This document shows, piece by piece, positions 1 to 64,000 of a stretch of DNA of 64,000 nt. Each line of letters starts with the position of its first letter. Position 1 is the first letter of the stretch. The notes below the pieces were generated by a model. That model had not been told where the DNA came from, searched no databases, and was given only the letters and a program-made list of their open reading frames with translations. The stretch covers positions 1 through 64,000 of the forward strand of contig CABMDO010000009.1 in assembly GCA_902384935.1 (NCBI GenBank), written 5' to 3'. Made by a program: the position numbers and the translations under genes. The stretch is from Candidatus Norongarragalina meridionalis (GTDB lineage Archaea; Micrarchaeota; Micrarchaeia; Norongarragalinales; Norongarragalinaceae).

Positions 1-78
1 CCGCTGCCCGACGCATGCGTTTCGTACAACGCGCAGTACGACCCGAACATCGAGTCGTGCGGTCCGAAGCCGGGCTGA
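1..78 (+). CDS. C-terminal end of a truncated CDS (…CVSYNAQYDPNIESCGPKPG*), unknown product
   Basis: Open frame 1 from window edge to TGA at 76-78, followed by T-rich tract. Confidence 0.6.
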   Translation, partial: PLPDACVSYNAQYDPNIESCGPKPG

Positions 79-83
79 GCGTT

Positions 84-117
84 TTCTTTTTTACTTTCCT
101 TTTTCTTTTGTTTTCAG
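84..117 (+). terminator. Archaeal-type T-rich terminator
   Basis: ttttcttttttactttcctttttcttttgttttc directly after stop codon. Confidence 0.5.
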
Positions 118-151
118 AAAGCCTTTAAAGGCAAGTCGGCTTGACGCTACT

Positions 152-319
152 ATGAAGCGCTCGCAGGCATCCGTCGAGTATATCCTGCTCCTAGCGCTCG
201 GACTGTTCATACTCGTGATGGCGTTCGCGCTCGCGTACTACGCTAAGAATTTCACCGATGCGACTCTCGCGGAGGTGGCGCGCACGCGCAACGAAACAAT
301 CGCGCTTCTGGTGAGATAG
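152..319 (+). CDS. Small class III signal peptide (prepilin-like) protein, 55 aa
   Basis: ATG at 152; MKRSQASVEYILLLALGLFILVMAFALAYYAKN… has QxxxEY + hydrophobic helix; stop TAG 317-319. Confidence 0.7.
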   Translation: MKRSQASVEYILLLALGLFILVMAFALAYYAKNFTDATLAEVARTRNETIALLVR

Positions 320-1666
320 GTGGCGGGCATTTTCAAGCAGTACGACGTCAGGGGAGTCTATCCCTCGGAGCTCGACGAGAAGCAGGCGGAGCGCATAGGC
401 AACGAATTCGGAAGAATGACGCGGGCGAAGGAGATTGCACTCGCGGGAGACTCGCGGCTTTCGACGCCTGTTCTCAAAAAAGCGTTTGCAAAGGGCGCGA
501 CGCGTGCGGGATGCAACATTATCGACGTCGGAATCGTCCCCACGCCGTTCCTTTACTTCGCAGTTGCGCATTACAAGCGCGACGCAGGCGCAATGATAAC
601 CGCCTCGCACAACCCGCCCGAGTACAACGGCGTCAAGCTCTGCCGCAAGGGCGCCGAATGCCTGACGTACGAAAGCGGGATACGCGAAATAGAGGAGAGG
701 GTTCGTGGCGAGGACTTCAGGGCGAAAAGAAAAGGCATTGTTTCGAAGCAGGACGTGCTGCGCGATTACACCGACTGGGTTGTCGGCAAAACCAAGGCGA
801 AGAAGAAGCTCGTAGTCGTCGTCGATTGCGGGAACGGAGTTTGCGGCGCCTACGCGCCCGAAATCCTGCGCAAAGCGGGGTGCATCGTTTCCGAGCTTTA
901 CTGCGAACCCGACGGCTCCTTCCCGAACCACGCTCCCGACCCCACGAAGGACGAGAACGTCGAGGAGCTCGCCCGCTTATGCAAAGGACACAACGCGGAT
1001 TTGGGCATCGCGTTCGACGGAGACGGGGACCGCGTCGTGTTTTTGGACGACAGGCAGCGCGTTCTCCGCGGGGACGAAACGCTCGCAATCTTTGCAAAGG
1101 ACGCGCTTCCCCTGAACCCCGCGGCTAAAGTCGTCTTCGACGTCAAGTCCTCGCGGGCTCTTCCCGAGGTAATAAGGCGCTACCGCGGCATGCCGATTAT
1201 GAACCGCGTCGGGCACTCCTACACGCACGAGCGCCTGCTGCAGGAAAACGCCTTGCTCGCGGGCGAAGTGAGCGGGCATTTCTATTTCGCGGAAAACCAT
1301 GGGTACGACGACGGGATATTCGCCGCATTGAAGATGTGCGAGCTCGTTTCCCGCAAGGGATTGCTGAGCAGCCTGCTCGATTCGCTTCCCGAACACCACG
1401 CAACCCCAGAGATACGCGTTCCGTGCCCTTCCGACAAGGTGAATGCGGCGATAGAATCCGTAAAGTCCGCTGCGAAGCGCGACGGCTTCAAGATGATAAC
1501 GCTCGACGGCGTGCGCGTGGAAGCTCCCGAATGGTGGGGGCTCGTGCGGGCGTCGAATACGGAACCGCTCATCACCATGCGCATGGAAGGAAGCACGAAG
1601 CACGCGCTCGAGGAAGCGCGCCGCTTCTTCGGAAACGCTCTTGAAACAAGGGGCATCTTCCTGTGA
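320..1666 (+). CDS. Phosphomannomutase/phosphoglucomutase
   Basis: IFKQYDVRGVYPSEL; TASHNPPEYNGVK; DGDGDRVVF; RASNTEPL motifs; GTG start. Confidence 0.93.
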   Translation: MAGIFKQYDVRGVYPSELDEKQAERIGNEFGRMTRAKEIALAGDSRLSTPVLKKAFAKGATRAGCNIIDVGIVPTPFLYFAVAHYKRDAGAMITASHNPPEYNGVKLCRKGAECLTYESGIREIEERVRGEDFRAKRKGIVSKQDVLRDYTDWVVGKTKAKKKLVVVVDCGNGVCGAYAPEILRKAGCIVSELYCEPDGSFPNHAPDPTKDENVEELARLCKGHNADLGIAFDGDGDRVVFLDDRQRVLRGDETLAIFAKDALPLNPAAKVVFDVKSSRALPEVIRRYRGMPIMNRVGHSYTHERLLQENALLAGEVSGHFYFAENHGYDDGIFAALKMCELVSRKGLLSSLLDSLPEHHATPEIRVPCPSDKVNAAIESVKSAAKRDGFKMITLDGVRVEAPEWWGLVRASNTEPLITMRMEGSTKHALEEARRFFGNALETRGIFL

Positions 1667-2352
1667 CGCTCACCATCCTCATACCCACGCACAACGAGGA
1701 AGGAAGAATCGGCGTCACGCTGAGGAAGCTGAACGCATTCCTGAAAAAAAGCAAGCTGCGCGCTTCCGTTCTCGTCGTAGACGACGGCAACGACAGGACG
1801 GCATTCATTTCCCGCTCTCTCGGCGCCAAGGTAATACACTTTCCAAAGCGCCTTGGAAAAGGCGACGGGGTTCACGCGGGATTGAAACAGGCGAAAGGCG
1901 ACGTCGTCGTATACGACGCCGACGCGTCCACTCCGCCCGAGGAAATTCCGCGCCTCGTCGCCGCCTTGAGTAATGCCGACGTGGCAATAGGCTCCCGCTA
2001 TTCCCCCGCGTCGAACGCGCAAATGCCGCTTTCGCGCAAAATCACCGGGCGTTCCTTCAATCTTCTTGTCCGCGTATTGTTCGGCATGCCTTTCTCGGAC
2101 ACGCAGTGCGGGTTCAAGGCTATTAGGGAAAAGGCGAACGCACGCATCGCTCCGCAACTCAGGGAAACGGGCTTCGTCTGGGACGTAGAGTTCCTCGCAA
2201 TCGCGATCCGCAACGGCATGCGCATCGAGGAAGTTCCGATACGCTGGAAGCACGTTACCGGCGGGCCTACTGCTGCCGGCGGGATTATCGGCTTGCTGAA
2301 AACCGCGCTAAGAATGCTTTCCGACGTGGTGGCTCTTCGGCTTCGCCTTTGA
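1663..2352 (+). CDS. Family 2 glycosyltransferase (dolichyl-phosphate sugar synthase-like)
   Basis: ILIPTHNEEGRIGVTL…VVDDGNDRT…YDADASTPPEEI…SDTQCGFKAI. Confidence 0.9.
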   Translation: MTLTILIPTHNEEGRIGVTLRKLNAFLKKSKLRASVLVVDDGNDRTAFISRSLGAKVIHFPKRLGKGDGVHAGLKQAKGDVVVYDADASTPPEEIPRLVAALSNADVAIGSRYSPASNAQMPLSRKITGRSFNLLVRVLFGMPFSDTQCGFKAIREKANARIAPQLRETGFVWDVEFLAIAIRNGMRIEEVPIRWKHVTGGPTAAGGIIGLLKTALRMLSDVVALRLRL

Positions 2353-2583
2353 ATACAGGAACGCGGCTGCGGTCACCGCAATCAGTACAACGTAAACCAC
2401 CAGCGTGTCCAGCTTGATTCCCAGAATCAGATTCATGAACGCGAGCAGCAGCGCCGGAACCGTCATGGCGCACGCGAGCGAGAAAACAACCCGCTCGACG
2501 ACATCCGCCTCCCTGAAAAAAGCCAGCGAAATCGCGTACCCCGCCGCAAGGAAAAGCGCCCCGCCTATCGCGAACTGAAGCAT
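2308..2583 (-). CDS. Small membrane protein (DUF1616-like?)
   Basis: 91 aa, several TM segments; DVVERVVFSLACAMTVPALLLAFMNLILG. Confidence 0.6.
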   Translation of the reverse strand: MLQFAIGGALFLAAGYAISLAFFREADVVERVVFSLACAMTVPALLLAFMNLILGIKLDTLVVYVVLIAVTAAAFLYSKAKPKSHHVGKHS

Positions 2584-2616
2584 AATGCAGATTAATGCAA
2601 TCCCCTTTTTTTAAGC

Positions 2617-3624
2617 ATGCGATACGACGTTTCCGTAGTCGGGGCGGGCGCGATAGGCTGCATAACTGCCAAAGAATGCGCGGCGCGGGGGTTGCGCACT
2701 GCCGTCTACGAGGAGGACGCCATCGTGGGAAAGCAAAGGAAATGCACCGCGCTGGTTTCCGAAAGCGGTTTGCGCTCAATCGGCGTTGACTACAAGCGTG
2801 CCGTTCTCCATAAAGTCCGTGGCGCGTTCATCGAAGCGGGTGGAAAAAGGATGCTTGTCGACGCCCGCAGGAATATCGCCTGTGTTTTGGAACGCCAGCG
2901 TTTTGACGAGCAGTGCGCGGAGGAAGCGGAGTCCGAAGGCGCGAAAATATTTCTCAGGAAGAAGGTGCGCGCGTTGCCGAAGGAGAAATGGATTGTCGGC
3001 GCGGATGGGGCGTCGTCGTTCATTGCCCGCGCCGCATCATTTCCGCCAATTACGCGTTTCGCGTTCTGTTACGAAGCCGAATACAAAAACGCGCGAGTGG
3101 AAGACGAGGCATTTGTCCGCGTTTTCCTTGATTCGGCATTCCCCGGCTTTTTTGGATGGCTCGTGCCGTGCGGGAATAACGTCGTCCGCGTAGGATTCGG
3201 AACGCAAAAGCACGAAAGAATGAATGAAGGCAAACGGAGAATCGCCAGCATTACTTCCAATTCCGTCACAAAGTCCAGCAAAAAGCTACGCGAATTCCAC
3301 GCGCTCATTCCGCTGAAGTGGCGCAGCCAGACTCAGCGCGGCAACGTGATGCTCGTGGGCGACGCAGCCGGGCAGGTAAAGGCGACTACTGGCGGTGGCC
3401 TGGTGTTCGGGGGGAACTGCGCCAGAATCCTGGCGGAATCAATAGCCGAAAACCGCAACTACGAGAAGGAATGGAAGAAGGAATGCCTGCCTACGCTGAA
3501 GTTGCATTATCTCGTCCGCCGAAAGCTCGATCTCCTCCCGTCGGGCATTACTCTCGCCGCCGCAAAACCTTTCGCGTCGTTGGTGTCGCGCTTCGGCGAC
3601 ATGGACAATATAATCAGAGTTTGA
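2617..3624 (+). CDS. Geranylgeranyl reductase family FAD-dependent oxidoreductase
   Basis: VSVVGAGAIGCITAKECAARG; GDAAGQVKATTGGGLVFG. Confidence 0.88.
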   Translation: MRYDVSVVGAGAIGCITAKECAARGLRTAVYEEDAIVGKQRKCTALVSESGLRSIGVDYKRAVLHKVRGAFIEAGGKRMLVDARRNIACVLERQRFDEQCAEEAESEGAKIFLRKKVRALPKEKWIVGADGASSFIARAASFPPITRFAFCYEAEYKNARVEDEAFVRVFLDSAFPGFFGWLVPCGNNVVRVGFGTQKHERMNEGKRRIASITSNSVTKSSKKLREFHALIPLKWRSQTQRGNVMLVGDAAGQVKATTGGGLVFGGNCARILAESIAENRNYEKEWKKECLPTLKLHYLVRRKLDLLPSGITLAAAKPFASLVSRFGDMDNIIRV

Positions 3625-4453
3625 CTTTCGTCTGCTTTCTTTTCGTGAACGACAGCGCGTTCTTGAACCCTTCCTTCTTCGCGAGCGCCATCCCGTCGGC
3701 GATTACGTTGCCCACGTCCTCGGGCTTGTGCGAGTCCGAGCCGAAAACGAGCGAGTCGAATCCCAATGCTTTTGCTTCCCTGAGCCACGGCAGGGGAGTA
3801 AGCCCCTCCGCCAACCCTTTCGGATTAGTATTGAGTTCCAGCGCGATTTTGTTCTCCTTCGCGGCTTCCAGGGCGCGCACCGCCGACTCGCGCCATTCCG
3901 GGAAATCGAACGGAGGCGAATAGCGCCTTATGACGTCAAGATGCGCGAGGCAGTCGAACAAACCGGTTTCCGCCGCCTTCGCCACCTCCGCGAAATAGTT
4001 GGCGTACGTTTCCTCGAGAGTATGCTCCGCAAGGTAAAGCGGCAGTTTTTTCCTGGAAGTGATGCACATGTTTCCGAGCAGGTGGACCGAACCGAGCGAG
4101 TAATCCAGCGGATATTCCTTCAGAACGCGCTCTACATCCCGCTCGACGTCGCGGCGATAGTCGAACTCCAAGCCGATTCTGAGAAAAGGGAACTCGTCGT
4201 GCGTCTCCTCGTACTCTTCCATCATGTCGTCCATCGTTCCGCGGAAAAGCCCGTAGGTGGCGGGACCGTCGAAGTAGTTCATGTGCACGCCGTCGTAGAA
4301 GCAGAAATGGTTCGTGACGCAGATTTCCTTCAGTTTCTTTTTCTTGGCGGCGACGCAGTAATCCCGCATCGTGCCGTGCCCGTCCTGCGAGTAATCCGAA
4401 TGGAAGTGGTAGTCGAACAATCTACAATCACTCCGCGAAAAGCGTCCTGTCAA
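3614..4453 (-). CDS. PHP-domain histidinol-phosphatase-like phosphoesterase
   Basis: DYHFHSDYSQDG…VTNH…GSDSHKPEDVG; start may be internal TTG (MFDYHFH…). Confidence 0.85.
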   Translation of the reverse strand: MTGRFSRSDCRLFDYHFHSDYSQDGHGTMRDYCVAAKKKKLKEICVTNHFCFYDGVHMNYFDGPATYGLFRGTMDDMMEEYEETHDEFPFLRIGLEFDYRRDVERDVERVLKEYPLDYSLGSVHLLGNMCITSRKKLPLYLAEHTLEETYANYFAEVAKAAETGLFDCLAHLDVIRRYSPPFDFPEWRESAVRALEAAKENKIALELNTNPKGLAEGLTPLPWLREAKALGFDSLVFGSDSHKPEDVGNVIADGMALAKKEGFKNALSFTKRKQTKVKL

Positions 4454-5639
4454 CAGCTTTCTTTACCTTGACGGGGTCGTAGGCGAGCTTTAGAAGCGTG
4501 GTGTGCCCGCGGACTCCCTTTCCGGAATCCACCCCGAGCACGAGCCCGAGGTTTTCCAGCTCCGAAAGGTACTCGCGGAACCATCTCGAGGTTCTCGGCT
4601 CCTTTCCGAGCTTCCTGCACAGCTGCGCGTACTTCTCGTAAACCTAGCCGCTGAAATATAGCTGCTCGCCGTTCTCCTCCACCAGCTTTTTGTAGCTGAC
4701 GTTGCCCATGGTTGCGAGCGTGTACAAAAGCAGCTGTTGATGCTCCGGCAAAGTGCTGATGATGTCGAACGCCTTGTCCTCGTCAACGGCTCGGCGTGAA
4801 TCCTCGACTTCCTTGTCGGAAACTTTCTTCGAGGCACGTTTTTCAGCGAGCTCGCCCGCACGGAGAAGTAATGCCAGCGCGTATCTTGCATCCCCATTTT
4901 CTCCCGCTGCGATGGCGGCGCTTAGATTAATCGCGCTCTCCGATACCACGCCATCATTAAATGCCTGCTTCGCCCTCTGTTTGAGAATTCCCTGCAGCTG
5001 CATCGCGTCGTACGGCTTGAACACCATCTCGTCCTCGCACAGCGAGGAGCGAGAGCGGGCTTCGAGCTTCTGCTTCAAATCAACCTTGTTGCTGATGCCT
5101 ATGAGCGAGACGCTGCCTTCCTTCAGGTCGTCGTTGGCGCGCGAAAGGGTGTAAATGAGGGAGTCCAAATCGCCGACAACGTCCACTTCGTCAAGGACGA
5201 ACACTACGCGCTTTCCCTTCACGCCGTCGCCCAACCCGTCCTGAACCCAGTCGAGGAACTTATCGTAGAGAACGACGAATGAATGTCCCGTTTTCGCGAA
5301 ATCCGGCTGGAAGTCGGAAATGCACTTCTGGAGCACTTTGTAGCGCGTGTCGTAGATTCTGCAGTTCAGATAAACGGTTTTGATGCGCTCGTTCTTCTGC
5401 TCGTCCAGCTTTTTGAGAACGGAGCGCGTGGTGGCGGTCTTTCCCGTGCCGGTTTTTCCGTAAATGAAAACGTTCTTCGCCTTCTGGTTTCTTAGAACTG
5501 GCGCGAGCGCGCCCATCAGTCCGCGCGTTTCCTCTTCCCTGAAAAGAAGGGTTTCGGGCACGAACGTAGGGGAGAGGATATCCTTGTTGCGGAATATGGC
5601 GCCCGCGCCCGCGAATTCGTCAAAACTAGGACCTCCCAC
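4428..5639 (-). pseudogene. Orc1/Cdc6 replication initiator interrupted by one in-frame TAG at 4644-4646
   Basis: 331-aa AAA+ part (FIYGKTGTGKT, VVFVLDEVDVV) ends …EENGEQLYFSG*; same frame continues VYEKYAQLCRKLGKEPRTSRWFREYLSELENLGLVLGVDSGKGVRGHTTLLKLAYDPVKVKKAVDRTLFAE* (winged-helix domain), 404 codons total. Confidence 0.85.
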
Positions 5640-5702
5640 TCAAACCCACCGCAATCCTTTCGGAAACGGGATTTTAATGCCTTCCGCCCACATATTTGCG
5701 TT

Positions 5703-6416
5703 ATGAAGCGCGCGCTTATTCCCGAAGCGATGAAGACGGGCGCACCGTTCTACGAGCAGGCGGTAATAGAGCCGGTGTTCGGCTGCCCTCACGCCGAGGT
5801 ATGCGGGCATTGCGGGCTCGGCAACATGGCCGAGGAGATGCGCTTCATGCGGCTTGCGACGCTGCGCTCGCGCCTTAACGCGCTCGACAAGCACGGCTTC
5901 GCGCCGAAGCAGATTTTCTTCTGCCTAGGCGAAACCGCCGCGCATCCGCGGCTGCACGAGATAACCGCGGAACTGCGAAAACGCTACAAGCCCGAAATCG
6001 AACTGTACTGGTCGCTCGCAGGCGTGGAAAACCGCAAGACGCTGATAAAGCGCACAAAGGGAATCAGCAACATCGCGATTTCCTTTTCCGACGACCTCCT
6101 GAAGTCGTTCATGCGGGGCAGGAACGAAACGGAAGCGCGGGAAGAGATGATGCGGCGAATCGGCTGGGCCGCCGACGCCGCCAAGGCGAACGGCTTCGGG
6201 ATAAAATTCGACGTAGTCTACGGCAGCGATGCGGAACGCAGCCGCTGGACCGAGTTCATGGACAACGCCATAAGCAGGTTCGGAATCCGCGACGCGGAAG
6301 TGAGGAACCAGCAGCCCCTCCAGCCGCGCGGATTCGAGCAGGGCGAGATGATAGTCTTCGGGCCGAAGATACTCCACGACGGTTCCGTCGTGCTCCGCTA
6401 CCCGAAGAAACGCTGA
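5703..6416 (+). CDS. Radical SAM-like protein with CX5CX2C cluster motif
   Basis: EPVFGCPHAEVCGHCGLG near N-terminus, FFCLGETAAHPRLHEI, TIM-barrel-like length 237 aa. Confidence 0.65.
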   Translation: MKRALIPEAMKTGAPFYEQAVIEPVFGCPHAEVCGHCGLGNMAEEMRFMRLATLRSRLNALDKHGFAPKQIFFCLGETAAHPRLHEITAELRKRYKPEIELYWSLAGVENRKTLIKRTKGISNIAISFSDDLLKSFMRGRNETEAREEMMRRIGWAADAAKANGFGIKFDVVYGSDAERSRWTEFMDNAISRFGIRDAEVRNQQPLQPRGFEQGEMIVFGPKILHDGSVVLRYPKKR

Positions 6417-6468
6417 ACTCGGCGGTTATTTAAAAGCAAGAAGCGTAATAGGTGCGGTGGGATAGGAT

Positions 6469-7098
6469 ATGACGACGCTCGGTTCCTTAAAGGCTAAAAT
6501 CACGAGGCTAGAGGGGGAAATGGACACTTACCAGATTACGAAGCTGGAAGAGACGATGGGCAAAATCGTCAAAACCCTCGCGGAAAAAGAGGCGCGGATG
6601 GACCGCGTCATCCAACTGAACAGGGCGATAGTCAGGGATTGCGCCCGCGCGATAAAGGAAATCCACAACGGCGACATGAAGGAATGCGAGAAAATCGTCG
6701 CCCTGCTGGACGTGAAGATAAAGTCGCTTACGAGGGACGCCGAAGGTTTCGAAGGCATCGCTTCCGCCTGCTGGCAGGAATATACGGAAATCAAATGCCT
6801 GCTCGCGGTGTCGCAGAAGAAGGAGATGCCCGATTACGAGGAGCTCGGCGTGCCTTATCTGGAATACCTTACGGGGTTGTGCGACTGCGTCGGCGAACTG
6901 CGCAGGATGATGCAAACTGCGCTGATGAAGGACAAGCCGAAGGACGCGGAATACTATTTCAACAAGATGAACGAGATTTACGACAACGTGATGACGATAA
7001 AGTACTCGGGCTCGCTCATCGGGAGCCTTAAGCGGAAGCAGGACGTCGCCCGCTCGCAGGTGGAGCAGGCGCGCAGCGAGATGTTGAGGCATGCTTGA
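6469..7098 (+). CDS. Translin family protein
   Basis: RDCARAIKEIHNGD…EYTEIKCLLAV…LGVPYLEYLTGLCDCVGELRR…IYDNVMTIKYSGSLIGSLKRKQDVARSQVE. Confidence 0.85.
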   Translation: MTTLGSLKAKITRLEGEMDTYQITKLEETMGKIVKTLAEKEARMDRVIQLNRAIVRDCARAIKEIHNGDMKECEKIVALLDVKIKSLTRDAEGFEGIASACWQEYTEIKCLLAVSQKKEMPDYEELGVPYLEYLTGLCDCVGELRRMMQTALMKDKPKDAEYYFNKMNEIYDNVMTIKYSGSLIGSLKRKQDVARSQVEQARSEMLRHA

Positions 7099-8368
7099 CC
7101 TGAAGTGGGTTCGCGAGAACCCCGACGTTGTTCGGAAGGACTTGAAGCGCAGGCGAATGACTACCGAACTGCTTGACGACCTCCTCACTGCCGACTTGGA
7201 ATACCGCCGCCTCAAGCAGGAAGTGGACAACCTCCGCGCCGAACGCAACCGTCTTACCGAACAGGTCCGCACCCTCAAGAAAGAGGGAAAGAATGCCGAC
7301 GCCGAGCTGAAGAAAGCGGCGGGCATTCCCGACATGATTAAGACGACGGAAGAAACCGCCGACAGGGAACTCAATCGCGTCAAATATTCGCTGATGCGCC
7401 TGCCGAACATCCTCCACGAGTCCGTGCCCGACGGAAAGGACGACACGGAAAACAAGGAGTTGCGCAAGTGGGGCACGCCGAAAACCCCTTCATTCAACCT
7501 CCGCACGCACGAGGAAATCGCCGAGAAAATGGGCGGAGCGGATTTTGAGCGCGGGGCGAAGATATCCGGCGCGGGATTCTGCTTCATCAAGGGCAATCTC
7601 GCCCTGATGGACATCGCATTGCAGCGCTTCGCGATTGACTCGCTGATGAAGAAGGGCTTCACGCTCCTGGAACCGCCGCTCATGATGCGCCGCGACTCAT
7701 ATGAAGGAGTAACCGACTTGGCGGACTTCGAGAACGTGATGTACGGAATAAAGGACGACGATTCCTATCTCATAGCAACCAGCGAGCATCCAATCGCGGC
7801 GATGCACCGCGACGAAGTCCTCGAAGAGCTTCCGCTTCTTTATGCCGGCGTGAGTCCGTGCTTCCGCCGCGAGATAGGAGCGCACGGCGTCGACACTAAG
7901 GGCTTATTCCGCATGCACCAATTCCAGAAAGTGGAGCAGTTCGTCTTCTGCGCTCCCGAAGAGTCCTGGGAATGGCATGAAAAGCTCCTGAAGAACGCCG
8001 AGGAAATCTGGCAGGCGCTCGGAATCCCGTACAGCGTCGTAGCCGTTTGCACAGGGGACATGGGCACCGTTGCGGCTAAGAAGTACGACATCGAAGCGTG
8101 GATGCCCCGCGAAGGAAAGTACAAGGAAGTGGTTTCCTGCAGCAACTGCACCTCTTACCAGGCGGTTCGGCTGAACATCAAGCGCCGCATAGGCAAGCAG
8201 GGCGCGCTTGACGAGAAAAAGGAGTGGCTGCACACGCTGAACAGCACCGCCATCGCCACGTCCCGCGCGTTGCGCGCTATCTTGGAAAACAACCAGCATG
8301 AGGATGGAAGCGTGGAAATACCCAAGGTGCTCCGTCCCTACATGAATAATATGACGGAGCTGCGCTGA
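7091..8368 (+). CDS. serS: Seryl-tRNA synthetase
   Basis: MLDLKWVRENPDVVRKDLKRR; class II motifs GVSPCFRREIGAHGVDTKGLFRMHQFQKVEQF; NSTAIATSRALRAILENNQ. Confidence 0.97.
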   Translation: MLDLKWVRENPDVVRKDLKRRRMTTELLDDLLTADLEYRRLKQEVDNLRAERNRLTEQVRTLKKEGKNADAELKKAAGIPDMIKTTEETADRELNRVKYSLMRLPNILHESVPDGKDDTENKELRKWGTPKTPSFNLRTHEEIAEKMGGADFERGAKISGAGFCFIKGNLALMDIALQRFAIDSLMKKGFTLLEPPLMMRRDSYEGVTDLADFENVMYGIKDDDSYLIATSEHPIAAMHRDEVLEELPLLYAGVSPCFRREIGAHGVDTKGLFRMHQFQKVEQFVFCAPEESWEWHEKLLKNAEEIWQALGIPYSVVAVCTGDMGTVAAKKYDIEAWMPREGKYKEVVSCSNCTSYQAVRLNIKRRIGKQGALDEKKEWLHTLNSTAIATSRALRAILENNQHEDGSVEIPKVLRPYMNNMTELR

Positions 8369-8369
8369 G

Positions 8370-9506
8370 ATGCGCATCGGCTTTTTCACGGACACCTTTT
8401 CGCCGAACATCGACGGCGTAGTCACGTCCATACTCGCGCATCGCGCCGCCCTGAAAAAGAAAGGGAATCACGTCATCATCTTCACGACGTCAAGCGGCAT
8501 GATAACGAGCAAACCCGACGGAGACGGCGTGCATTACCATCGCGCGCTTCCTTTCCCTCTTTACCCGCAATACAAGATTGCGTTCTTCCCTTACATCTCC
8601 GCCATCGAGGAGGTGAGGCGGGAAAGATTGCAGCTCATCCACGCCCACACTCCCGCGGGAATGGGATTCGCGGCTCTTGCCTGCAGCAAGACGCTCGGCA
8701 TTCCCGCGGTTGCAACGTTCCACACCCTAATCCCGCAAGGCGCGAGTTACGTCACAACTCAAAAACAACTCCAAAGGGCGGTTTCGGCAATGGCGTGGAG
8801 GGCGAGCACGGAGTTTTACAAGCGCTTCGACTTGGTAATATCGCCTTCCGAAACAATCAGGCGCGAACTCGCCAAGCACGGCGTGAAGAGCGTTGTTGTT
8901 CCGAACTCCGTAGACCTCGGAACGTACAAGCCGAAGAGCAGGAAGGCGGCGAGAAAGAAGCTGCACCTTCCTTCCAATCGTCACATTGTTCTCGTTGCGG
9001 GTAGGCTCGGTTTCGAGAAGAATGTCGACGTGATTATTCGTGCCGCAAAGCAAATCCCGGACGTTCTTCTCCTCATTACTGGAGACGGCCCCGCAAGAAA
9101 GTCATGCGAAGCCCTCGCGAAAAAGCTCGGCATCGACGCCCAGTTCCGCGGATTCGTGCCGAAAGCCGACTTGCCATATTACTACTCAGCAGCCGACGTA
9201 TTCGTTACCGCCTCCACCTTCGAAACCCAGTGCCTCACTCTTCTAGAAGCCATGGCTTGCGGCACTCCGGTAGTGGGCGCCGCCGCGTTTGCGATACCCG
9301 AAGCTGTTCAAGAAGGCAGGAATGGCTTCCTGTTCAAGGCGGGGGACGCGAGCGACTGCGCGAGGGCGATTGAACGCGCCTTGGGCGCGCCTGCTTCCGA
9401 GAAACGCAGGCTCTCCGCCAACGCTAGGAAAACCGCTTCCAAATACTCAATCGCTAGAAGCGTTTCAGCGCTGCTTTCCGCTTACAAAAAGGTGTTGAAG
9501 AAATGA
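8370..9506 (+). CDS. GT4-family glycosyltransferase
   Basis: FFTDTFSPNIDGVVTSI; VAGRLGFEKNVDVIIRAA; TFETQCLTLLEAMACGTPVVGA. Confidence 0.93.
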   Translation: MRIGFFTDTFSPNIDGVVTSILAHRAALKKKGNHVIIFTTSSGMITSKPDGDGVHYHRALPFPLYPQYKIAFFPYISAIEEVRRERLQLIHAHTPAGMGFAALACSKTLGIPAVATFHTLIPQGASYVTTQKQLQRAVSAMAWRASTEFYKRFDLVISPSETIRRELAKHGVKSVVVPNSVDLGTYKPKSRKAARKKLHLPSNRHIVLVAGRLGFEKNVDVIIRAAKQIPDVLLLITGDGPARKSCEALAKKLGIDAQFRGFVPKADLPYYYSAADVFVTASTFETQCLTLLEAMACGTPVVGAAAFAIPEAVQEGRNGFLFKAGDASDCARAIERALGAPASEKRRLSANARKTASKYSIARSVSALLSAYKKVLKK

Positions 9507-10411
9507 ACGTCAAGGACATCACGATAAAAAAAGGGATGAAAGTAAATGAGCTGGCTGAGCAGTTTTCCACCACCGGCTTTCAAGCCTCCGAGTTTTCGCG
9601 GGCAGTCGAAGTAATGGACGCCATGCGTTCCGACAAGCAGTGCCTCCGCATCTTCGCTTTCACCGCCAACATGGTTGCTTCCGGGCTTAGGGGCGTCTTC
9701 GCCCAGTACATCCGAGAAGGAAACGTCGACGCGGTCATTACTACGGGTGGCTCAATCGACCACGACTTGATACGCGCCTACGCGCCCTACGAGATGGGCT
9801 CCTTCGCAGCCGACGACATTGCCCTCCACAAGAAGGGAATCAACAGAATCGGCAACATCCTTGTTCCCAATGCCCGCTACGAGCTTTTGGAAAAGAAGGT
9901 GCAACCCGTCTTCAAGAAAATGCACGAAAAACAGCACATCATTACTCCCAGCAGCCTCGTCACGGAGCTCACCGCCGGCATCAAGGACAAGAACTCCATA
10001 ATGAAAGCCTGCCTCGAGCGTCACGTTCCCATTTACTCCCCGAACATCCTCGATTCGGCGCTAGGATTGCAGCTTTACTTCTTCAAGCAGGACCACGCGG
10101 GCTTCGTGCTGGACGAGCTGAAGGACATGCGAACCCTCGGAAACTCCATCATCACCGCCAAACGCACCGGCGCGGTTATTCTCGGCGGGGGTACCGCCAA
10201 GCACTTTACAATCGCCTCCAACATCCTGCGCGGAGGGTTGGATTACGCGGCCTACTTCACAACTGCGCAGGAATACGACGGCTCTCTGTCGGGAGCGAGG
10301 GTTCAGGAAGCCAAGTCGTGGGGAAAAGTCGGAGAGAAAGCCCGCTCCGCCTGCGTTTACGGCGACGCCACGATTACTTTCCCGCTAGCAGTAGCATCCC
10401 TAGAGATTTAG
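9503..10411 (+). CDS. Deoxyhypusine synthase
   Basis: TANMVASGLRGVFAQYIREGNVDAVITTGGSIDHDLIR; GGTAKHF; TTAQEYDGSLSGARVQEAKSWGK. Confidence 0.96.
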   Translation: MNVKDITIKKGMKVNELAEQFSTTGFQASEFSRAVEVMDAMRSDKQCLRIFAFTANMVASGLRGVFAQYIREGNVDAVITTGGSIDHDLIRAYAPYEMGSFAADDIALHKKGINRIGNILVPNARYELLEKKVQPVFKKMHEKQHIITPSSLVTELTAGIKDKNSIMKACLERHVPIYSPNILDSALGLQLYFFKQDHAGFVLDELKDMRTLGNSIITAKRTGAVILGGGTAKHFTIASNILRGGLDYAAYFTTAQEYDGSLSGARVQEAKSWGKVGEKARSACVYGDATITFPLAVASLEI

Positions 10412-10420
10412 TGAGAAGGT

Positions 10421-11014
10421 ATGAGCGAAAATAAACCGACATCAATCGAAGAAGCCATTGCATGGCTGGACGATAGGGTTGTCAAAAGCGACACTAAAGA
10501 CCCTCTTGAAAAAAGACTTAATGTTTTTTGGGATGATTTACAAAAAGAACTTAAGGAAACCGAACGCGGGTCTGCGGGCAATAGAAAATTTATAGAAAAA
10601 CCGTTCCAAAAATCACTTTGTAAACTGCTAAGTAACGATGGAAAAAATATAGCAGAAGGACAAGCTGAACTTAAATTAAGAGAAGATATGCCTACTAATT
10701 TTAAAAAAAATATAGACATCTTGTTCAAATGCGACAGAAAAACAATTTTCTTAGAAATTAAGACTGCATTAACCGACAATGCATTCGGCGGAGCGTTTTT
10801 AGAATCAGTATTAAGGAGAGAAAAGAACCATGAATTTTGGGTTGTTTGTTTATGGCATGCTGGAAAGGGCGGAATAGGTCGTTTCAAAAAATTGCGCGAG
10901 TTATCGGAAATTAGAGAAAACGTCAGCGGCGTCGTTTCATTCGATCCTCAGTATAACGAAGATGTCGATAGCGCAAAAGAGTTTTTGAGACATATAGACG
11001 GGATGGGAAGCTAG
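10421..11014 (+). CDS. AT-rich orphan protein with PD-(D/E)XK nuclease-like motif
   Basis: NIDILFKCDRKTIFLEIKTAL (D…ExK); visibly lower GC than neighbours. Confidence 0.6.
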   Translation: MSENKPTSIEEAIAWLDDRVVKSDTKDPLEKRLNVFWDDLQKELKETERGSAGNRKFIEKPFQKSLCKLLSNDGKNIAEGQAELKLREDMPTNFKKNIDILFKCDRKTIFLEIKTALTDNAFGGAFLESVLRREKNHEFWVVCLWHAGKGGIGRFKKLRELSEIRENVSGVVSFDPQYNEDVDSAKEFLRHIDGMGS

Positions 11015-11015
11015 A

Positions 11016-12275
11016 ATGCGTTATTTCGCCGACCTCCACATCCATTCGAAGTATTCTCGCGCAGTTTCTCCCCTGATGGACCTTCCTCACCTCGCCGAGG
11101 GAGCGAAGCGCAAGGGGTTGCAGATTCTGGGAACTGGAGATTTCACCCATCCGTTGTGGTTCAAGCACCTCAAAGCAACCTTGCAGAACGAGAGTAATGA
11201 AGGCAGCGGGCTTTTCGCTTACCGAGACGTCCGTTTCATGCTTACCGCCGAGGTTGCCACCTTCAAGAGCACGCCGAAAGGCGTCAAGAAGGTGCATCAC
11301 GTAATACACGCCCCTTCCTTCGAGGTGGTGGAACAGCTCAACGACGTTTACGGAAAAATGGGCTCGCTCGAGGCGGACGGCAGGCCGATGTTCGGGAATT
11401 GTTCGCCAGCGGAATTAATGGAGAAAACGCACGAGGTTTCCCCCGACGCCGTCCTTATTCCCGCCCACGCCTGGACCCCTTGGTTCGGAATCTTCGGCAG
11501 TATGAGCGGTTACAACTCAATAGAGGAAGGCTACGAGGAGCAGGCGAAGCACATCATCGCCTTGGAGACTGGGATGAGCAGCGATCCGGCTATGAATTGG
11601 CGCCTCTCAAAGCTTGATAAATACGCCTTAATGTCGAATAGTGATTCTCATTCGCCATACCCATGGCGATTGGGAAGGGAGTGCAATGTGTTTGATTTCG
11701 GGAGTAATGGGGAAGCGTCGTTTTCTTCCATCTTCTCCGCAGTTAAAAACCACGACAAGCGCCACTTCCTCTTCACGGTTGAAGTCGACCCCGCTTACGG
11801 AAAATACCACTACGACGGCCACCGCCTATGCAATTTCTCCGCGTCGCCGGAAGAAACAAGGAAGCTGAAGAGCGTCTGCCCCGTTTGCCACCGCCACCTC
11901 ACGATAGGTGTGGAAAACAGGGTGGAAGAGCTTGCCGACCGCCCGCTTGGCTTCGTTCCCGAAAACGCCATTCCTTTCAAGAAAGTTCTCCCGCTTCACG
12001 AGCTAGTAGCAGCCTACCGCAAGAGTTCCCTTTCCTCGAAGAGAGTAATGGAGGAAGCCGACAGCCTCATTACTTCCGTCGGCAGCGAACTCAGCGTCCT
12101 TCTGGACACCCCGGAGCCGCAGCTCCGCAAGCATGCTGACGAGGGCCTCGTTGCCGTCATCATGCGCAACAGGGAAGGCGCCCTCAAAGTCAAGCCAGGT
12201 TACGACGGCGAATACGGCGTCCTACAGCTAAACGCCGCCACGAAGCTGGGGCAGACGACGTTGGGGGCGTACTAG
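11016..12275 (+). CDS. Endonuclease Q-like PHP-domain protein (TIGR00375-type)
   Basis: ADLHIHSKYSRAVSPLMDLPHLAEGAKRKGLQILGTGDFTHPLW; PAHAWTPWFGIFGSMSGYNS; VCPVCHRHLTIG. Confidence 0.88.
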   Translation: MRYFADLHIHSKYSRAVSPLMDLPHLAEGAKRKGLQILGTGDFTHPLWFKHLKATLQNESNEGSGLFAYRDVRFMLTAEVATFKSTPKGVKKVHHVIHAPSFEVVEQLNDVYGKMGSLEADGRPMFGNCSPAELMEKTHEVSPDAVLIPAHAWTPWFGIFGSMSGYNSIEEGYEEQAKHIIALETGMSSDPAMNWRLSKLDKYALMSNSDSHSPYPWRLGRECNVFDFGSNGEASFSSIFSAVKNHDKRHFLFTVEVDPAYGKYHYDGHRLCNFSASPEETRKLKSVCPVCHRHLTIGVENRVEELADRPLGFVPENAIPFKKVLPLHELVAAYRKSSLSSKRVMEEADSLITSVGSELSVLLDTPEPQLRKHADEGLVAVIMRNREGALKVKPGYDGEYGVLQLNAATKLGQTTLGAY

Positions 12276-12352
12276 AGCGGACACTGGAAGGCAGGGGCCG
12301 CGTTTTCTTTTTAAAGCGAAGTTTTTTCAAGTACAATAAGAATGAATAGGTC

Positions 12353-12751
12353 GTGGCCGACGTATTCGACAGTAAAAAACGAAGCGAAATAATGTCGAAA
12401 ATAAAAGGGAAGGGAACCAAACCAGAAAAGGTTTTGAAAAAAATATTGAATAAGGCGAGAATTGGTTTCCGAACATATGCCGATGCTCCAGGCAAACCAG
12501 ATTTCGTCCTTACAAAGAAAAAAATCGCGATTTTCGTCGATGGAAAGTTCTGGCACGGATACAGATTCGCAACGTGGAAAAACAAGCTTACTCCGTTTTG
12601 GTTGGACAAGATAACCGAAAACATGCGTCGCGACAAAAAAAATGACAGATTGCTTAGGAAAATGGGTTGGGAAGTACTGCGTTTCTGGGATTTCGAAATA
12701 ATGAAAAATCCAGAAAAGTGCATCGGGAAGATAAAAAGGACGTTGAAATGA
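12353..12751 (+). CDS. Very short patch repair (Vsr-like) endonuclease
   Basis: SEIMSKIKGKGTKPE; GKPDFVLTKKKIAIFVDGKFWHG; RRDKKNDRLLRKMGWEVLRFWDFE; GTG start. Confidence 0.9.
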   Translation: MADVFDSKKRSEIMSKIKGKGTKPEKVLKKILNKARIGFRTYADAPGKPDFVLTKKKIAIFVDGKFWHGYRFATWKNKLTPFWLDKITENMRRDKKNDRLLRKMGWEVLRFWDFEIMKNPEKCIGKIKRTLK

Positions 12752-13737
12752 GCAAAAAACCGACCGTCGCCGACTTCTTCGCGGGAATAGGCGGAATTCG
12801 ACTGGGATTCGAACAGGCTGGATTCGACGCGGTTTACTCGAACGAAATCGACGACTTCTGTGGCATTACCTATAAGGAAAACTTCGGCATTGACCCGAAG
12901 GGAGATATTACCAAAATAAACGCGGAAGAACTGCCAGACTTCGACGTGTTCGTAGGCGGTTTTCCTTGTCAGGCGTTCTCGATAGCGGGACGAAAACTGG
13001 GTTTCGACGACACTCGTGGCACGCTTTTCTTCGATGTTGCCCGCATACTCAAAACTAAGAGACCCAAGGCATTTCTGCTTGAAAACGTAAAAAATCTGGA
13101 AGGACACGAACACGGAAATACCATCAAAGTGATACTCCGCGCGCTCAGGGCAGAATTGGACTACAATGTAAGCTACGCAGTACTGAACGCCAAGGATTAC
13201 GGCGTACCGCAGAACAGGGAACGAATATACATAGTGGGATTCAGAAAGGATGTTTTTGACGGCATGTTTCCGTTTCCAGGACCTTCTAAGAGAAGCAAAC
13301 TCGCGAGCATACTAGAAAAAAACGTTCCGTTGAAATACTTCATAAGCAAAAAACGGCTCGCGGGGATGAAAAAACACAGGGCCCGACATGAAGCCATGGG
13401 GCACGGCTTCGGTTACGAAGTTCTGGATCCAGAAAAGACCGCCAAAGCGATAGTCGTAGGCGGCATGGGGCGCGAAAGAAACCTCATCAAGGACTGCGGA
13501 TCGTTGCGAAAACACGAGGGCGACGCGGGTTTTGAAGCTAAAAACGATGAGTGTCTGCGTTACCTTACGCCGCGCGAATACGCCCGCTTACAGGGTTTCC
13601 CAGATTCGTTCAAAATTCCAGTATCCAACGCTCAGGCGTACAAACAGTTCGCTAACTCCGTAGCGGTGCCAGTGATAGTCGCGATAGCTAAAGAAATGAG
13701 GAAGGAACTCGTTTCGAGCAAAAAACAGACTGATTAA
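12748..13737 (+). CDS. DNA (cytosine-5) methyltransferase
   Basis: VADFFAGIGGIRLGFEQAGF; GGFPCQAFSIAGRKLGF; FLLENVKNLEGHEHG; TPREYARLQGFPDSF; QFANSVAVPV; ATGA overlap with vsr. Confidence 0.96.
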   Translation: MSKKPTVADFFAGIGGIRLGFEQAGFDAVYSNEIDDFCGITYKENFGIDPKGDITKINAEELPDFDVFVGGFPCQAFSIAGRKLGFDDTRGTLFFDVARILKTKRPKAFLLENVKNLEGHEHGNTIKVILRALRAELDYNVSYAVLNAKDYGVPQNRERIYIVGFRKDVFDGMFPFPGPSKRSKLASILEKNVPLKYFISKKRLAGMKKHRARHEAMGHGFGYEVLDPEKTAKAIVVGGMGRERNLIKDCGSLRKHEGDAGFEAKNDECLRYLTPREYARLQGFPDSFKIPVSNAQAYKQFANSVAVPVIVAIAKEMRKELVSSKKQTD

Positions 13738-13763
13738 TTAACCACCCGCCGCCTTTTCGTTTC

Positions 13764-14801
13764 ATGGCGGTCACTGGCGGCAGAAACCCCAAAGCACTAC
13801 CGAGTCCGCCGCGAGAGCGCTGCTCGATCTGGGCTAGGGAAACGTTTCGGAAAGCTCTCGAAACGCGTAAGCTATCAGACAGACACGCTGCGGAAAAACT
13901 AAAGGACCAACTGATAAAACTCGGCATTATCGACAAGCGCATCGACGGTTTTGCCATAATGGGCCTGCCTCAAACGCAGGAAGGGCGCGGAGGCGGCATC
14001 AACTATACCGACGTTTTTCACGAAGTGGTAACTTCGACGGGGGACTCTAACCCAATCGACTATCTTTACAAGCTGACGGAATATTTCATTTCAAAGGAAA
14101 ACGACGATGATAAACTCGGGGGTTTTCTTGCACGCGGTCTGCGCACGTTTCCGTCCCTGGCTAGAGACCGGGATTTCGGGATAGTTTTCGAGACGATGAT
14201 AAACGAAACTGGCGCATTCAGGGATTATGAGCTAGTCGTCGATCCTATAGAAGACGCAGCTAAACATACGGATGTTTTGTTCAGGGTAAATGGAAAGGAC
14301 TACCGAATATGGCTATTTCAGTACTCTCCACGCGGCCTCCCGCATGATATCGAACGCCTGACTGGCGAACGTGGGAAGCTGCCAGCCGGGATACACGTAC
14401 TTTGTCCGCTTAAAACCGAAATAGAACAGCAATACTCGCATACGAAGGACCGAATAACTTCCATGAACGTGAGAATCGGAGCTTTGAATGCAAAACTTAA
14501 GGAAATTAAAAAAGGAACCAAAAAAGCGGCCGAACTCGCGGAAAAACTGAAGCGCTACTCGGCGGAATTGGACAAGCTTAGCGATGATGAAAAAAGACTT
14601 CGGCCGCTATTCGATGACGAAATGTTCGTAAAGGAAGGTTGGTTCTTCTATTCCGAAAAGAAAATAGAGGCGGTTTTGGAATTAATTAAAAATATCTCAC
14701 ATAACAAGGCGACGCCAGATAGCTATGAGTGGATATACTCGGTTCTGATTGCGCCCAAACGCTATCTAGCGAAGATATCCGCTTTCGAAGTAAAACGATA
14801 A
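13764..14801 (+). CDS. Uncharacterised protein, candidate restriction endonuclease of the adjacent R-M locus
   Basis: 345 aa, located between two MTases; DVLFRVNGKDYRIWLFQYSPRGLPHDIERL; coiled-coil segment. Confidence 0.5.
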   Translation: MAVTGGRNPKALPSPPRERCSIWARETFRKALETRKLSDRHAAEKLKDQLIKLGIIDKRIDGFAIMGLPQTQEGRGGGINYTDVFHEVVTSTGDSNPIDYLYKLTEYFISKENDDDKLGGFLARGLRTFPSLARDRDFGIVFETMINETGAFRDYELVVDPIEDAAKHTDVLFRVNGKDYRIWLFQYSPRGLPHDIERLTGERGKLPAGIHVLCPLKTEIEQQYSHTKDRITSMNVRIGALNAKLKEIKKGTKKAAELAEKLKRYSAELDKLSDDEKRLRPLFDDEMFVKEGWFFYSEKKIEAVLELIKNISHNKATPDSYEWIYSVLIAPKRYLAKISAFEVKR

Positions 14802-14879
14802 CGGGTACCGTCTCCCTACAGTGGAAAGCGGAAAGCACGCGCCAAGGAACTCTATTAAAAACTAGAAAACTTTAGGTAA

Positions 14880-16100
14880 ATGACAATGAACCTGGAAACC
14901 GTACCCGTAAACAGGGAGGAATTCCAGCGCCTAGTCTCCCCCGTTCCCGATCGGGATAAACCGCGCTACAGCTGGCATGCCTTCAAGCACAGCTATTCCA
15001 AGGAACTCGTCGACAAAATCATTGACGAATTCGGGATACCAGAAGACGGGCGCGTGCTTGATCCGTTTTGCGGCGGCGGCACAACTCTTTTGGCCTGCAA
15101 AGAACGCAACCTAGAGGCAGTAGGATATGACATTCTGCCGTTCTCGGTTTTTCTGTCAAACGTAAAGACGACCGATTTTGAGGCAGAAAAACTGGAAAAA
15201 GCGCTGTCCACGTTCAGAGTGATTAGAACCAGTAACGAACTGCCCGATGTGAAGATAGTTGACAAGGCGTTTACGCCCGCAGTTCAAGAAACGATAATGG
15301 GCATAAAAACGTGGATAGAAACGCTGCCAAACAAAAAGGAGGCGGAGTTTTTCCTTCTGGCACTTCTAACGACTGTCGACAAAGTCAGCAGGGCTACTAA
15401 GAGCGGGGGATTTCTGAGAATAGTTAAAAAAAGCCAGACGCAAAATCGCACAGTCAACGTTTTTCTAGAAACTAGCAGAAAAATGATTGAGGACGTAAAG
15501 AAACTTCCCCTCAAGGAAAAATCAGGCGCCAAGGCGCATCTCGGCGATGCTAGAAAAATTCCAAAACGCGGCAAATACGATGCGGTAATAACGTCGCCGC
15601 CATATCCGAACCGCCACGACTATACGCGGATATACGCGCTCGAGCTTCTAACAGCGTTTACGAACTCCAACAAGGAACTGAAGGAACTCAGGTACAGGAC
15701 GCTTCGCTCACATGTCGAAGCTAGGGAAACGATAGTTGCAAAGGGCTACTCGCAACCCCAACTGCTAACCTACAAGCTAGATGAACTCGGGAAAAGAAAA
15801 ATGAACAACTCACAAATCATCCCGATGCTCGAAGGTTATTTCGAAGACATGTATCTCGTACTGAAACAAATAAAGCGAGATTTGAAAAAAGGCGGGAGAG
15901 CCGCGCTAGTTGTAAGCAACGTTAGATACGAGGGCGTTTCTATACCCGTAGACGAAATACTTGCCGAAATCGGAGTGAAGGCGGGTCTTAAGAACGCGAG
16001 TATTCTTAAGGCGAGAGATCGTGGCAACAGTTCGCAACAGATGGAAAAATATTCGCGAGAACCCGCACGCGAAAGCATCATCGTTTGGAAGAACGCATAA
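14880..16100 (+). CDS. N4-cytosine/N6-adenine DNA methyltransferase
   Basis: VLDPFCGGGTTLLACKERNLEAVGYD (motif I) and VITSPPYPNRHDYTRIYALEL (motif IV). Confidence 0.88.
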   Translation: MTMNLETVPVNREEFQRLVSPVPDRDKPRYSWHAFKHSYSKELVDKIIDEFGIPEDGRVLDPFCGGGTTLLACKERNLEAVGYDILPFSVFLSNVKTTDFEAEKLEKALSTFRVIRTSNELPDVKIVDKAFTPAVQETIMGIKTWIETLPNKKEAEFFLLALLTTVDKVSRATKSGGFLRIVKKSQTQNRTVNVFLETSRKMIEDVKKLPLKEKSGAKAHLGDARKIPKRGKYDAVITSPPYPNRHDYTRIYALELLTAFTNSNKELKELRYRTLRSHVEARETIVAKGYSQPQLLTYKLDELGKRKMNNSQIIPMLEGYFEDMYLVLKQIKRDLKKGGRAALVVSNVRYEGVSIPVDEILAEIGVKAGLKNASILKARDRGNSSQQMEKYSREPARESIIVWKNA

Positions 16101-17199
16101 TTACTTTCTCGTACTGTTTGTATTCGGCGTAGTTATCGATTATCTTGTTTTTTTCTAGATAATATTGATAAGCAATTTTAAGAAAGTCGTGTCTTCCTTT
16201 AAAAGAATAGGATTCAACGGAGGCTTGTTGGACATACTTATTAAAACGGTCCAGTATTAGAGGATTCCTGGGTTCTTTGAATTTAGATATCAATTCTGAA
16301 TCAGAACGAATAGCGTCTAATAGGGTTAGGTAGAATGAGACAAATTTCGAAACATCGAACTTTGGACTGTTGAATAGGGATTCCTCTACAAAAAAATAAG
16401 CCGAAACTATTGCCGCACGCCGCCTAAGCTCCACTGCCTTCGGACCGAAAGCAGAATCCATTTTTTCTAGTATGAATCCGACTTGTTCGAGTTTTCTTTC
16501 GTCGTCTTCGGAAAGTTGTTGATAGCTATCAAAAAAAGCCCTGAGCTCTTCTATCCGAGCTCGACTAAATTCTTTTTTTCTGAACTGAAGCGAATTTAGA
16601 AGTATTTGCGCTAAAACAACCTGCCTAGAAAAACGATAATCTTTCAGACCGACTTTAGAGATAAAGGGCAAGTTTGCCTTTCTGAAGACAAAGTCTCGCA
16701 TTTCACCTGGTCGAACATTTAGTATTTCTCCACCGTTGAGCGGACGCCCGAGATTAATTCGGCGAAATATTTCACAAATATAGCTAACATCGGGTTCTTC
16801 GAGCAAAACGACATCGAACTCGTAGTTTTCTACGTTTTTATTCTGATTTGTCTGTTTAAGTTCGGCATAGTTCTGACCCCACGCGCCAGGGGTTATGCCG
16901 TCTTTATGAATTCGGAGATAGGCTCGACCTCTGCCAGTATCAAATCCACTAAAAAAGTTGATTATACTTTTAATTCTTTGTTTGCCGTCTATACACTCAA
17001 AACGATTGCCAATCTTAGCGAGATAAATTTTAGGGATATCAATATCATTAAGCATTGAATTTATAAGAAAACCTTGTTTTTCAAGAGACCATATAAAATC
17101 TCGCTGATATTCGGCGTCTAAATCTAAATCTCCAGACTCGCAAAGTTTGAAAAGTTCTAGAGCGGTAAACTTTCTAGACCTACGATTAACCGATTCCAT
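16078..17199 (-). CDS. DUF262 (GmrSD N-terminal/ParB-like) protein without obvious HNH (DUF1524) domain
   Basis: LDAEYQRDFIWSLEKQGFLINSMLNDIDIPKIYLAK; FECIDGKQRIKSIINFF. Confidence 0.85.
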   Translation of the reverse strand: MESVNRRSRKFTALELFKLCESGDLDLDAEYQRDFIWSLEKQGFLINSMLNDIDIPKIYLAKIGNRFECIDGKQRIKSIINFFSGFDTGRGRAYLRIHKDGITPGAWGQNYAELKQTNQNKNVENYEFDVVLLEEPDVSYICEIFRRINLGRPLNGGEILNVRPGEMRDFVFRKANLPFISKVGLKDYRFSRQVVLAQILLNSLQFRKKEFSRARIEELRAFFDSYQQLSEDDERKLEQVGFILEKMDSAFGPKAVELRRRAAIVSAYFFVEESLFNSPKFDVSKFVSFYLTLLDAIRSDSELISKFKEPRNPLILDRFNKYVQQASVESYSFKGRHDFLKIAYQYYLEKNKIIDNYAEYKQYEKVIMRSSKR

Positions 17200-18253
17200 T
17201 TTCCCACCACGCAGATATTTTTTGAGAATAGTTCGTGCTTACGTTCATTGACTTAAAGAAAAAATCTAACCAATCTAAGAAAGCGCCACCATGAGTCTCT
17301 TTGTGAATCAGGTGATAATTAGGCAGGGTAAGATAATTTTCGTCAAAGTCTAAATAGAACCCTAAACGCCTAAGTGTTTTTTCGTATCTAGTGCTGCCAG
17401 CTATAAATTGAATATCATAGTCATGGGCGTTTTGTGTCTTAAAGAGTAGATGAATAAGGCTGAGATCATAATGACTGAGCGAACTTCCGACGATTCTGAG
17501 TGTGTCGCAATTAGACAGTATGCGTTCTGCTGCGCTATAAATATCTCCGAATGGAGGCGTCCAGTAGTTTTTGCTTGCTCCGGGCGCTAGCCAAACTGGA
17601 TGGAATTTGTTAAAATCAGCGAGTTCTTGTTTAACACCTTCCTTGGAAATAACGCGCATCGACTTCGGATCCCGAATCCAGTTATAAGAACCGTGTAGTT
17701 TTAGAAGAGGGGGAATCGTTGGATTGGAAGCATGATTAGCAAATCGCCAAGAACCGTAGTTTACTCCGCGATAGACGTCTTGAAAGGCGCAGTCTAGTAG
17801 CCAATCATAGTTGGTAGTTATACACCCCAATAGATTTTCACGCTCAGGATGCTGTTTATGAAAATCCAAAATCGCCGAGTACAATAAAGGAACTAAAAAA
17901 GTATCGTCGTATATTAGGCAATCTATCAGTGCCCGAGCGTAGTATTGTCGAATTATTTGAGCATCGGAATGAGCACCAGCTAACTCCAGAAAACTAATCA
18001 ATAATTCAATATCTTGTTTGGGCGGTTCTAGAGAAGTAATTTTTATGGATTCTATTTTGCCGCTAATATCAGAATATTCGTAATTTTTATTTACACAGCG
18101 TTGAAAAAGTTCTTTGTCTTTGGGGTTTTGGCATATCCGCGTAAGAACGCATTCGTCAAGATTCCTGGTCTTGGGCTTGGGGCCGTAAGCAGGGTGGTCT
18201 TCCTCCGCAAGAGTAGCTCCAGCTCCAAACAGATAAACTATATCGGCAGACAT
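17186..18253 (-). CDS. SIR2-like domain protein, putative NAD-consuming effector
   Basis: VYLFGAGATLAE; CITTNYDWLLDCA; LLKLHGSYNWI; IVGSSLSHYDLSLIHLL; ATG at 18253 preferred over ORF start 18322. Confidence 0.82.
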   Translation of the reverse strand: MSADIVYLFGAGATLAEEDHPAYGPKPKTRNLDECVLTRICQNPKDKELFQRCVNKNYEYSDISGKIESIKITSLEPPKQDIELLISFLELAGAHSDAQIIRQYYARALIDCLIYDDTFLVPLLYSAILDFHKQHPERENLLGCITTNYDWLLDCAFQDVYRGVNYGSWRFANHASNPTIPPLLKLHGSYNWIRDPKSMRVISKEGVKQELADFNKFHPVWLAPGASKNYWTPPFGDIYSAAERILSNCDTLRIVGSSLSHYDLSLIHLLFKTQNAHDYDIQFIAGSTRYEKTLRRLGFYLDFDENYLTLPNYHLIHKETHGGAFLDWLDFFFKSMNVSTNYSQKISAWWENGIG

Positions 18254-18398
18254 CTTTAAAACACTTAGCTCATCAACTACTAAAAATACTTTGTTCGAAG
18301 GACGTTTAAACCTAGTCGTCACGCTAGCTAAATGCCTATTTTTTCACTGGAAAGCATCTCCCGAAATAATAGTTATTTCCAACAAATATAGGCTATTC

Positions 18399-18650
18399 AT
18401 GGAAATAAATACTAAAAAAATCGCAATGGAATTGGCTTGCCACGCACTGGTTATGGGTACTGGAAATCCACACCTAACCCTCGCTTGCCCAATAAGCAGC
18501 GAACTAATAGATAGCATCAGTAAAAATAATGAAACGATATATTATCGCATAGAGCCCTCGAACAAAAAATCACTGTTTGTTTGCGAAGTTGGACCCGTTC
18601 CAGAAGAATCTGTTTCTCTTCCAGATCTCTTGGACGCGGGCAAATCCTAA
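18399..18650 (+). CDS. Small AT-rich hypothetical protein, 83 aa
   Basis: ATG 18399; MEINTKKIAMELACHALVMGTGNPHLTL…; own upstream palindrome. Confidence 0.5.
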   Translation: MEINTKKIAMELACHALVMGTGNPHLTLACPISSELIDSISKNNETIYYRIEPSNKKSLFVCEVGPVPEESVSLPDLLDAGKS

Positions 18651-18796
18651 TCAAAATTGTTTTTTCCCCTCTACGCGCCCTCTAAGAAGGGTTTTTAAAT
18701 AGAGGGGAGTAATTCCTACGTCTTATTTCCCTCGTAGAATAGGCGCGGAAACGCGGAACGAACGGTGGGGGAAGACTAAAAACAGAGGTGGATTGA

Positions 18797-18946
18797 ATGG
18801 TAAGAAAACCCTTTGGTGGCTACACCATCTCCTTCAAGGGATGCGATGACACCTTGCAGGAAGTATTCGGAAGCTCGCCGATAACGCCCAGCGAGATGAC
18901 GAAGAAGATCTGGGCATACGTCAAGCGCAAGAAGATCGCAGGATAA
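18797..18946 (+). CDS. 49-aa SWIB/MDM2-like microprotein
   Basis: MVRKPFGGYTISFKGCDDTLQEVFGSSPITPSEMTKKIWAYVKRKKIAG*; SD-like gaggtg upstream, TATA tttttaaat, T-rich terminator. Confidence 0.6.
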   Translation: MVRKPFGGYTISFKGCDDTLQEVFGSSPITPSEMTKKIWAYVKRKKIAG

Positions 18947-18948
18947 GT

Positions 18949-18976
18949 TAGTTTTTTTCGTTCTTTTTCTTTTATT
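18949..18976 (+). terminator. T-rich terminator after SWIB-like gene
   Basis: agtttttttcgttctttttcttttattt immediately after TAA. Confidence 0.55.
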
Positions 18977-18999
18977 TTACGGGGGTTGAGCCGCAGGCA

Positions 19000-19437
19000 T
19001 CAAGTGAAGCCTAAAAAGTCTTTTCCGGGATCAACAGTAGTGCCAGAAAACTTCTGTAAAACGGCGTCCTCTGCCTTAAGAAATGCGGTCGATATTGCCT
19101 CAGCTAGGGTACAGATTTCTGGCAAAGGCACATGCTCTTCGAAAGATCTCGTTCCGCTTTCCATGTGCTGATGAAGAAAACTTTCGCTAGGATTTTTATG
19201 AAAATCAAGTCGATACCACGACTTTCCTTCTTTCCAAAAATTTATTCCAAGTTCACAGCCAGACTGATTAAGCAAGGCAGTTATTCGTAAAGGGTCATAA
19301 AAATTATTTATTTTGACTTCGACTTGATGCCCGTCCCCAAGATCAAAACGTCTTTTGAACGATTTAACACCCCTCATACCGGCTGCATCAATAGAGGGAA
19401 AGAGTTGACTTTCAATTGACCACATATCTACTGCCAT
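19000..19437 (-). CDS. Hypothetical protein, 145 aa
   Basis: Complete ORF; WYRLDFHKNPSESFLHQHMESGTRSFEEHVPLPEICTLAEAI. Confidence 0.6.
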   Translation of the reverse strand: MAVDMWSIESQLFPSIDAAGMRGVKSFKRRFDLGDGHQVEVKINNFYDPLRITALLNQSGCELGINFWKEGKSWYRLDFHKNPSESFLHQHMESGTRSFEEHVPLPEICTLAEAISTAFLKAEDAVLQKFSGTTVDPGKDFLGFT

Positions 19438-19506
19438 TCAATCACATTAAATTAACAAGGATCTTTCTTCGACAATGATTTAAAGCCCAGTGCTCCTTCT
19501 CCCTCC

Positions 19507-19818
19507 ATGTTCGCCAAGATTCACTCCCGCGCCGACGCCGAAGGCAGGATACGCGAGGTGGTGGCGGTGTGCGACGCCGGCTTGCTCGGGAAGAAGCTCG
19601 TGGAGAAGGAGCTGGTGCTGGATTTGGGGAGGTACCGGGGCTTTTACGAAGGGGAGAAGGTTACGGAAGGGAAGGCGGTCATGCTCATCGCCGCCGCCGA
19701 GAGCCTGAACCTTGTCGGCGAGAAGGCGCTGGCTGCGGCGAGGAAGGCGCGGCCTATCGACGAAAAAGCGGTTCGTAGGATAGCGGGCGTGCCGCACCTG
19801 CAGATTTACAGGGTTTAG
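19507..19818 (+). CDS. DUF424-like protein
   Basis: VVAVCDAGLLGKKLVEKELVLDLGRYRGFYEGEKVTE…LNLVGEKALAAARKARPIDEKAVRRIAGVPHLQI. Confidence 0.8.
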   Translation: MFAKIHSRADAEGRIREVVAVCDAGLLGKKLVEKELVLDLGRYRGFYEGEKVTEGKAVMLIAAAESLNLVGEKALAAARKARPIDEKAVRRIAGVPHLQIYRV

Positions 19819-20099
19819 CGCAAGTACTTCTTTCCAAGCGCGTTCATCATCAGGATTACCTGCAGGGCGTTGCCGGTTGGTATGACCTCGTAGTGCTCGC
19901 TGATGAGCAGGTGGTCGCCCTTGTTCTTGAAGGGGATGCCCGTCCTGTTCAGATGGGAACTGGCCGCCTGGATTGCCGTGGCGAGGTCCTTGCCCTTCTT
20001 CGGGTAAAGGTGTATTGTCACGTAGACGTGGCCGGGCGTCTCGACGGTTTCCGGCTCTATTCTCATGTTCTTCTTCAAGACCGTTGCAAGCTGCTTCAT
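19815..20099 (-). CDS. Hypothetical protein, 94 aa
   Basis: Internal ATG at 20099: MKQLATVLKKNMRIEPETVETPGHVYVTIHLYPKKGKDLATAI…. Confidence 0.6.
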   Translation of the reverse strand: MKQLATVLKKNMRIEPETVETPGHVYVTIHLYPKKGKDLATAIQAASSHLNRTGIPFKNKGDHLLISEHYEVIPTGNALQVILMMNALGKKYLR

Positions 20100-20246
20100 G
20101 GCATCGCCTCTAAAATAAAGGGAAGGAAACGCTAATAAATGCTGTTGCCGCGCCTGAGCAGTGGAAGGCAGGCGCCGAGGACTGTTTTTAAGCTGCCGAC
20201 GGTTCGGGAATTCATGAGACGGGTCAGCACAACCAGGCAATAGGGT

Positions 20247-20277
20247 TATATACTTATTAGGGGTATAAGTGTATAAG
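20247..20277 (+). promoter_or_regulatory. TATA box/operator region of wHTH-RelE-like operon
   Basis: TATACTTATtaggggtATAAGTGTATAAG: inverted half-site plus two GTATAAG direct repeats just before the start codon. Confidence 0.55.
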
Positions 20278-20285
20278 GTGATGAA

Positions 20286-20552
20286 ATGTACGGACAAACG
20301 CAGGTTGTGCACTATCCGACGCTCAAGACGGTGATGGCGATCGAGGAAGTTGTGAAGAACGCGGACACCGCAGTCAGCAGAAACCAGATCATAGAGCGCC
20401 TCCCGACCAAGGTGATGCGCTCCACGCTGAACGTCACCCTGGACTATTTGGAAAACAGAGGGCTGGTGCTTGAAACGAAAAAGGGATTCGTCTACACGTA
20501 CAACCCTAACAAGAAGCTGGAAAAGGCGGAAAGGGAAGGACTCAGGGTATGA
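20286..20552 (+). CDS. Winged-helix DNA-binding protein, putative antitoxin/autoregulator
   Basis: 88 aa; VSRNQIIERLPTKVMRSTLNVTLDYLENRGLVLETKKGFVYTY. Confidence 0.7.
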   Translation: MYGQTQVVHYPTLKTVMAIEEVVKNADTAVSRNQIIERLPTKVMRSTLNVTLDYLENRGLVLETKKGFVYTYNPNKKLEKAEREGLRV

Positions 20553-20947
20553 AGGAAAGGCGCGTCACGGTAAAGATGCTCGGCGAAGCCAAGGAGGAAT
20601 ACCGGAGACTGCGGGAGATTTCGGAAGAGGAGAGGAAAAAGGGAACGACGGACTCATTCCACCAGACGCTTCTTAGGTCCATAGACGCCAAAATCGAACT
20701 GCTGAAGGCGGACTACGGTTACGGCATCCAGATTCCGAAAAGGTGCATACCCGCAAAATATGTCAGGGAATACGGCGCGACGAATCTCTGGAAGGCGGAC
20801 CTCGCGGGCTATTGGCGGATGATTTACACGCTTAAGCAGCCTCTTCGCGGGCCTGCGGAAATCGGGATAATCGACGTCTGGCTCGACGTGCTCGGAATAA
20901 TGGACCACGAGAAATATGACAAGCTGTTCGGCTACCGCGGAAAGTAG
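20549..20947 (+). CDS. RelE/ParE-like toxin candidate
   Basis: AKYVREYGATNLWKADLAGYWRMIYTLKQ…IGIIDVWLDVLGIMDHEKYDKLFGYRGK; start overlaps preceding stop. Confidence 0.72.
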   Translation: MKERRVTVKMLGEAKEEYRRLREISEEERKKGTTDSFHQTLLRSIDAKIELLKADYGYGIQIPKRCIPAKYVREYGATNLWKADLAGYWRMIYTLKQPLRGPAEIGIIDVWLDVLGIMDHEKYDKLFGYRGK

Positions 20948-20952
20948 CGGTT

Positions 20953-21321
20953 TCAGCCCTTTTTCTTGAGCGCCTTGACGGCGTCTTGAAGCGCCACTAC
21001 ATCCGCAGCCTTGCGGGGATACATCCAGTCGTCCGCTACCCCGTGGAGGGGTTCGGCGACTATTATCTTGTTTTCCTCTCGGTTGAACGGAAGGCTGTGC
21101 GCGCTCAGTACGTAGTGGGCGAAGTCCAGATCTTCCTGGAACGCCTTCCTCTTTTTCGGAAGCAGGGCTATCTTCCTGGCTATGACGAGGGTAGGCTTGC
21201 CGCTCGGCAGCTTGCCGAAACTGAACTTGAGGCCTTCTTTCGAAAGGAGAAGCTTGGCAACGTCCGCCATTCCGGGCCCTTTGCCTGGCGCGTAAGATAT
21301 CGGCTTTGCAGATTGTCTCAT
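20953..21321 (-). CDS. Hypothetical protein, 122 aa
   Basis: Complete ORF convergent to the toxin-like gene. Confidence 0.6.
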   Translation of the reverse strand: MRQSAKPISYAPGKGPGMADVAKLLLSKEGLKFSFGKLPSGKPTLVIARKIALLPKKRKAFQEDLDFAHYVLSAHSLPFNREENKIIVAEPLHGVADDWMYPRKAADVVALQDAVKALKKKG

Positions 21322-21354
21322 GAATAAACGCTGAATATTCGCCCTAATAAACAG

Positions 21355-22671
21355 TTAGGAAAGCCGCTTCTTCGCCAGCTCGATTATGGCGTTCATGACG
21401 CTTTCCGAGAACTCCGCCTTGAAGCGCGCCGACGCCGCACGCTCGTGCCCCCCGCCGCTTTCAACCGCGTGGGGCATCTCCGCCTTCAGCTCGGCGATGA
21501 GCTCGTTCGCCTTGAAGCCCCGTTCGTGGGCTTGTTCCGAAACGCGGAAAAGGGCGTTGGAATCATCATAGCCGACGGACACCAACGCCTTTCCTTCCTC
21601 ATGTTTTCGTTGGAAGGCATTGATGACTTTCCCCTTCGACGGGTAGGCGCCCTTGCGGAGGAAATCTAGGCGGAAAAGAGCCATGGAAACGCCGTCCGCT
21701 ATCTTCACCTCGCGCGCATTAATTTCCGCCGCCTTCAGCGCGTTCTCCACTGCCGTCAGCGCCTTCCTGTGGGTAAACATGACGGAAGGCGGCGAGGAGA
21801 GAAGACGGCGGTAATCGTCGAGCGTGGAATGCTTCTCGGAAATGGCGAGGTAGTCGATTACGACGGGTTCCTTGTCCTCGACCGTTCCGCGGAACTCGCT
21901 GTGGTCCGACTGGAGGGACCAGCGAGCGAGGCGTTCGTCCGCGGGGCCGAAACAGGAAGCAACCTCGAAGGAGAGAAGCCCGGCTGTGTGGGAAGAACCT
22001 CCGCCTTCAACGGTAAAGGGGGAAAGGAAAAAATCGACTACGCCCTTTGCTTCCGAAGAAGGGGGATGATGATCGATTATCAGAATCTGGAAACCGCTTT
22101 GCTTGAGATTCTTGACGGCGTGCATGCTTTCGCCGTTGGCTCCGTGGTCCAGAAGGATGAGAAGCGGTTTCTTCGGGAAGGCGAGGCTTTCGTCTGCGTC
22201 CTGCCTGGCGGCGTAATCATCGTATATCGCCGAGTCTGCTTGCTTCTTGACGAACATTCCTCTGGTGTAAGGGATTCGGTTCTGCTTGATGAAATTGGTG
22301 ATGGCGGTGTCGAGCAACAGGGCGCTCGAAACTCCGTCGCAGTCGTCGTGCCAGCGCATGATTATCGGCGTCATGTCGAGGAGCGCCTTTTTTATGAAGG
22401 TGGCGCAGCTAGCGAAGGGAAGGGAATGCATGCAGGCGTCGTCGACGAGGAGGCGGGGGCTAGGGGATACTGACTTGGAAGTAATGAGAGCGGCAATGGC
22501 TTTTTCTGCTGGGGCTGCTTCCGCCCCCGAAAGAACGCGCGCATTACTCCCCATCTCGACCACATCGCCAATTTTCGCCCCCTCGAAAGCCGACATGATT
22601 ATGCCCGCCTCGCACAGCACGTAGTGCGACTTGGGATGGCTGAGCGTTTCGTAGACGATTTTTCCGAACAT
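21355..22671 (-). CDS. DHH-family phosphoesterase (RecJ-like)
   Basis: IIMRWHDDCDGVSSALLL; ILLDHGANGES; ILIIDHHPPS; GGGHERAASARF; ATG 22671. Confidence 0.82.
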   Translation of the reverse strand: MFGKIVYETLSHPKSHYVLCEAGIIMSAFEGAKIGDVVEMGSNARVLSGAEAAPAEKAIAALITSKSVSPSPRLLVDDACMHSLPFASCATFIKKALLDMTPIIMRWHDDCDGVSSALLLDTAITNFIKQNRIPYTRGMFVKKQADSAIYDDYAARQDADESLAFPKKPLLILLDHGANGESMHAVKNLKQSGFQILIIDHHPPSSEAKGVVDFFLSPFTVEGGGSSHTAGLLSFEVASCFGPADERLARWSLQSDHSEFRGTVEDKEPVVIDYLAISEKHSTLDDYRRLLSSPPSVMFTHRKALTAVENALKAAEINAREVKIADGVSMALFRLDFLRKGAYPSKGKVINAFQRKHEEGKALVSVGYDDSNALFRVSEQAHERGFKANELIAELKAEMPHAVESGGGHERAASARFKAEFSESVMNAIIELAKKRLS

Positions 22672-22722
22672 CAGGGAAATAGGGGAAGACAGGTTTTTAA
22701 GGACTGGCGGGGTTACCAAAAC

Positions 22723-23172
22723 ATGGATGCGCTGAAGGCACTTACCGTCCTGAGCCTGTTCGTTTTCCTGGGCGCGTTCGCTGTTTCGTACTACACGCAG
22801 CCCGAAGGCGCGACGCCGTTCAGCCCGCCCTACGCCTACCAACCCGCCGATTTCTGGAGCATCGTGAACTCGTTCTTCTTCGTCTTGATTGGTTCGGCGC
22901 TGTTCTTCGGATTCAGCGCGCCCTTGGTGCTCGGAATCGAGGGATGGAAATACGGCTCGCTGTTCGCGGCGAAGGCGATTCCGTCCTTCGACTTGCTGTT
23001 TATTTTGCCGCAATTCGTGGCTGCGTTCGCCGCCATACTCATCGGCCAGGGCATGATAAAGGACTACGAGGGAAGCGGCGTTTTGTACGAGCATTGGCGG
23101 AGGGGCGTGAAGTATCTGCTGGCGGCGCTTTTCCTGTTCGGCTTGCTGCTCATAGTCAGGAGGATGTTCTGA
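22723..23172 (+). CDS. SpoIIM/DUF95-like membrane protein
   Basis: ATG 22723 after TATA; FFGFSAPLVLGIEGWKYGSLFA…LPQFVAAFAAILIGQGMIKDYEG. Confidence 0.65.
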   Translation: MDALKALTVLSLFVFLGAFAVSYYTQPEGATPFSPPYAYQPADFWSIVNSFFFVLIGSALFFGFSAPLVLGIEGWKYGSLFAAKAIPSFDLLFILPQFVAAFAAILIGQGMIKDYEGSGVLYEHWRRGVKYLLAALFLFGLLLIVRRMF

Positions 23173-23648
23173 TGCTGGCGGCGCTCCTGTTCTTCGACGA
23201 GGTGTTCAGCACGCTCGGGGAGCTGGACTTCGTAGTTCGCGTCATGGTGTTCTCGTACATGCTTTTCTGGCTGTACATGACGTTCAAGGACGCCCAGCTT
23301 CTTTTCGGAATAGCGACCATCGTAGTGGGATACCTGATATTCGTGCACGGCGTTTCCGTCACCATCGTCGTGGTGCTCTGGCTCATCTTCTTCCTGCTCG
23401 GCAGCCAGCTGCAGATGCTCATGCTTTTCGGAGTCCTGCCCTTGCTAGGATATCAGCAGGCAGGCGGAAAATACGTGAAGGAAAGCGAGCTGATGGGCGG
23501 AGGGGGAGGAGCGGCGCAGGAGCTGGAAGCGAAGGTAAAATCAGGGCAAGCCAGCCAGCAGGAGCAGCAGGCGCTGCAGGAGATGTACGCCCAGGAGCAG
23601 ATGCAACAGCAGCAGATGCAGCGCGGGCGCATGAGAGCGGGAATGTAA
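23172..23648 (+). CDS. Small membrane protein with Q/M-rich C-terminal tail
   Basis: 3-4 TM segments then GGGGGAAQELEAKVKSGQASQQEQQALQEMYAQEQMQQQQMQRGRMRAGM. Confidence 0.75.
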   Translation: MLAALLFFDEVFSTLGELDFVVRVMVFSYMLFWLYMTFKDAQLLFGIATIVVGYLIFVHGVSVTIVVVLWLIFFLLGSQLQMLMLFGVLPLLGYQQAGGKYVKESELMGGGGGAAQELEAKVKSGQASQQEQQALQEMYAQEQMQQQQMQRGRMRAGM

Positions 23649-23649
23649 T

Positions 23650-23940
23650 ATGGCGATTTTCGAGGACATCGTCACGTGGGCTACGTACCTGTGGTGGCTC
23701 TGGCTGTTCATAGTGGGCTGGTGGTATTACAACTGGAGCAAGGAGCACCTGGCGTTCTCGCCCACGCTTACGCTCGTGGTGGGCGGCATTCTCGTTTATT
23801 TCCTGGTAATAGAGCATCCCATCATAGGAAGCGCGGGCATGCTGTTCTGGGTAATACTGATGTCCGGCGTACTGTACCTGCTGCCGATGGTCGGCGCGCT
23901 GTTCCACACCGTTCTGCCGAGAAAGCCTCCGGGGAGATGA
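23650..23940 (+). CDS. Small membrane protein, 96 aa
   Basis: Trp-rich TM protein, tight operonic spacing. Confidence 0.75.
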   Translation: MAIFEDIVTWATYLWWLWLFIVGWWYYNWSKEHLAFSPTLTLVVGGILVYFLVIEHPIIGSAGMLFWVILMSGVLYLLPMVGALFHTVLPRKPPGR

Positions 23941-23946
23941 ACTGAG

Positions 23947-24324
23947 ATGATCGAAAAACTGAAGAAGTATTTCAGGTATTACGCCGACACGAGGACTAGC
24001 GTCGCCGAAGCGACGAGCTGGAAGTGGCGGGTTATCGTGATTCTGCTCGCGGGCATCGGCATGGCGTCCGTCTACGACTACCTCATGGACAAATACACGC
24101 GGCTCGTGAACGTGGAAGGCATCGCGCCGTTCATCCTGTCGGAAAAACTCTTTTATTGGTTCATGACGGGAGTGCTCTTCGGGATAATAACGCTCGACGT
24201 CATGTACGAGGCCGAGTTTTTCGTGGTGCTGCGCAGGACGGTCAAATCCGCCGAAAAAGAGGCGAACGCGCGCGTCAAGGCGCTCGTAGGCAGCGGGAAG
24301 AAGGCTGGGAAAAAGAGGGTTTAA
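23947..24324 (+). CDS. Small membrane protein, 125 aa
   Basis: Two/three TM segments with basic tail. Confidence 0.75.
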   Translation: MIEKLKKYFRYYADTRTSVAEATSWKWRVIVILLAGIGMASVYDYLMDKYTRLVNVEGIAPFILSEKLFYWFMTGVLFGIITLDVMYEAEFFVVLRRTVKSAEKEANARVKALVGSGKKAGKKRV

Positions 24325-24349
24325 ATTAGGCGGCGCGACAAGACATATT

Positions 24350-24595
24350 ATGTATCCCACGTTCCTGCTGGAGGATTTCGGCGACGCGTTCGGGGTATTC
24401 GCCCTGATTATGATATGCCTGATGCTCTACCGCGTGATTTATCCCGAGCTCGTGGGCACGCCGTTCCTCGCCATCATCATAGTGGGCATAATCGCCTTCA
24501 CTCTCCTGATACCGTTCGTCTGGTTCCGCTACCTGATGTTCGTGACGCTCGTTATGAGCGGAATATTCTGGACGTTCAAGCCGCATAGGTGGTGA
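24350..24595 (+). CDS. Small membrane protein, 81 aa
   Basis: Hydrophobic ORF; resembles 23650 ORF (TPFLAIIIVGIIAFTLLI vs SPTLTLVVGGILVYFLVI). Confidence 0.7.
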   Translation: MYPTFLLEDFGDAFGVFALIMICLMLYRVIYPELVGTPFLAIIIVGIIAFTLLIPFVWFRYLMFVTLVMSGIFWTFKPHRW

Positions 24596-24599
24596 GCGA

Positions 24600-24959
24600 G
24601 TGAATTTCCTCCTCCTACTGGCGCTCGCCGCAATCGCATTCTGGGCGATGCAGGAAGGCATGATTTTCATCGCGTTCATCGTGCTGATTGTCGCCGTAAT
24701 AGGCCTGCTCGCAGGCGCGGGAAAGGGCGAAGTCGTTTCGGGAGTTCCCGGAGAAGCCGCGGCGGCGCAACAGTACGCGCAGGAGATTCCCGACACCTTC
24801 CGCATAAAGGTGAAGAGCCCGTGGGCGGATACGTTCATAGTCGAGGATTGGAGCTCCTATACCGGCGAAATCATGGACACCGTAGGAGGCACGCTGTTCC
24901 GCCTGTTCGGAGGAAAAACCAAGAGACGGCCGCCTGTGCCGTACAAGCCGGGGCACTGA
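24600..24959 (+). CDS. Small membrane protein, paralog A1
   Basis: MNFLLLLALAAIAFWAMQEGMIFIAFIVLIVAVIG…KVKSPWADTFIVED…FRLFGGK; paralog of 25251 ORF. Confidence 0.75.
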   Translation: MNFLLLLALAAIAFWAMQEGMIFIAFIVLIVAVIGLLAGAGKGEVVSGVPGEAAAAQQYAQEIPDTFRIKVKSPWADTFIVEDWSSYTGEIMDTVGGTLFRLFGGKTKRRPPVPYKPGH

Positions 24960-24960
24960 A

Positions 24961-25254
24961 ATGGACTACACTTTCCTGTTCCTGGTAATCCTGATGCTGT
25001 TCGCGGTAAAGAGCGGCGTGGAATACATCGCGGTTGGAATCTTCGTTTTGCTGCTTTTCACTTCCAAGAGCAAATACCTTCTCGCCGCCGCGGTCGTAGG
25101 CGGCGGAATCGCGCTGCTCTGGTATTCGGGCGTCAATCTCGGCGATTACGGGATGATTGTCACCGTAGGCGGACTGTTCCTCGTTCTTCTGCTCATCGCC
25201 AAGAAGGAAAGCGACCAGCCGCAGGGATACGGCGGGGGAGGGATGTTCGGATGA
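24961..25254 (+). CDS. Small membrane protein, paralog B1
   Basis: MDYTFLFLVILMLFAVKSGVEYIAVGIFVLLLF; resembles N-terminus of 25590 ORF. Confidence 0.75.
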   Translation: MDYTFLFLVILMLFAVKSGVEYIAVGIFVLLLFTSKSKYLLAAAVVGGGIALLWYSGVNLGDYGMIVTVGGLFLVLLLIAKKESDQPQGYGGGGMFG

Positions 25255-25589
25255 TGAACGTCCTTCTCATGCTCGTTCTTCTCGCCGCGGCGTTCATGCT
25301 CATGCAGGAAGGCTTGGTTACGTACGCGTTCCTCTGCCTCATCGTCATCGTAATCATGGCGATGTCAGGCGGCGGTTCTTCCGCAAGAGGCGGCGGAGCG
25401 CAGCAGGCCGCAGGGCGGCCGCCCGCCATTCCCAAGAACATGTACATGAAGGTAAAAACCAACTGGAAGGAGAACCCGTGGGTGGAGGATCAGGGCGCCA
25501 AAGTCGGAAACATGCTCGACGTCATGGGCCGCTCGTTCTTCAGGATGTTCACGGGAAAGAGAGAGGCTGGCGACGAAGAGGACGATTAG
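25251..25589 (+). CDS. Small membrane protein, paralog A2
   Basis: MMNVLLMLVLLAAAFMLMQEGLVTYAFLCLIVIVIM…KVKTNWKENPWVED…FRMFTGK. Confidence 0.75.
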   Translation: MMNVLLMLVLLAAAFMLMQEGLVTYAFLCLIVIVIMAMSGGGSSARGGGAQQAAGRPPAIPKNMYMKVKTNWKENPWVEDQGAKVGNMLDVMGRSFFRMFTGKREAGDEEDD

Positions 25590-26009
25590 ATGCGCGTCAC
25601 GACGCTCCTGCTTTTGATCGCAACCGCGGCTGCGTTCGTATTCGGAATCGAGTGGCTGTACGTTGCGCTCGGGTTGATTCTTCTGGTTCTTCTTTTGGCT
25701 GAGGCGAGCGCGCCGAGGATTCCAGACGAGGCTCCCGCACCGCCCGTCGGCGGGCCTTCCCCCGACCAGCGCGCCCAGGCAAGCGCCTATTCCGCCGGGC
25801 AGTCGTTCGTGCTCGGACTCATGAGGGGAGAGATAAGCCACGCTGTTGGCAGGGCTTCGAGCGAAGAGCTGAACGCGGAAATGTCCAGGACAATAGGCGG
25901 GGTTTCTAAGAAGCTTTCGAAGAAAATCGACAAGCTCGAGGCGAAAATAGACAAGCTCGAAGCGGACGGAAAGAAACCCAGATTCAGGCGCCATCTGGAC
26001 GACGATTGA
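25590..26009 (+). CDS. Small membrane protein, paralog B2 with coiled-coil C-terminus
   Basis: MRVTTLLLLIATAAAFVFGIEWLYVALGLILLVLLL…SKKLSKKIDKLEAKIDKLEADGKK. Confidence 0.75.
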   Translation: MRVTTLLLLIATAAAFVFGIEWLYVALGLILLVLLLAEASAPRIPDEAPAPPVGGPSPDQRAQASAYSAGQSFVLGLMRGEISHAVGRASSEELNAEMSRTIGGVSKKLSKKIDKLEAKIDKLEADGKKPRFRRHLDDD

Positions 26010-26022
26010 CGTTTCGGAAACC

Positions 26023-26051
26023 CTTATATATTGTTACTACCTAATAGTAAC
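26023..26051 (+). promoter_or_regulatory. TATA box followed by 7-5-7 palindrome covering predicted TSS
   Basis: cttatata ttGTTACTAcctaaTAGTAAC, 2 nt before ATG 26054. Confidence 0.65.
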
Positions 26052-26053
26052 AT

Positions 26054-26401
26054 ATGAAACTGCAGCTGTTTGAACAAACAGGAGCGGACGCCCCGGTTCA
26101 TTACAAGCTGCGCTTCGGCTCCGTACGCGGGGACGCCGGCGTGGCTTTGCTCCTGCTCATAGCGGTGTTCTTCACGGGCGCGTTCGTAGGCGCCTGGCTG
26201 CCCGAAGGGTTGCTCGGCATGGCGTCCATGCTTGTTTCCGTACCGTTCGGCCTGTTCGCCGCGCTGAGCATGAACTACGCAATGCTTGCGCCTTTGCTCC
26301 TGCTCGCTTTCCTCTTTTACTTCGGCAGGCTGCGCGGCGTCATAGGCGGCGGGCTTACCGCCTTCGCAATCATAGCGTTCTTCGCCGTGCTCGCGGCTTG
26401 A
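26054..26401 (+). CDS. Small membrane protein, 115 aa
   Basis: Multi-TM; paralog-like to 26473 ORF. Confidence 0.75.
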   Translation: MKLQLFEQTGADAPVHYKLRFGSVRGDAGVALLLLIAVFFTGAFVGAWLPEGLLGMASMLVSVPFGLFAALSMNYAMLAPLLLLAFLFYFGRLRGVIGGGLTAFAIIAFFAVLAA

Positions 26402-26430
26402 TTTGCTCGGCGCGCCCTTCAAAAGCAATG

Positions 26431-26463
26431 TATTTAAATATTAACTACCAAACAGTAGTGTTA
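26431..26463 (+). promoter_or_regulatory. TATA box plus imperfect palindrome related to that at 26033
   Basis: tatttaaataTTAACTACcaaacaGTAGTGTTA. Confidence 0.6.
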
Positions 26464-26472
26464 GTGATTTGA

Positions 26473-26799
26473 TTGGGTAGCTCCTTCGCTTTCTGGTATC
26501 CGCCGGGAAACGACACAGCCGACATGGCGCTACTGCTGATAATCTTCGTTTTCATGCTTTCCGCGTTCGGAGGATTCGGATACGGCGACAACCCCCTGGT
26601 GTGGGGTTCCGCGGTGTTCATAGGAGTCATATTCGGAGCGATAAACGCCGCCGCAGCGAGCGGCGCGGCAATCATACTCGTCCCGCTCGTGCTCGTGGTT
26701 ATGTTCAAGGGCTACATGCCCAGCCTCGGCTCTTTCGTGGGCGAGGGATTGCTGGCGTTCTTCGTAATAGCCTTCTTCATAATGCTCGCGGGAATCTGA
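26473..26799 (+). CDS. Small membrane protein, 108 aa (TTG start)
   Basis: Multi-TM hydrophobic ORF following TATA/palindrome. Confidence 0.7.
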   Translation: MGSSFAFWYPPGNDTADMALLLIIFVFMLSAFGGFGYGDNPLVWGSAVFIGVIFGAINAAAASGAAIILVPLVLVVMFKGYMPSLGSFVGEGLLAFFVIAFFIMLAGI

Positions 26800-27339
26800 C
26801 TACCTGCGGATTTCCTTCATAACCAGTTGCACGAGTTCCCGCGGGTTCTTCGAGTAAACGACGCGGTACTCGCGGTTTGATTTCAGTTTTTTTAGCAGGC
26901 TCCGCAGCGCGTCCGCTATTCCGCCAGTACCGAGCAGGACGCCCAGAATCCTGCCCTCGTCCAGGGCGATTGTCACCTCGTTAAGGGTGCCTACGCCGCC
27001 GCCGATGATTATGACCGCGTCGGCGCTCCGAACCGCGACGACGTTCCTGCCCTTCAAGCCGAAGCCGGTGTAAGCGACGAAATCAAAGGCATCAGTAGGG
27101 CAGTGGTGCATTTCCAGGTGCCGCAGCTTGTCGGAAGCGCCGGAGACCCCCACGGTTAAACCGCCGCTCTCTTTCGCGCCGCTCACGGCTTCAAAGGGCA
27201 GTCCGCCGCATGCTCCGGTAAGAAGTATCGCGTTGTTTTCCGCTACGGCCCTGCCGACTTCGCGCGCCTTCGTGTCGCTGCCCTTTTTGATTTCGCCTTT
27301 TACCGAGCCGCAAACCGCGATGACGGGTTTTCCTTTCAT
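26800..27339 (-). CDS. LOG family (lysine decarboxylase-like/TIGR00725) nucleotide-binding protein
   Basis: IAVCGSVKG; LLTGACGGLPFEAVSGAK; ADAVIIIGGGVGTLNEVTIALDEG. Confidence 0.82.
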   Translation of the reverse strand: MKGKPVIAVCGSVKGEIKKGSDTKAREVGRAVAENNAILLTGACGGLPFEAVSGAKESGGLTVGVSGASDKLRHLEMHHCPTDAFDFVAYTGFGLKGRNVVAVRSADAVIIIGGGVGTLNEVTIALDEGRILGVLLGTGGIADALRSLLKKLKSNREYRVVYSKNPRELVQLVMKEIRR

Positions 27340-27704
27340 TTCTTCAGCCGCAGCAGGATTTCCTGATTGGTCTGCAGAACCTTCTTTTCTATATCCTGCA
27401 GCGCCCTGAGCAGCGCTATGGCGTCGTCGAGTTTCTGCTCGAGCTTCGGGGATACGGAGGAGGAGGATTGGAACAGGGGAGTGCCGTCGTTGCTTTTCTG
27501 AATCATCGAGGCGACCGATATTTCCTTTTCATCGCCTTCCGCGCCTACCGAGGTCATGCTGAACCCCGGAGAACGGTCGTCGCCCGGTTTTGCGCCCATT
27601 GCTTCGTCGGCGCCCGCCACCCCGAGCTCCTTGAGATTCTTGCGGATTTCGTCGTCCGACATCCCGCGCTCGCGCATTTTCTGAATGATGAGTTTTATGT
27701 CCAT
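27336..27704 (-). CDS. Small coiled-coil protein, 122 aa
   Basis: ATG 27704: MDIKLIIQKMRERGMSDDEIRKNLKELGV…. Confidence 0.65.
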   Translation of the reverse strand: MDIKLIIQKMRERGMSDDEIRKNLKELGVAGADEAMGAKPGDDRSPGFSMTSVGAEGDEKEISVASMIQKSNDGTPLFQSSSSVSPKLEQKLDDAIALLRALQDIEKKVLQTNQEILLRLKK

Positions 27705-27764
27705 AGTCACACCCGAAGAGCGTAACGCGGGAACATATAAATAGGTTTTTTCCGTTAGGCATCC

Positions 27765-29105
27765 GTGGATTTCCCGAACGGTCCATGGAACAAGATAGCG
27801 GTAGCCCAGTGGGCGGGGCACGCGGTTACGATTTACCAGAATTCCGAAAAAATACTGCTCATGCTCGTGTTCGACGAAGCCGAGGACAAGAGCGTGAAGG
27901 GATTGCTAGTGCTCATGAAGAAGCCCTTCCTCGTAGAAGGCAACCCCGACGCCTTTGCCGAGGCGCAGAGCAGAAGCCTAGTCGTAGTGCAGAAGGTTTC
28001 GCGCGAGGCGAAGCACACCTTTTTGCTCGTCGAGGCAACGCCGGTATACACCGAGTACTCGCAGGCGAAGCTTTTCGACGCGGTTCGGAACGGGTGCGAC
28101 GAGCTGGAAGCGCTCGGAAAAGTCGTCGCGGACATAGCGTCGGTGCACGGAACTAAAGCGACGGAACTGCGCAGGGTGCCGCCTGAAATCGGCGACTCGC
28201 TTACGGGCGACCCGCTTCTGCTTTTCCTCATGCCGGCTTCGGGCGTAGGCGCGCCGCTTACGGAAGCCGCGAAAATGATGCTTCTCGGAACCGAATCCGA
28301 CGGCAAACCCGTCGAAGTAAGCACGGTTCTGCTGAAGCGCGCCGCCATTGCGGGCAATCCGCAGAAACAGGCGCAGGCGCTTCAGGTTATGTGCGAAAAC
28401 GCGCTGCTGACGGAAACGCCGTGCGTCATAATCGATTCCTACGGAACGCTCGGCGGAATGGGCGAGCGGAACGCGGAACCGGACGCGAAGCGCTTCGGCG
28501 AAACGAACAAGATGCCGCCGCGGGGATTCACGCTTTCGAAGATGGTGTTCGGCGCGGACTTTTCAATTGACCTTACCGCCATCAGCGCATCCGCGTTCGT
28601 GAAGGCCTTCGGGTTAACCGACGAAATAATGCAGGCGCTTCCCAACGTGATGCCGCCTACGCTTCAGGACGCGGTTGAACAGGCGCACGGCGGGAAGGCG
28701 GTGCGCGCGATGCGCGTCCTGCAGAAGCAGTATTCCTCGCTTTTCGGACGCGCCGCAATAGCGCCTCCCGCAACGGGTGGGCTCTACGTGAATCTTTCGA
28801 AGCAATCCGATGAGGTTCGCATGCTTGCGATTATTTCTCTGCTGAATTCGCTCCGGAACGGAAGCGCGTTCGTAGCGTTGAACGAGGACCTTGCGGGAGC
28901 GGCAGACGAACTGAAGAGTGCGGTCACCGCCTTGGAAGGGCGCGGCTATTCCTACGCCTGCTGCGCATCCCACCCGTCCGACTTGGCGTTCGTCAAGGAA
29001 CCCACCCTCTCGATAGAAGCAGTAGGCGAGGAAACAATCGCGACGATACACGGCGAGAAAAGGCGCTTCATTCTCAGGCCCACGCTTTCGAAACGCTCAG
29101 CGTAA
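27765..29105 (+). CDS. HerA/DUF87-like protein with degenerate P-loop (tentative)
   Basis: LLKRAAIAGNPQKQAQALQVMCENALLTETPCVIIDSYGTLGGM aligns by eye to HerA GxTGxGKS…VIDxxGE; TATA catataaatagg 27 nt upstream of GTG. Confidence 0.55.
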   Translation: MDFPNGPWNKIAVAQWAGHAVTIYQNSEKILLMLVFDEAEDKSVKGLLVLMKKPFLVEGNPDAFAEAQSRSLVVVQKVSREAKHTFLLVEATPVYTEYSQAKLFDAVRNGCDELEALGKVVADIASVHGTKATELRRVPPEIGDSLTGDPLLLFLMPASGVGAPLTEAAKMMLLGTESDGKPVEVSTVLLKRAAIAGNPQKQAQALQVMCENALLTETPCVIIDSYGTLGGMGERNAEPDAKRFGETNKMPPRGFTLSKMVFGADFSIDLTAISASAFVKAFGLTDEIMQALPNVMPPTLQDAVEQAHGGKAVRAMRVLQKQYSSLFGRAAIAPPATGGLYVNLSKQSDEVRMLAIISLLNSLRNGSAFVALNEDLAGAADELKSAVTALEGRGYSYACCASHPSDLAFVKEPTLSIEAVGEETIATIHGEKRRFILRPTLSKRSA

Positions 29106-30140
29106 GGCAGCCGCGACTTCTTTTACGTCCGCATCCGTCTTGATTCCGTTCGGGCAGTAATGCGTACGAACTGCTTTGAAACCCTTTGCGCGAAGCTTGT
29201 CCAGGACAGTCGCAACCGCCTTTCCCGGCAATCCGTAGCAGTCGCAAACCGCGTGCAAATCGAAGAAGTAAGGAGGAAAGCCGATTTCGCCGGAAAGCAA
29301 GCCGACGAGTTTCGCAACCCTCGCGTCGCCTTTTACTTTCGCGAGGAACTTCTTGTCGCACAAGTCGCTGAGATAAAGAGGACCGGCGACTTGCGTTTTA
29401 AAACCGCAGGCGCACTTCTCCCGCTTTCCCGTTACTCTCGCCGCGCACTTCGGGCAATACGAAACAAAGCCCAGCTTCGGCTTCTTCCCGCGCACGAAAA
29501 AGCCCTTTACGTAATGCCCCTGATAGAATACCAGAACGGGCTTGAAGCCGAAGGAGGAAACCTTGCCCGCGAATATTCTCGCCGCAAGCTCGTGGGAGAA
29601 ATCGCAGCGGATGGGGTTCGCGGCGTAATCCTTCCTGCACTTTTCGGCGGAAACGCGCTTTCCCGCGCAAAGATTGGCGAGATCCGTACTCGTGACGGAA
29701 AGCATTCCGCCTTTTTTCACCGCTTTCGCCGCGCTTTCCAAAAACGGAACAGCCGAACCGAACGGATCGACTTCCACGAAGTCGAAACCCAGCGGATGCG
29801 AATCGAGAAAATCGTTGATGTCCGCCTCGACCGCCGAGACGTTCTTCAGTTTGTTTAGTTTGATGTTGGCGTTCGCGAAAACAAGCGCCGCGGGATTGGC
29901 ATCGACGCATACCACTTTCCGCGCGCCGCCTTCCAATGCGTAGCGCATTCCCCTTGCCCCGAGGGCGCACATCCCGTCGCATACGCTCTTTGGAGCGAAC
30001 GCGCGCATTACCGCTACGGAAACGGTGCGGTTGAACTCCATGTCGGGGTTGAAGAAAACCTCGCAGTGGTGCGGGTCGGAAAACGAGGCGGAGGGGACGC
30101 GCAGCTTGGCGGAGCCTTCGCAGCTGAGTTCGGTTTTCAT
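29097..30140 (-). CDS. trm1: tRNA (guanine26-N2)-dimethyltransferase Trm1
   Basis: VFFNPDMEFNRTVSVAVMRAF; GARGMRYALEGG; FVEVDPFGSAVPFLESA; ATG 30140. Confidence 0.92.
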   Translation of the reverse strand: MKTELSCEGSAKLRVPSASFSDPHHCEVFFNPDMEFNRTVSVAVMRAFAPKSVCDGMCALGARGMRYALEGGARKVVCVDANPAALVFANANIKLNKLKNVSAVEADINDFLDSHPLGFDFVEVDPFGSAVPFLESAAKAVKKGGMLSVTSTDLANLCAGKRVSAEKCRKDYAANPIRCDFSHELAARIFAGKVSSFGFKPVLVFYQGHYVKGFFVRGKKPKLGFVSYCPKCAARVTGKREKCACGFKTQVAGPLYLSDLCDKKFLAKVKGDARVAKLVGLLSGEIGFPPYFFDLHAVCDCYGLPGKAVATVLDKLRAKGFKAVRTHYCPNGIKTDADVKEVAAALR

Positions 30141-30391
30141 GCCTCGATGGTCAGGTCCGTGCCGATTGCCTGTCCGGGCAAGCCCTTTTCCATCTGCAGG
30201 CGGACGCATCCCTTCTTTCCGTGGAGCGCCGTCACCTTTCCCGAGATTTTCTTTCCCGAGGAGGATGTCCAATAAGCCTTTTTGCCGATTACGTCCTTCG
30301 CCTTCTCGCCGACTTCGACGATGAACTGCCTGGGGTTCTGCGTGTGCAACCCGCGGCGGTAGGATACGATTCTGGCTTTCAAGAGTATCAC
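30137..30391 (-). CDS. Ribosomal protein L35Ae-like
   Basis: ARIVSYRRGLHTQNPRQFIVEVGEKAKDVIGKKAYWTSSSGKKISGKVTALHGKKGCVRLQMEKGLPGQAIG. Confidence 0.88.
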   Translation of the reverse strand: MILLKARIVSYRRGLHTQNPRQFIVEVGEKAKDVIGKKAYWTSSSGKKISGKVTALHGKKGCVRLQMEKGLPGQAIGTDLTIEA

Positions 30392-30456
30392 CTGTCTTTA
30401 TTTTATTGCCTAAAAGGGTTTTAATCCTTCCCTTCCCTGTTTTCTTCGGTGGTGGA

Positions 30457-30912
30457 ATGGACAATCCTCGTGTAAGCGTATACAAGCCGAACAAGCGCGG
30501 CGCGGGCGCCGCGGTGCGTTTCGACCTCAACGTCGCCAAGGAGGCGATTTTTCTGGAAGCCGCCCGGCAGAGCGGGGAGCAGAAGTTCGACTGGGAGAAC
30601 AAAGTCGTGATAAAGTTGAACGCGACTGACGTGGCGAAGCTAGTCATGGTGTTCGAGGGAAAGGCGAAAACAATAGACCTGTTCCACGACACGACTAAGG
30701 CGCAGAGCAAGGACGCCCTGGCGCAGGGCGCGGAGCGCACCAAGAACGCCGCCGTCAATCTGATTAAAAGCGACTTCGGCTATTTCCTGAAAGCGAGCGA
30801 GCAAAGCGCCGCCGGAAACGTAAACGCGGTGAACATACCGATAAGCGAGGACGAGGGCGTGCTGCTGCGCGTTCTCTTCGAGCGCGCCCTTATCAGGATG
30901 AGCGGCTGGTAG
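30457..30912 (+). CDS. Putative ssDNA-binding (PC4/Whirly-like fold) protein
   Basis: VSVYKPNKRGAGAAVRFDLN…FDWENKVVIKLNATDVAKLVMVFEGK…VLLRVLFERALIRMSGW. Confidence 0.5.
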   Translation: MDNPRVSVYKPNKRGAGAAVRFDLNVAKEAIFLEAARQSGEQKFDWENKVVIKLNATDVAKLVMVFEGKAKTIDLFHDTTKAQSKDALAQGAERTKNAAVNLIKSDFGYFLKASEQSAAGNVNAVNIPISEDEGVLLRVLFERALIRMSGW

Positions 30913-30913
30913 C

Positions 30914-33900
30914 TCAGGTTACGCAGACGCCGCCGCAATCGCACGACGCGCCTGCCACGAGTTTTGCGTCGCCGTAAGAATCCGCCTGCACGCACATTGC
31001 ATTGTCAGCCGTGGCCGCGACCCTTATTGGGGCGGATTTGCCGTCCTTGAATTTAAGGACCACCGCTCCGGAACCGCCCTTGTTCGGATCCGACGTATCG
31101 GGCAGGTAAATTTTGACGTAGCCCTTCTCCTTCAGGCAGCGGAGCGCGTTGCAGAAAAGCGGAAGATCGCTTTTTATCACGCTCTCGCAACCGGTCCATT
31201 GCGAGGGGTCCTTGTTCACCACCATGAAACTCACGGCGCTGATGAATTTGTTCTGGTTCGCCTTGCTGGAAGTCACCCACAGCTTCGGCTGGCGGTTGAA
31301 ATAATCCATATAGAGAGCGTAACCGCTGGTGGGGGTTATCGCGGGAGCATTCGCCTCGATGCCGATTATCGGGAAGCACATCTTGATGTCGCTTCCGGAT
31401 CCGGAAGTCGCAACGCTCATCGGCGTCAGCAGGCCGGTCATGCCGGGTATCTTGTAGATTGCGGCATGCACGGACGCGATGCTGAGCGTCTCGGGTTTCG
31501 GCAGCTCGCCGCGGAACATCAGGTACGCCTTTGACGAGCCGTGCTTGTCAACTCCGACGACGTATATTTCCGCGTTTCCGGACGCGGTAGAGGCGAGCGG
31601 CCACGAAGCCTTCGTGTCGTCGGAATCTGAAGACTGCAGCACCGCGCCGCCAGGCAGCGGATACTTCAGGTACACGGAAACGGTTTCGAATCCGTTCCTT
31701 TCAAGTATGCTCGCTCCGCGGAAAAGCCCGTCAACCCTAAGGGTTCCGTCCGGATCCCTCTTCGGCGAGTTCGACGAATATATCACGCCGTCCGCCGACG
31801 CCGCGTCGATCGCGCTTTTCTGGCTTATCGGCAAAATGCCCGTGCCTGCTTTTATCGCGCCGTAATTTCTTTTCTCGTCCTTGGCTACGACGTAAATCGT
31901 AACGGTCGCGCCCTCTGCGGGCTTCTGCGTCCACGTCGCAACCCCGTCCTCGCCGATGGTTGCGGGCGGACGGGCCGCCGAACCCGCGTCGAGCAGAGCC
32001 TGCAGGGATTTTTCGTCGGTGAAACCCGCGTCCTTAAGCGTTGAAACCGCCTTCTCGAGCATGGATGCGGAAACTCCGCCTGTTTTCGGGAATTCCACGA
32101 GGGCGGCGTCGTTCGACGGAAGAGATTGCGCGTGGGCGATCGCATCATCGATGGAAGTCGTCTTCTCGGGCTGCGGCACTCCCTCGTTCGTAGTCGGGAC
32201 CGTGTTCGTGGGCTCGGACGGCGTAGTGCCCGACGGCACTGGCGTAATCGCCACATGCGGCTGCGTAGCCAGCCATTTGTGGAAATCGTCCACCGCTTCC
32301 TCGTCCGTCATCGGCTGGAACACGAGGCGGAGGCGGCTTTTGACGAGGGTAGTCTTTATCAGAAGGTACGTCCTGGTTCCGGGCTCGCCGAACTTGGTGG
32401 TTGCTTCCATTCCCTTGTTCGTCGGCTTGAACGTCATGTCGAACTCAGCTGGAGCGGTGCCGCCGTTTTCCGTCGGCGTGGTGACCGGAACGCCGCTTTC
32501 GGTTTGAAGGGACGCTTTCACGTCTACGGGCTTTTGCCCGCTTTCCGGCGTTCCTGGAACTGTTGCGGAAATATCGGAAACGCGGTCGGTACCGGTAAAG
32601 AACGCCTGTACTTGCGCAAATCCATTTTGAATTCCGCTGACTCCAGCTTCCGAATAATACTTCATCGTCGCGGTTGGCGGAGTTGTCTCGGATTTCTTGA
32701 AAGCCGACGCCGTTGCCGAAGGCGCGTCGCCGGTGCAGTAGAATTTATCGCCGGCTTTCGCCGCGGAATCAAGCTCGCACTTGCGCTTCGCGCCGGAGAC
32801 GGTGTAGCACTCCGAATACTGGGCGTTAGTGTTCGGCTGGCTGCTGGAAATAACGTAGCAGTTCGTTCCCGCCGGCAAGAAGTTTGGCTCCGAGTTACCG
32901 ATAGAATACGGCGCGACGCATATCGGCTTCGGCTCGTCGCCGCCCGCCTTGCGCGCGTTGAGGCACATCTCGCGCAAGCCGTCGGAACCGCATTCGCTGA
33001 ATCCGCCGCCAACCGTGCCCGCGGCGTTCGAGCCTGTGGCGAAAGACGCCGCCTCGTCCTTGAGCGGGGTGCACGATTCGCCGCGCGCCTTGGACGCTAC
33101 GGCTACGCATATCTTCCTGCCGTCCTCCGCCCTCGCGAGGCATTTCATTCCCTTGACGGGACAGTCCGAATCCTGCGTGCATGCGGAGGTAACAGGCGCG
33201 GTCGCGCCGCCGCCCTTGCATTCCTTTTCGGAAAGCGTCACTATGCAGCTGTCCGCGGTGCATTTCGTCGCCTTGAAATATTCCGTTATCTTGGAATCCT
33301 TGAGCCAACCCACGTTAAGGAGCCATTTTTCGGAATCGAGTTTGTTCACTTCCGTGCTGACGATTCCGTTGAAATCGAACTGCATGCTGGTGGGGCTGGT
33401 GCCGACGAGCTTGAACGAGCCTTCGGGCGTAATCGTGCCCTTGCCCATCTCGAGGACGTACTGCTGCGGCGCGCCCTTGGCGTTGTCGTAGAGGCGCAGC
33501 GCGACGGACGATTCGGGCGACGCGGGCATCTTTTCTCCCTCGTAATTGGAATACGCGTCAACTGCGTAATCTCCCGCAACGAAGCCCGCTTTGGGCTTTA
33601 TGACGAGCTTGTAATTCAGCGCGGTGCCGACGGAATTCTGCGGCTGGAGCTGCGTTTCGAGCACTAGGGATTCGTACTCGAGCCCCGAACCGAAGCTCGC
33701 CGCGCCGGTTTCCGCCGCGTTCTCGCCGAACGTGAATTCTGAGAGGGGGAGGGGAACCTTGTTCGCGCATTCGGCGAACGTCGCTTCATCCGCGGGCTTG
33801 CGGTAGAATCTGAAGTTCGCGACGAAGGGGGTTGTTCCGCTAGTTGAGAACGGCAAATCAATTGTGCCGTCTACGTTCTTTACGGGCGTGCCCATCGTTA

Positions 33901-35407
33901 TCGTCGGCTTCTCCCAGGAATCCGTAGTAACCCACGCGAGCTTCAGTTTCAGTTTTCCTCCACCCGCCATGCCGTAAATGTTGGTGTTGAAATCGCTCGC
34001 CGCTCCGTGCAGCCTGCACAGCGCGCCGTCGTTCTGGCTCGTACTGAGCCATTTGGCAGCGTTCGAGTTGGCTGAAGCGCCCTCGACGTACGCCTCGCTC
34101 GCGAGAACGGGCATTATGTACGCGTCGAAATAGCTGTCGAATGTTCCGGGGGTTATGAATATGGGCGCGTAGAGCGCGTATTTCCTGTCGCCGACAACGG
34201 CATTGAACAGAATCTTCTTCGCAGCCTGGTCGTATTCCATCGATACTTTTACAAGCGACTTGCCCGCTGCGTCCTTCACCTCGGCGCCGCACAGGTTCTT
34301 GTTGGAAGCGAAGAAGTCGTGCACGGGCTTCGCGTAGGCTGCGGTTTTCGTGAAGTAGACGCGGCGGTCGAGCGAAGGGACGTCCTTGCCCGAGTTCTTG
34401 ACGAAGTAAGCGTCGGTTATGCCCGCGTCGCCGCTCGTGGTTACGAGGACTATGCGCTTAACCGCGTCGCCCATGTCTGGCGCGCCCTTCACGTTAAGGG
34501 AGGATGCCGAGGTAGCGAGCCATCTGGATTGGGCGATGCTCATGCCGTTCTTGAATGCGGGAAATTCTACGGCGGTGACTTTTGCCTCATAATAGCCCAT
34601 CGTCTTGCTTCCCGTCGTCGTCTCGTCTATCGCCCATGTGCTGGTTTCCGCGAAATAGAAACGTACGGTTACCGGCGCGGAGAAGCGCACCCTGCCGTCG
34701 ATTTTTAGGGATTCGCCGACGGTCCATCCGCCCCAGAGGTGGTTAATGTCTTTTACTTCTGTTACGCCATATTTTGTGTCCGATGTAGCGTAAACGACAT
34801 CTATCGAATCCTTCTCGCTTGCATAATTCGGGAACTCTATCCTGCTGACGTCGTAAAGCGCGAACGATGCGACGGGCGCCGCTGCCGGCGGCGCGACGGG
34901 CGCTGCCGTCTTAGTATAGGTCAGCCAGTTTCCGCAAGCATTGCACTTTCCGGTCCAGATTTCCTTGCCGTCCGCGGTGGTTTTTCCCGTGGGATAGCGC
35001 GTCGCCGCGTCGGTGTCGGCTTCGACCTTGCACGGGCCGCGTATGTTGTTGTAAACGCATATGCATTTTCCGTAGAATATTCCGGCTGCACCGCAACCGG
35101 TGTTGCAGTCCCTGGGCTTTCCGTCCGAACCCACGCTTCCCGCCTTGCACGTCCAGTCGAAGCACACATTGTTCGGACCTGGAACGCATTCGGTGTTTTC
35201 GGTGCAGATGTAACCGTGCGTTTTAGCCAAATCCCCGCATTGGATGTCTCCTTGCGCGCCGGGAGTGCACGAACCCCAGCCCGTCGAAAGAGTGGTCGCG
35301 GATACCGCACTCGCGAACGGATTGACGTCGGCAGCGTGCGCGAGCTGGACGAAAACCAGTGAGAGCAAAAGGCATAGCGCGAAGCGGGCAAACTTCAATC
35401 TTATCAC
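30914..35407 (-). CDS. Giant secreted/cell-surface Cys-rich protein, 1497 aa
   Basis: N-terminal signal peptide FALCLLLSLVFVQLAHAADV; many paired Cys; C-terminus CDCGGVCVT. Confidence 0.8.
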   Translation of the reverse strand: MIRLKFARFALCLLLSLVFVQLAHAADVNPFASAVSATTLSTGWGSCTPGAQGDIQCGDLAKTHGYICTENTECVPGPNNVCFDWTCKAGSVGSDGKPRDCNTGCGAAGIFYGKCICVYNNIRGPCKVEADTDAATRYPTGKTTADGKEIWTGKCNACGNWLTYTKTAAPVAPPAAAPVASFALYDVSRIEFPNYASEKDSIDVVYATSDTKYGVTEVKDINHLWGGWTVGESLKIDGRVRFSAPVTVRFYFAETSTWAIDETTTGSKTMGYYEAKVTAVEFPAFKNGMSIAQSRWLATSASSLNVKGAPDMGDAVKRIVLVTTSGDAGITDAYFVKNSGKDVPSLDRRVYFTKTAAYAKPVHDFFASNKNLCGAEVKDAAGKSLVKVSMEYDQAAKKILFNAVVGDRKYALYAPIFITPGTFDSYFDAYIMPVLASEAYVEGASANSNAAKWLSTSQNDGALCRLHGAASDFNTNIYGMAGGGKLKLKLAWVTTDSWEKPTITMGTPVKNVDGTIDLPFSTSGTTPFVANFRFYRKPADEATFAECANKVPLPLSEFTFGENAAETGAASFGSGLEYESLVLETQLQPQNSVGTALNYKLVIKPKAGFVAGDYAVDAYSNYEGEKMPASPESSVALRLYDNAKGAPQQYVLEMGKGTITPEGSFKLVGTSPTSMQFDFNGIVSTEVNKLDSEKWLLNVGWLKDSKITEYFKATKCTADSCIVTLSEKECKGGGATAPVTSACTQDSDCPVKGMKCLARAEDGRKICVAVASKARGESCTPLKDEAASFATGSNAAGTVGGGFSECGSDGLREMCLNARKAGGDEPKPICVAPYSIGNSEPNFLPAGTNCYVISSSQPNTNAQYSECYTVSGAKRKCELDSAAKAGDKFYCTGDAPSATASAFKKSETTPPTATMKYYSEAGVSGIQNGFAQVQAFFTGTDRVSDISATVPGTPESGQKPVDVKASLQTESGVPVTTPTENGGTAPAEFDMTFKPTNKGMEATTKFGEPGTRTYLLIKTTLVKSRLRLVFQPMTDEEAVDDFHKWLATQPHVAITPVPSGTTPSEPTNTVPTTNEGVPQPEKTTSIDDAIAHAQSLPSNDAALVEFPKTGGVSASMLEKAVSTLKDAGFTDEKSLQALLDAGSAARPPATIGEDGVATWTQKPAEGATVTIYVVAKDEKRNYGAIKAGTGILPISQKSAIDAASADGVIYSSNSPKRDPDGTLRVDGLFRGASILERNGFETVSVYLKYPLPGGAVLQSSDSDDTKASWPLASTASGNAEIYVVGVDKHGSSKAYLMFRGELPKPETLSIASVHAAIYKIPGMTGLLTPMSVATSGSGSDIKMCFPIIGIEANAPAITPTSGYALYMDYFNRQPKLWVTSSKANQNKFISAVSFMVVNKDPSQWTGCESVIKSDLPLFCNALRCLKEKGYVKIYLPDTSDPNKGGSGAVVLKFKDGKSAPIRVAATADNAMCVQADSYGDAKLVAGASCDCGGVCVT

Positions 35408-35554
35408 CGAGTAAAACTAGAGGAAAGCAAATATAAAAAGGCGTGAGGGCGGGCGGAAGTGAAGGGTGCGGGCTGCGCGGGGGAAAGGAAACGGGCAACG
35501 CTCACGCTGAAGCGGAAAAAACGCGCGGCATTATTTCCGCGCCTTCTGGAAAAA

Positions 35555-35917
35555 CTAGCGGCGTCTCTTTACGATTTTGACGTTGTGCGGCGTGAGGAGT
35601 ATCTTGTCCTCGTCGATGCGCGCGATGTCGCCGTTGATTCCGTGCACGAATGCGCGGAGCGACGTGACAACAGTCTTCAGGCGTGCGGGAGAGCGTGCGA
35701 GCGGCGTGATGTTCAGCAGGATGATGTTCCTGTTGTTCAGTTCCTCCTCGACTATCTTGACGTCGTTCTCGTTCTGCAGCGAAATCGGCTTGACGTAGAA
35801 GTCCGCCGCCTTGTGCAGGACGTCGATGTCTTCGGCGTCGGATGCCGTCATGAACTCTTCAAGGTCCATCTCCTTGCTGACTCCCAAAGCCTTGGACAGG
35901 CTGTTAAAGATTCCCAT
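35555..35917 (-). CDS. sepF: SepF cell-division protein
   Basis: DVLHKAADFYVKPISLQNENDVKIVEEELNNRNIILLNITPLARSPARLKTVVTSLRAFVHGINGDIARIDEDKILLTP. Confidence 0.9.
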   Translation of the reverse strand: MGIFNSLSKALGVSKEMDLEEFMTASDAEDIDVLHKAADFYVKPISLQNENDVKIVEEELNNRNIILLNITPLARSPARLKTVVTSLRAFVHGINGDIARIDEDKILLTPHNVKIVKRRR

Positions 35918-35989
35918 TCCATTTCACCTTCTTCATTATTAGCGTATTCCGTATAACAGGGCGGGCTTATAAAAGCGTTTTCCTTGCGC

Positions 35990-37018
35990 CTAAACCGCCT
36001 CGAGGGGGGGCAAATCCTTTTTAAGTTCTTCCAAAGCGTCCAGACGTTTGTACGTGAGCGGGTGCGTGCCGAAGATTTCGCCGATTTTCGCGCCGCCCGC
36101 GGTGCGCTCCCATTCAATCGCGTGCTTTATCTCGGAAGCGCCGAGTTTCGCGCCCTCTTTTTCGCGAACGCGCTCGGATTCCTCGACGTTTTTGCCGAGT
36201 TCGTCCTCGTTCACCGCCTGCGCTATCTTCGCGGAAGAAACCGGGTCCGCTATGTAGAACGCGCGCTTGTCCTGCGACGAAGACGCGGGCGCGCCTGCGG
36301 GAAATCCGTATACTATTTTCGCGAGCGCCGTCTGCAGCGCGGTCGGGTTCCTGGTTGCAGCCGCACTGAATGCGTCGGCGTAATACTCGCGAGTTCTGCT
36401 GAGATACATCACTATCAGCCGCGAAAGGAACTGCGCGACGAACGCCGCCAGGAAGACGAGTATGGGCGACGCTCCGCCGCGATCCTCGGTCTGCCTCGCC
36501 ATGAAGAACACGACGAGGTAATAGACGAGCATGGGCACCATCGACGCCACCATGATTATAGGGACGTCCCAGTGCTTGATGTGCCCGACTTCGTGCGCGA
36601 CTACCGCTTCAACCTCTTCCTTATTCAAAACATTGAGCAAACCCGCGTGTATGGCGATGTTCGAGTCCGACGGTGTGCGTCCGAAAGCGAACGCGTTCGG
36701 CGTCGCGTCCATGACGAGATAGAGCTTCGGCTTCGGAATGCCCGCCTTTTTCGCCAAGTCGCGAACCATGTCCTGCAGCCACGGATACTCTCCCTCCTTA
36801 AGTTCGCGCATGCGCGTGAACTGTCGTATCATCCACGGCCCCATCCACCACTGCCCGACTGTCAGGAGAACGGTGAATACGAGAATGTAGAACAAACCCT
36901 GCCCGAGGCTCCACTGCGGGCCGAGGAACCATACCACTAGTCCGAAAACTCCCGCGACGAACCCGAACAGGAGCGTCATCGTGAGAAGCATCGCTACGCG
37001 AAGTTTTCCTAGAGACAT
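35990..37018 (-). CDS. htpX: HtpX-like zinc metalloprotease
   Basis: VVAHEVGHIKHWD (HExxH), FLSRLIVMYLSRTREYYAD, GTHPLTYKRLDAL. Confidence 0.95.
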   Translation of the reverse strand: MSLGKLRVAMLLTMTLLFGFVAGVFGLVVWFLGPQWSLGQGLFYILVFTVLLTVGQWWMGPWMIRQFTRMRELKEGEYPWLQDMVRDLAKKAGIPKPKLYLVMDATPNAFAFGRTPSDSNIAIHAGLLNVLNKEEVEAVVAHEVGHIKHWDVPIIMVASMVPMLVYYLVVFFMARQTEDRGGASPILVFLAAFVAQFLSRLIVMYLSRTREYYADAFSAAATRNPTALQTALAKIVYGFPAGAPASSSQDKRAFYIADPVSSAKIAQAVNEDELGKNVEESERVREKEGAKLGASEIKHAIEWERTAGGAKIGEIFGTHPLTYKRLDALEELKKDLPPLEAV

Positions 37019-37049
37019 AGAAACACCCGATTCGCTTACACTGTGCGAA

Positions 37050-38255
37050 TTAATATTCCTTTTGCGCGGATTTCTCCAGCGCGTCTACGGCTGGCAAACG
37101 CTCGCCAGACAGGAACGCGACCACCGCGCCGCCTGCAGTGCTGATGTGCCCGATTTTCTTGCGGTTGATGCCGAACTTCTCTATCGCGCTCAGCGTGTGC
37201 CCTCCGCCCATGAGCGAGAACGCGTGGGATGATTCTATCGCCTTCAAAACGATGCGCGTGCCGAGCTCGAACTGCGGCTGCTCGTACGCGCCGACGGGAC
37301 CCTTGAAATAAACCGCGCGGCTGCGTTTTATGATTTCCGCGTATGCCTTCGCCGTGCGCGAACCGATATCGAAGACCGGAGCTCCCGCGGCGCTTTCAGT
37401 TTCGGCGCGTATGCCGTCGGAATCCTTGTATGCGAAATCGACCGGCGTCTTTATCTGCGCGCCGTGTTTTTTGATGAGCGCCTCCAGTTCGGGAAGAATC
37501 TTCGTGTAGCCCTTTTCCTCCAGCCAGACGCGCTTCGCGCCCAAATCCTTCCCTTCCGCGATTAAGCACAATTCGCCGATTACGCCACTGGTAAGAAGAT
37601 AATCCGCCTTGTTGTTGTCGGCGGCGTACTTGAGAAGTTTGAAGCAGTCGTCGGGCTTCGCTCCGCCGAGCACGAATACGACGGGGCGCTCCATAGCCGA
37701 CGCAACTTTCGAGATGGCGGCGTATTCCCGCGCCATTGCTCTCCCTGCGTAAGATGGAAGCAGCTCCGGGAACCCCGTCAACGATGCCTGGCTCCTGTGA
37801 GCGGCGCTGAAGGCGTCATTTACGAACGCCTGCGCGCGGCTGGCGAGCGTGCTGACGAACAGCGTCTTAGCCAGTTTTTCCGGCGGGACATCGAGGGTTT
37901 CTTCCGCGTAGAAGCGCACGTTCTCGAGAAGCAGGATTTTCCCGTCCTTGAGCTTCGCGATTTCCGCAAGCGCCTTCGAACCGAACAAGTCGTCGACGTA
38001 CTTCACGCGCTTGCGCGCCTGTTTCGAAAGCAAATCCGCGTGCTGTTTCAGTGGAATGAAGTCCGCGTCCCCCGCGCGTCCCTGATGGGCTAAAATAACA
38101 ACGCGCGCCTTCCTGTTGGCGAGTTCCTTTACGGTTTCCGCGGCTTCCTTGAAGCGCGGCGAATCCTCGGCGACGCCGTCGGTTACGGGCGCGTTTATGT
38201 CCACGCGCACTATAACGGTTTTTCCTTCGCACTGCAAATCGTCAAGCGTCTTCAT
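37050..38255 (-). CDS. pgk: Phosphoglycerate kinase
   Basis: VIVRVDINAPV; AHQGRAGD; LLLENVRF; FVLGGAKPDDCFKLL; SLMGGGHTLSAIEKFG. Confidence 0.95.
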   Translation of the reverse strand: MKTLDDLQCEGKTVIVRVDINAPVTDGVAEDSPRFKEAAETVKELANRKARVVILAHQGRAGDADFIPLKQHADLLSKQARKRVKYVDDLFGSKALAEIAKLKDGKILLLENVRFYAEETLDVPPEKLAKTLFVSTLASRAQAFVNDAFSAAHRSQASLTGFPELLPSYAGRAMAREYAAISKVASAMERPVVFVLGGAKPDDCFKLLKYAADNNKADYLLTSGVIGELCLIAEGKDLGAKRVWLEEKGYTKILPELEALIKKHGAQIKTPVDFAYKDSDGIRAETESAAGAPVFDIGSRTAKAYAEIIKRSRAVYFKGPVGAYEQPQFELGTRIVLKAIESSHAFSLMGGGHTLSAIEKFGINRKKIGHISTAGGAVVAFLSGERLPAVDALEKSAQKEY

Positions 38256-38259
38256 CGTA

Positions 38260-39282
38260 TCACCGCAGCTCTATGACGCGCGAGCGTCCCTGCTTCAGCG
38301 CGATTTCTTTGATCGTTATCATCCGCTTCGCCTCGAGCGACTGGACGTAATTGCGCACCGAACGCGCCGATGCGCCCGAGAAATGCTTGTAAAGCTCTCC
38401 CGAAGTCAGCGAGCCGCCCGCCGCCTTCAGCGCCACTATTACCTTCGCCTCTCCTTCCGAAACGCCCTGGGCTTGCTCTACGTGCTCGCTTTTCAGCGCG
38501 ATTTTGACGTCGTTCGCGGTTATGCTGGAAGCGTCGCGCTTTTCGGCGTTTCTTCCCGCCAACCAGAGCGCCTCGATCGCGACGCGCGCGTCCCCTCCTT
38601 TTTTGGAAGCGTGGGCGGCGCACATCCCTATCACTTCCGCGGGGCAGGCGTTGTGCTGGAATGCTTTGCGCGCGCGCTGCTGGAGTATTTCGCGCAATTC
38701 AATCGGCGTGTAGGGCTTGAACTCTATTTTTCCTCCCAGAAAAGCCGAACGGATGCGGTCGTCGAGCCGCGAGAAAGCCGCGAAGTCGTTGGAAATGCAG
38801 ACGATGCCGAAGGAAACGCCGTAATTCTCCGTAGCTCTCGTCAAATCGTAAAGAATGCGCTCCTCGCCGCCGACGAACAGGCGATCGGCTTCGTCGAGCA
38901 CGAGAATCGGAACCGCGTGTTTTTGGCGAACGGCTTCTATAATGCGCGAGAATATTTCGTCGGACGCCAAGCCGCGCCGCGGAAGCGGTTCGCCGAGCGC
39001 GGTGCTCAGTTCCGAAAGAACAGACTGCCGCGTGTAGTTCTGCCAGCAATTGACGTAAAGCATGACGGCGTCGGCATGCTCCTTGAATTCGCGGATGACG
39101 TTTTTCACCGAGGAGGTTTTTCCAGTGCCGGTTTTGCCGTAAATGAAGAGCGGGACGGGACGCCTGCCCGTAAGCGCGGGGCGGAGGGCGTCGGCTATGG
39201 CGTGGAGCTCCGCGTCCCTGCCTGGCAAATCCTCGGGCAGGAACTCGGGCGATAGCACTGATTCGTCTGAGAATACGCCCAT
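38260..39282 (-). CDS. Orc1/Cdc6 replication initiator (intact paralog)
   Basis: FIYGKTGTGKTSSVKNV; ILVLDEADRLF; C-terminal wHTH SGELYKHFSGASARSVRNYVQSLEAKRMI; ATG 39282. Confidence 0.92.
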   Translation of the reverse strand: MGVFSDESVLSPEFLPEDLPGRDAELHAIADALRPALTGRRPVPLFIYGKTGTGKTSSVKNVIREFKEHADAVMLYVNCWQNYTRQSVLSELSTALGEPLPRRGLASDEIFSRIIEAVRQKHAVPILVLDEADRLFVGGEERILYDLTRATENYGVSFGIVCISNDFAAFSRLDDRIRSAFLGGKIEFKPYTPIELREILQQRARKAFQHNACPAEVIGMCAAHASKKGGDARVAIEALWLAGRNAEKRDASSITANDVKIALKSEHVEQAQGVSEGEAKVIVALKAAGGSLTSGELYKHFSGASARSVRNYVQSLEAKRMITIKEIALKQGRSRVIELR

Positions 39283-39300
39283 GAGTCCATTACGCTCCCC

Positions 39301-39311
39301 TTTTTTAAAAA
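39301..39311. promoter_or_regulatory. Palindromic TATA box shared by divergent orc1/cdc6 and ubiA-type genes
   Basis: TTTTTTAAAAA centred 24 bp from both start codons (39282 minus, 39330 plus). Confidence 0.55.
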
Positions 39312-39329
39312 GCCCGCGCAAAGACAGTT

Positions 39330-40238
39330 ATGCTTAAATGGTGGCGGCTGGCAAGGGCGGAGCATTCCATAATCGTGCTCGTCGCGATAATGGTGGCGGA
39401 GGCGATAGCCTCGAAGCGCGTCGATGCTTCGCTCATTCTTCCCGCACTCGGTCCCGCTATTCTTACTGCCGGCGTGTTCAGCCTCGGCGACTGGTTCGGC
39501 TGGAAAACCGACAAGGCGAACAAGCGGAAGGATCGCCCGATTGTAGCGGGCGAAATAAGGAGGAAGGACGCGCTGCTGTTTGCCGGCGTGCTTTACTTGC
39601 TCGGCTTGCTGCTGTCCTTCGCCTTTGCGCCGCAGGCGTTCTGGTTCGTTCTGGCGTATGCATTGCTCTCCGTTACATACGATCCGATACTGAAAAAGAT
39701 TCCCCTTGTCGGCAACCTCTTCGTAGCTTCGACGATGGCGGCTTCCTTCATATACGGCGGCTTGGTCGTCGCGGCTGCGCCGATTGCGAACGCGGTGCCG
39801 ATGCAGCCTCCCGAGTATTCGTTCATACCCGGCGGACTGGCTTTTTCCTTCGAAGCCATCCCCGCCTCGCTCTGGATTCTCGCGGCGATGGCGTTCTGCG
39901 CCGGCGTCGGCAGGGAATTGCTCATTACCCTGCGCGACGTGAAGGGCGATAAAAAAATCGGAGCGAAGACGCTGCCGATGATTCTCGGAGCAAAGCGCAC
40001 GGTGATGCTCGCGTCGGCGTTCATATACGCCGCAATCGCGATAAGCGCGCTGCCGATCATCTACGGCGTAGGACTGGCATACCTAGCGCTGGTAACCTTC
40101 GCGGATTTGCTGTTCATGTTCGCGATTTTCAAGGCGGTTCTGTTCCCGACGCCCGAGACGTTGCGCGAAGTGCGCAACCTGACGCTTTGGGCGATGATGG
40201 CGGGAACTCTCGCCTTCGCTACTCTGGCATTTTCCTGA
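39330..40238 (+). CDS. UbiA-family prenyltransferase
   Basis: DWFGWKTDKANKRKDRPIVAGEI; SVTYDPILKKIPLVGN; LLITLRDVKGDKKIGAKTLPMILG. Confidence 0.92.
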   Translation: MLKWWRLARAEHSIIVLVAIMVAEAIASKRVDASLILPALGPAILTAGVFSLGDWFGWKTDKANKRKDRPIVAGEIRRKDALLFAGVLYLLGLLLSFAFAPQAFWFVLAYALLSVTYDPILKKIPLVGNLFVASTMAASFIYGGLVVAAAPIANAVPMQPPEYSFIPGGLAFSFEAIPASLWILAAMAFCAGVGRELLITLRDVKGDKKIGAKTLPMILGAKRTVMLASAFIYAAIAISALPIIYGVGLAYLALVTFADLLFMFAIFKAVLFPTPETLREVRNLTLWAMMAGTLAFATLAFS

Positions 40239-40854
40239 GAGACGGCGGCAGAGTTTTCGAAAAGCTTTTCACGACGTGCGTTCTTATGCCGAGTGAACGC
40301 GCTACGGTCGCTTCGAAGGAAACGTCGGTGAAGAAGACGCATTCCGAAGGTTCCGCCCGCACGGCAGCCAGCACCTTCTTGAACGTTTTCCGTTCTCCCT
40401 TGAAACCGGCGGAATCCAGCGTGAAGATTCTGGAAAAGTATTTTCGCAGTTTGGTGTGCCGCAGTTTTTCGTCCGCGACGTAATCCACGGAGTTGGTGAG
40501 CAGCACGAGCCGACGGGTGCGGCGGAGTTTCGCCAGGGTTTTTCTCGCCCACGGCAGCGGCTTGACGAGGCGCATGTTTTTTCTCACGAGGCTGCGCACG
40601 TCCGCATTGGGGACTCCGAGTTCGCGCAGGAAGAATTCGGGGCGGTACCAATCGGATTTCCCCGCGTGTTTTTTCACGAGAAGGCGCATTTTCCGTTTTA
40701 GCGATTTGGCGCCGGTAACCTTCGCAGCGTATTCCGGAACGTCATGCATCCAAAAGCGCTTCTCGTATTTCTCGTTGTCGAGGAGCGTGCCGTCCATATC
40801 GAATATTACTATGCATGACGCATTCCGCGGAATGCGTCGTTCAAAGCGTTTCAC
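40219..40854 (-). CDS. HAD-superfamily hydrolase
   Basis: IVIFDMDGTLLDN; VLLTNSVD; VFFTDVSFEATVARSLGIRT. Confidence 0.88.
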   Translation of the reverse strand: MKRFERRIPRNASCIVIFDMDGTLLDNEKYEKRFWMHDVPEYAAKVTGAKSLKRKMRLLVKKHAGKSDWYRPEFFLRELGVPNADVRSLVRKNMRLVKPLPWARKTLAKLRRTRRLVLLTNSVDYVADEKLRHTKLRKYFSRIFTLDSAGFKGERKTFKKVLAAVRAEPSECVFFTDVSFEATVARSLGIRTHVVKSFSKTLPPSLRKMPE

Positions 40855-43800
40855 GCGTAATCAGCCAGCGAGAACTGCTTCGCCTTGTCGTCCTCGAATA
40901 TGCTCCCTATTTCCTTTTCGAGCAGCATGAGGCGCTGGCGCAGGTAATTCGGCAAATCGTACTTCTCCGCGGTCTGCTTCGAGATTTCCAGGTACTTCTC
41001 GACGGAACCGCGCGAAATCGTCAGTATGATTTTTCCGCCGCATTTAACGCACGTGCCGCGCAGCGGAACGCGGCGGTAGCGGGCGTTGCAGTCCACGCAG
41101 CGGAATTTCTGCTTCGAGAACGCGCGGAGATTTCCGTAAATGTCGGGAAGGAAGTGCGAGAGAATCACGCGTTCGATCGCGTTCTGCGCGTCGACCGCGC
41201 GGATGCGGAGCATCAAATCGAGTTCCGCCTGCACCTTCTTGCGCATGTCCTCCATGTCCTTGCCGACGTAGTGCGATTCCACGGGCGCCCGAAGGGTCCC
41301 GCGGTGCGTGAATCCGATTCCCTCGTACTGCGATTGCTTTCCGAGGCGGTCGGCGACGGTTTCGAGCTTCGCTTCCGACGGCGACGCGAATCTTAGAGAG
41401 GCTTCGTAGAAGGAAAGCGGGTATTCCGAGCACGTGTCCATCGCGTGCACCTCGTCGTCCACCTCTGCGGGATCCAGCTCGGTCATGAGCACGAGGGGCG
41501 CGTCCATCTTCCCGCCGCGAGACGACGGAAGGAAGTGGCGCGAGAAATTCAGCAGTCCGTCGAGCAGCAGCATGACGCAAAGCTCGTCGCCGTCCGTGTT
41601 GCGGCGGCACGCGCAGTGCAGGTAGGGGTGCGCGATTATCCCCTTGACGTCGGAGAACGCGATTATCCTCGCTACTATGCCGGCGCTTGTGTGCGGCGCG
41701 ATGGCGATTACGTGCTTCCCGCGCATGTCCTCTGGCTGTTTCGCGCCGTAATACGGCGGCAGACCGTAGTGATAGACGAGCAAATCGTCGACGTATTTCG
41801 AGACGCGCATCAGATATTCGGAAGCGTGCTTCGAGAGGATGACGTCCTGCGCCTTCAGCTCCACCGTTTCGTCGTCGCGTTCCACGTCGTACCCGAGCCC
41901 GCGCAGTTCCGCGGCGGTTATCCCGACCTCGCACGGAACGAAGTGCGTCGCGGGAACCTCGGTTGCATCGTACCGGCACGTCCCGTCACGGAAAACCGAA
42001 ACGTCCTGCCTCGCGCGCAACAATCCTTTTTCGAGAGGTTCGGGCGACTTGTCCTCGGAGATGAGCCCGATAACCCCCTTCAGCACCGCCACGTCGCCGT
42101 GGTGCATGCCGACGCGCTTCAGCGCGGCGTCGTACAGCTCCGGAAGCTCGACGCGCTGCTTCGAATAAAGCGAGATTCTTCCGCCGCACGAACACGTGTC
42201 TCCCTCAACCGCCCGCCCGCATTTCGCGCACTGGGGAAGCGCGACTGTTGCGGAACCGCACTCGCACTTGGCATGCCACGAGCGCTTGCCGCACGACGGG
42301 CACAGATGCGACGACAGATCCGCCTCGATGAAATGCTCGCTCCCGTTCTTCAGCGCCGAAACCGCGCGCACGATGTCGCGCGACGCGCCTCCGAGCTGCC
42401 CTATGGGGAAGAGGACGTGCACCGGCGGTTCCATCCTGCGTTCGCGCGTTTTTTCAGGGCGCCCCATGCTCGCGCCTATGTACGTGCCCGCCTTCCGCAT
42501 CACGCGCATCCCCGACAACTCGCAAACGAGCTGCATGGCGTCCTTTTCCTTGTCGGAGAACGCGGCATCGAAGCGCTTCATGGAAAGGGCGCGCTCGCTC
42601 AGCACGCCGAGTGTAAAGAGAACCGCCAGCCCCGTTTCCCCTTCGAGAACCGCGAATTCCCCGTCGAGCTTGTGCGGTATGCCCAGGCGCTCGAGCAGGC
42701 GCTTCGCTTTCTTCGGCACGAGCGCGCGCTTGAAATCGAACCATTCGTAAACCGCCTTTCCCTCGCATACCGCCGCGGCGAGCTCGTGCAGCTCGTCCGC
42801 CGAAACGTCGTGCCAGTAGTACGTGAAACGCGGCGCCAGCGAGGCGCCCTTTTTCGCCAGCGCAACCGCGTCGTCCCAAGAAATCGACACGAGCTCCTCC
42901 GCGGTTTTCTGCACTCCGGCGGCTTCTAGTTCCTTGGAAAACCACTCGTCGCACCACGCGCCGGGAATAAGCGGGTGGTTGGATTTCAGGAAGTCGCCGT
43001 AATTCACGAGCATATCGCCGAGGAACAGGATTTCCTTCACCTTGCCGTGCAGCATATCCGCCTCGTCCAGCGTTTCAACCCGCCGCACCTCGCCGTCGTT
43101 CAGAAGGACAATCGGCCCGTCGATTGTCTCGCACGGCGTCACTATGCACCCCTTCCCGGGGCGTTCCGTCTTTACCTGCGTGCCTATGACGGGGAAGTTG
43201 TCGAGTATGGACATCGACGCGGGATGAATCGCCTTGGATTGTATGCCGCAGTACGGCGTGCGTCCGTAGCGCAGCCTGAAACCGCCCGGCCGCATCGGGA
43301 ACGCGAATATCGGGCGCCCTCCGACGAGCTCCTCCATGTATTTTTCGTTGGGTTTTATCTCGACGCGCTTCGAATCCTGCTTCGTCGTCTTGATCAGTCC
43401 TTCGATCCACGCCCAGTCGAGCCCCGCCTTCTTCGTGATTTTGAGAACCTTCGGCGCCTTCAGGCATATGCCCTCGGTCATTACGAGGCACATGCCGCCG
43501 CGGACCCGGTTCGTCTCGACCCTCTGGAGATTCTTATGAACGCTTATCTCGTATTCCTCGGTGGGTTCGCCGTCTATGCAAACCGGGCAGTTGCGCACGA
43601 TGAGCCGAACCTCTTCCTCCGTCGGCACGTACTGCCCCGCTCTAGTGCGTATGGCGTAAAGATTCAGCTCCTCGACGTAGCGCTCAATCTCGTCCTCGAG
43701 CGGGCGGAACTCCGCCACGCCGAAAAAGCGCCTGCAATAATCGCCGAGAATAACCGCGAACGCCTGCCCCGTGCCTCCTGCGCCGCGAATCGGGCCGGAG

Positions 43801-44201
43801 AAATAAAGAGCGAGATAGTCGCTGCCGTCGGGGTTTTTCAGGTGACGGACGCGCGAAACGCCTTCGAGCGGCGCGCTTACCACTCCTTCGGTGAAAAGCG
43901 CCAATCCCGTGCGAACAGCCTGGTCCATCAGGCGCTCCTTGTCTCCTGCGCCGTACTTCCCCTCCATGATGTCCTTGGCGATTTCGAACGGCGCGGCGGT
44001 TTTCCCCTTTTCCTTCAGGATTTCGCGTATTCGCGCGGCAACCCCTTCCGGGCCTACGAGTCCTTCGACCCTCGCAGCGAGATCGGGGGCTTCGAGTATC
44101 TCGACGTGTGGCTCGGGATCCAGCATTTTTTCGCGCGCCGACGCCGCAACGCCGTAGGCGCGGGACACCTCGGCGTGAATCCCGTCGAAATACGTGCGCA
44201 T
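40851..44201 (-). CDS. polC: DNA polymerase II large subunit (DP2), 1116 aa
   Basis: YFSGPIRGAGGTGQAFAVILGDY; NRVRGGMCLVMTEGICLKAPKVLK; GRPEKTRERRM; zinc-finger CVDCNARYRRVPLRGTCVKCGGK; ATG 44201; no intein seen. Confidence 0.96.
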   Translation of the reverse strand: MRTYFDGIHAEVSRAYGVAASAREKMLDPEPHVEILEAPDLAARVEGLVGPEGVAARIREILKEKGKTAAPFEIAKDIMEGKYGAGDKERLMDQAVRTGLALFTEGVVSAPLEGVSRVRHLKNPDGSDYLALYFSGPIRGAGGTGQAFAVILGDYCRRFFGVAEFRPLEDEIERYVEELNLYAIRTRAGQYVPTEEEVRLIVRNCPVCIDGEPTEEYEISVHKNLQRVETNRVRGGMCLVMTEGICLKAPKVLKITKKAGLDWAWIEGLIKTTKQDSKRVEIKPNEKYMEELVGGRPIFAFPMRPGGFRLRYGRTPYCGIQSKAIHPASMSILDNFPVIGTQVKTERPGKGCIVTPCETIDGPIVLLNDGEVRRVETLDEADMLHGKVKEILFLGDMLVNYGDFLKSNHPLIPGAWCDEWFSKELEAAGVQKTAEELVSISWDDAVALAKKGASLAPRFTYYWHDVSADELHELAAAVCEGKAVYEWFDFKRALVPKKAKRLLERLGIPHKLDGEFAVLEGETGLAVLFTLGVLSERALSMKRFDAAFSDKEKDAMQLVCELSGMRVMRKAGTYIGASMGRPEKTRERRMEPPVHVLFPIGQLGGASRDIVRAVSALKNGSEHFIEADLSSHLCPSCGKRSWHAKCECGSATVALPQCAKCGRAVEGDTCSCGGRISLYSKQRVELPELYDAALKRVGMHHGDVAVLKGVIGLISEDKSPEPLEKGLLRARQDVSVFRDGTCRYDATEVPATHFVPCEVGITAAELRGLGYDVERDDETVELKAQDVILSKHASEYLMRVSKYVDDLLVYHYGLPPYYGAKQPEDMRGKHVIAIAPHTSAGIVARIIAFSDVKGIIAHPYLHCACRRNTDGDELCVMLLLDGLLNFSRHFLPSSRGGKMDAPLVLMTELDPAEVDDEVHAMDTCSEYPLSFYEASLRFASPSEAKLETVADRLGKQSQYEGIGFTHRGTLRAPVESHYVGKDMEDMRKKVQAELDLMLRIRAVDAQNAIERVILSHFLPDIYGNLRAFSKQKFRCVDCNARYRRVPLRGTCVKCGGKIILTISRGSVEKYLEISKQTAEKYDLPNYLRQRLMLLEKEIGSIFEDDKAKQFSLADYA

Positions 44202-44263
44202 GGCTGGCGAACACTCTGCCAAATAATCCCCAGACAAAAAGAGGGCGAAAGGAGTATTATACC

Positions 44264-44539
44264 TTATGCGATGGTGACGCCGAGCAGCTTCAGCAGAACC
44301 AAGCCGCCGACTCCCGCCAAGCCGAAGAGCGCCGAGATGGCGACAGTAACGAAAGTAATCGCTATCTGGATTCCGTAAGGCGAGCCGAAGTAGTTTATCA
44401 CGAACAGCGCGACGATTCCGAGCACCGCGTTCACGAGAATCTTCTTCAGGAAGAACACGAGCGCTACGGCGGCGACTATCAGAAGCAGTGCGAAAACCCC
44501 GAGCATCCACAACGGCAACAGCAGAACCTCAGCGACCAC
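44264..44539 (-). CDS. BofA-like (SigmaK processing inhibitor family) small membrane protein
   Basis: KILVNAVLGIVALFVINYFGSPYGIQIAITFVTVAISALFGLAGVGGLVLLKLLGVTIA; GTG 44539. Confidence 0.7.
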   Translation of the reverse strand: MVAEVLLLPLWMLGVFALLLIVAAVALVFFLKKILVNAVLGIVALFVINYFGSPYGIQIAITFVTVAISALFGLAGVGGLVLLKLLGVTIA

Positions 44540-45350
44540 GGCACGCCACCTCCTTCGCCAAATCCGACGCGTTATACCTGAAGCCGAACCTCTTGAAAAG
44601 CCTGTCGCCCGCCGCACCGTTCAGATACGCGGCGGCGCATGCGGAGAGGAATAGACTGTTCTTGCACGCCAACGCGGCAGCCAAACCAGCCAAAACGTCG
44701 CCCGTTCCTCCCTTTGTCATGCCCGCGTTGCCCGCAGTATTCTTGGCGATGCGCTTGCCGTCGGAAATAATGTCCGCGCCCAAGTCCGCTTTGCCCTTCA
44801 GAAGAACCACGCACTTCCACTTCGCAGCCTGTTTCTTCGCTTCCTCCGCCGACGCGGGTTTTCCGAAAAGCGCGGAGAATTCCCCCGCATGGGGCGTAAC
44901 CATTACTCTGCCGGCAAACAAACGCTTGTCCGCTACTTTCAGCGCGTCGGCATCCAGGACGAATTTTTTGTTCTTGTGCCTGCGCAGCATGCCGTTGACG
45001 ATGGTTTTTGTGCGCGGCGATACGCCCATGCCGTTGCCCATCAGGATGCAGTCGGCGCGTTTTGCCGTTGCGTCCAAATCCGCCGCATCCGTCCAGATGA
45101 ATTCCCTGCTTTTTTTCCGCATTCCGAAGAGAAGCGCCCTGTGCTCCTTCGCGGGCGAATGGAAGAATATCAAATCTGCGAAACTGGAGGCCGCTTCAAT
45201 CGCATATAGAGGCGCGCCGTGGTATTTTTCGGAGCCGCCGATTACCAGAAGCACGCCGTTGTCGCCTTTGCGCGACGATGGGCGCGGACGGACGAGGCGC
45301 TTCGTCCAGACGGCGGAAACAACTTCCACGAAAGGAATAGGAAAAGGCAT
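44529..45350 (-). CDS. ADP-dependent NAD(P)H-hydrate dehydratase
   Basis: KGDNGVLLVIGGSEKYHGAP; VMVTPHAGEFSALFG; NTAGNAGMTKGGTGDVLAGLAAAL. Confidence 0.93.
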   Translation of the reverse strand: MPFPIPFVEVVSAVWTKRLVRPRPSSRKGDNGVLLVIGGSEKYHGAPLYAIEAASSFADLIFFHSPAKEHRALLFGMRKKSREFIWTDAADLDATAKRADCILMGNGMGVSPRTKTIVNGMLRRHKNKKFVLDADALKVADKRLFAGRVMVTPHAGEFSALFGKPASAEEAKKQAAKWKCVVLLKGKADLGADIISDGKRIAKNTAGNAGMTKGGTGDVLAGLAAALACKNSLFLSACAAAYLNGAAGDRLFKRFGFRYNASDLAKEVACRGR

Positions 45351-45377
45351 TTAAAGCACTCTTCCCATAAAAATGTC

Positions 45378-45475
45378 CCGAATTTTGAATTCAGTGGCGC
45401 GGGCGGGCGCGGACATTCGGCTTATAGGATTGCCTCCTTTGGTTGTCCGCTTGCTCAAGCCGCCACTACTTTTTC
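45378..45475 (+). ncRNA. Candidate structured intergenic RNA (unknown class; strand tentative)
   Basis: TATA-like catttaaag about 25 nt upstream; nested complementarity AGTGGCG/CGCCACT and GCGGAC/GTCCGC; ends in T tract. Confidence 0.35.
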
Positions 45476-46454
45476 AAAACTCCAGCTCGCGCTTCCTTTC
45501 GCGGCGCGCCTTTTCGAGAGCGGCTTCCGCTTCTCCGAGATGAGCGCCGATATACTCGGCCGACGCGCGCGCTTCCTTTTCCCTTACCCCGAACTCCGCG
45601 AGCGCGGTTTTCTGCGTTTCTATCAGGTGGAGCAGCTTCTTGTGCTCGGGATTGACTTTTTTAGTTTCCCTTTCAACCGAAGAGTAATAGGCGTCCACCG
45701 CTTCCGACAGGGAGGGGAAGAAACGGACTTCCGTTTCGCCCAGCTTTTTCAACGGAAAGGGGGAGAACGCAATCGGTTTTCCGTTTTCGTAGTAGACGCA
45801 GGGTTTTGCCTCGTCGAAAAGGGAATGCAGCGCCTTGACTACTGCCTTCTTGTCGTTGATTTCCGCGCCGTATTCCTGCCCCGCGCGGGAACACGCCTCC
45901 TCGAGATAGAAGGGCGGGAGGTTTACCGCCTTCGCCAACGCCGCAACCGCCTTTCCTTCGGGAATGTCCGCTTCCGTCAGCTCGAGCGGGTGTTTTTTGT
46001 TGGAAGGAGGCGGAGAGTAAGGCTGCTTCGGGCGGAGAGCGCGCGCCGCATACGTCTCCCGCTTCAACGCGTCGATTATCCTGTCGTCCGAGCCGCAGAA
46101 CACCACGTTCCCGTTCTGGAACAGCTCGAACACCAGAACGAAAAGCCCGTCCTTTGCGTCGAATACGAACGAAAGAAGTCGGTCGAAGTTCGTCTGCTTC
46201 ACGCTCTTTATTTTAGCATTGTCCAGGCGCTTGCGTATGAGCATGACGAAATCCGAGGGGCGCTCGGGCGCTTCCTCGACGTACTTCGTCAGATGCGCCC
46301 GCACTCCCGCTTCGGCGATGAAATTAACCTCGCCGTTCCTGTTGAGCTTCAGCCGGAACACGCCGTTCGAGTAGATTTTGTTGATTCTTCCGCCTTCCAG
46401 CGCCGCCAGTTCCTTCGCGAGGACGTAGTAGTCGAGGTTTCCCATCTTCTGCAT
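45474..46454 (-). CDS. Short NFACT/RqcH (Rqc2-like) protein lacking C-terminal half
   Basis: LDYYVLAKELAALEGGRINKIYS…RPSDFVMLIRKRLDNAKI…; ends in coiled coil at 326 aa. Confidence 0.82.
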   Translation of the reverse strand: MQKMGNLDYYVLAKELAALEGGRINKIYSNGVFRLKLNRNGEVNFIAEAGVRAHLTKYVEEAPERPSDFVMLIRKRLDNAKIKSVKQTNFDRLLSFVFDAKDGLFVLVFELFQNGNVVFCGSDDRIIDALKRETYAARALRPKQPYSPPPSNKKHPLELTEADIPEGKAVAALAKAVNLPPFYLEEACSRAGQEYGAEINDKKAVVKALHSLFDEAKPCVYYENGKPIAFSPFPLKKLGETEVRFFPSLSEAVDAYYSSVERETKKVNPEHKKLLHLIETQKTALAEFGVREKEARASAEYIGAHLGEAEAALEKARRERKRELEF

Positions 46455-46500
46455 GGTAGGATTTCGCCGCAGTCGCTTAAAATGCCCACCGAAAACCCTT

Positions 46501-46518
46501 TATATCGGAACCGATATA
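46501..46518 (+). promoter_or_regulatory. Perfect palindrome overlapping TATA region of PadR-like gene
   Basis: TATATCGGAACCGATATA, 12 nt before ATG 46530. Confidence 0.7.
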
Positions 46519-46529
46519 ACACGGTAACG

Positions 46530-47045
46530 ATGACTCAGATGAAAAAGCCCCCGCGCCCGTTCATCAAGGGAATGCTCGAGCTTATCACGCTCGTCGAGCT
46601 GAAGCGCTCCCCGCATTCGGGCAAGGATTTGGCGGGGGACTTCGTATTCCTGACGAACGGAAAGTGGCGCGTCAGCCCCGGAACGCTTTATCCCGCGCTG
46701 CGCGCCATGGAATCAAAGGGATACATCCGCCCCGCGCTTTCGAAGGGAATAAAAGGACGCAGGGAAATCATTTACGAAATCACGCCCGCCGGACTGAAGC
46801 GCCTCGAAAAGGAAAGGGCGGAAGTCCTCGGGCACATGCGCAACATGCTGCGCATGATGGCGCCGCTGATGCTCAGGCTAATGCACGAGTTCAGCGACGA
46901 GGAGATAAGGGACATCATGAAGGACCTCGAAGAGCTCGACAGCCTTCAGGAGGCGATTTTCAGGATGCCTCCCGAGAGGCGCAGGAAAGTCGTGCGCGGC
47001 ATCGCCAAGGCTGCGGGAATCATAGGGAAGGGCGTATTGCGTTGA
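46530..47045 (+). CDS. PadR-family transcriptional regulator
   Basis: LVELKRSPHSGKDLA…SPGTLYPALRAMESKGYIRP…RREIIYEITPAGLKRLEKER. Confidence 0.88.
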   Translation: MTQMKKPPRPFIKGMLELITLVELKRSPHSGKDLAGDFVFLTNGKWRVSPGTLYPALRAMESKGYIRPALSKGIKGRREIIYEITPAGLKRLEKERAEVLGHMRNMLRMMAPLMLRLMHEFSDEEIRDIMKDLEELDSLQEAIFRMPPERRRKVVRGIAKAAGIIGKGVLR

Positions 47046-47722
47046 AATCCATCATAGAACTCAAAGACGTGAAGAAAACCTACAAGATGGGGCTCACCGA
47101 GGTGAACGCGCTGCGCGGCGTGACTATGCACGTGCGCGAGGGCGAGTTCCTCGCCATCACGGGGCCCTCGGGCAGCGGAAAGAGCACGCTCATGCACATG
47201 GTGGGATGCCTCGACATACCCACGTCGGGAACCATACTTCTCGACGGGCAGGACATTTCGAAGTTGCACGAGAGCGATTTGGCGCAGATACGCGGCAAGA
47301 AAATAGGGTTCGTGTTCCAGTCGTTCAATCTGATAACGTCGCTCACCGCCTCGGAAAACGTGGAGCTTCCGCTCATGTTCCAGGGCGTGTCGGAGAACGA
47401 AAGGCACAAGCGTTCGAAGGCCATACTCGAAAAGGTGGGGCTCACCGAGCGCGCGAGCCACCGTCCGATGCAATTGAGCGGAGGCGAACAGCAGCGCGTC
47501 GCAATAGCGCGCGCGCTCGTAGGCGAACCGAACGTGCTGCTCGCGGACGAACCCACGGGTAATCTGGATTCGAAAAGGGGCGCGGAAATCCTGGACATGA
47601 TGAACGCGCTGAACAAGGACGAGGGCGTAACAGTGGTCATGGTAACGCACGACCCCGTTCTCGCCAAGAAGGCGAAGCGGATAGTGCGAATAAAGGACGG
47701 AATGGTTGAAAAGGAGGAATGA
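47042..47722 (+). CDS. ABC transporter ATP-binding protein (MacB/LolD type)
   Basis: [57 protein letters not shown] start. Confidence 0.95.
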
Positions 47723-48942
47723 TGTCGATGAAAAAAGTGATTTTGGCAATGCTGTTTTTGATGCCGTTCGCCTTCGCGGCGACGATGACGGTTCTGAGCG
47801 GGCAGCTTGAGCTCGCGTCGCTCAGGTATTCCCCGCAGCCCGCCGAACCCGGAAAGTACGTCGACTTCTGGCTCGGCGTAAGCACGAAGGCGCGCGACAC
47901 CCTGACGGACGTCGAATGCGCGGTTGTTCCGGATTACCCGTTCAGCATAGATGCGACGGAAAGCGCGAACAAAACCATAGGCGACATGCCGCCCTATTCC
48001 AGCGCGGTGCTGCAGTTCAAGCTCCGCGTTGACGCGAACGCGGTGAAGGGCGACAACAGGCTGACTCTAAAGTGCCGCACCGGCGGTTACGATTGGGGCG
48101 CCGCTAACACGACGATATACGTGCAGCCGCAGGACGCGGTGCTCACCATCGGCAAGGTGGAAGCCAATCCGCCCGAAGTGGAACCGGGCGGAATGACGCG
48201 GGTCACCATAACGATGAAGAACGACGCGCAGACGTCGCTCAAGGACATAGCGCTGAAACTCGACCTTTCATCCGTCACGACGCCGATTGCGCCCATTGGC
48301 AGCGGCACCGAGAGGCGCATCGGCGGGCTTGTGCCCGGCGAGTCCCAGTCGGTGTACTTCGAAGTGATGGCTTACGCGAGCGCCCAGCCGCAGGTATACA
48401 AGATACCGCTCGACCTCGCGTACGCCGACGAACTCGGCAAGACGTATGAAAAGACGGAATACGTCGGAATCGTGATAAGCGCGACGCCGAGGATGGACGT
48501 CATACTCGAGGACACGAAAATCATACGCCCCGACACCGGCGGAACCGTCTCGCTCAGCGTGGTGAACATCGGCAAATCCGACGTGAAGTTCCTCACCGCG
48601 AAGCTTCTCCCGTCGAACGCATATTCCCTGCTTTCGCCCAACGAGGTATACGTCGGCGCGATAAGCAGCGACGACTCGAGCAGCATCGAGTACAAAATAT
48701 TCGTCGCCAAGGACGCGCCCCACACCATAGACCTGCCCGTGCAGCTCACGTACACCGACGCCAGCAACCGCCAGCACACCGAAACGAAGAGCGCGACGAT
48801 GCGCGTGTACACCGAGGAAGAGATAACCAACATGGACCTGGAGCAGAAGGCGGGCATGAACATCATCGTCGTCGGCATAGGCGTCGCCGTGCTGCTCTAC
48901 ATCGGATACTACCTCTACAAGAGGTTCGTGAAGAAGAAGTAG
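47719..48942 (+). CDS. Extracellular NEW3/CARDB-like (COG1361-type) protein with C-terminal TM
   Basis: Signal peptide, Ig-like repeats ([24 protein letters not shown]…), [24 protein letters not shown]. Confidence 0.8.
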
Positions 48943-48943
48943 A

Positions 48944-50167
48944 ATGTGGGATTTCCTCGCGCTCGGACTGCGCAACATATCGCATAGGAGGACCCGAAGC
49001 ATCCTCACCGTCATCGGGATATTCATAGGCATAGCCGCCGTGGTGTCCCTGATTTCGCTGGGCGACGGGTTGCAGCAAGTCGTAGCGGGGGAGTTCCAGA
49101 AGCTCGGCACCGACAAAATCACCATCATGGCTACTGCCGGGGGGATGATGTCGTCGCCGATGGCGAGCGAGATTTCCGCGAATCCGCTCACCGACGAGGA
49201 CGTCTCGCTGATAAAGCGCGTGCGGGGCGTGAAAGCGGTTGCGGGCATGCTCATGAAGAGCGCCACGCTGGATTTCAAGAGCGTGAAGAAATCGGGCTTC
49301 ATCTACGGCATACCCACGGACGAGAACATGAAGATGTTCGAGGACATGAACAGCATCGAAATCGTCCAGGGCAGGAAATTCACGCGAACTGACAGGAACG
49401 TCATCATAGTCGGAAGCTACTTCGCGACCGACATGTTCGACAAGAAGAAGGTGAAGATAGGCGACGTCATCACGGTGAACAACAGGGACATGCGCGTGAT
49501 AGGAATCATGAAAAGCGTGGGCAACCGCATGGACGACTCGTCCGTATACGCGCCCATGGAAACCGTGCGCGACGTTTTCAGCGAACCCAAGCTCCTGTCG
49601 ATGATAATGGTGCAGACGTCGCCCGGCGCCGAACCCGCGGAAGTGGCGAGCGCCATAGAAAAGAAGATGCGCGACAGGCGGCACGAAAAGGAAGGGGAAG
49701 AGGACTTCTCCGTTTCCACGTCGGAGCAGCTGATGGCGACGTTCAGCCTGGTTTTCGGCGCGGTGCAGGCGGTTGTAATCGGAATCGCCGCAATATCGCT
49801 GATAGTCGGCGGAATCGGAATCATGAACACCATGTACACGTCGGTGATGGAACGCACGCGCGAAATCGGAATCATGAAAGCCATAGGCGCGCGCAACAGC
49901 GACATCCTGCAGATATTCCTCATAGAATCGGGCATTCTCGGGCTCATCGGCGGGCTCGTCGGAATCACGATAGGCGCGGGCATAGCGAAGGTGGCGGAGA
50001 TTGCAGCAGCCCAGGCGCTGGGCTCGAACATACTGAAGACGTCCTTCACGCCCGAGCTTATAATCGGCGCGCTGACGTTCTCGTTCCTCATCGGCGCGCT
50101 TTCCGGAATAATGCCCGCGAGAACTGCGTCGCTCATGAAGCCCGTCGATGCGCTGAGATACGAGTAG
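48944..50167 (+). CDS. MacB/FtsX-type ABC transporter permease
   Basis: LGLRNISHRRTRSILTVIGIFIGIAAVVSLISLGDGL…VGGIGIMNTMYTSVMERTREIGIMKAIGA. Confidence 0.93.
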   Translation: MWDFLALGLRNISHRRTRSILTVIGIFIGIAAVVSLISLGDGLQQVVAGEFQKLGTDKITIMATAGGMMSSPMASEISANPLTDEDVSLIKRVRGVKAVAGMLMKSATLDFKSVKKSGFIYGIPTDENMKMFEDMNSIEIVQGRKFTRTDRNVIIVGSYFATDMFDKKKVKIGDVITVNNRDMRVIGIMKSVGNRMDDSSVYAPMETVRDVFSEPKLLSMIMVQTSPGAEPAEVASAIEKKMRDRRHEKEGEEDFSVSTSEQLMATFSLVFGAVQAVVIGIAAISLIVGGIGIMNTMYTSVMERTREIGIMKAIGARNSDILQIFLIESGILGLIGGLVGITIGAGIAKVAEIAAAQALGSNILKTSFTPELIIGALTFSFLIGALSGIMPARTASLMKPVDALRYE

Positions 50168-50173
50168 ATTCGC

Positions 50174-50959
50174 ATGGAATACGCTATTGAAACCGAAAAA
50201 CTCACGAAGAAATACGGGGAACTCACGGCGGTAGACGGCCTGGACCTGCGCATAAAGCGCGGCGAAATCTTCGGCTTGCTGGGGCCGAACGGAGCGGGCA
50301 AGACGACGCTCATCTCCATGCTCTGCACGATGCTTGAGCCCACGTCCGGGAAGGCGCGGGTGAACGGATTCGACGTTGAAACGCAGGCGAGCGAAGTGCG
50401 CAAGAGCATCGGCATAGTTTTCCAGGACCCCAGCCTCGACGACGAGCTGACGGCGTGGGAAAACCTCGACATACACGGCGAACTCTACGGAATGCGCGGC
50501 GGCGCGAAGCAGAAGGCGATAGAGAACGCGCTTCAAATCGTGGAGCTTTACGACAAGAAGGACGAGCTCGTCAAGCACTATTCCGGCGGCATGAAACGGC
50601 GCCTCGAAATCGCGCGCGGCCTGATGCACGCGCCCGCGGTGCTGTTCCTCGACGAGCCCACGATAGGATTGGACCCGCAGACGCGACGCCACATATGGGA
50701 TTCCGTCAGGAAGATGAACCGCGAGAAGGGGGTCACCGTGATACTTACCACGCATTACATAGACGAGGCGGACGTGCTTTGCGGCCGCGTCGGCATAGTG
50801 GACCACGGAAAAATCGTGGCATGCGACGCACCTTCGAAGCTCAAAACGAAGGGCGAGTCGCTCGAGGATGTTTTTCTCAGGCTAACCGGCAGCGATATCC
50901 GCGAGGAGAAGGCGTCGAACCAGACGATGCGCCTGCGGATGAGGGCGTGGAACAGATGA
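50174..50959 (+). CDS. ABC-2 type transporter ATP-binding protein
   Basis: GLLGPNGAGKTTLISML; YSGGMKRRLEIARGLMHAPAVLFLDEPTIGLDPQTR; TTHYIDEAD. Confidence 0.95.
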   Translation: MEYAIETEKLTKKYGELTAVDGLDLRIKRGEIFGLLGPNGAGKTTLISMLCTMLEPTSGKARVNGFDVETQASEVRKSIGIVFQDPSLDDELTAWENLDIHGELYGMRGGAKQKAIENALQIVELYDKKDELVKHYSGGMKRRLEIARGLMHAPAVLFLDEPTIGLDPQTRRHIWDSVRKMNREKGVTVILTTHYIDEADVLCGRVGIVDHGKIVACDAPSKLKTKGESLEDVFLRLTGSDIREEKASNQTMRLRMRAWNR

Positions 50960-51711
50960 GCGAATACACCGCCATCAAGGTGCTCTGGAAGCGCGAGCTG
51001 CTGCGGTTCGTGCGCGCCAAAAGCCGCATAGCGGGCAGCCTCGGCATGCCCCTCTTCTTTCTCCTGTTCCTTGGCACGGGGTTGAATTCCGCCATCTCGG
51101 GTACGGGCGGAAACTACATGGAATTCATCGCGCCCGGCATAATCGGCATGGTGCTGATGTTCTCGTCCGTGGCGAACGGGTTGATTGTCATAATGGACAG
51201 GCAGTTCGGGTTCCTCAAGGAGGTGCTCGTCGCGCCCGTAAGCAGATTGAGCATAGTCGCGGGCAAGATATTCGGAGGCGCGACGACGTCCATCGCCCAA
51301 GCAGCGATAATCATGCTGATCATGCCGTTCCTGGGCGTTTCCTTCGCGCTTTCGGGCATGATTACCGCGTTCGCGTTCATGGTGCTGATTTCGATCGCGT
51401 TCGTAGGCTTGGGAATCGCCATAGCGTCCAAGATGGAGGACATGCACGGGTTCCAGCTGGTAATGAATTTCCTCGTGATGCCCCTTTTCTTCCTGTCCGG
51501 CGCGCTCTTCCCGCTCACCAACCTTCCGTCGTGGCTGAAGGTGCTGACTATGATAGACCCGCTCACCTACGGAATAGACGGGATGCGCGGCGCGCTTACG
51601 GGAAGCAGCGCGATGCCGCTATGGATGGACTTCGGGATTCTCGCGCTTTTCTGCGCCGCGATGATAGCGCTGGGCGCGTGGCTGTTCACGAAGAAAAGCA
51701 CGGGCAACTAA
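50956..51711 (+). CDS. ABC-2 type transporter permease
   Basis: ELLRFVRAKSRIAGSLGMPLFFLLFLGTGL…FLKEVLVAPVSRLSIVAGKIFGG…PLFFLSGALFPL. Confidence 0.93.
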   Translation: MSEYTAIKVLWKRELLRFVRAKSRIAGSLGMPLFFLLFLGTGLNSAISGTGGNYMEFIAPGIIGMVLMFSSVANGLIVIMDRQFGFLKEVLVAPVSRLSIVAGKIFGGATTSIAQAAIIMLIMPFLGVSFALSGMITAFAFMVLISIAFVGLGIAIASKMEDMHGFQLVMNFLVMPLFFLSGALFPLTNLPSWLKVLTMIDPLTYGIDGMRGALTGSSAMPLWMDFGILALFCAAMIALGAWLFTKKSTGN

Positions 51712-51720
51712 AGCGCCGTA

Positions 51721-51786
51721 AAGCAATGCCGCGAAGAAATAATGCCCGGCTGCAACACTGCAGCATAACCGCAGCGTGCATTGCTT
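51721..51786. other. Nested inverted repeats between convergent genes
   Basis: AAGCAATGC…GCATTGCTT (9 bp) enclosing GCTGCA-acac-TGCAGC. Confidence 0.6.
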
Positions 51787-51793
51787 CCGAAAA

Positions 51794-51988
51794 TTAAGCT
51801 GCGCGGATAACCTGCAGCGGAATGGCCTTTTTCTCGAACTCTACTTTCGCGAGCAGCACCGCGTTTATCGAGCCTTCCGGCACTTCGATAAGCGGCGGGG
51901 CGCCCATGGCGAGCTGCAAAGCGCGCGCTCCCACGAGGCGGGCGCGCTCGTACTTCGTCAGGTCGTCGTATTTTACCTTGTGAGTCAT
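51794..51988 (-). CDS. rpoK: RNA polymerase subunit K (RpoK/Rpb6)
   Basis: KYDDLTKYERARLVGARALQLAMGAPPLIEVPEGSINAVLLAKVEFEKKAIPLQVIR. Confidence 0.93.
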   Translation of the reverse strand: MTHKVKYDDLTKYERARLVGARALQLAMGAPPLIEVPEGSINAVLLAKVEFEKKAIPLQVIRAA

Positions 51989-52040
51989 AAGAATAACACC
52001 TTCGGACAATTAGTTTGCCCGACCTTTCTTTTAAACGTTC

Positions 52041-53213
52041 CTACATCAGCGACTTTACGACCTTCAGCAGCGACGGCCGCTTTATCAGAAGCCTCGCCAC
52101 AATGGGCTTGAAATCGCCGTCCATGAGCTTGCCCGCGTCTTTTCCGTCGACGTTCTCGAATATGAAGTTCAGGTCGTCGTCCGAAAGCCCTTCCATGGTC
52201 TTGCGCAGCTTCAGGCGCTTCAGCATCGTCGCCCCTTCGCCCGCGTGCCACTCCTTTTCGTAACGGACGAGCGCGTCGCGCGAGTAATCCTTGCGTTCGT
52301 GAGCCTCGGCGGCAACCTCCGCCGCGATTTTGCCCGCGGTGATCGCCAACCCCATGCCTCCGCCGTGAATCGGATCCACCATGTGCGCCGCGGTGCCTAT
52401 AACCATGAAATTGTCCTGAACCAGCTGCTCCGAGGATGCGCCGACGCTGATGTCGCCGCCCTTAACTTCGATTATCTCGGCGTGCTTGAAGCGTTCGGGG
52501 CGTTCGCGGATGAACGCGTCGAGCAGCGCCTTCGGGTCCGCGCCCGTTTCGCCGCCTACGCCGATGCCCACGTTCGCGACATCCTTGGCTTTCGGGAAAA
52601 TCCAGACGTATCCGCGCGGGGATATCCTGTTCCCGAAGAAAAGCTCGATTATCGGTTCGCACGGCACGTTCGCCATCTCGTACTCGTAGCATACGTCGGT
52701 ATCGTAAAGCGTGTGCTGCACCTTCATGCCCGCCTTGCGCGCGATGGTGTTCTCCATTCCTTCGGCGGATACAACGAGGGGAGCGCGGAATTCGATTTCT
52801 TCTCCGAAGCGCTTCGCCTTGACGCCCACGATTTTCCCGTTCTCGCGCACCAAATCCGTAACAAGGGTTTTCGGCAGGATGTGCGCGCCCGCTCTAGCCG
52901 CGTCTATCGCAAGGAACTTGTCGAATATCTTGCGCTCGACGACTGCACCCTCGCCACCCATCTTGAACGTCGTGCCGTTCGGAGCGATTGCCATCGCGGC
53001 GTCGATTTTCATCGCTATGCTTTTCTCGTTGAGCGGCAAACCGTAGGAAGCGTCCCACTGCGTCGCGATTCCCTCGCCGCAGCGCACGGGCGAACCCAGG
53101 TCCTTCTTCTTCTCGAGAACTACGACGTTCATGCCCTTCTTTGCGGCTGTTTTCGCGAAGAACGAGCCGCCGGGGCCGCAACCTATGACAATCGCATCGT
53201 AATGTTCAGCCAT
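52041..53213 (-). CDS. Digeranylgeranylglycerophospholipid reductase-like flavoprotein
   Basis: DAIVIGCGPGGSFFAKTAAKKG; CGEGI; PKAKDVANVGIGVGG; GTAAHMVDPIHGGGMGLAI. Confidence 0.93.
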   Translation of the reverse strand: MAEHYDAIVIGCGPGGSFFAKTAAKKGMNVVVLEKKKDLGSPVRCGEGIATQWDASYGLPLNEKSIAMKIDAAMAIAPNGTTFKMGGEGAVVERKIFDKFLAIDAARAGAHILPKTLVTDLVRENGKIVGVKAKRFGEEIEFRAPLVVSAEGMENTIARKAGMKVQHTLYDTDVCYEYEMANVPCEPIIELFFGNRISPRGYVWIFPKAKDVANVGIGVGGETGADPKALLDAFIRERPERFKHAEIIEVKGGDISVGASSEQLVQDNFMVIGTAAHMVDPIHGGGMGLAITAGKIAAEVAAEAHERKDYSRDALVRYEKEWHAGEGATMLKRLKLRKTMEGLSDDDLNFIFENVDGKDAGKLMDGDFKPIVARLLIKRPSLLKVVKSLM

Positions 53214-53214
53214 T

Positions 53215-53388
53215 TCATTCTACCCTTATGGCGCGCGCGGGGCATCCTTTCACGCAGATGCCGCATTTCGTGCACTTGGATTCGTCGCACACCACGTTAG
53301 TTTCAACGAGGGTCAGCGCCGTGAACGGGCACAACGACACGCATCCCCCGCAGTAAAAGCACTTCGATTTGTCAACCTTATGCGTCAT
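53215..53388 (-). CDS. 2x[4Fe-4S] ferredoxin, 57 aa
   Basis: MTHKVDKSKCFYCGGCVSLCPFTALTLVETNVVCDESKCTKCGICVKGCPARAIRVE*, directly upstream of the reductase. Confidence 0.9.
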   Translation of the reverse strand: MTHKVDKSKCFYCGGCVSLCPFTALTLVETNVVCDESKCTKCGICVKGCPARAIRVE

Positions 53389-53488
53389 CCCCCATCAACA
53401 CCTTTCTGGAATTATGGGCGTAACGCACAAAAACCTTTGCCTTGCCCCTGCGCGCGACTACGCTAAGGCGCCTATATATACTTGCGGG

Positions 53489-54094
53489 ATGGAAGTGTTT
53501 TTAGGTGATGATGTGCCGATTGGAGGCAGAGCGGGAAAACGCGATAATTTGAGGCTATGGGAACGCAGGTTCCCTAAAACGGCGTTCGAACACCATACCA
53601 AAATCATGAATGCGGAGCAGGAAATCGCAGAAGTGCTCCAGAGGGATGCGGTACGGGAAGCGATTTTGTCGAAGGAAAAAACACCGGAACAGATGAGACT
53701 CCTTGAAACCGCCAGTAAAGAAATAAAAATACTGGCAAAGAAGGCGAAGGAACCGACTACGCTCGCAATTTCGGCAAAAGTTGGCGGAGGGATGGTGCTG
53801 GGCGCACTGTTCGGAGCGTTGTTTCCAGACACCACGAGTCTTAGTCAACTAGGCCACATCGGCGTAAATACTGTGGGGGGCACTTCATTGGGCTTGGGCG
53901 CGCTGCTGCCGAATTACATACCCAAAAAGGATGAGAGGCGCATAAAAAAACTCATTAATAACAAAATATTGACGCCCAAACAGCGCGAAGAGGTCTACGA
54001 CTTCACAGTGAATAGACTGGTTCAGAGCGCAGACAAACGGAAGGAAACGCTGCGGCAACTGGGCGAATACCAAAAGCAACGCCTGATGAAGTAG
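53489..54094 (+). CDS. Hypothetical protein, 201 aa
   Basis: ATG 53489, TATA cctatatata upstream; Gly-rich hydrophobic segment. Confidence 0.6.
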   Translation: MEVFLGDDVPIGGRAGKRDNLRLWERRFPKTAFEHHTKIMNAEQEIAEVLQRDAVREAILSKEKTPEQMRLLETASKEIKILAKKAKEPTTLAISAKVGGGMVLGALFGALFPDTTSLSQLGHIGVNTVGGTSLGLGALLPNYIPKKDERRIKKLINNKILTPKQREEVYDFTVNRLVQSADKRKETLRQLGEYQKQRLMK

Positions 54095-54112
54095 AAGCGT
54101 TGCGCGCGGCGT

Positions 54113-54784
54113 TTATTCGAACGAATTGTATTCCGACGAGTTGAACTCGTACAGGCTCTTGGTGAAACGCCTTCCCTCGAAAGCCAGCGAAGAAAGCAAA
54201 TCCTCGAGCGAAGGGCCCGAAAGCATCGCCTCGTTCTCCGAAGACGCGTCCAGCACGTACCATACTCCCGCGTAGGAGAAGCATACAACCGGGTGCTTGA
54301 GCCCTCCTTCGAGTTCGACGACTCGCACAACCGCGTTCCCACCGCCGTACGCCAGCAGTGAGCAGAGAATAACCGCCCTGTCAAAGGAATCCGCCACGCC
54401 CAACTCGAAGACATCCTTTGCGGACAGCCAGAAAGAGATGTCCAAATCCGCGTGCATGGGGCGGAGCTTCCGCACGAGTTCAAGGCTGCTTTTCGCGAAC
54501 TCCAGGAACTTCGCCTCGAACGAATATCCGTCAATAGCAGCCGAGAGCCTTCCTCCCGCCTCCTTTATCGCCGCGTCTTCCGCGTTCACAAGCGCCTTGA
54601 GCTCGGGAATGGTTTTCTGCTCCCCGAGGTTTATCACCTCGGCGTAGCGCTCGATAATCTTGCGATAATAAGCCGCCCTAAGCCCCTCGTCCCCGTCGTG
54701 CGTTTCGTGCGCGTGCGTTTCCTTCGCGGGTTTCGCGCCCTCTTTTTTCGCCTTTATGAACGAAACGAGGTCGTCCAAAGCCAC
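54113..54784 (-). CDS. Transglutaminase-like fold protein with Ser in place of catalytic Cys (tentative)
   Basis: VADSFDRAVILCSLLAYGGGNAVVRVVELEGGLKHPVVCFSYAGVWYVLDAS. Confidence 0.6.
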   Translation of the reverse strand: MALDDLVSFIKAKKEGAKPAKETHAHETHDGDEGLRAAYYRKIIERYAEVINLGEQKTIPELKALVNAEDAAIKEAGGRLSAAIDGYSFEAKFLEFAKSSLELVRKLRPMHADLDISFWLSAKDVFELGVADSFDRAVILCSLLAYGGGNAVVRVVELEGGLKHPVVCFSYAGVWYVLDASSENEAMLSGPSLEDLLSSLAFEGRRFTKSLYEFNSSEYNSFE

Positions 54785-54871
54785 GCTTTATTAACGTCGG
54801 CGCGCCTAATAAGCTTATAGAAATGGGGAACGCGGGAAGGAAACTTCCCGCCTTCCGCCCTTTCGGAGTGA

Positions 54872-56182
54872 TTGGTTAGTTTGGAGATTAGTTTCTACGG
54901 CGGAGCTTCCGAGGTCGGACGCTCCTGCGTCGTCATCGACGACAAGCGCAAGCGCTACATGCTTGATTGCGGAGTCAAACTCGATTCCGAGGACGAACAT
55001 TACCCCGCCATCGAGGCGCGGGACATACGCCGCGTGAACCATGCGATTCTGTCGCACGCGCACCTGGACCATTCGGGGTACATGCCGGGGCTTTACGCGG
55101 AAGGATACCGCGGCGACGTGCTGCTTACCAAGCCGACGCGCGACTTGATACAGCTTCTTCTCGCGGACTACATACGCCTCAACAAGGGCGCGTCCGCATA
55201 CAAGGAGCCAGACGTCAAAAAAATGCTGGGCGCAACTAAGATGCTCGAGCTCGGCGCGAAGCACGGCGACGTTGTTTTCCACGAGGCGGGGCACATACTC
55301 GGCAGCGTGATGACGGAACTGAACCTTTCAAAGAAGGTTCTCTACACTGGCGACGTCAACGTCCGTCCGTCAAGGCTGCTCGACGGAGCCGCGCGGAACG
55401 TCGACGCCGAGGTGCTGATAATAGAGAGCACGTACGGCGCCAAGGAGGACGTGCACGTCCCGATAAAGGACGCGTCCAACACGCTCATAAAATCCATAAA
55501 CGCGACTTTCGCCAAAGGCGGCAAGGTGGTCATCCCGACGTTCGCCATCGGGCGCGGACAGGAAATACTGTTCACGCTGGAGAACTTCCTGCGTTCGGGC
55601 GCGCTGAAGAAGACGCCGATTTACCTGGACGGGATGATAACGAAGGCGCTTCGGATTTACCGCCACAACGCGATTTATTTAAAGAGAGAGGTGCAGCGCC
55701 GCATACTCACGAGCGACGACGACCCTTTCAAGAGCGAGTTCTATTTCACGCCCGAAACCAAGGACCGTTCCGACGTGATAGCGCAGGAGCGCGCCATCAT
55801 ACTCACGACGAGCGGAATGCTCAACGGCGGGCCCGTTCTCACGTACCTGAAGAAGATGGCCCCCGAGAAGAAGAACAAGGTGATACTCGTGGGTTTCCAG
55901 GCAAAGGGTACGCGGGGGCGCGAACTGCTCGAGGGAGCGGACGTGCTCACGATAGACGACGAGAAAATCCCGGTGAACATGGAAGTCGACCAGGCGCCGT
56001 TCAGCGGGCACAGCGACTGGCGCGAACTTCTCGAGCTCGTGCGCGGCATGAAGAAGCTCAAGAAAATATACGTGATGCACGGCGAGCAGGAAAAGGCGGC
56101 GGCGTTTGCGGAAACGCTCTCGCACGAGTTCAAGCGTGTTTCCGTGGATGTGCCGAAGCTCGGGGAAACTTTCAGGGTGTGA
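54872..56182 (+). CDS. Beta-CASP metallo-beta-lactamase ribonuclease (aCPSF2-like)
   Basis: SHAHLDHSGYMP; HEAGHILGSVM; YTGDVNVRPSRLLDGA; STYGAKED; TTSGMLNGGPV; PFSGHSDWREL. Confidence 0.9.
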   Translation: MVSLEISFYGGASEVGRSCVVIDDKRKRYMLDCGVKLDSEDEHYPAIEARDIRRVNHAILSHAHLDHSGYMPGLYAEGYRGDVLLTKPTRDLIQLLLADYIRLNKGASAYKEPDVKKMLGATKMLELGAKHGDVVFHEAGHILGSVMTELNLSKKVLYTGDVNVRPSRLLDGAARNVDAEVLIIESTYGAKEDVHVPIKDASNTLIKSINATFAKGGKVVIPTFAIGRGQEILFTLENFLRSGALKKTPIYLDGMITKALRIYRHNAIYLKREVQRRILTSDDDPFKSEFYFTPETKDRSDVIAQERAIILTTSGMLNGGPVLTYLKKMAPEKKNKVILVGFQAKGTRGRELLEGADVLTIDDEKIPVNMEVDQAPFSGHSDWRELLELVRGMKKLKKIYVMHGEQEKAAAFAETLSHEFKRVSVDVPKLGETFRV

Positions 56183-56574
56183 CGATGGAAATAAGGACGA
56201 AGAAGCGCATCGAATTCGCGGACATTACGGAAGAAGTGGAAAGAGCAGCCGCCAAAATCAAAAGCGGCGTCGCCTGCATAACCACGAAGCACACCACAAC
56301 TGGCATAAAAATCATGGAATCCGAGGCGGGATTGCTGCGCGACTACGAGCGGGCACTTGCGAATGTCCTGCCGAAGCCGCCCTACGAGCACGACCGCTCG
56401 CACTGCGGGGACGGGAACGCCGACGCGCACCTGAAGGCGCTCTTTCTTCCGTCGAGCGAGTGCGTCCCCGTTGAAAACTACAAACTCGTGCTGGGAACGT
56501 GGCAGCGCGTCTTTTTCGTGGAACTCGACGGGCCCAAGGAAAGAAGCGTGACAATAAAGGTGCTCGAAGGATGA
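56179..56574 (+). CDS. YjbQ/UPF0047 family protein
   Basis: CITTKHTTTGIKIMESEAGLLRDYE; LGTWQRVFFVELDGPKERSV. Confidence 0.9.
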   Translation: MTMEIRTKKRIEFADITEEVERAAAKIKSGVACITTKHTTTGIKIMESEAGLLRDYERALANVLPKPPYEHDRSHCGDGNADAHLKALFLPSSECVPVENYKLVLGTWQRVFFVELDGPKERSVTIKVLEG

Positions 56575-57641
56575 GCGAGGTAATTGCACGATACGCCTAC
56601 CGAGCGAAGCTTCCCGCGCGGGAAACCGCCGAAAAAATCGCGCTAGAATCGAGCACGGTAATCTGGAAATACAAAAACCGCGACTTGCGGAAAAAGCACG
56701 CCGCCCGCGTGGTTTCCGCAACTAAAAACGGCGCGACGATCGCATTCCCGCTAGAGAATTTCGGCTGCTCCATAACCAAAATGCTGAGCGCGGTTGCCGG
56801 GGAAGGCGTTTTTTACTCGGGCGCTGCTGAAAACGTCGAACTCGCCGACGTTCAGCTTCCGGCCTCGTTTCTGCGCGGCTTTAAAGGCCCGGCTTTCGGC
56901 GTCGCGGGCATCCGAAAGCGCCTTCGCGTTTACAAACGCCCGTTATTCTGCGGCGTGGTGAAACCCAACATAGGTTTGAAGCCCGCCGAGTTCGCACAAC
57001 TCGCCTACGAGGGGCTGGCGGGCGGATTGGACATGGTAAAGGATGACGAGATGCAGGCTGACGAGTCCTATTCGCGGCTGGCGCAGCGCGTGCGCCTGAC
57101 CATGCGGGCACTCCACAAGGCGGAGCAGGAAACAGGCGAGAAAAAACTTTACGTCGCGAACATAACCGACGACGCCGACAATATCGCGGAGCTGCACGAC
57201 GTCGTGACGGAGAATGGAGGAAACGCGGCAATGCTTAACGCGTTCCCCGCGGGCATTACGTCCGCCTCGCTTGTCCCGAAAACTATCCCTCTGATGGCGC
57301 ACTTCACCGTTTCCGCTTCCTGCACGAGAATCGCGCCGCACGTGCTTACGCTTTTACAACGCATTGCGGGATTCGACATAATCGGAAATCCCGGACTCGG
57401 GAAGAGAATGGGGAGCGATGCGGCGAAAGTAATGGCGAACGCGAAAGCATGCCGCGGAAAACTCGGTTCGCTCCGTCCTTCGCTTCCGGCATTCGGCGGC
57501 AGCGATTCCGCGAAAACTCTTTCCCGCTATTCGTTCCTGGGCAATGATGTCATGATAATCATGGGCGGCGGAGTTTACGGCCATCCCCGCGGCGCGCGTG
57601 CGGGAGCCGAAAGCGTGCGCGACGCATGGCTGAGACGATAA
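56571..57641 (+). CDS. RuBisCO-like protein (divergent large-subunit family)
   Basis: GVVKPNIGLKPAEFAQLAYEGLAGGLDMVKDDEMQAD; LYVANITDD; MIIMGGGVYGHPRGARAGAESV. Confidence 0.88.
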   Translation: MSEVIARYAYRAKLPARETAEKIALESSTVIWKYKNRDLRKKHAARVVSATKNGATIAFPLENFGCSITKMLSAVAGEGVFYSGAAENVELADVQLPASFLRGFKGPAFGVAGIRKRLRVYKRPLFCGVVKPNIGLKPAEFAQLAYEGLAGGLDMVKDDEMQADESYSRLAQRVRLTMRALHKAEQETGEKKLYVANITDDADNIAELHDVVTENGGNAAMLNAFPAGITSASLVPKTIPLMAHFTVSASCTRIAPHVLTLLQRIAGFDIIGNPGLGKRMGSDAAKVMANAKACRGKLGSLRPSLPAFGGSDSAKTLSRYSFLGNDVMIIMGGGVYGHPRGARAGAESVRDAWLRR

Positions 57642-57644
57642 GCG

Positions 57645-58397
57645 ATGGACCTCTTTTCCGCGATATTCCTCGGCGCGCTCCAGGGCATAACCGAGTGGCT
57701 TCCCGTTTCTTCTTCGGCGCATCTGGCGCTCGCCCAGCACTACCTCGGCATAAGCGCGCCCGTATCGTTCGACATAATGCTCCATCTCGGAACGCTGATA
57801 GCGGTTTCGGTATATTTCCGAAAAGAAATCGCGGAAATAATGGAACGCCGCGACGCCCGCTACCTCGCCCTAATTGCCGTCGCCCTCATTCCAACCGCGA
57901 TAATCGGATTCGCGTTCAAGGATTCCTTCGAAGCGATGTTCTCGCGGATGCCGATGATAGCCGCAGCCCTGCTGATAACCGGAGCGTTCCTTTTCATCGC
58001 GGAAAAATTATCCCGCGAAGGAAGGAAGCTGGGATTCGTTCCCGCGTTCGTTATCGGCGTCGCACAAGGAATCGCGGTTGCTCCGGGAATATCCAGGAGC
58101 GGAGCCACAATCGGCACGGGAATGCTCCTCGGAATCAAGCGCGAGGAAGCGGCGAAGTTCTCGTTCCTGCTCGCGATACCCGCGGTTCTCGGCGCGTCGG
58201 CGCTCGAGGGCGTCAAGGCGTTCTCGTTCGCGGGAATCGGAACCGCCGAAATAATCGCCGGAACCGCGGCGGCGGCGATAGTCGGCTATTTTTCAATAGG
58301 GCTGATGCTCGACTTCCTGCGCAAAGGAAGGCTTTACGTGTTTTCGGCTTACTGCGTGCTGCTCGCGTTCGCGATTCTCCTGTTCGGGGCGGCGTAA
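57645..58397 (+). CDS. uppP: Undecaprenyl-diphosphatase-like (UppP/BacA)
   Basis: ALQGITEWLPVSSSAHLAL; AVAPGISRSGATIGTGMLLGIKREEAAKFSFLLAIPAV. Confidence 0.93.
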   Translation: MDLFSAIFLGALQGITEWLPVSSSAHLALAQHYLGISAPVSFDIMLHLGTLIAVSVYFRKEIAEIMERRDARYLALIAVALIPTAIIGFAFKDSFEAMFSRMPMIAAALLITGAFLFIAEKLSREGRKLGFVPAFVIGVAQGIAVAPGISRSGATIGTGMLLGIKREEAAKFSFLLAIPAVLGASALEGVKAFSFAGIGTAEIIAGTAAAAIVGYFSIGLMLDFLRKGRLYVFSAYCVLLAFAILLFGAA

Positions 58398-59045
58398 ATG
58401 GAATACAATGAAATAATCCGCGAATTACGCGCCGAGGCAAATCCGAAGAACGTCGAAGGCATGTCGCGCTTCGGCATAAACCCGAAAAACACGCTGGGCG
58501 TTTGCGTTCCGAAAATCCGCGCGCTTGCGAAGAAAATCGGAAAAAACCACGGACTCGCGCCGAAGCTCTGGGCATCCGGAATTCACGAGGCGCGGCTGCT
58601 CGCGACGATGATTGAAGAACCCGCCAAGGTTACGGAAGCGCAGATGGAGCGCTGGGCGAAGGATTTCGACTCATGGGGCGTATGCGACCAGGCGTGCATG
58701 AACCTCTTCGACAAGACGCCGTACGCCTGGAAAAAAGCGGTTGCGTGGACGTCGCGCAGGGAGGAATTCGTCAAGCGCGCGGGCTTCGCGCTCATGGCGT
58801 CCCTGGCGGTGCACGACAAGAAAGCCGAAGACGGAAAATTCCTGAAACTCCTGCCGCTCATCGTCCGCGAATCCGACGACAACCGCAATTTCGTGAAAAA
58901 AGCGGCGAACTGGGCGTTGAGGCAGATAGGCAAGCGAAACGGAAGACTGAGAAAAGAGGCGGTAAAAACCGCCAAGCTGATTCTGAGGAAGGATTCCCCG
59001 TCGGCGCGCTGGATCGCGTCCGACGCGCTGCGCGAACTCACCTGA
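58398..59045 (+). CDS. DNA alkylation repair protein (AlkD-like HEAT repeats)
   Basis: FGINPKNTLGVCVPKIRALAKKIGK…LASGIHEARLLATMIEEP…WDSWGVCDQ-type motif…KRAGFALMASLAVHDK…NFVKKAANWALRQIGKRN. Confidence 0.88.
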   Translation: MEYNEIIRELRAEANPKNVEGMSRFGINPKNTLGVCVPKIRALAKKIGKNHGLAPKLWASGIHEARLLATMIEEPAKVTEAQMERWAKDFDSWGVCDQACMNLFDKTPYAWKKAVAWTSRREEFVKRAGFALMASLAVHDKKAEDGKFLKLLPLIVRESDDNRNFVKKAANWALRQIGKRNGRLRKEAVKTAKLILRKDSPSARWIASDALRELT

Positions 59046-59075
59046 GTTTTTAAATTCTTGCGGCGTAATGGTTTC

Positions 59076-59750
59076 GTGGGCAGGCTCCCGATGCTAATCG
59101 CGCTGTGCTTATGCGTAGCGCTGCTCGGCTGCGTGCAGCAAGCGCCTCCTGCAACGCAAAACGGAACCGTGCCGTCCGCGCTGCCGAGCGTCGAGGTGCG
59201 GGAATACAACGGCGAACGGCTCTCAACAGCCGACGATTTCAGGGAAAACTCCATAAGCGGACCGCAGTACGTGGACGAAAGCGCGTACCGCCTGAAGATA
59301 ACGGGACTCGTCGAAACGCCGCGCAGCTACACGTACGACGAAGTCGTTAACGGACACGCGCGTTACTCGAAAGTCGTGGACCTCAACTGCGTCGAGGGCT
59401 GGAGCGTAAAAATACTCTGGGAAGGCGTGCTAGTCAGCGACCTGCTCAAGGAAGCGAAGCCTCTTCCCGGCGCGAAAACCGTGATATTCCGAGCCTACGA
59501 CGGCTACACGTCGGGATTTCCGCTGGAATATTTCAACAACGACATAATCATGGCGTATAAAATGAACAATGCGACGCTCCGCCCCGACAGGGGATTCCCG
59601 TTCCAGCTCGTGGCTGAAAGCAAGTGGGGCTACAAGTGGGTTAAATGGATAACAGAGATAGAATTGTCTAACGACACGAACTTCAAAGGATACTGGGAAA
59701 GCAGGGGATACGCGAAGGAAGGGGACCTGAACAGCAGCTTCATCGGATGA
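59076..59750 (+). CDS. Molybdopterin-dependent sulfite oxidase/MsrP-like lipoprotein
   Basis: Lipobox LLGC; LVETPRSYTYDEV; VVDLNCVEGWSVKILWEGVLVSDLL; KWGYKWVKWITEIEL; GTG 59076 about 25 nt after TATA. Confidence 0.85.
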   Translation: MGRLPMLIALCLCVALLGCVQQAPPATQNGTVPSALPSVEVREYNGERLSTADDFRENSISGPQYVDESAYRLKITGLVETPRSYTYDEVVNGHARYSKVVDLNCVEGWSVKILWEGVLVSDLLKEAKPLPGAKTVIFRAYDGYTSGFPLEYFNNDIIMAYKMNNATLRPDRGFPFQLVAESKWGYKWVKWITEIELSNDTNFKGYWESRGYAKEGDLNSSFIG

Positions 59751-59754
59751 GCGC

Positions 59755-59976
59755 ATGAATTGGAAGAAAATAGTGCACTGGACGCTTCTGGCGGTCATAA
59801 TCGTCTACATAGTGACTGGTTTGGGCATAACCGAATACCGAACCGTCGAGCCTTTGACGTTCGGGATGCTGACGAAACCTCTCGCGTTCCAGATACACTA
59901 CGACCTGATCATCCCGTTCGTCCTCCTGCTCGCGCTGCACGTCGCGTTGACACTCAAGGACAGGAAAAAACGCTAG
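59755..59976 (+). CDS. Short two-TM protein, candidate heme-b/MsrQ-like membrane partner
   Basis: 73 aa; His in or beside TM segments (IVHWTLL, FQIHYDL, LALHVAL). Confidence 0.55.
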   Translation: MNWKKIVHWTLLAVIIVYIVTGLGITEYRTVEPLTFGMLTKPLAFQIHYDLIIPFVLLLALHVALTLKDRKKR

Positions 59977-59983
59977 AACGTCC

Positions 59984-60367
59984 TCATTTCTTTTCGTCTT
60001 TGAAATCCAGCGAAACCGAATTGATGCAGTACCTTTTCCCCGTAGGCTGCGGCCCATCGCCGAAAACGTGGCCGAGATGGCTGCCGCATTTCGCGCAAAG
60101 AACCTCGGTGCGCGGGACGATAATGCTCGTATCGGTCTTGAAGGTCACACTTCTCGGAATCGCGTCGTAAAAGCTCGGCCAGCCCGTTCCAGAATCGAAC
60201 TTCGTCTTGGAGTCGAAAAGCATGTTCCCGCACACCTTGCAGACGAACTTTCCCGTGCCCTTGACGTGAAGCAGGGAACCGCTGAACGGCGGCTCCGTTC
60301 CGCACTGCTGCGTCACGCGGTACTCCTCGGCGGTTAGTTTTTTCTTCAACTCCGAATCAGACGGCAT
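59984..60367 (-). CDS. msrB: Peptide-methionine (R)-S-oxide reductase MsrB
   Basis: EEYRVTQQCGTEPPFSG; GWPSFYDAI; CAKCGSHLGHVFGDGPQPTGKRYCINSVSLDF. Confidence 0.96.
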   Translation of the reverse strand: MPSDSELKKKLTAEEYRVTQQCGTEPPFSGSLLHVKGTGKFVCKVCGNMLFDSKTKFDSGTGWPSFYDAIPRSVTFKTDTSIIVPRTEVLCAKCGSHLGHVFGDGPQPTGKRYCINSVSLDFKDEKK

Positions 60368-60401
60368 GAAAAGCGTTACCGTTGCGGATATAAAAAAGAA
60401 C

Positions 60402-60476
60402 TGCTCCGATCGGGATTTGAACCCGAGTTACCGGCTTGAAAGGCCAGCGTCCTTGGCCGGACTAGACGATCGGAGC
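60402..60476 (-). tRNA. tRNA-Glu (anticodon TTC)
   Basis: Reverse strand GCTCCGA…CTGGCCTTTCAAGCCGG…CGGGTTCAAATCCCG…TCGGAGC; 7-bp acceptor stem, anticodon loop CTTTCAA. Confidence 0.92.
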
Positions 60477-60514
60477 GCGGAGTAAGTTAGGAGCGGAATT
60501 GCTTAAAAAAGCGC

Positions 60515-60673
60515 CTACTGGATGGAGCGAAGGAACCCGTTCGCGTCCTCCTTGTAGACGCGGGAGCAGTTCACGCACTTGAACGTCCCTTCCGACGGGT
60601 TGTGCGTCATCTCGTACGCGACGTCCGTCTGCGTGAAACACTTCGGGCACCTAGCCTCGCACGGCAACACCAT
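60515..60673 (-). CDS. Small zinc-ribbon protein, 52 aa
   Basis: MVLPCEARCPKCFTQTDVAYEMTHNPSEGTFKCVNCSRVYKEDANGFLRSIQ*. Confidence 0.65.
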   Translation of the reverse strand: MVLPCEARCPKCFTQTDVAYEMTHNPSEGTFKCVNCSRVYKEDANGFLRSIQ

Positions 60674-60684
60674 ATAAATCAGCC

Positions 60685-60969
60685 TCAGAATCCAGTTCCG
60701 GAAGAGGTGTCGCCGAGGTTTCTCCTGTCGACGACCATCACGTCCTTGATGTCGAGCACCGCCGCGTAGGGCACGGTTATCAGTCCGCTGCCCTCCTTCT
60801 TCGCGCGGTTCGCGTAAGTGGAATCGGGGTTCGGCTCTACCAGCACGGACTCGAGCTTGCCCGTGTGAGCGTTCATGTACAAATCGATCACACGCCCGAG
60901 CTCTTCGCCGTCGGTGGTGATAATCCTCTTTCCCGCGAGTTGTTTCGCGATAGCGTATTTAACCATCAC
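60685..60969 (-). CDS. PRC-barrel domain protein
   Basis: AKQLAGKRIITTDGEELGRVIDLYMNAHTGKLESVLVEP…VPYAAVLDIKDVMVV. Confidence 0.88.
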   Translation of the reverse strand: MMVKYAIAKQLAGKRIITTDGEELGRVIDLYMNAHTGKLESVLVEPNPDSTYANRAKKEGSGLITVPYAAVLDIKDVMVVDRRNLGDTSSGTGF

Positions 60970-61019
60970 TTTTCACCTTCCGAATTAATTTTCGAATTTC
61001 TAACCGCCCTATTGCTTAA

Positions 61020-61061
61020 ATACCTTTTGCCGAGGGCGTAATACCTTTTGCCGACGGTGTA
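61020..61061 (+). repeat. 21-bp tandem duplication immediately upstream of TATA box
   Basis: ataccttttgccgagggcgta|ataccttttgccgacggtgta then tttaaatag. Confidence 0.75.
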
Positions 61062-61098
61062 TTTAAATAGATTGCGTTATTCTTTTCGGGGTGTAGGC

Positions 61099-61362
61099 AT
61101 GAAAGTCAAGGACGAAGTTCTTAAAACAATAGACGCGCTCAAGAAGGCGGGTTTCACTCCCGTAGACGCGGTTTTCGAAGGCGCCGTCGGAGTCAAGGAG
61201 GACACTACGCTCGCATTCGTGGACAAGCTCAACGACAACCAGCTCGTTTCGGGAGTGGTGAGGATAATCTACACTACGCCCGACGAGGACGTGCGTTTCG
61301 TCGAGATTCCGATAGGACAGGCTCCGGGCGGCGCCGAAGAGCCCGCGCCGAAAAAGAAATAA
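61099..61362 (+). CDS. Hypothetical small protein, 87 aa
   Basis: ATG 61099: MKVKDEVLKTIDALKKAGFTPVDAVFEGAVGVKEDTTLAFVDKL…. Confidence 0.7.
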   Translation: MKVKDEVLKTIDALKKAGFTPVDAVFEGAVGVKEDTTLAFVDKLNDNQLVSGVVRIIYTTPDEDVRFVEIPIGQAPGGAEEPAPKKK

Positions 61363-61407
61363 AGGCGTTTTCCGCTTTTTCTCTCTTAATAGCGAGGTGG
61401 GGATGTA

Positions 61408-63378
61408 GTGTTCACTGCTGCAGTAATGTTCGGATTGGGAGTAGGCGCGTTCGTGCTGCTCGTCGCGGCGTATCTCGCGTGGAGCGTTCTGAAGCTCGAC
61501 GCGGGCAACGACAGGATGAAGGCGGTTGCCGCGGCCATACAGGAAGGTGCGTCGGCGTATCTCGGAAGGCAGTATAAGACGCTCGCCCCGTTCGTCGTAG
61601 TTTTGCTTCTCATCATCGGCTATTTCGTCGGCTGGCTTACCGCCGTTGCGTTCCTGGGCGGAGTCCTCTGCTCCGCTGCCGCGGGATACGTCGGCATGAC
61701 GGTTTCCGTGCGCGCCAACGTGCGCGCGGCGCATGCTGCTCGCAGCGGGCTCAAGGACGCCCTTTCCGTAGCGGTGCGCGGCGGCGCGGTTACGGGAATG
61801 ACGCTCGTCGGACTCGGATTGCTCGGCGTATGCGCGGTCTACGGCACGTTCGGCGACCTTAACGCCCTCATTGGCTTCGGATTCGGCGCGTCGCTCATCT
61901 CCCTGTTCGCGCGAGTGGGAGGAGGCATCTACACGAAGGCTGCCGACGTCGGCGCGGACCTCGTCGGCAAGATCGAGAAGGGCATACCCGAAGACGACCC
62001 CCGCAACCCCGCGGTTATCGCGGACAACGTCGGCGACAATGTCGGGGATTGCGCGGGCATGGCTGCCGACTTGTTCGAGTCGTACGCCGTGACCATAATC
62101 GCGGCGATGCTCCTCGGCATGGCGCTCGGGCCCACTTACGTCGAACTCCCGCTCATAATCGCAAGCGTCGGCGCGCTCGCAGGCGCCGCGGGAGTTTTCT
62201 TCATAAGGCTCGGTTCCTCGAAAAACATAATGCACGCGCTGTACAAGGGCGTGATAGCGGCGGCGGCCATTGCACTCGTGGGCTTCTACGCGTGGTTCGG
62301 AACCGACATGAACCTGATGCTCGCGGCGGCAATCGGCATCGTCGTCACGGGGCTCATCTTCCTCATCACGGAATACTACACCTCGAAGGATTACGCGCCC
62401 GTAAGGAGCGTCGCGGAAGCCGCCAGAACCGGAGCGGGAACCAACCTCATCTCGGGGCTCGCGGTGGGGCTTGAAAGCACGGCGCTGCCCGTGCTTCTGA
62501 TAGTCGCGGCAATAGCGGCGTCCTACACGCTCGCAGGCGTCTACGGCATTGCTATTGCAGCAGCTGCGATGCTTTCGCTCACTGGCGTCATAATCACGCT
62601 CGACGCCTATGGTCCGATTACCGACAACGCAGGCGGAATCGCGGAGATGAGCGGCCTGCCTCCCTCGGTGCGCAAGGTAACCGATGCGCTTGACGCTGTC
62701 GGAAACACCACGAAAGCGACTACGAAGGGATTCGCAATCGCTGGCGCCGCGCTCGGCGCGCTCGCTCTGTTCGCAGCGTTCGCTGAGGCAACGCAGCTCA
62801 CTTCCGTCAACGTTCTTAACGCGGGCGTAGTCGTGGGATTGTTCCTCGGAGGATTGCTGCCGTTCCTGTTCGCCTCCTTCCTGATGAAGGCGGTTGGAAA
62901 GGCGGCTTTTGAAATCGTCGAGGAAGTCCGCCGCCAGTTCCGCGAAATCAAGGGGCTGATGTCGGGCAAGGGCAAGCCGGATTACGCGCGCTGCGTGGAC
63001 ATAAGCGCCAGCGCGGCGTTGCGCGAACTCATGGTTCCGGGATTCATCGCCGTTGCGTCGCCGCTCGTCGTGGGATTCCTCTTTGGCGCAGAAGCGCTCG
63101 GCGGATTGCTCGCAGGCGTAATCGTCTCGGGCTTCCTGCTCGCGCTGTTCATGGCGAACTCAGGCGCGGCGTGGGATAATGCGAAGAAATACATAGAGGA
63201 CGGCAAGTTCGGCGGAAAGGGAAGCGACGCCCACAAAGCAGCAGTGGTGGGAGACACAGTCGGCGACCCCTTCAAGGACACCGCGGGGCCGTCGCTTAAC
63301 GCGCTGATAAAAGTGGTAAACACCGTTTCGCTGGTGTTCGCAGCGGCAATCGCAGCCAACGCGCTGAACCTGATATGA
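61408..63378 (+). CDS. hppA: Membrane-bound proton-translocating pyrophosphatase
   Basis: GGGIYTKAADVGADLVGKIEKGIPEDDPRNPAVIADNVGDNVGD; GPITDNAGGIAEM; GNTTKATTKGFAI; VGDTVGDPFKDTAGPSLNALIK. Confidence 0.97.
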   Translation: MFTAAVMFGLGVGAFVLLVAAYLAWSVLKLDAGNDRMKAVAAAIQEGASAYLGRQYKTLAPFVVVLLLIIGYFVGWLTAVAFLGGVLCSAAAGYVGMTVSVRANVRAAHAARSGLKDALSVAVRGGAVTGMTLVGLGLLGVCAVYGTFGDLNALIGFGFGASLISLFARVGGGIYTKAADVGADLVGKIEKGIPEDDPRNPAVIADNVGDNVGDCAGMAADLFESYAVTIIAAMLLGMALGPTYVELPLIIASVGALAGAAGVFFIRLGSSKNIMHALYKGVIAAAAIALVGFYAWFGTDMNLMLAAAIGIVVTGLIFLITEYYTSKDYAPVRSVAEAARTGAGTNLISGLAVGLESTALPVLLIVAAIAASYTLAGVYGIAIAAAAMLSLTGVIITLDAYGPITDNAGGIAEMSGLPPSVRKVTDALDAVGNTTKATTKGFAIAGAALGALALFAAFAEATQLTSVNVLNAGVVVGLFLGGLLPFLFASFLMKAVGKAAFEIVEEVRRQFREIKGLMSGKGKPDYARCVDISASAALRELMVPGFIAVASPLVVGFLFGAEALGGLLAGVIVSGFLLALFMANSGAAWDNAKKYIEDGKFGGKGSDAHKAAVVGDTVGDPFKDTAGPSLNALIKVVNTVSLVFAAAIAANALNLI

Positions 63379-64000
63379 TGATTGCGGCGGACGATGCGAC
63401 TCGCCTGCGTAAGGCTGGCTACGTAATAGTCGGCAGCCACAGCGCGGCGAAGGTATGCCTCTGGACTAAGCGCGCTCTTCTCGACAGGGGATTCTGCTAC
63501 AAGCAGAAATTCTACGGCATCTCCTCGCACCGCTGCCTGCAGATGACGCCGACGCTGCCGTTCTGCACGCAAAGATGTGTATTCTGCTGGAGATCCACAA
63601 AACTATTCTCGACTAAATGGGAAGGCGCGGTTGACGAACCCGACGAAATAATCGACGGTTGCATTGATGCGCAGCGCCTTCTTCTCAACGGATTCAAAGG
63701 CCATCCCGACATCAATATCGCCAAGTTCAGAGAAGCGCAGAATCCGAACCAGGCAGCGATTTCCTTGGATGGCGAACCCACGCTTTACCCGAAAATAGGG
63801 GAAATGATAACGGAATTCAAAAGGCGCGGCTTCACCACATTCCTCGTAACAAACGGCACCCGCCCAAAAACGCTGGCATCGTTGCCAACCCTTCCCACCA
63901 ATCTCTACGTCTCGTCCTGCGCCCCCGACGAAGCCGCCTACAAGAAAACGTGCGCGCCCACGATAAAGGACGGATGGAAACGCCTGAACGAAACACTCGA
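63375..64000 (+). CDS. TYW1-like 4-demethylwyosine synthase (radical SAM), truncated by window end
   Basis: CYKQKFYGISSHRCLQMTPTLPFCTQRCVFCWR (CX3CX2C); AISLDGEPTLYPKI; FLVTNGTRP. Confidence 0.93.
   Translation, partial: MMIAADDATRLRKAGYVIVGSHSAAKVCLWTKRALLDRGFCYKQKFYGISSHRCLQMTPTLPFCTQRCVFCWRSTKLFSTKWEGAVDEPDEIIDGCIDAQRLLLNGFKGHPDINIAKFREAQNPNQAAISLDGEPTLYPKIGEMITEFKRRGFTTFLVTNGTRPKTLASLPTLPTNLYVSSCAPDEAAYKKTCAPTIKDGWKRLNETL

Follow-up and report, generated by a model that had tools for sequence, protein, structure and literature searches.

A syntenic module of small membrane proteins specific to one order of Micrarchaeota, with a HerA-like partner lacking Walker motifs

In Ced, one of the archaeal Ced/Ted DNA import systems, the small proteins CedA1 and CedA2, with two transmembrane (TM) segments each, lie beside a VirB4/HerA-like ATPase (PMC9905601). 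The gene cluster from Candidatus Norongarragalina meridionalis described here is like Ced/Ted in combining small 2-TM membrane proteins with a protein of predicted HerA/VirB4 fold (d446), but it has no recognised CedA/VirB6-like channel or active motor, contains many more TM families, carries soluble tails and comes from a different lineage. The HerA/VirB4/FtsK-type ATPases (DUF87, HerA_C) are likewise related to d446 by a fold match, and a d446 profile retrieves intact HerA-type ATPases; these ATPases keep the Walker motifs, however, and the N-terminal region of d446 is distinct. On the features tested no known system fits the locus, which does not by itself demonstrate a new mechanism, and we found no description of this gene set in the open-licence literature.

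The window, by which we mean the whole stretch of 64,000 nucleotides analysed, belongs to a genome of 0.93 Mb in 23 contigs that is 90.3% complete. The 11 co-directional ORFs of 81–158 aa reported in the initial annotation (22723–26799) are all present, on the plus strand, and TM helices, claimed there for nearly all of them, are predicted in all 11 by alignment-averaged hydropathy, with two to four segments per family. The series begins with c01 (22723–23172, 149 aa, four to five helices, with E73 and K76 conserved in a predicted membrane helix) and c02 (23172–23648, 158 aa, three TM segments), whose C-terminal tail is Q/M-rich, as had been noted from the letters alone. Next come c03 (23650–23940, 96 aa, three TM segments), which has an EHP motif and good conservation between families, and c04 (23947–24324, 125 aa), a 2-TM hairpin whose terminal segments are both strongly basic (+6.3 at the N-terminus, +6.7 at the C-terminus), consistent with both ends being inside. 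They are followed by c05 (24350–24595, 81 aa, three TM segments), c06 (24600–24959, 119 aa, GTG start), which joins an N-terminal TM hairpin to a soluble tail, c07 (24961–25254, 97 aa, three to four TM segments), with a highly conserved MDxTxLF N-terminus, c08 (25251–25589, 112 aa) and c09 (25590–26009, 139 aa), where the coiled coil seen earlier was found again at the C-terminus. The gaps from c01 to c09 are, in order, −1, 1, 6, 25, 4, 1, −4 and 0 bp. The last two genes, c10 (26054–26401, 115 aa, three to four TM segments) and c11 (26473–26799, 108 aa, TTG start), begin 44 bp past c09 and 71 bp past c10, and by eye each has its own TATA-like box (about 26024–26032 and 26431–26442, respectively), so that they may be separate transcripts.

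Elsewhere in the window, a DHH phosphoesterase (21358–22560, by Pfam) and a DUF424-like gene (19507–19818) lie upstream of c01, and in 17 genomes the neighbourhoods retrieved contain genes that cluster with the DUF424 family. GC content falls to 0.40–0.50 between 10000 and 20000, and two minus-strand ORFs at 16078–18322 read by eye like DUF262- and SIR2-type defence genes. Downstream, a small minus-strand ORF (35555–35917) is found near HtpX-like and phosphoglycerate-kinase-like genes.

Comparison with a same-genus genome covered c04–c09, c11, d161 (a downstream partner described below) and d446, the contig of that genome not reaching c01–c03. Differences in these genes were mostly at third positions, and dN/dS was 0.02–0.39 for c04–c09 and c11; c05, for example, is 99% identical between the two genomes, with dN/dS of about 0.02. 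We take this combination to mean that c04–c09, c11, d161 and d446 are translated and constrained by purifying selection. Orthologs of c01–c03 were found in 21–23 genomes.

The initial annotation had proposed four paralog pairs and an origin by tandem duplication. Two of the pairs are solid (c06/c08, BLASTP 1e-21; c10/c11, BLASTP 1e-11) and a third is likely: the c05 profile matches c03 at 4e-5, against 0.27 at best for reversed controls, and hhalign gives 41% for c03/c05, suggesting that these two are probably related. The fourth, c07/c09 (24961/25590), scored within the range of reversed controls and was rejected. Instead, c09 groups with c06 and c08 (hhalign 95% for c06–c09), and profile comparison places c06, c08 and c09 together in a single hairpin superfamily, with c10/c11 as another; profile similarity between c02 and c03 is weak. 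Tandem duplication thus accounts for c06/c08/c09, c10/c11 and probably c03/c05, but the profile comparisons separate about seven families, duplicated internally only in part, rather than a single expanded family. Pfam searches with all members returned sub-threshold noise only, and PDB profile searches with c01, c02, c03, c06/c08, c07, d161 and d446 gave no convincing match. The TM proteins belong to no known family, and the possibility that all members would match known, unrelated families, raised at the outset as an argument against a common system, was not borne out.

One family had been given a name on inspection. By eye, c01 resembles SpoIIM/DUF95 (PF01944) in its helix pattern, in a G conserved close to TM2 and in a motif like LPQ/LPHG; neither Pfam nor profile comparison, however, supports the assignment. 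The Pfam cut-off was not reached, a single one of 14 orthologs matching at E 0.14, and hhalign of c01 against the SpoIIM proteins of the same order gave a probability of 1.8% (P 0.027, 91 columns). The window genome has two Pfam SpoIIM matches, both away from the contig of c01 and in frames some 280 residues long, and none at c01. The AlphaFold model of c01 (AF2) has five helices at pLDDT 95.5 and retrieved no fold from the PDB with E ≤ 0.001.

The idea of a conserved multi-gene membrane system is backed by co-conservation across one Micrarchaeota order: relatives keep the cluster, with orthologs in about 25 genomes, and a family map was built over the loci of about 26. The consensus order is c01-c02-c03-c04-(c11 inverted)-c05-(c06)-c07-c06/c08-c09, followed by d161 on the opposite strand and d446. 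Adjacency is strict for c02-c03 and c03-c04 (23/23 genomes each, with c02-c03-c04 contiguous in 23/23) and nearly so for c05-c07 (24/25), c07-c06 (23/24) and c06-c09 (15/15), whereas d161 and d446 lie within 900 bp of each other in 15 of 21 genomes and are unlinked in six. In 14 genomes a member of the c10/c11 family lies within the cluster or close to it, frequently beside c05 and in inverted orientation. In genomes with a divided locus (e.g. G002, G009, G010, G016 and G019), whole blocks are kept, namely c01, c02–c04, c05–c09 with d161, and d446.

Synteny across DPANN archaea had been suggested as a check; it holds within this one order and in our phylum sample is restricted to it. Among 245 genomes of the phylum, c03 was found in 19 and d446 in 20 genomes of the order, that is in nearly all of those sampled, and the only matches outside the order were two intact HerA-type ATPases retrieved with d446 and one false c03 match, which lies in the ribosomal operon of G037. 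In a set of 60 relatives, c07 was present in 24/29 and d161 in 26/29 genomes of the order, and both in 0/31 from other orders of the class. Absences are mostly in incomplete genomes; G005 (88% complete) is without every module gene tested, a gap that a single break in the assembly could account for, and yet keeps the giant surface protein considered below. Other DPANN phyla were covered by a single contig scan with the c03 pattern rather than as whole genomes; this c03-alignment scan gave 16 loci, 15 from Candidatus Micrarchaeota and one labelled only 'archaeon', and a scan with c01 alone found no relatives. There was no relative of c03, the only family searched, among 2.9 million viral contigs, which makes a provirus origin unlikely. 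Our confidence that these genes make up a genuine module specific to the order is high.

By following synteny we found, immediately downstream, two predicted cytoplasmic partners that the initial annotation had left out of the cluster and that tell more about it than any other member. On the minus strand, d161 (27336–27701, about 121 aa) has an N-terminal helical domain (GMSxxQIxxNLxELG) and a C-terminal coiled coil, and neither Pfam nor a PDB profile search returned a relative. On the plus strand, d446 (27765–29105, 446 aa) is below Pfam detection for DUF87 and HerA_C, but its predicted model (pLDDT 80) matches HerA (4d2i, Foldseek E 1.5e-8) and VirB4 (4ag6, E 5.7e-7) with Foldseek probability 1.0 and modest TM-scores of 0.42–0.49. 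Walker A (GxxxxGK[ST]) and Walker B are missing from all d446 orthologs that cover the region and present in the two intact proteins from L081 and L082, the nearest active relatives found. In an alignment with these two, the d446 orthologs have GGSRxxR-like sequences in place of the P-loop GGSTGTGKT, and their Walker B is degraded. From its sequence, d446 is best described as a pseudo-ATPase.

The intact ATPases (L081:463–1950 and L082:478–1902) come from another Micrarchaeia family and have a C-terminal hydrophobic helix. A coiled-coil protein of 136–162 aa, d136, is found near d446 in nine genomes (e.g. L041:815–1225, L126:12239–12697 and L137:4043–4531), though not beside d446 in the window. 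At about 135400–136035 of G019:C12, an ORF 12,373 aa long has a partial HerA/DUF87 match, and frames of 3,271–4,281 aa in other relatives have similar partial matches.

Gene neighbourhood suggests a connection between the module and the cell surface. In families f2, f4, f5 and f6 a giant gene, a gene for a 200 aa membrane-anchored protein (p200), DUF424 and c01/c02 follow one another in the same direction. The giant family is order-specific (26/29 genomes versus 0/31), and long copies such as those at L167 (3748–14378, 3349 aa) and L168 (1742–10839, 2861 aa) begin with a TM anchor at the N-terminus. The family to which the window belongs does not keep this pair next to the module: in the window genome the giant gene (L166:3–6536) and p200 (L166, about 6536–7114) are together on another contig (G000:C20), where they adjoin genes that by eye look like the TadC-like and ATPase genes of a type IV pilus system. 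A 1497 aa surface protein at 30914–35407 was considered as a member of the giant family; the giant-family profile gave no match to it.

As c01–c09, d161 and d446 are inherited together and in synteny, we infer one complex, and tentatively favour, at less than even chances, the reading that the cluster is the membrane part of an order-specific cell-envelope complex built on a dead HerA-like scaffold and serving surface proteins. The small TM proteins would pack into a single multi-subunit membrane assembly, in which the 2-TM hairpin subunits (c04 and c06/c08/c09) would place their tails in the cytoplasm, a topology suggested by hydropathy and charge. A ring of d446 could then be docked by the coiled coils in c09, d161 and, in some families, d136, the oligomerisation of d446 being assumed by analogy with its HerA relatives. 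Since d446 has no ATP-site motifs, such a ring would be a scaffold and not a motor, and the complex may be a trans-envelope scaffold, either static or driven by the proton motive force, instead of an ATP-driven pump. On the outer side it might organise, anchor or help to export the large order-specific surface proteins, the giant protein and p200. Counting against this reading are the separation of giant and p200 from the module in the window's family, the giant gene kept by G005 and the six genomes with d446 unlinked from d161. A bolder version, which we regard as rather doubtful, is a new trans-envelope nanomachine, invented within this one order, in which about a dozen tiny TM subunits sit on a pseudo-ATPase ring of the HerA/VirB4 lineage and handle the giant surface protein, perhaps in host attachment or exchange.

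Other readings account for parts of the same evidence. The fold matches of the d446 model to VirB4 and HerA, together with the several copies of 2-TM hairpin proteins, would also suit a divergent relative of Ced/Ted, with c06, c08 and c09 as pilins and d446 as the VirB4-like component. Such a relative is possible, but very unlikely in our estimate, as the two defining features tested for, an active ATPase and a channel with six to seven TM segments, were both absent: d446, without Walker A/B, is the sole gene of its kind in the conserved block (DUF87 has no match at E ≤ 0.001 in the window genome), and no cluster protein exceeds four to five helices where a CedA/VirB6-like protein would have six or seven. 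The soluble tails on c06, c08 and c09 also speak against pilins, and a sequence search of the PDB with the c06/c08 profile retrieved no pilin. Conserved charges within the membrane raise instead an ion- or proton-coupled complex, either energy-converting or a channel. Here E73 and K76 in the third helix of c01 (each in 19/21 orthologs), E88 and E90 of c04 (24/24 and 23/24) and the EHP motif of c03 are suggestive, and many small TM subunits are in the style of respiratory or Mrp-type complexes; as the neighbourhood shows neither a Pfam family nor a catalytic subunit, and the soluble partners are coiled coils and a pseudo-ATPase, we consider this unlikely.

A role in membrane remodelling or cell division would draw on the SpoIIM-like helix pattern of c01, seen by eye, and on the small ORF at 35555–35917, about 9 kb away, which by eye resembles SepF. 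This is highly improbable given the failure of c01 in the SpoIIM comparisons and the lack of any recognised division gene within the conserved block. Finally, the blocks are separable in several genomes and complex formation is itself our deduction, so the genes might be an operon that is conserved although its small membrane proteins have unrelated functions and form no single complex. That the blocks are co-retained once separated, and that d446 and d161 share the same restricted distribution, makes this explanation decidedly unlikely. For the envelope complex that we prefer, as for the module in general, confidence in any function is low.

DPANN archaea are known mainly from genomes, and how they build their envelopes and contact their hosts are open questions. 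A set of some seven to nine new membrane families with an inactivated HerA-type ATPase, which almost every genome of one order carries and which was not detected in the sister orders, provides a defined target for such questions. Should the module serve in contact or secretion, it would represent an envelope complex of a new class; should its role be structural, the fold of a DNA-pump ATPase would have been recruited as a scaffold.
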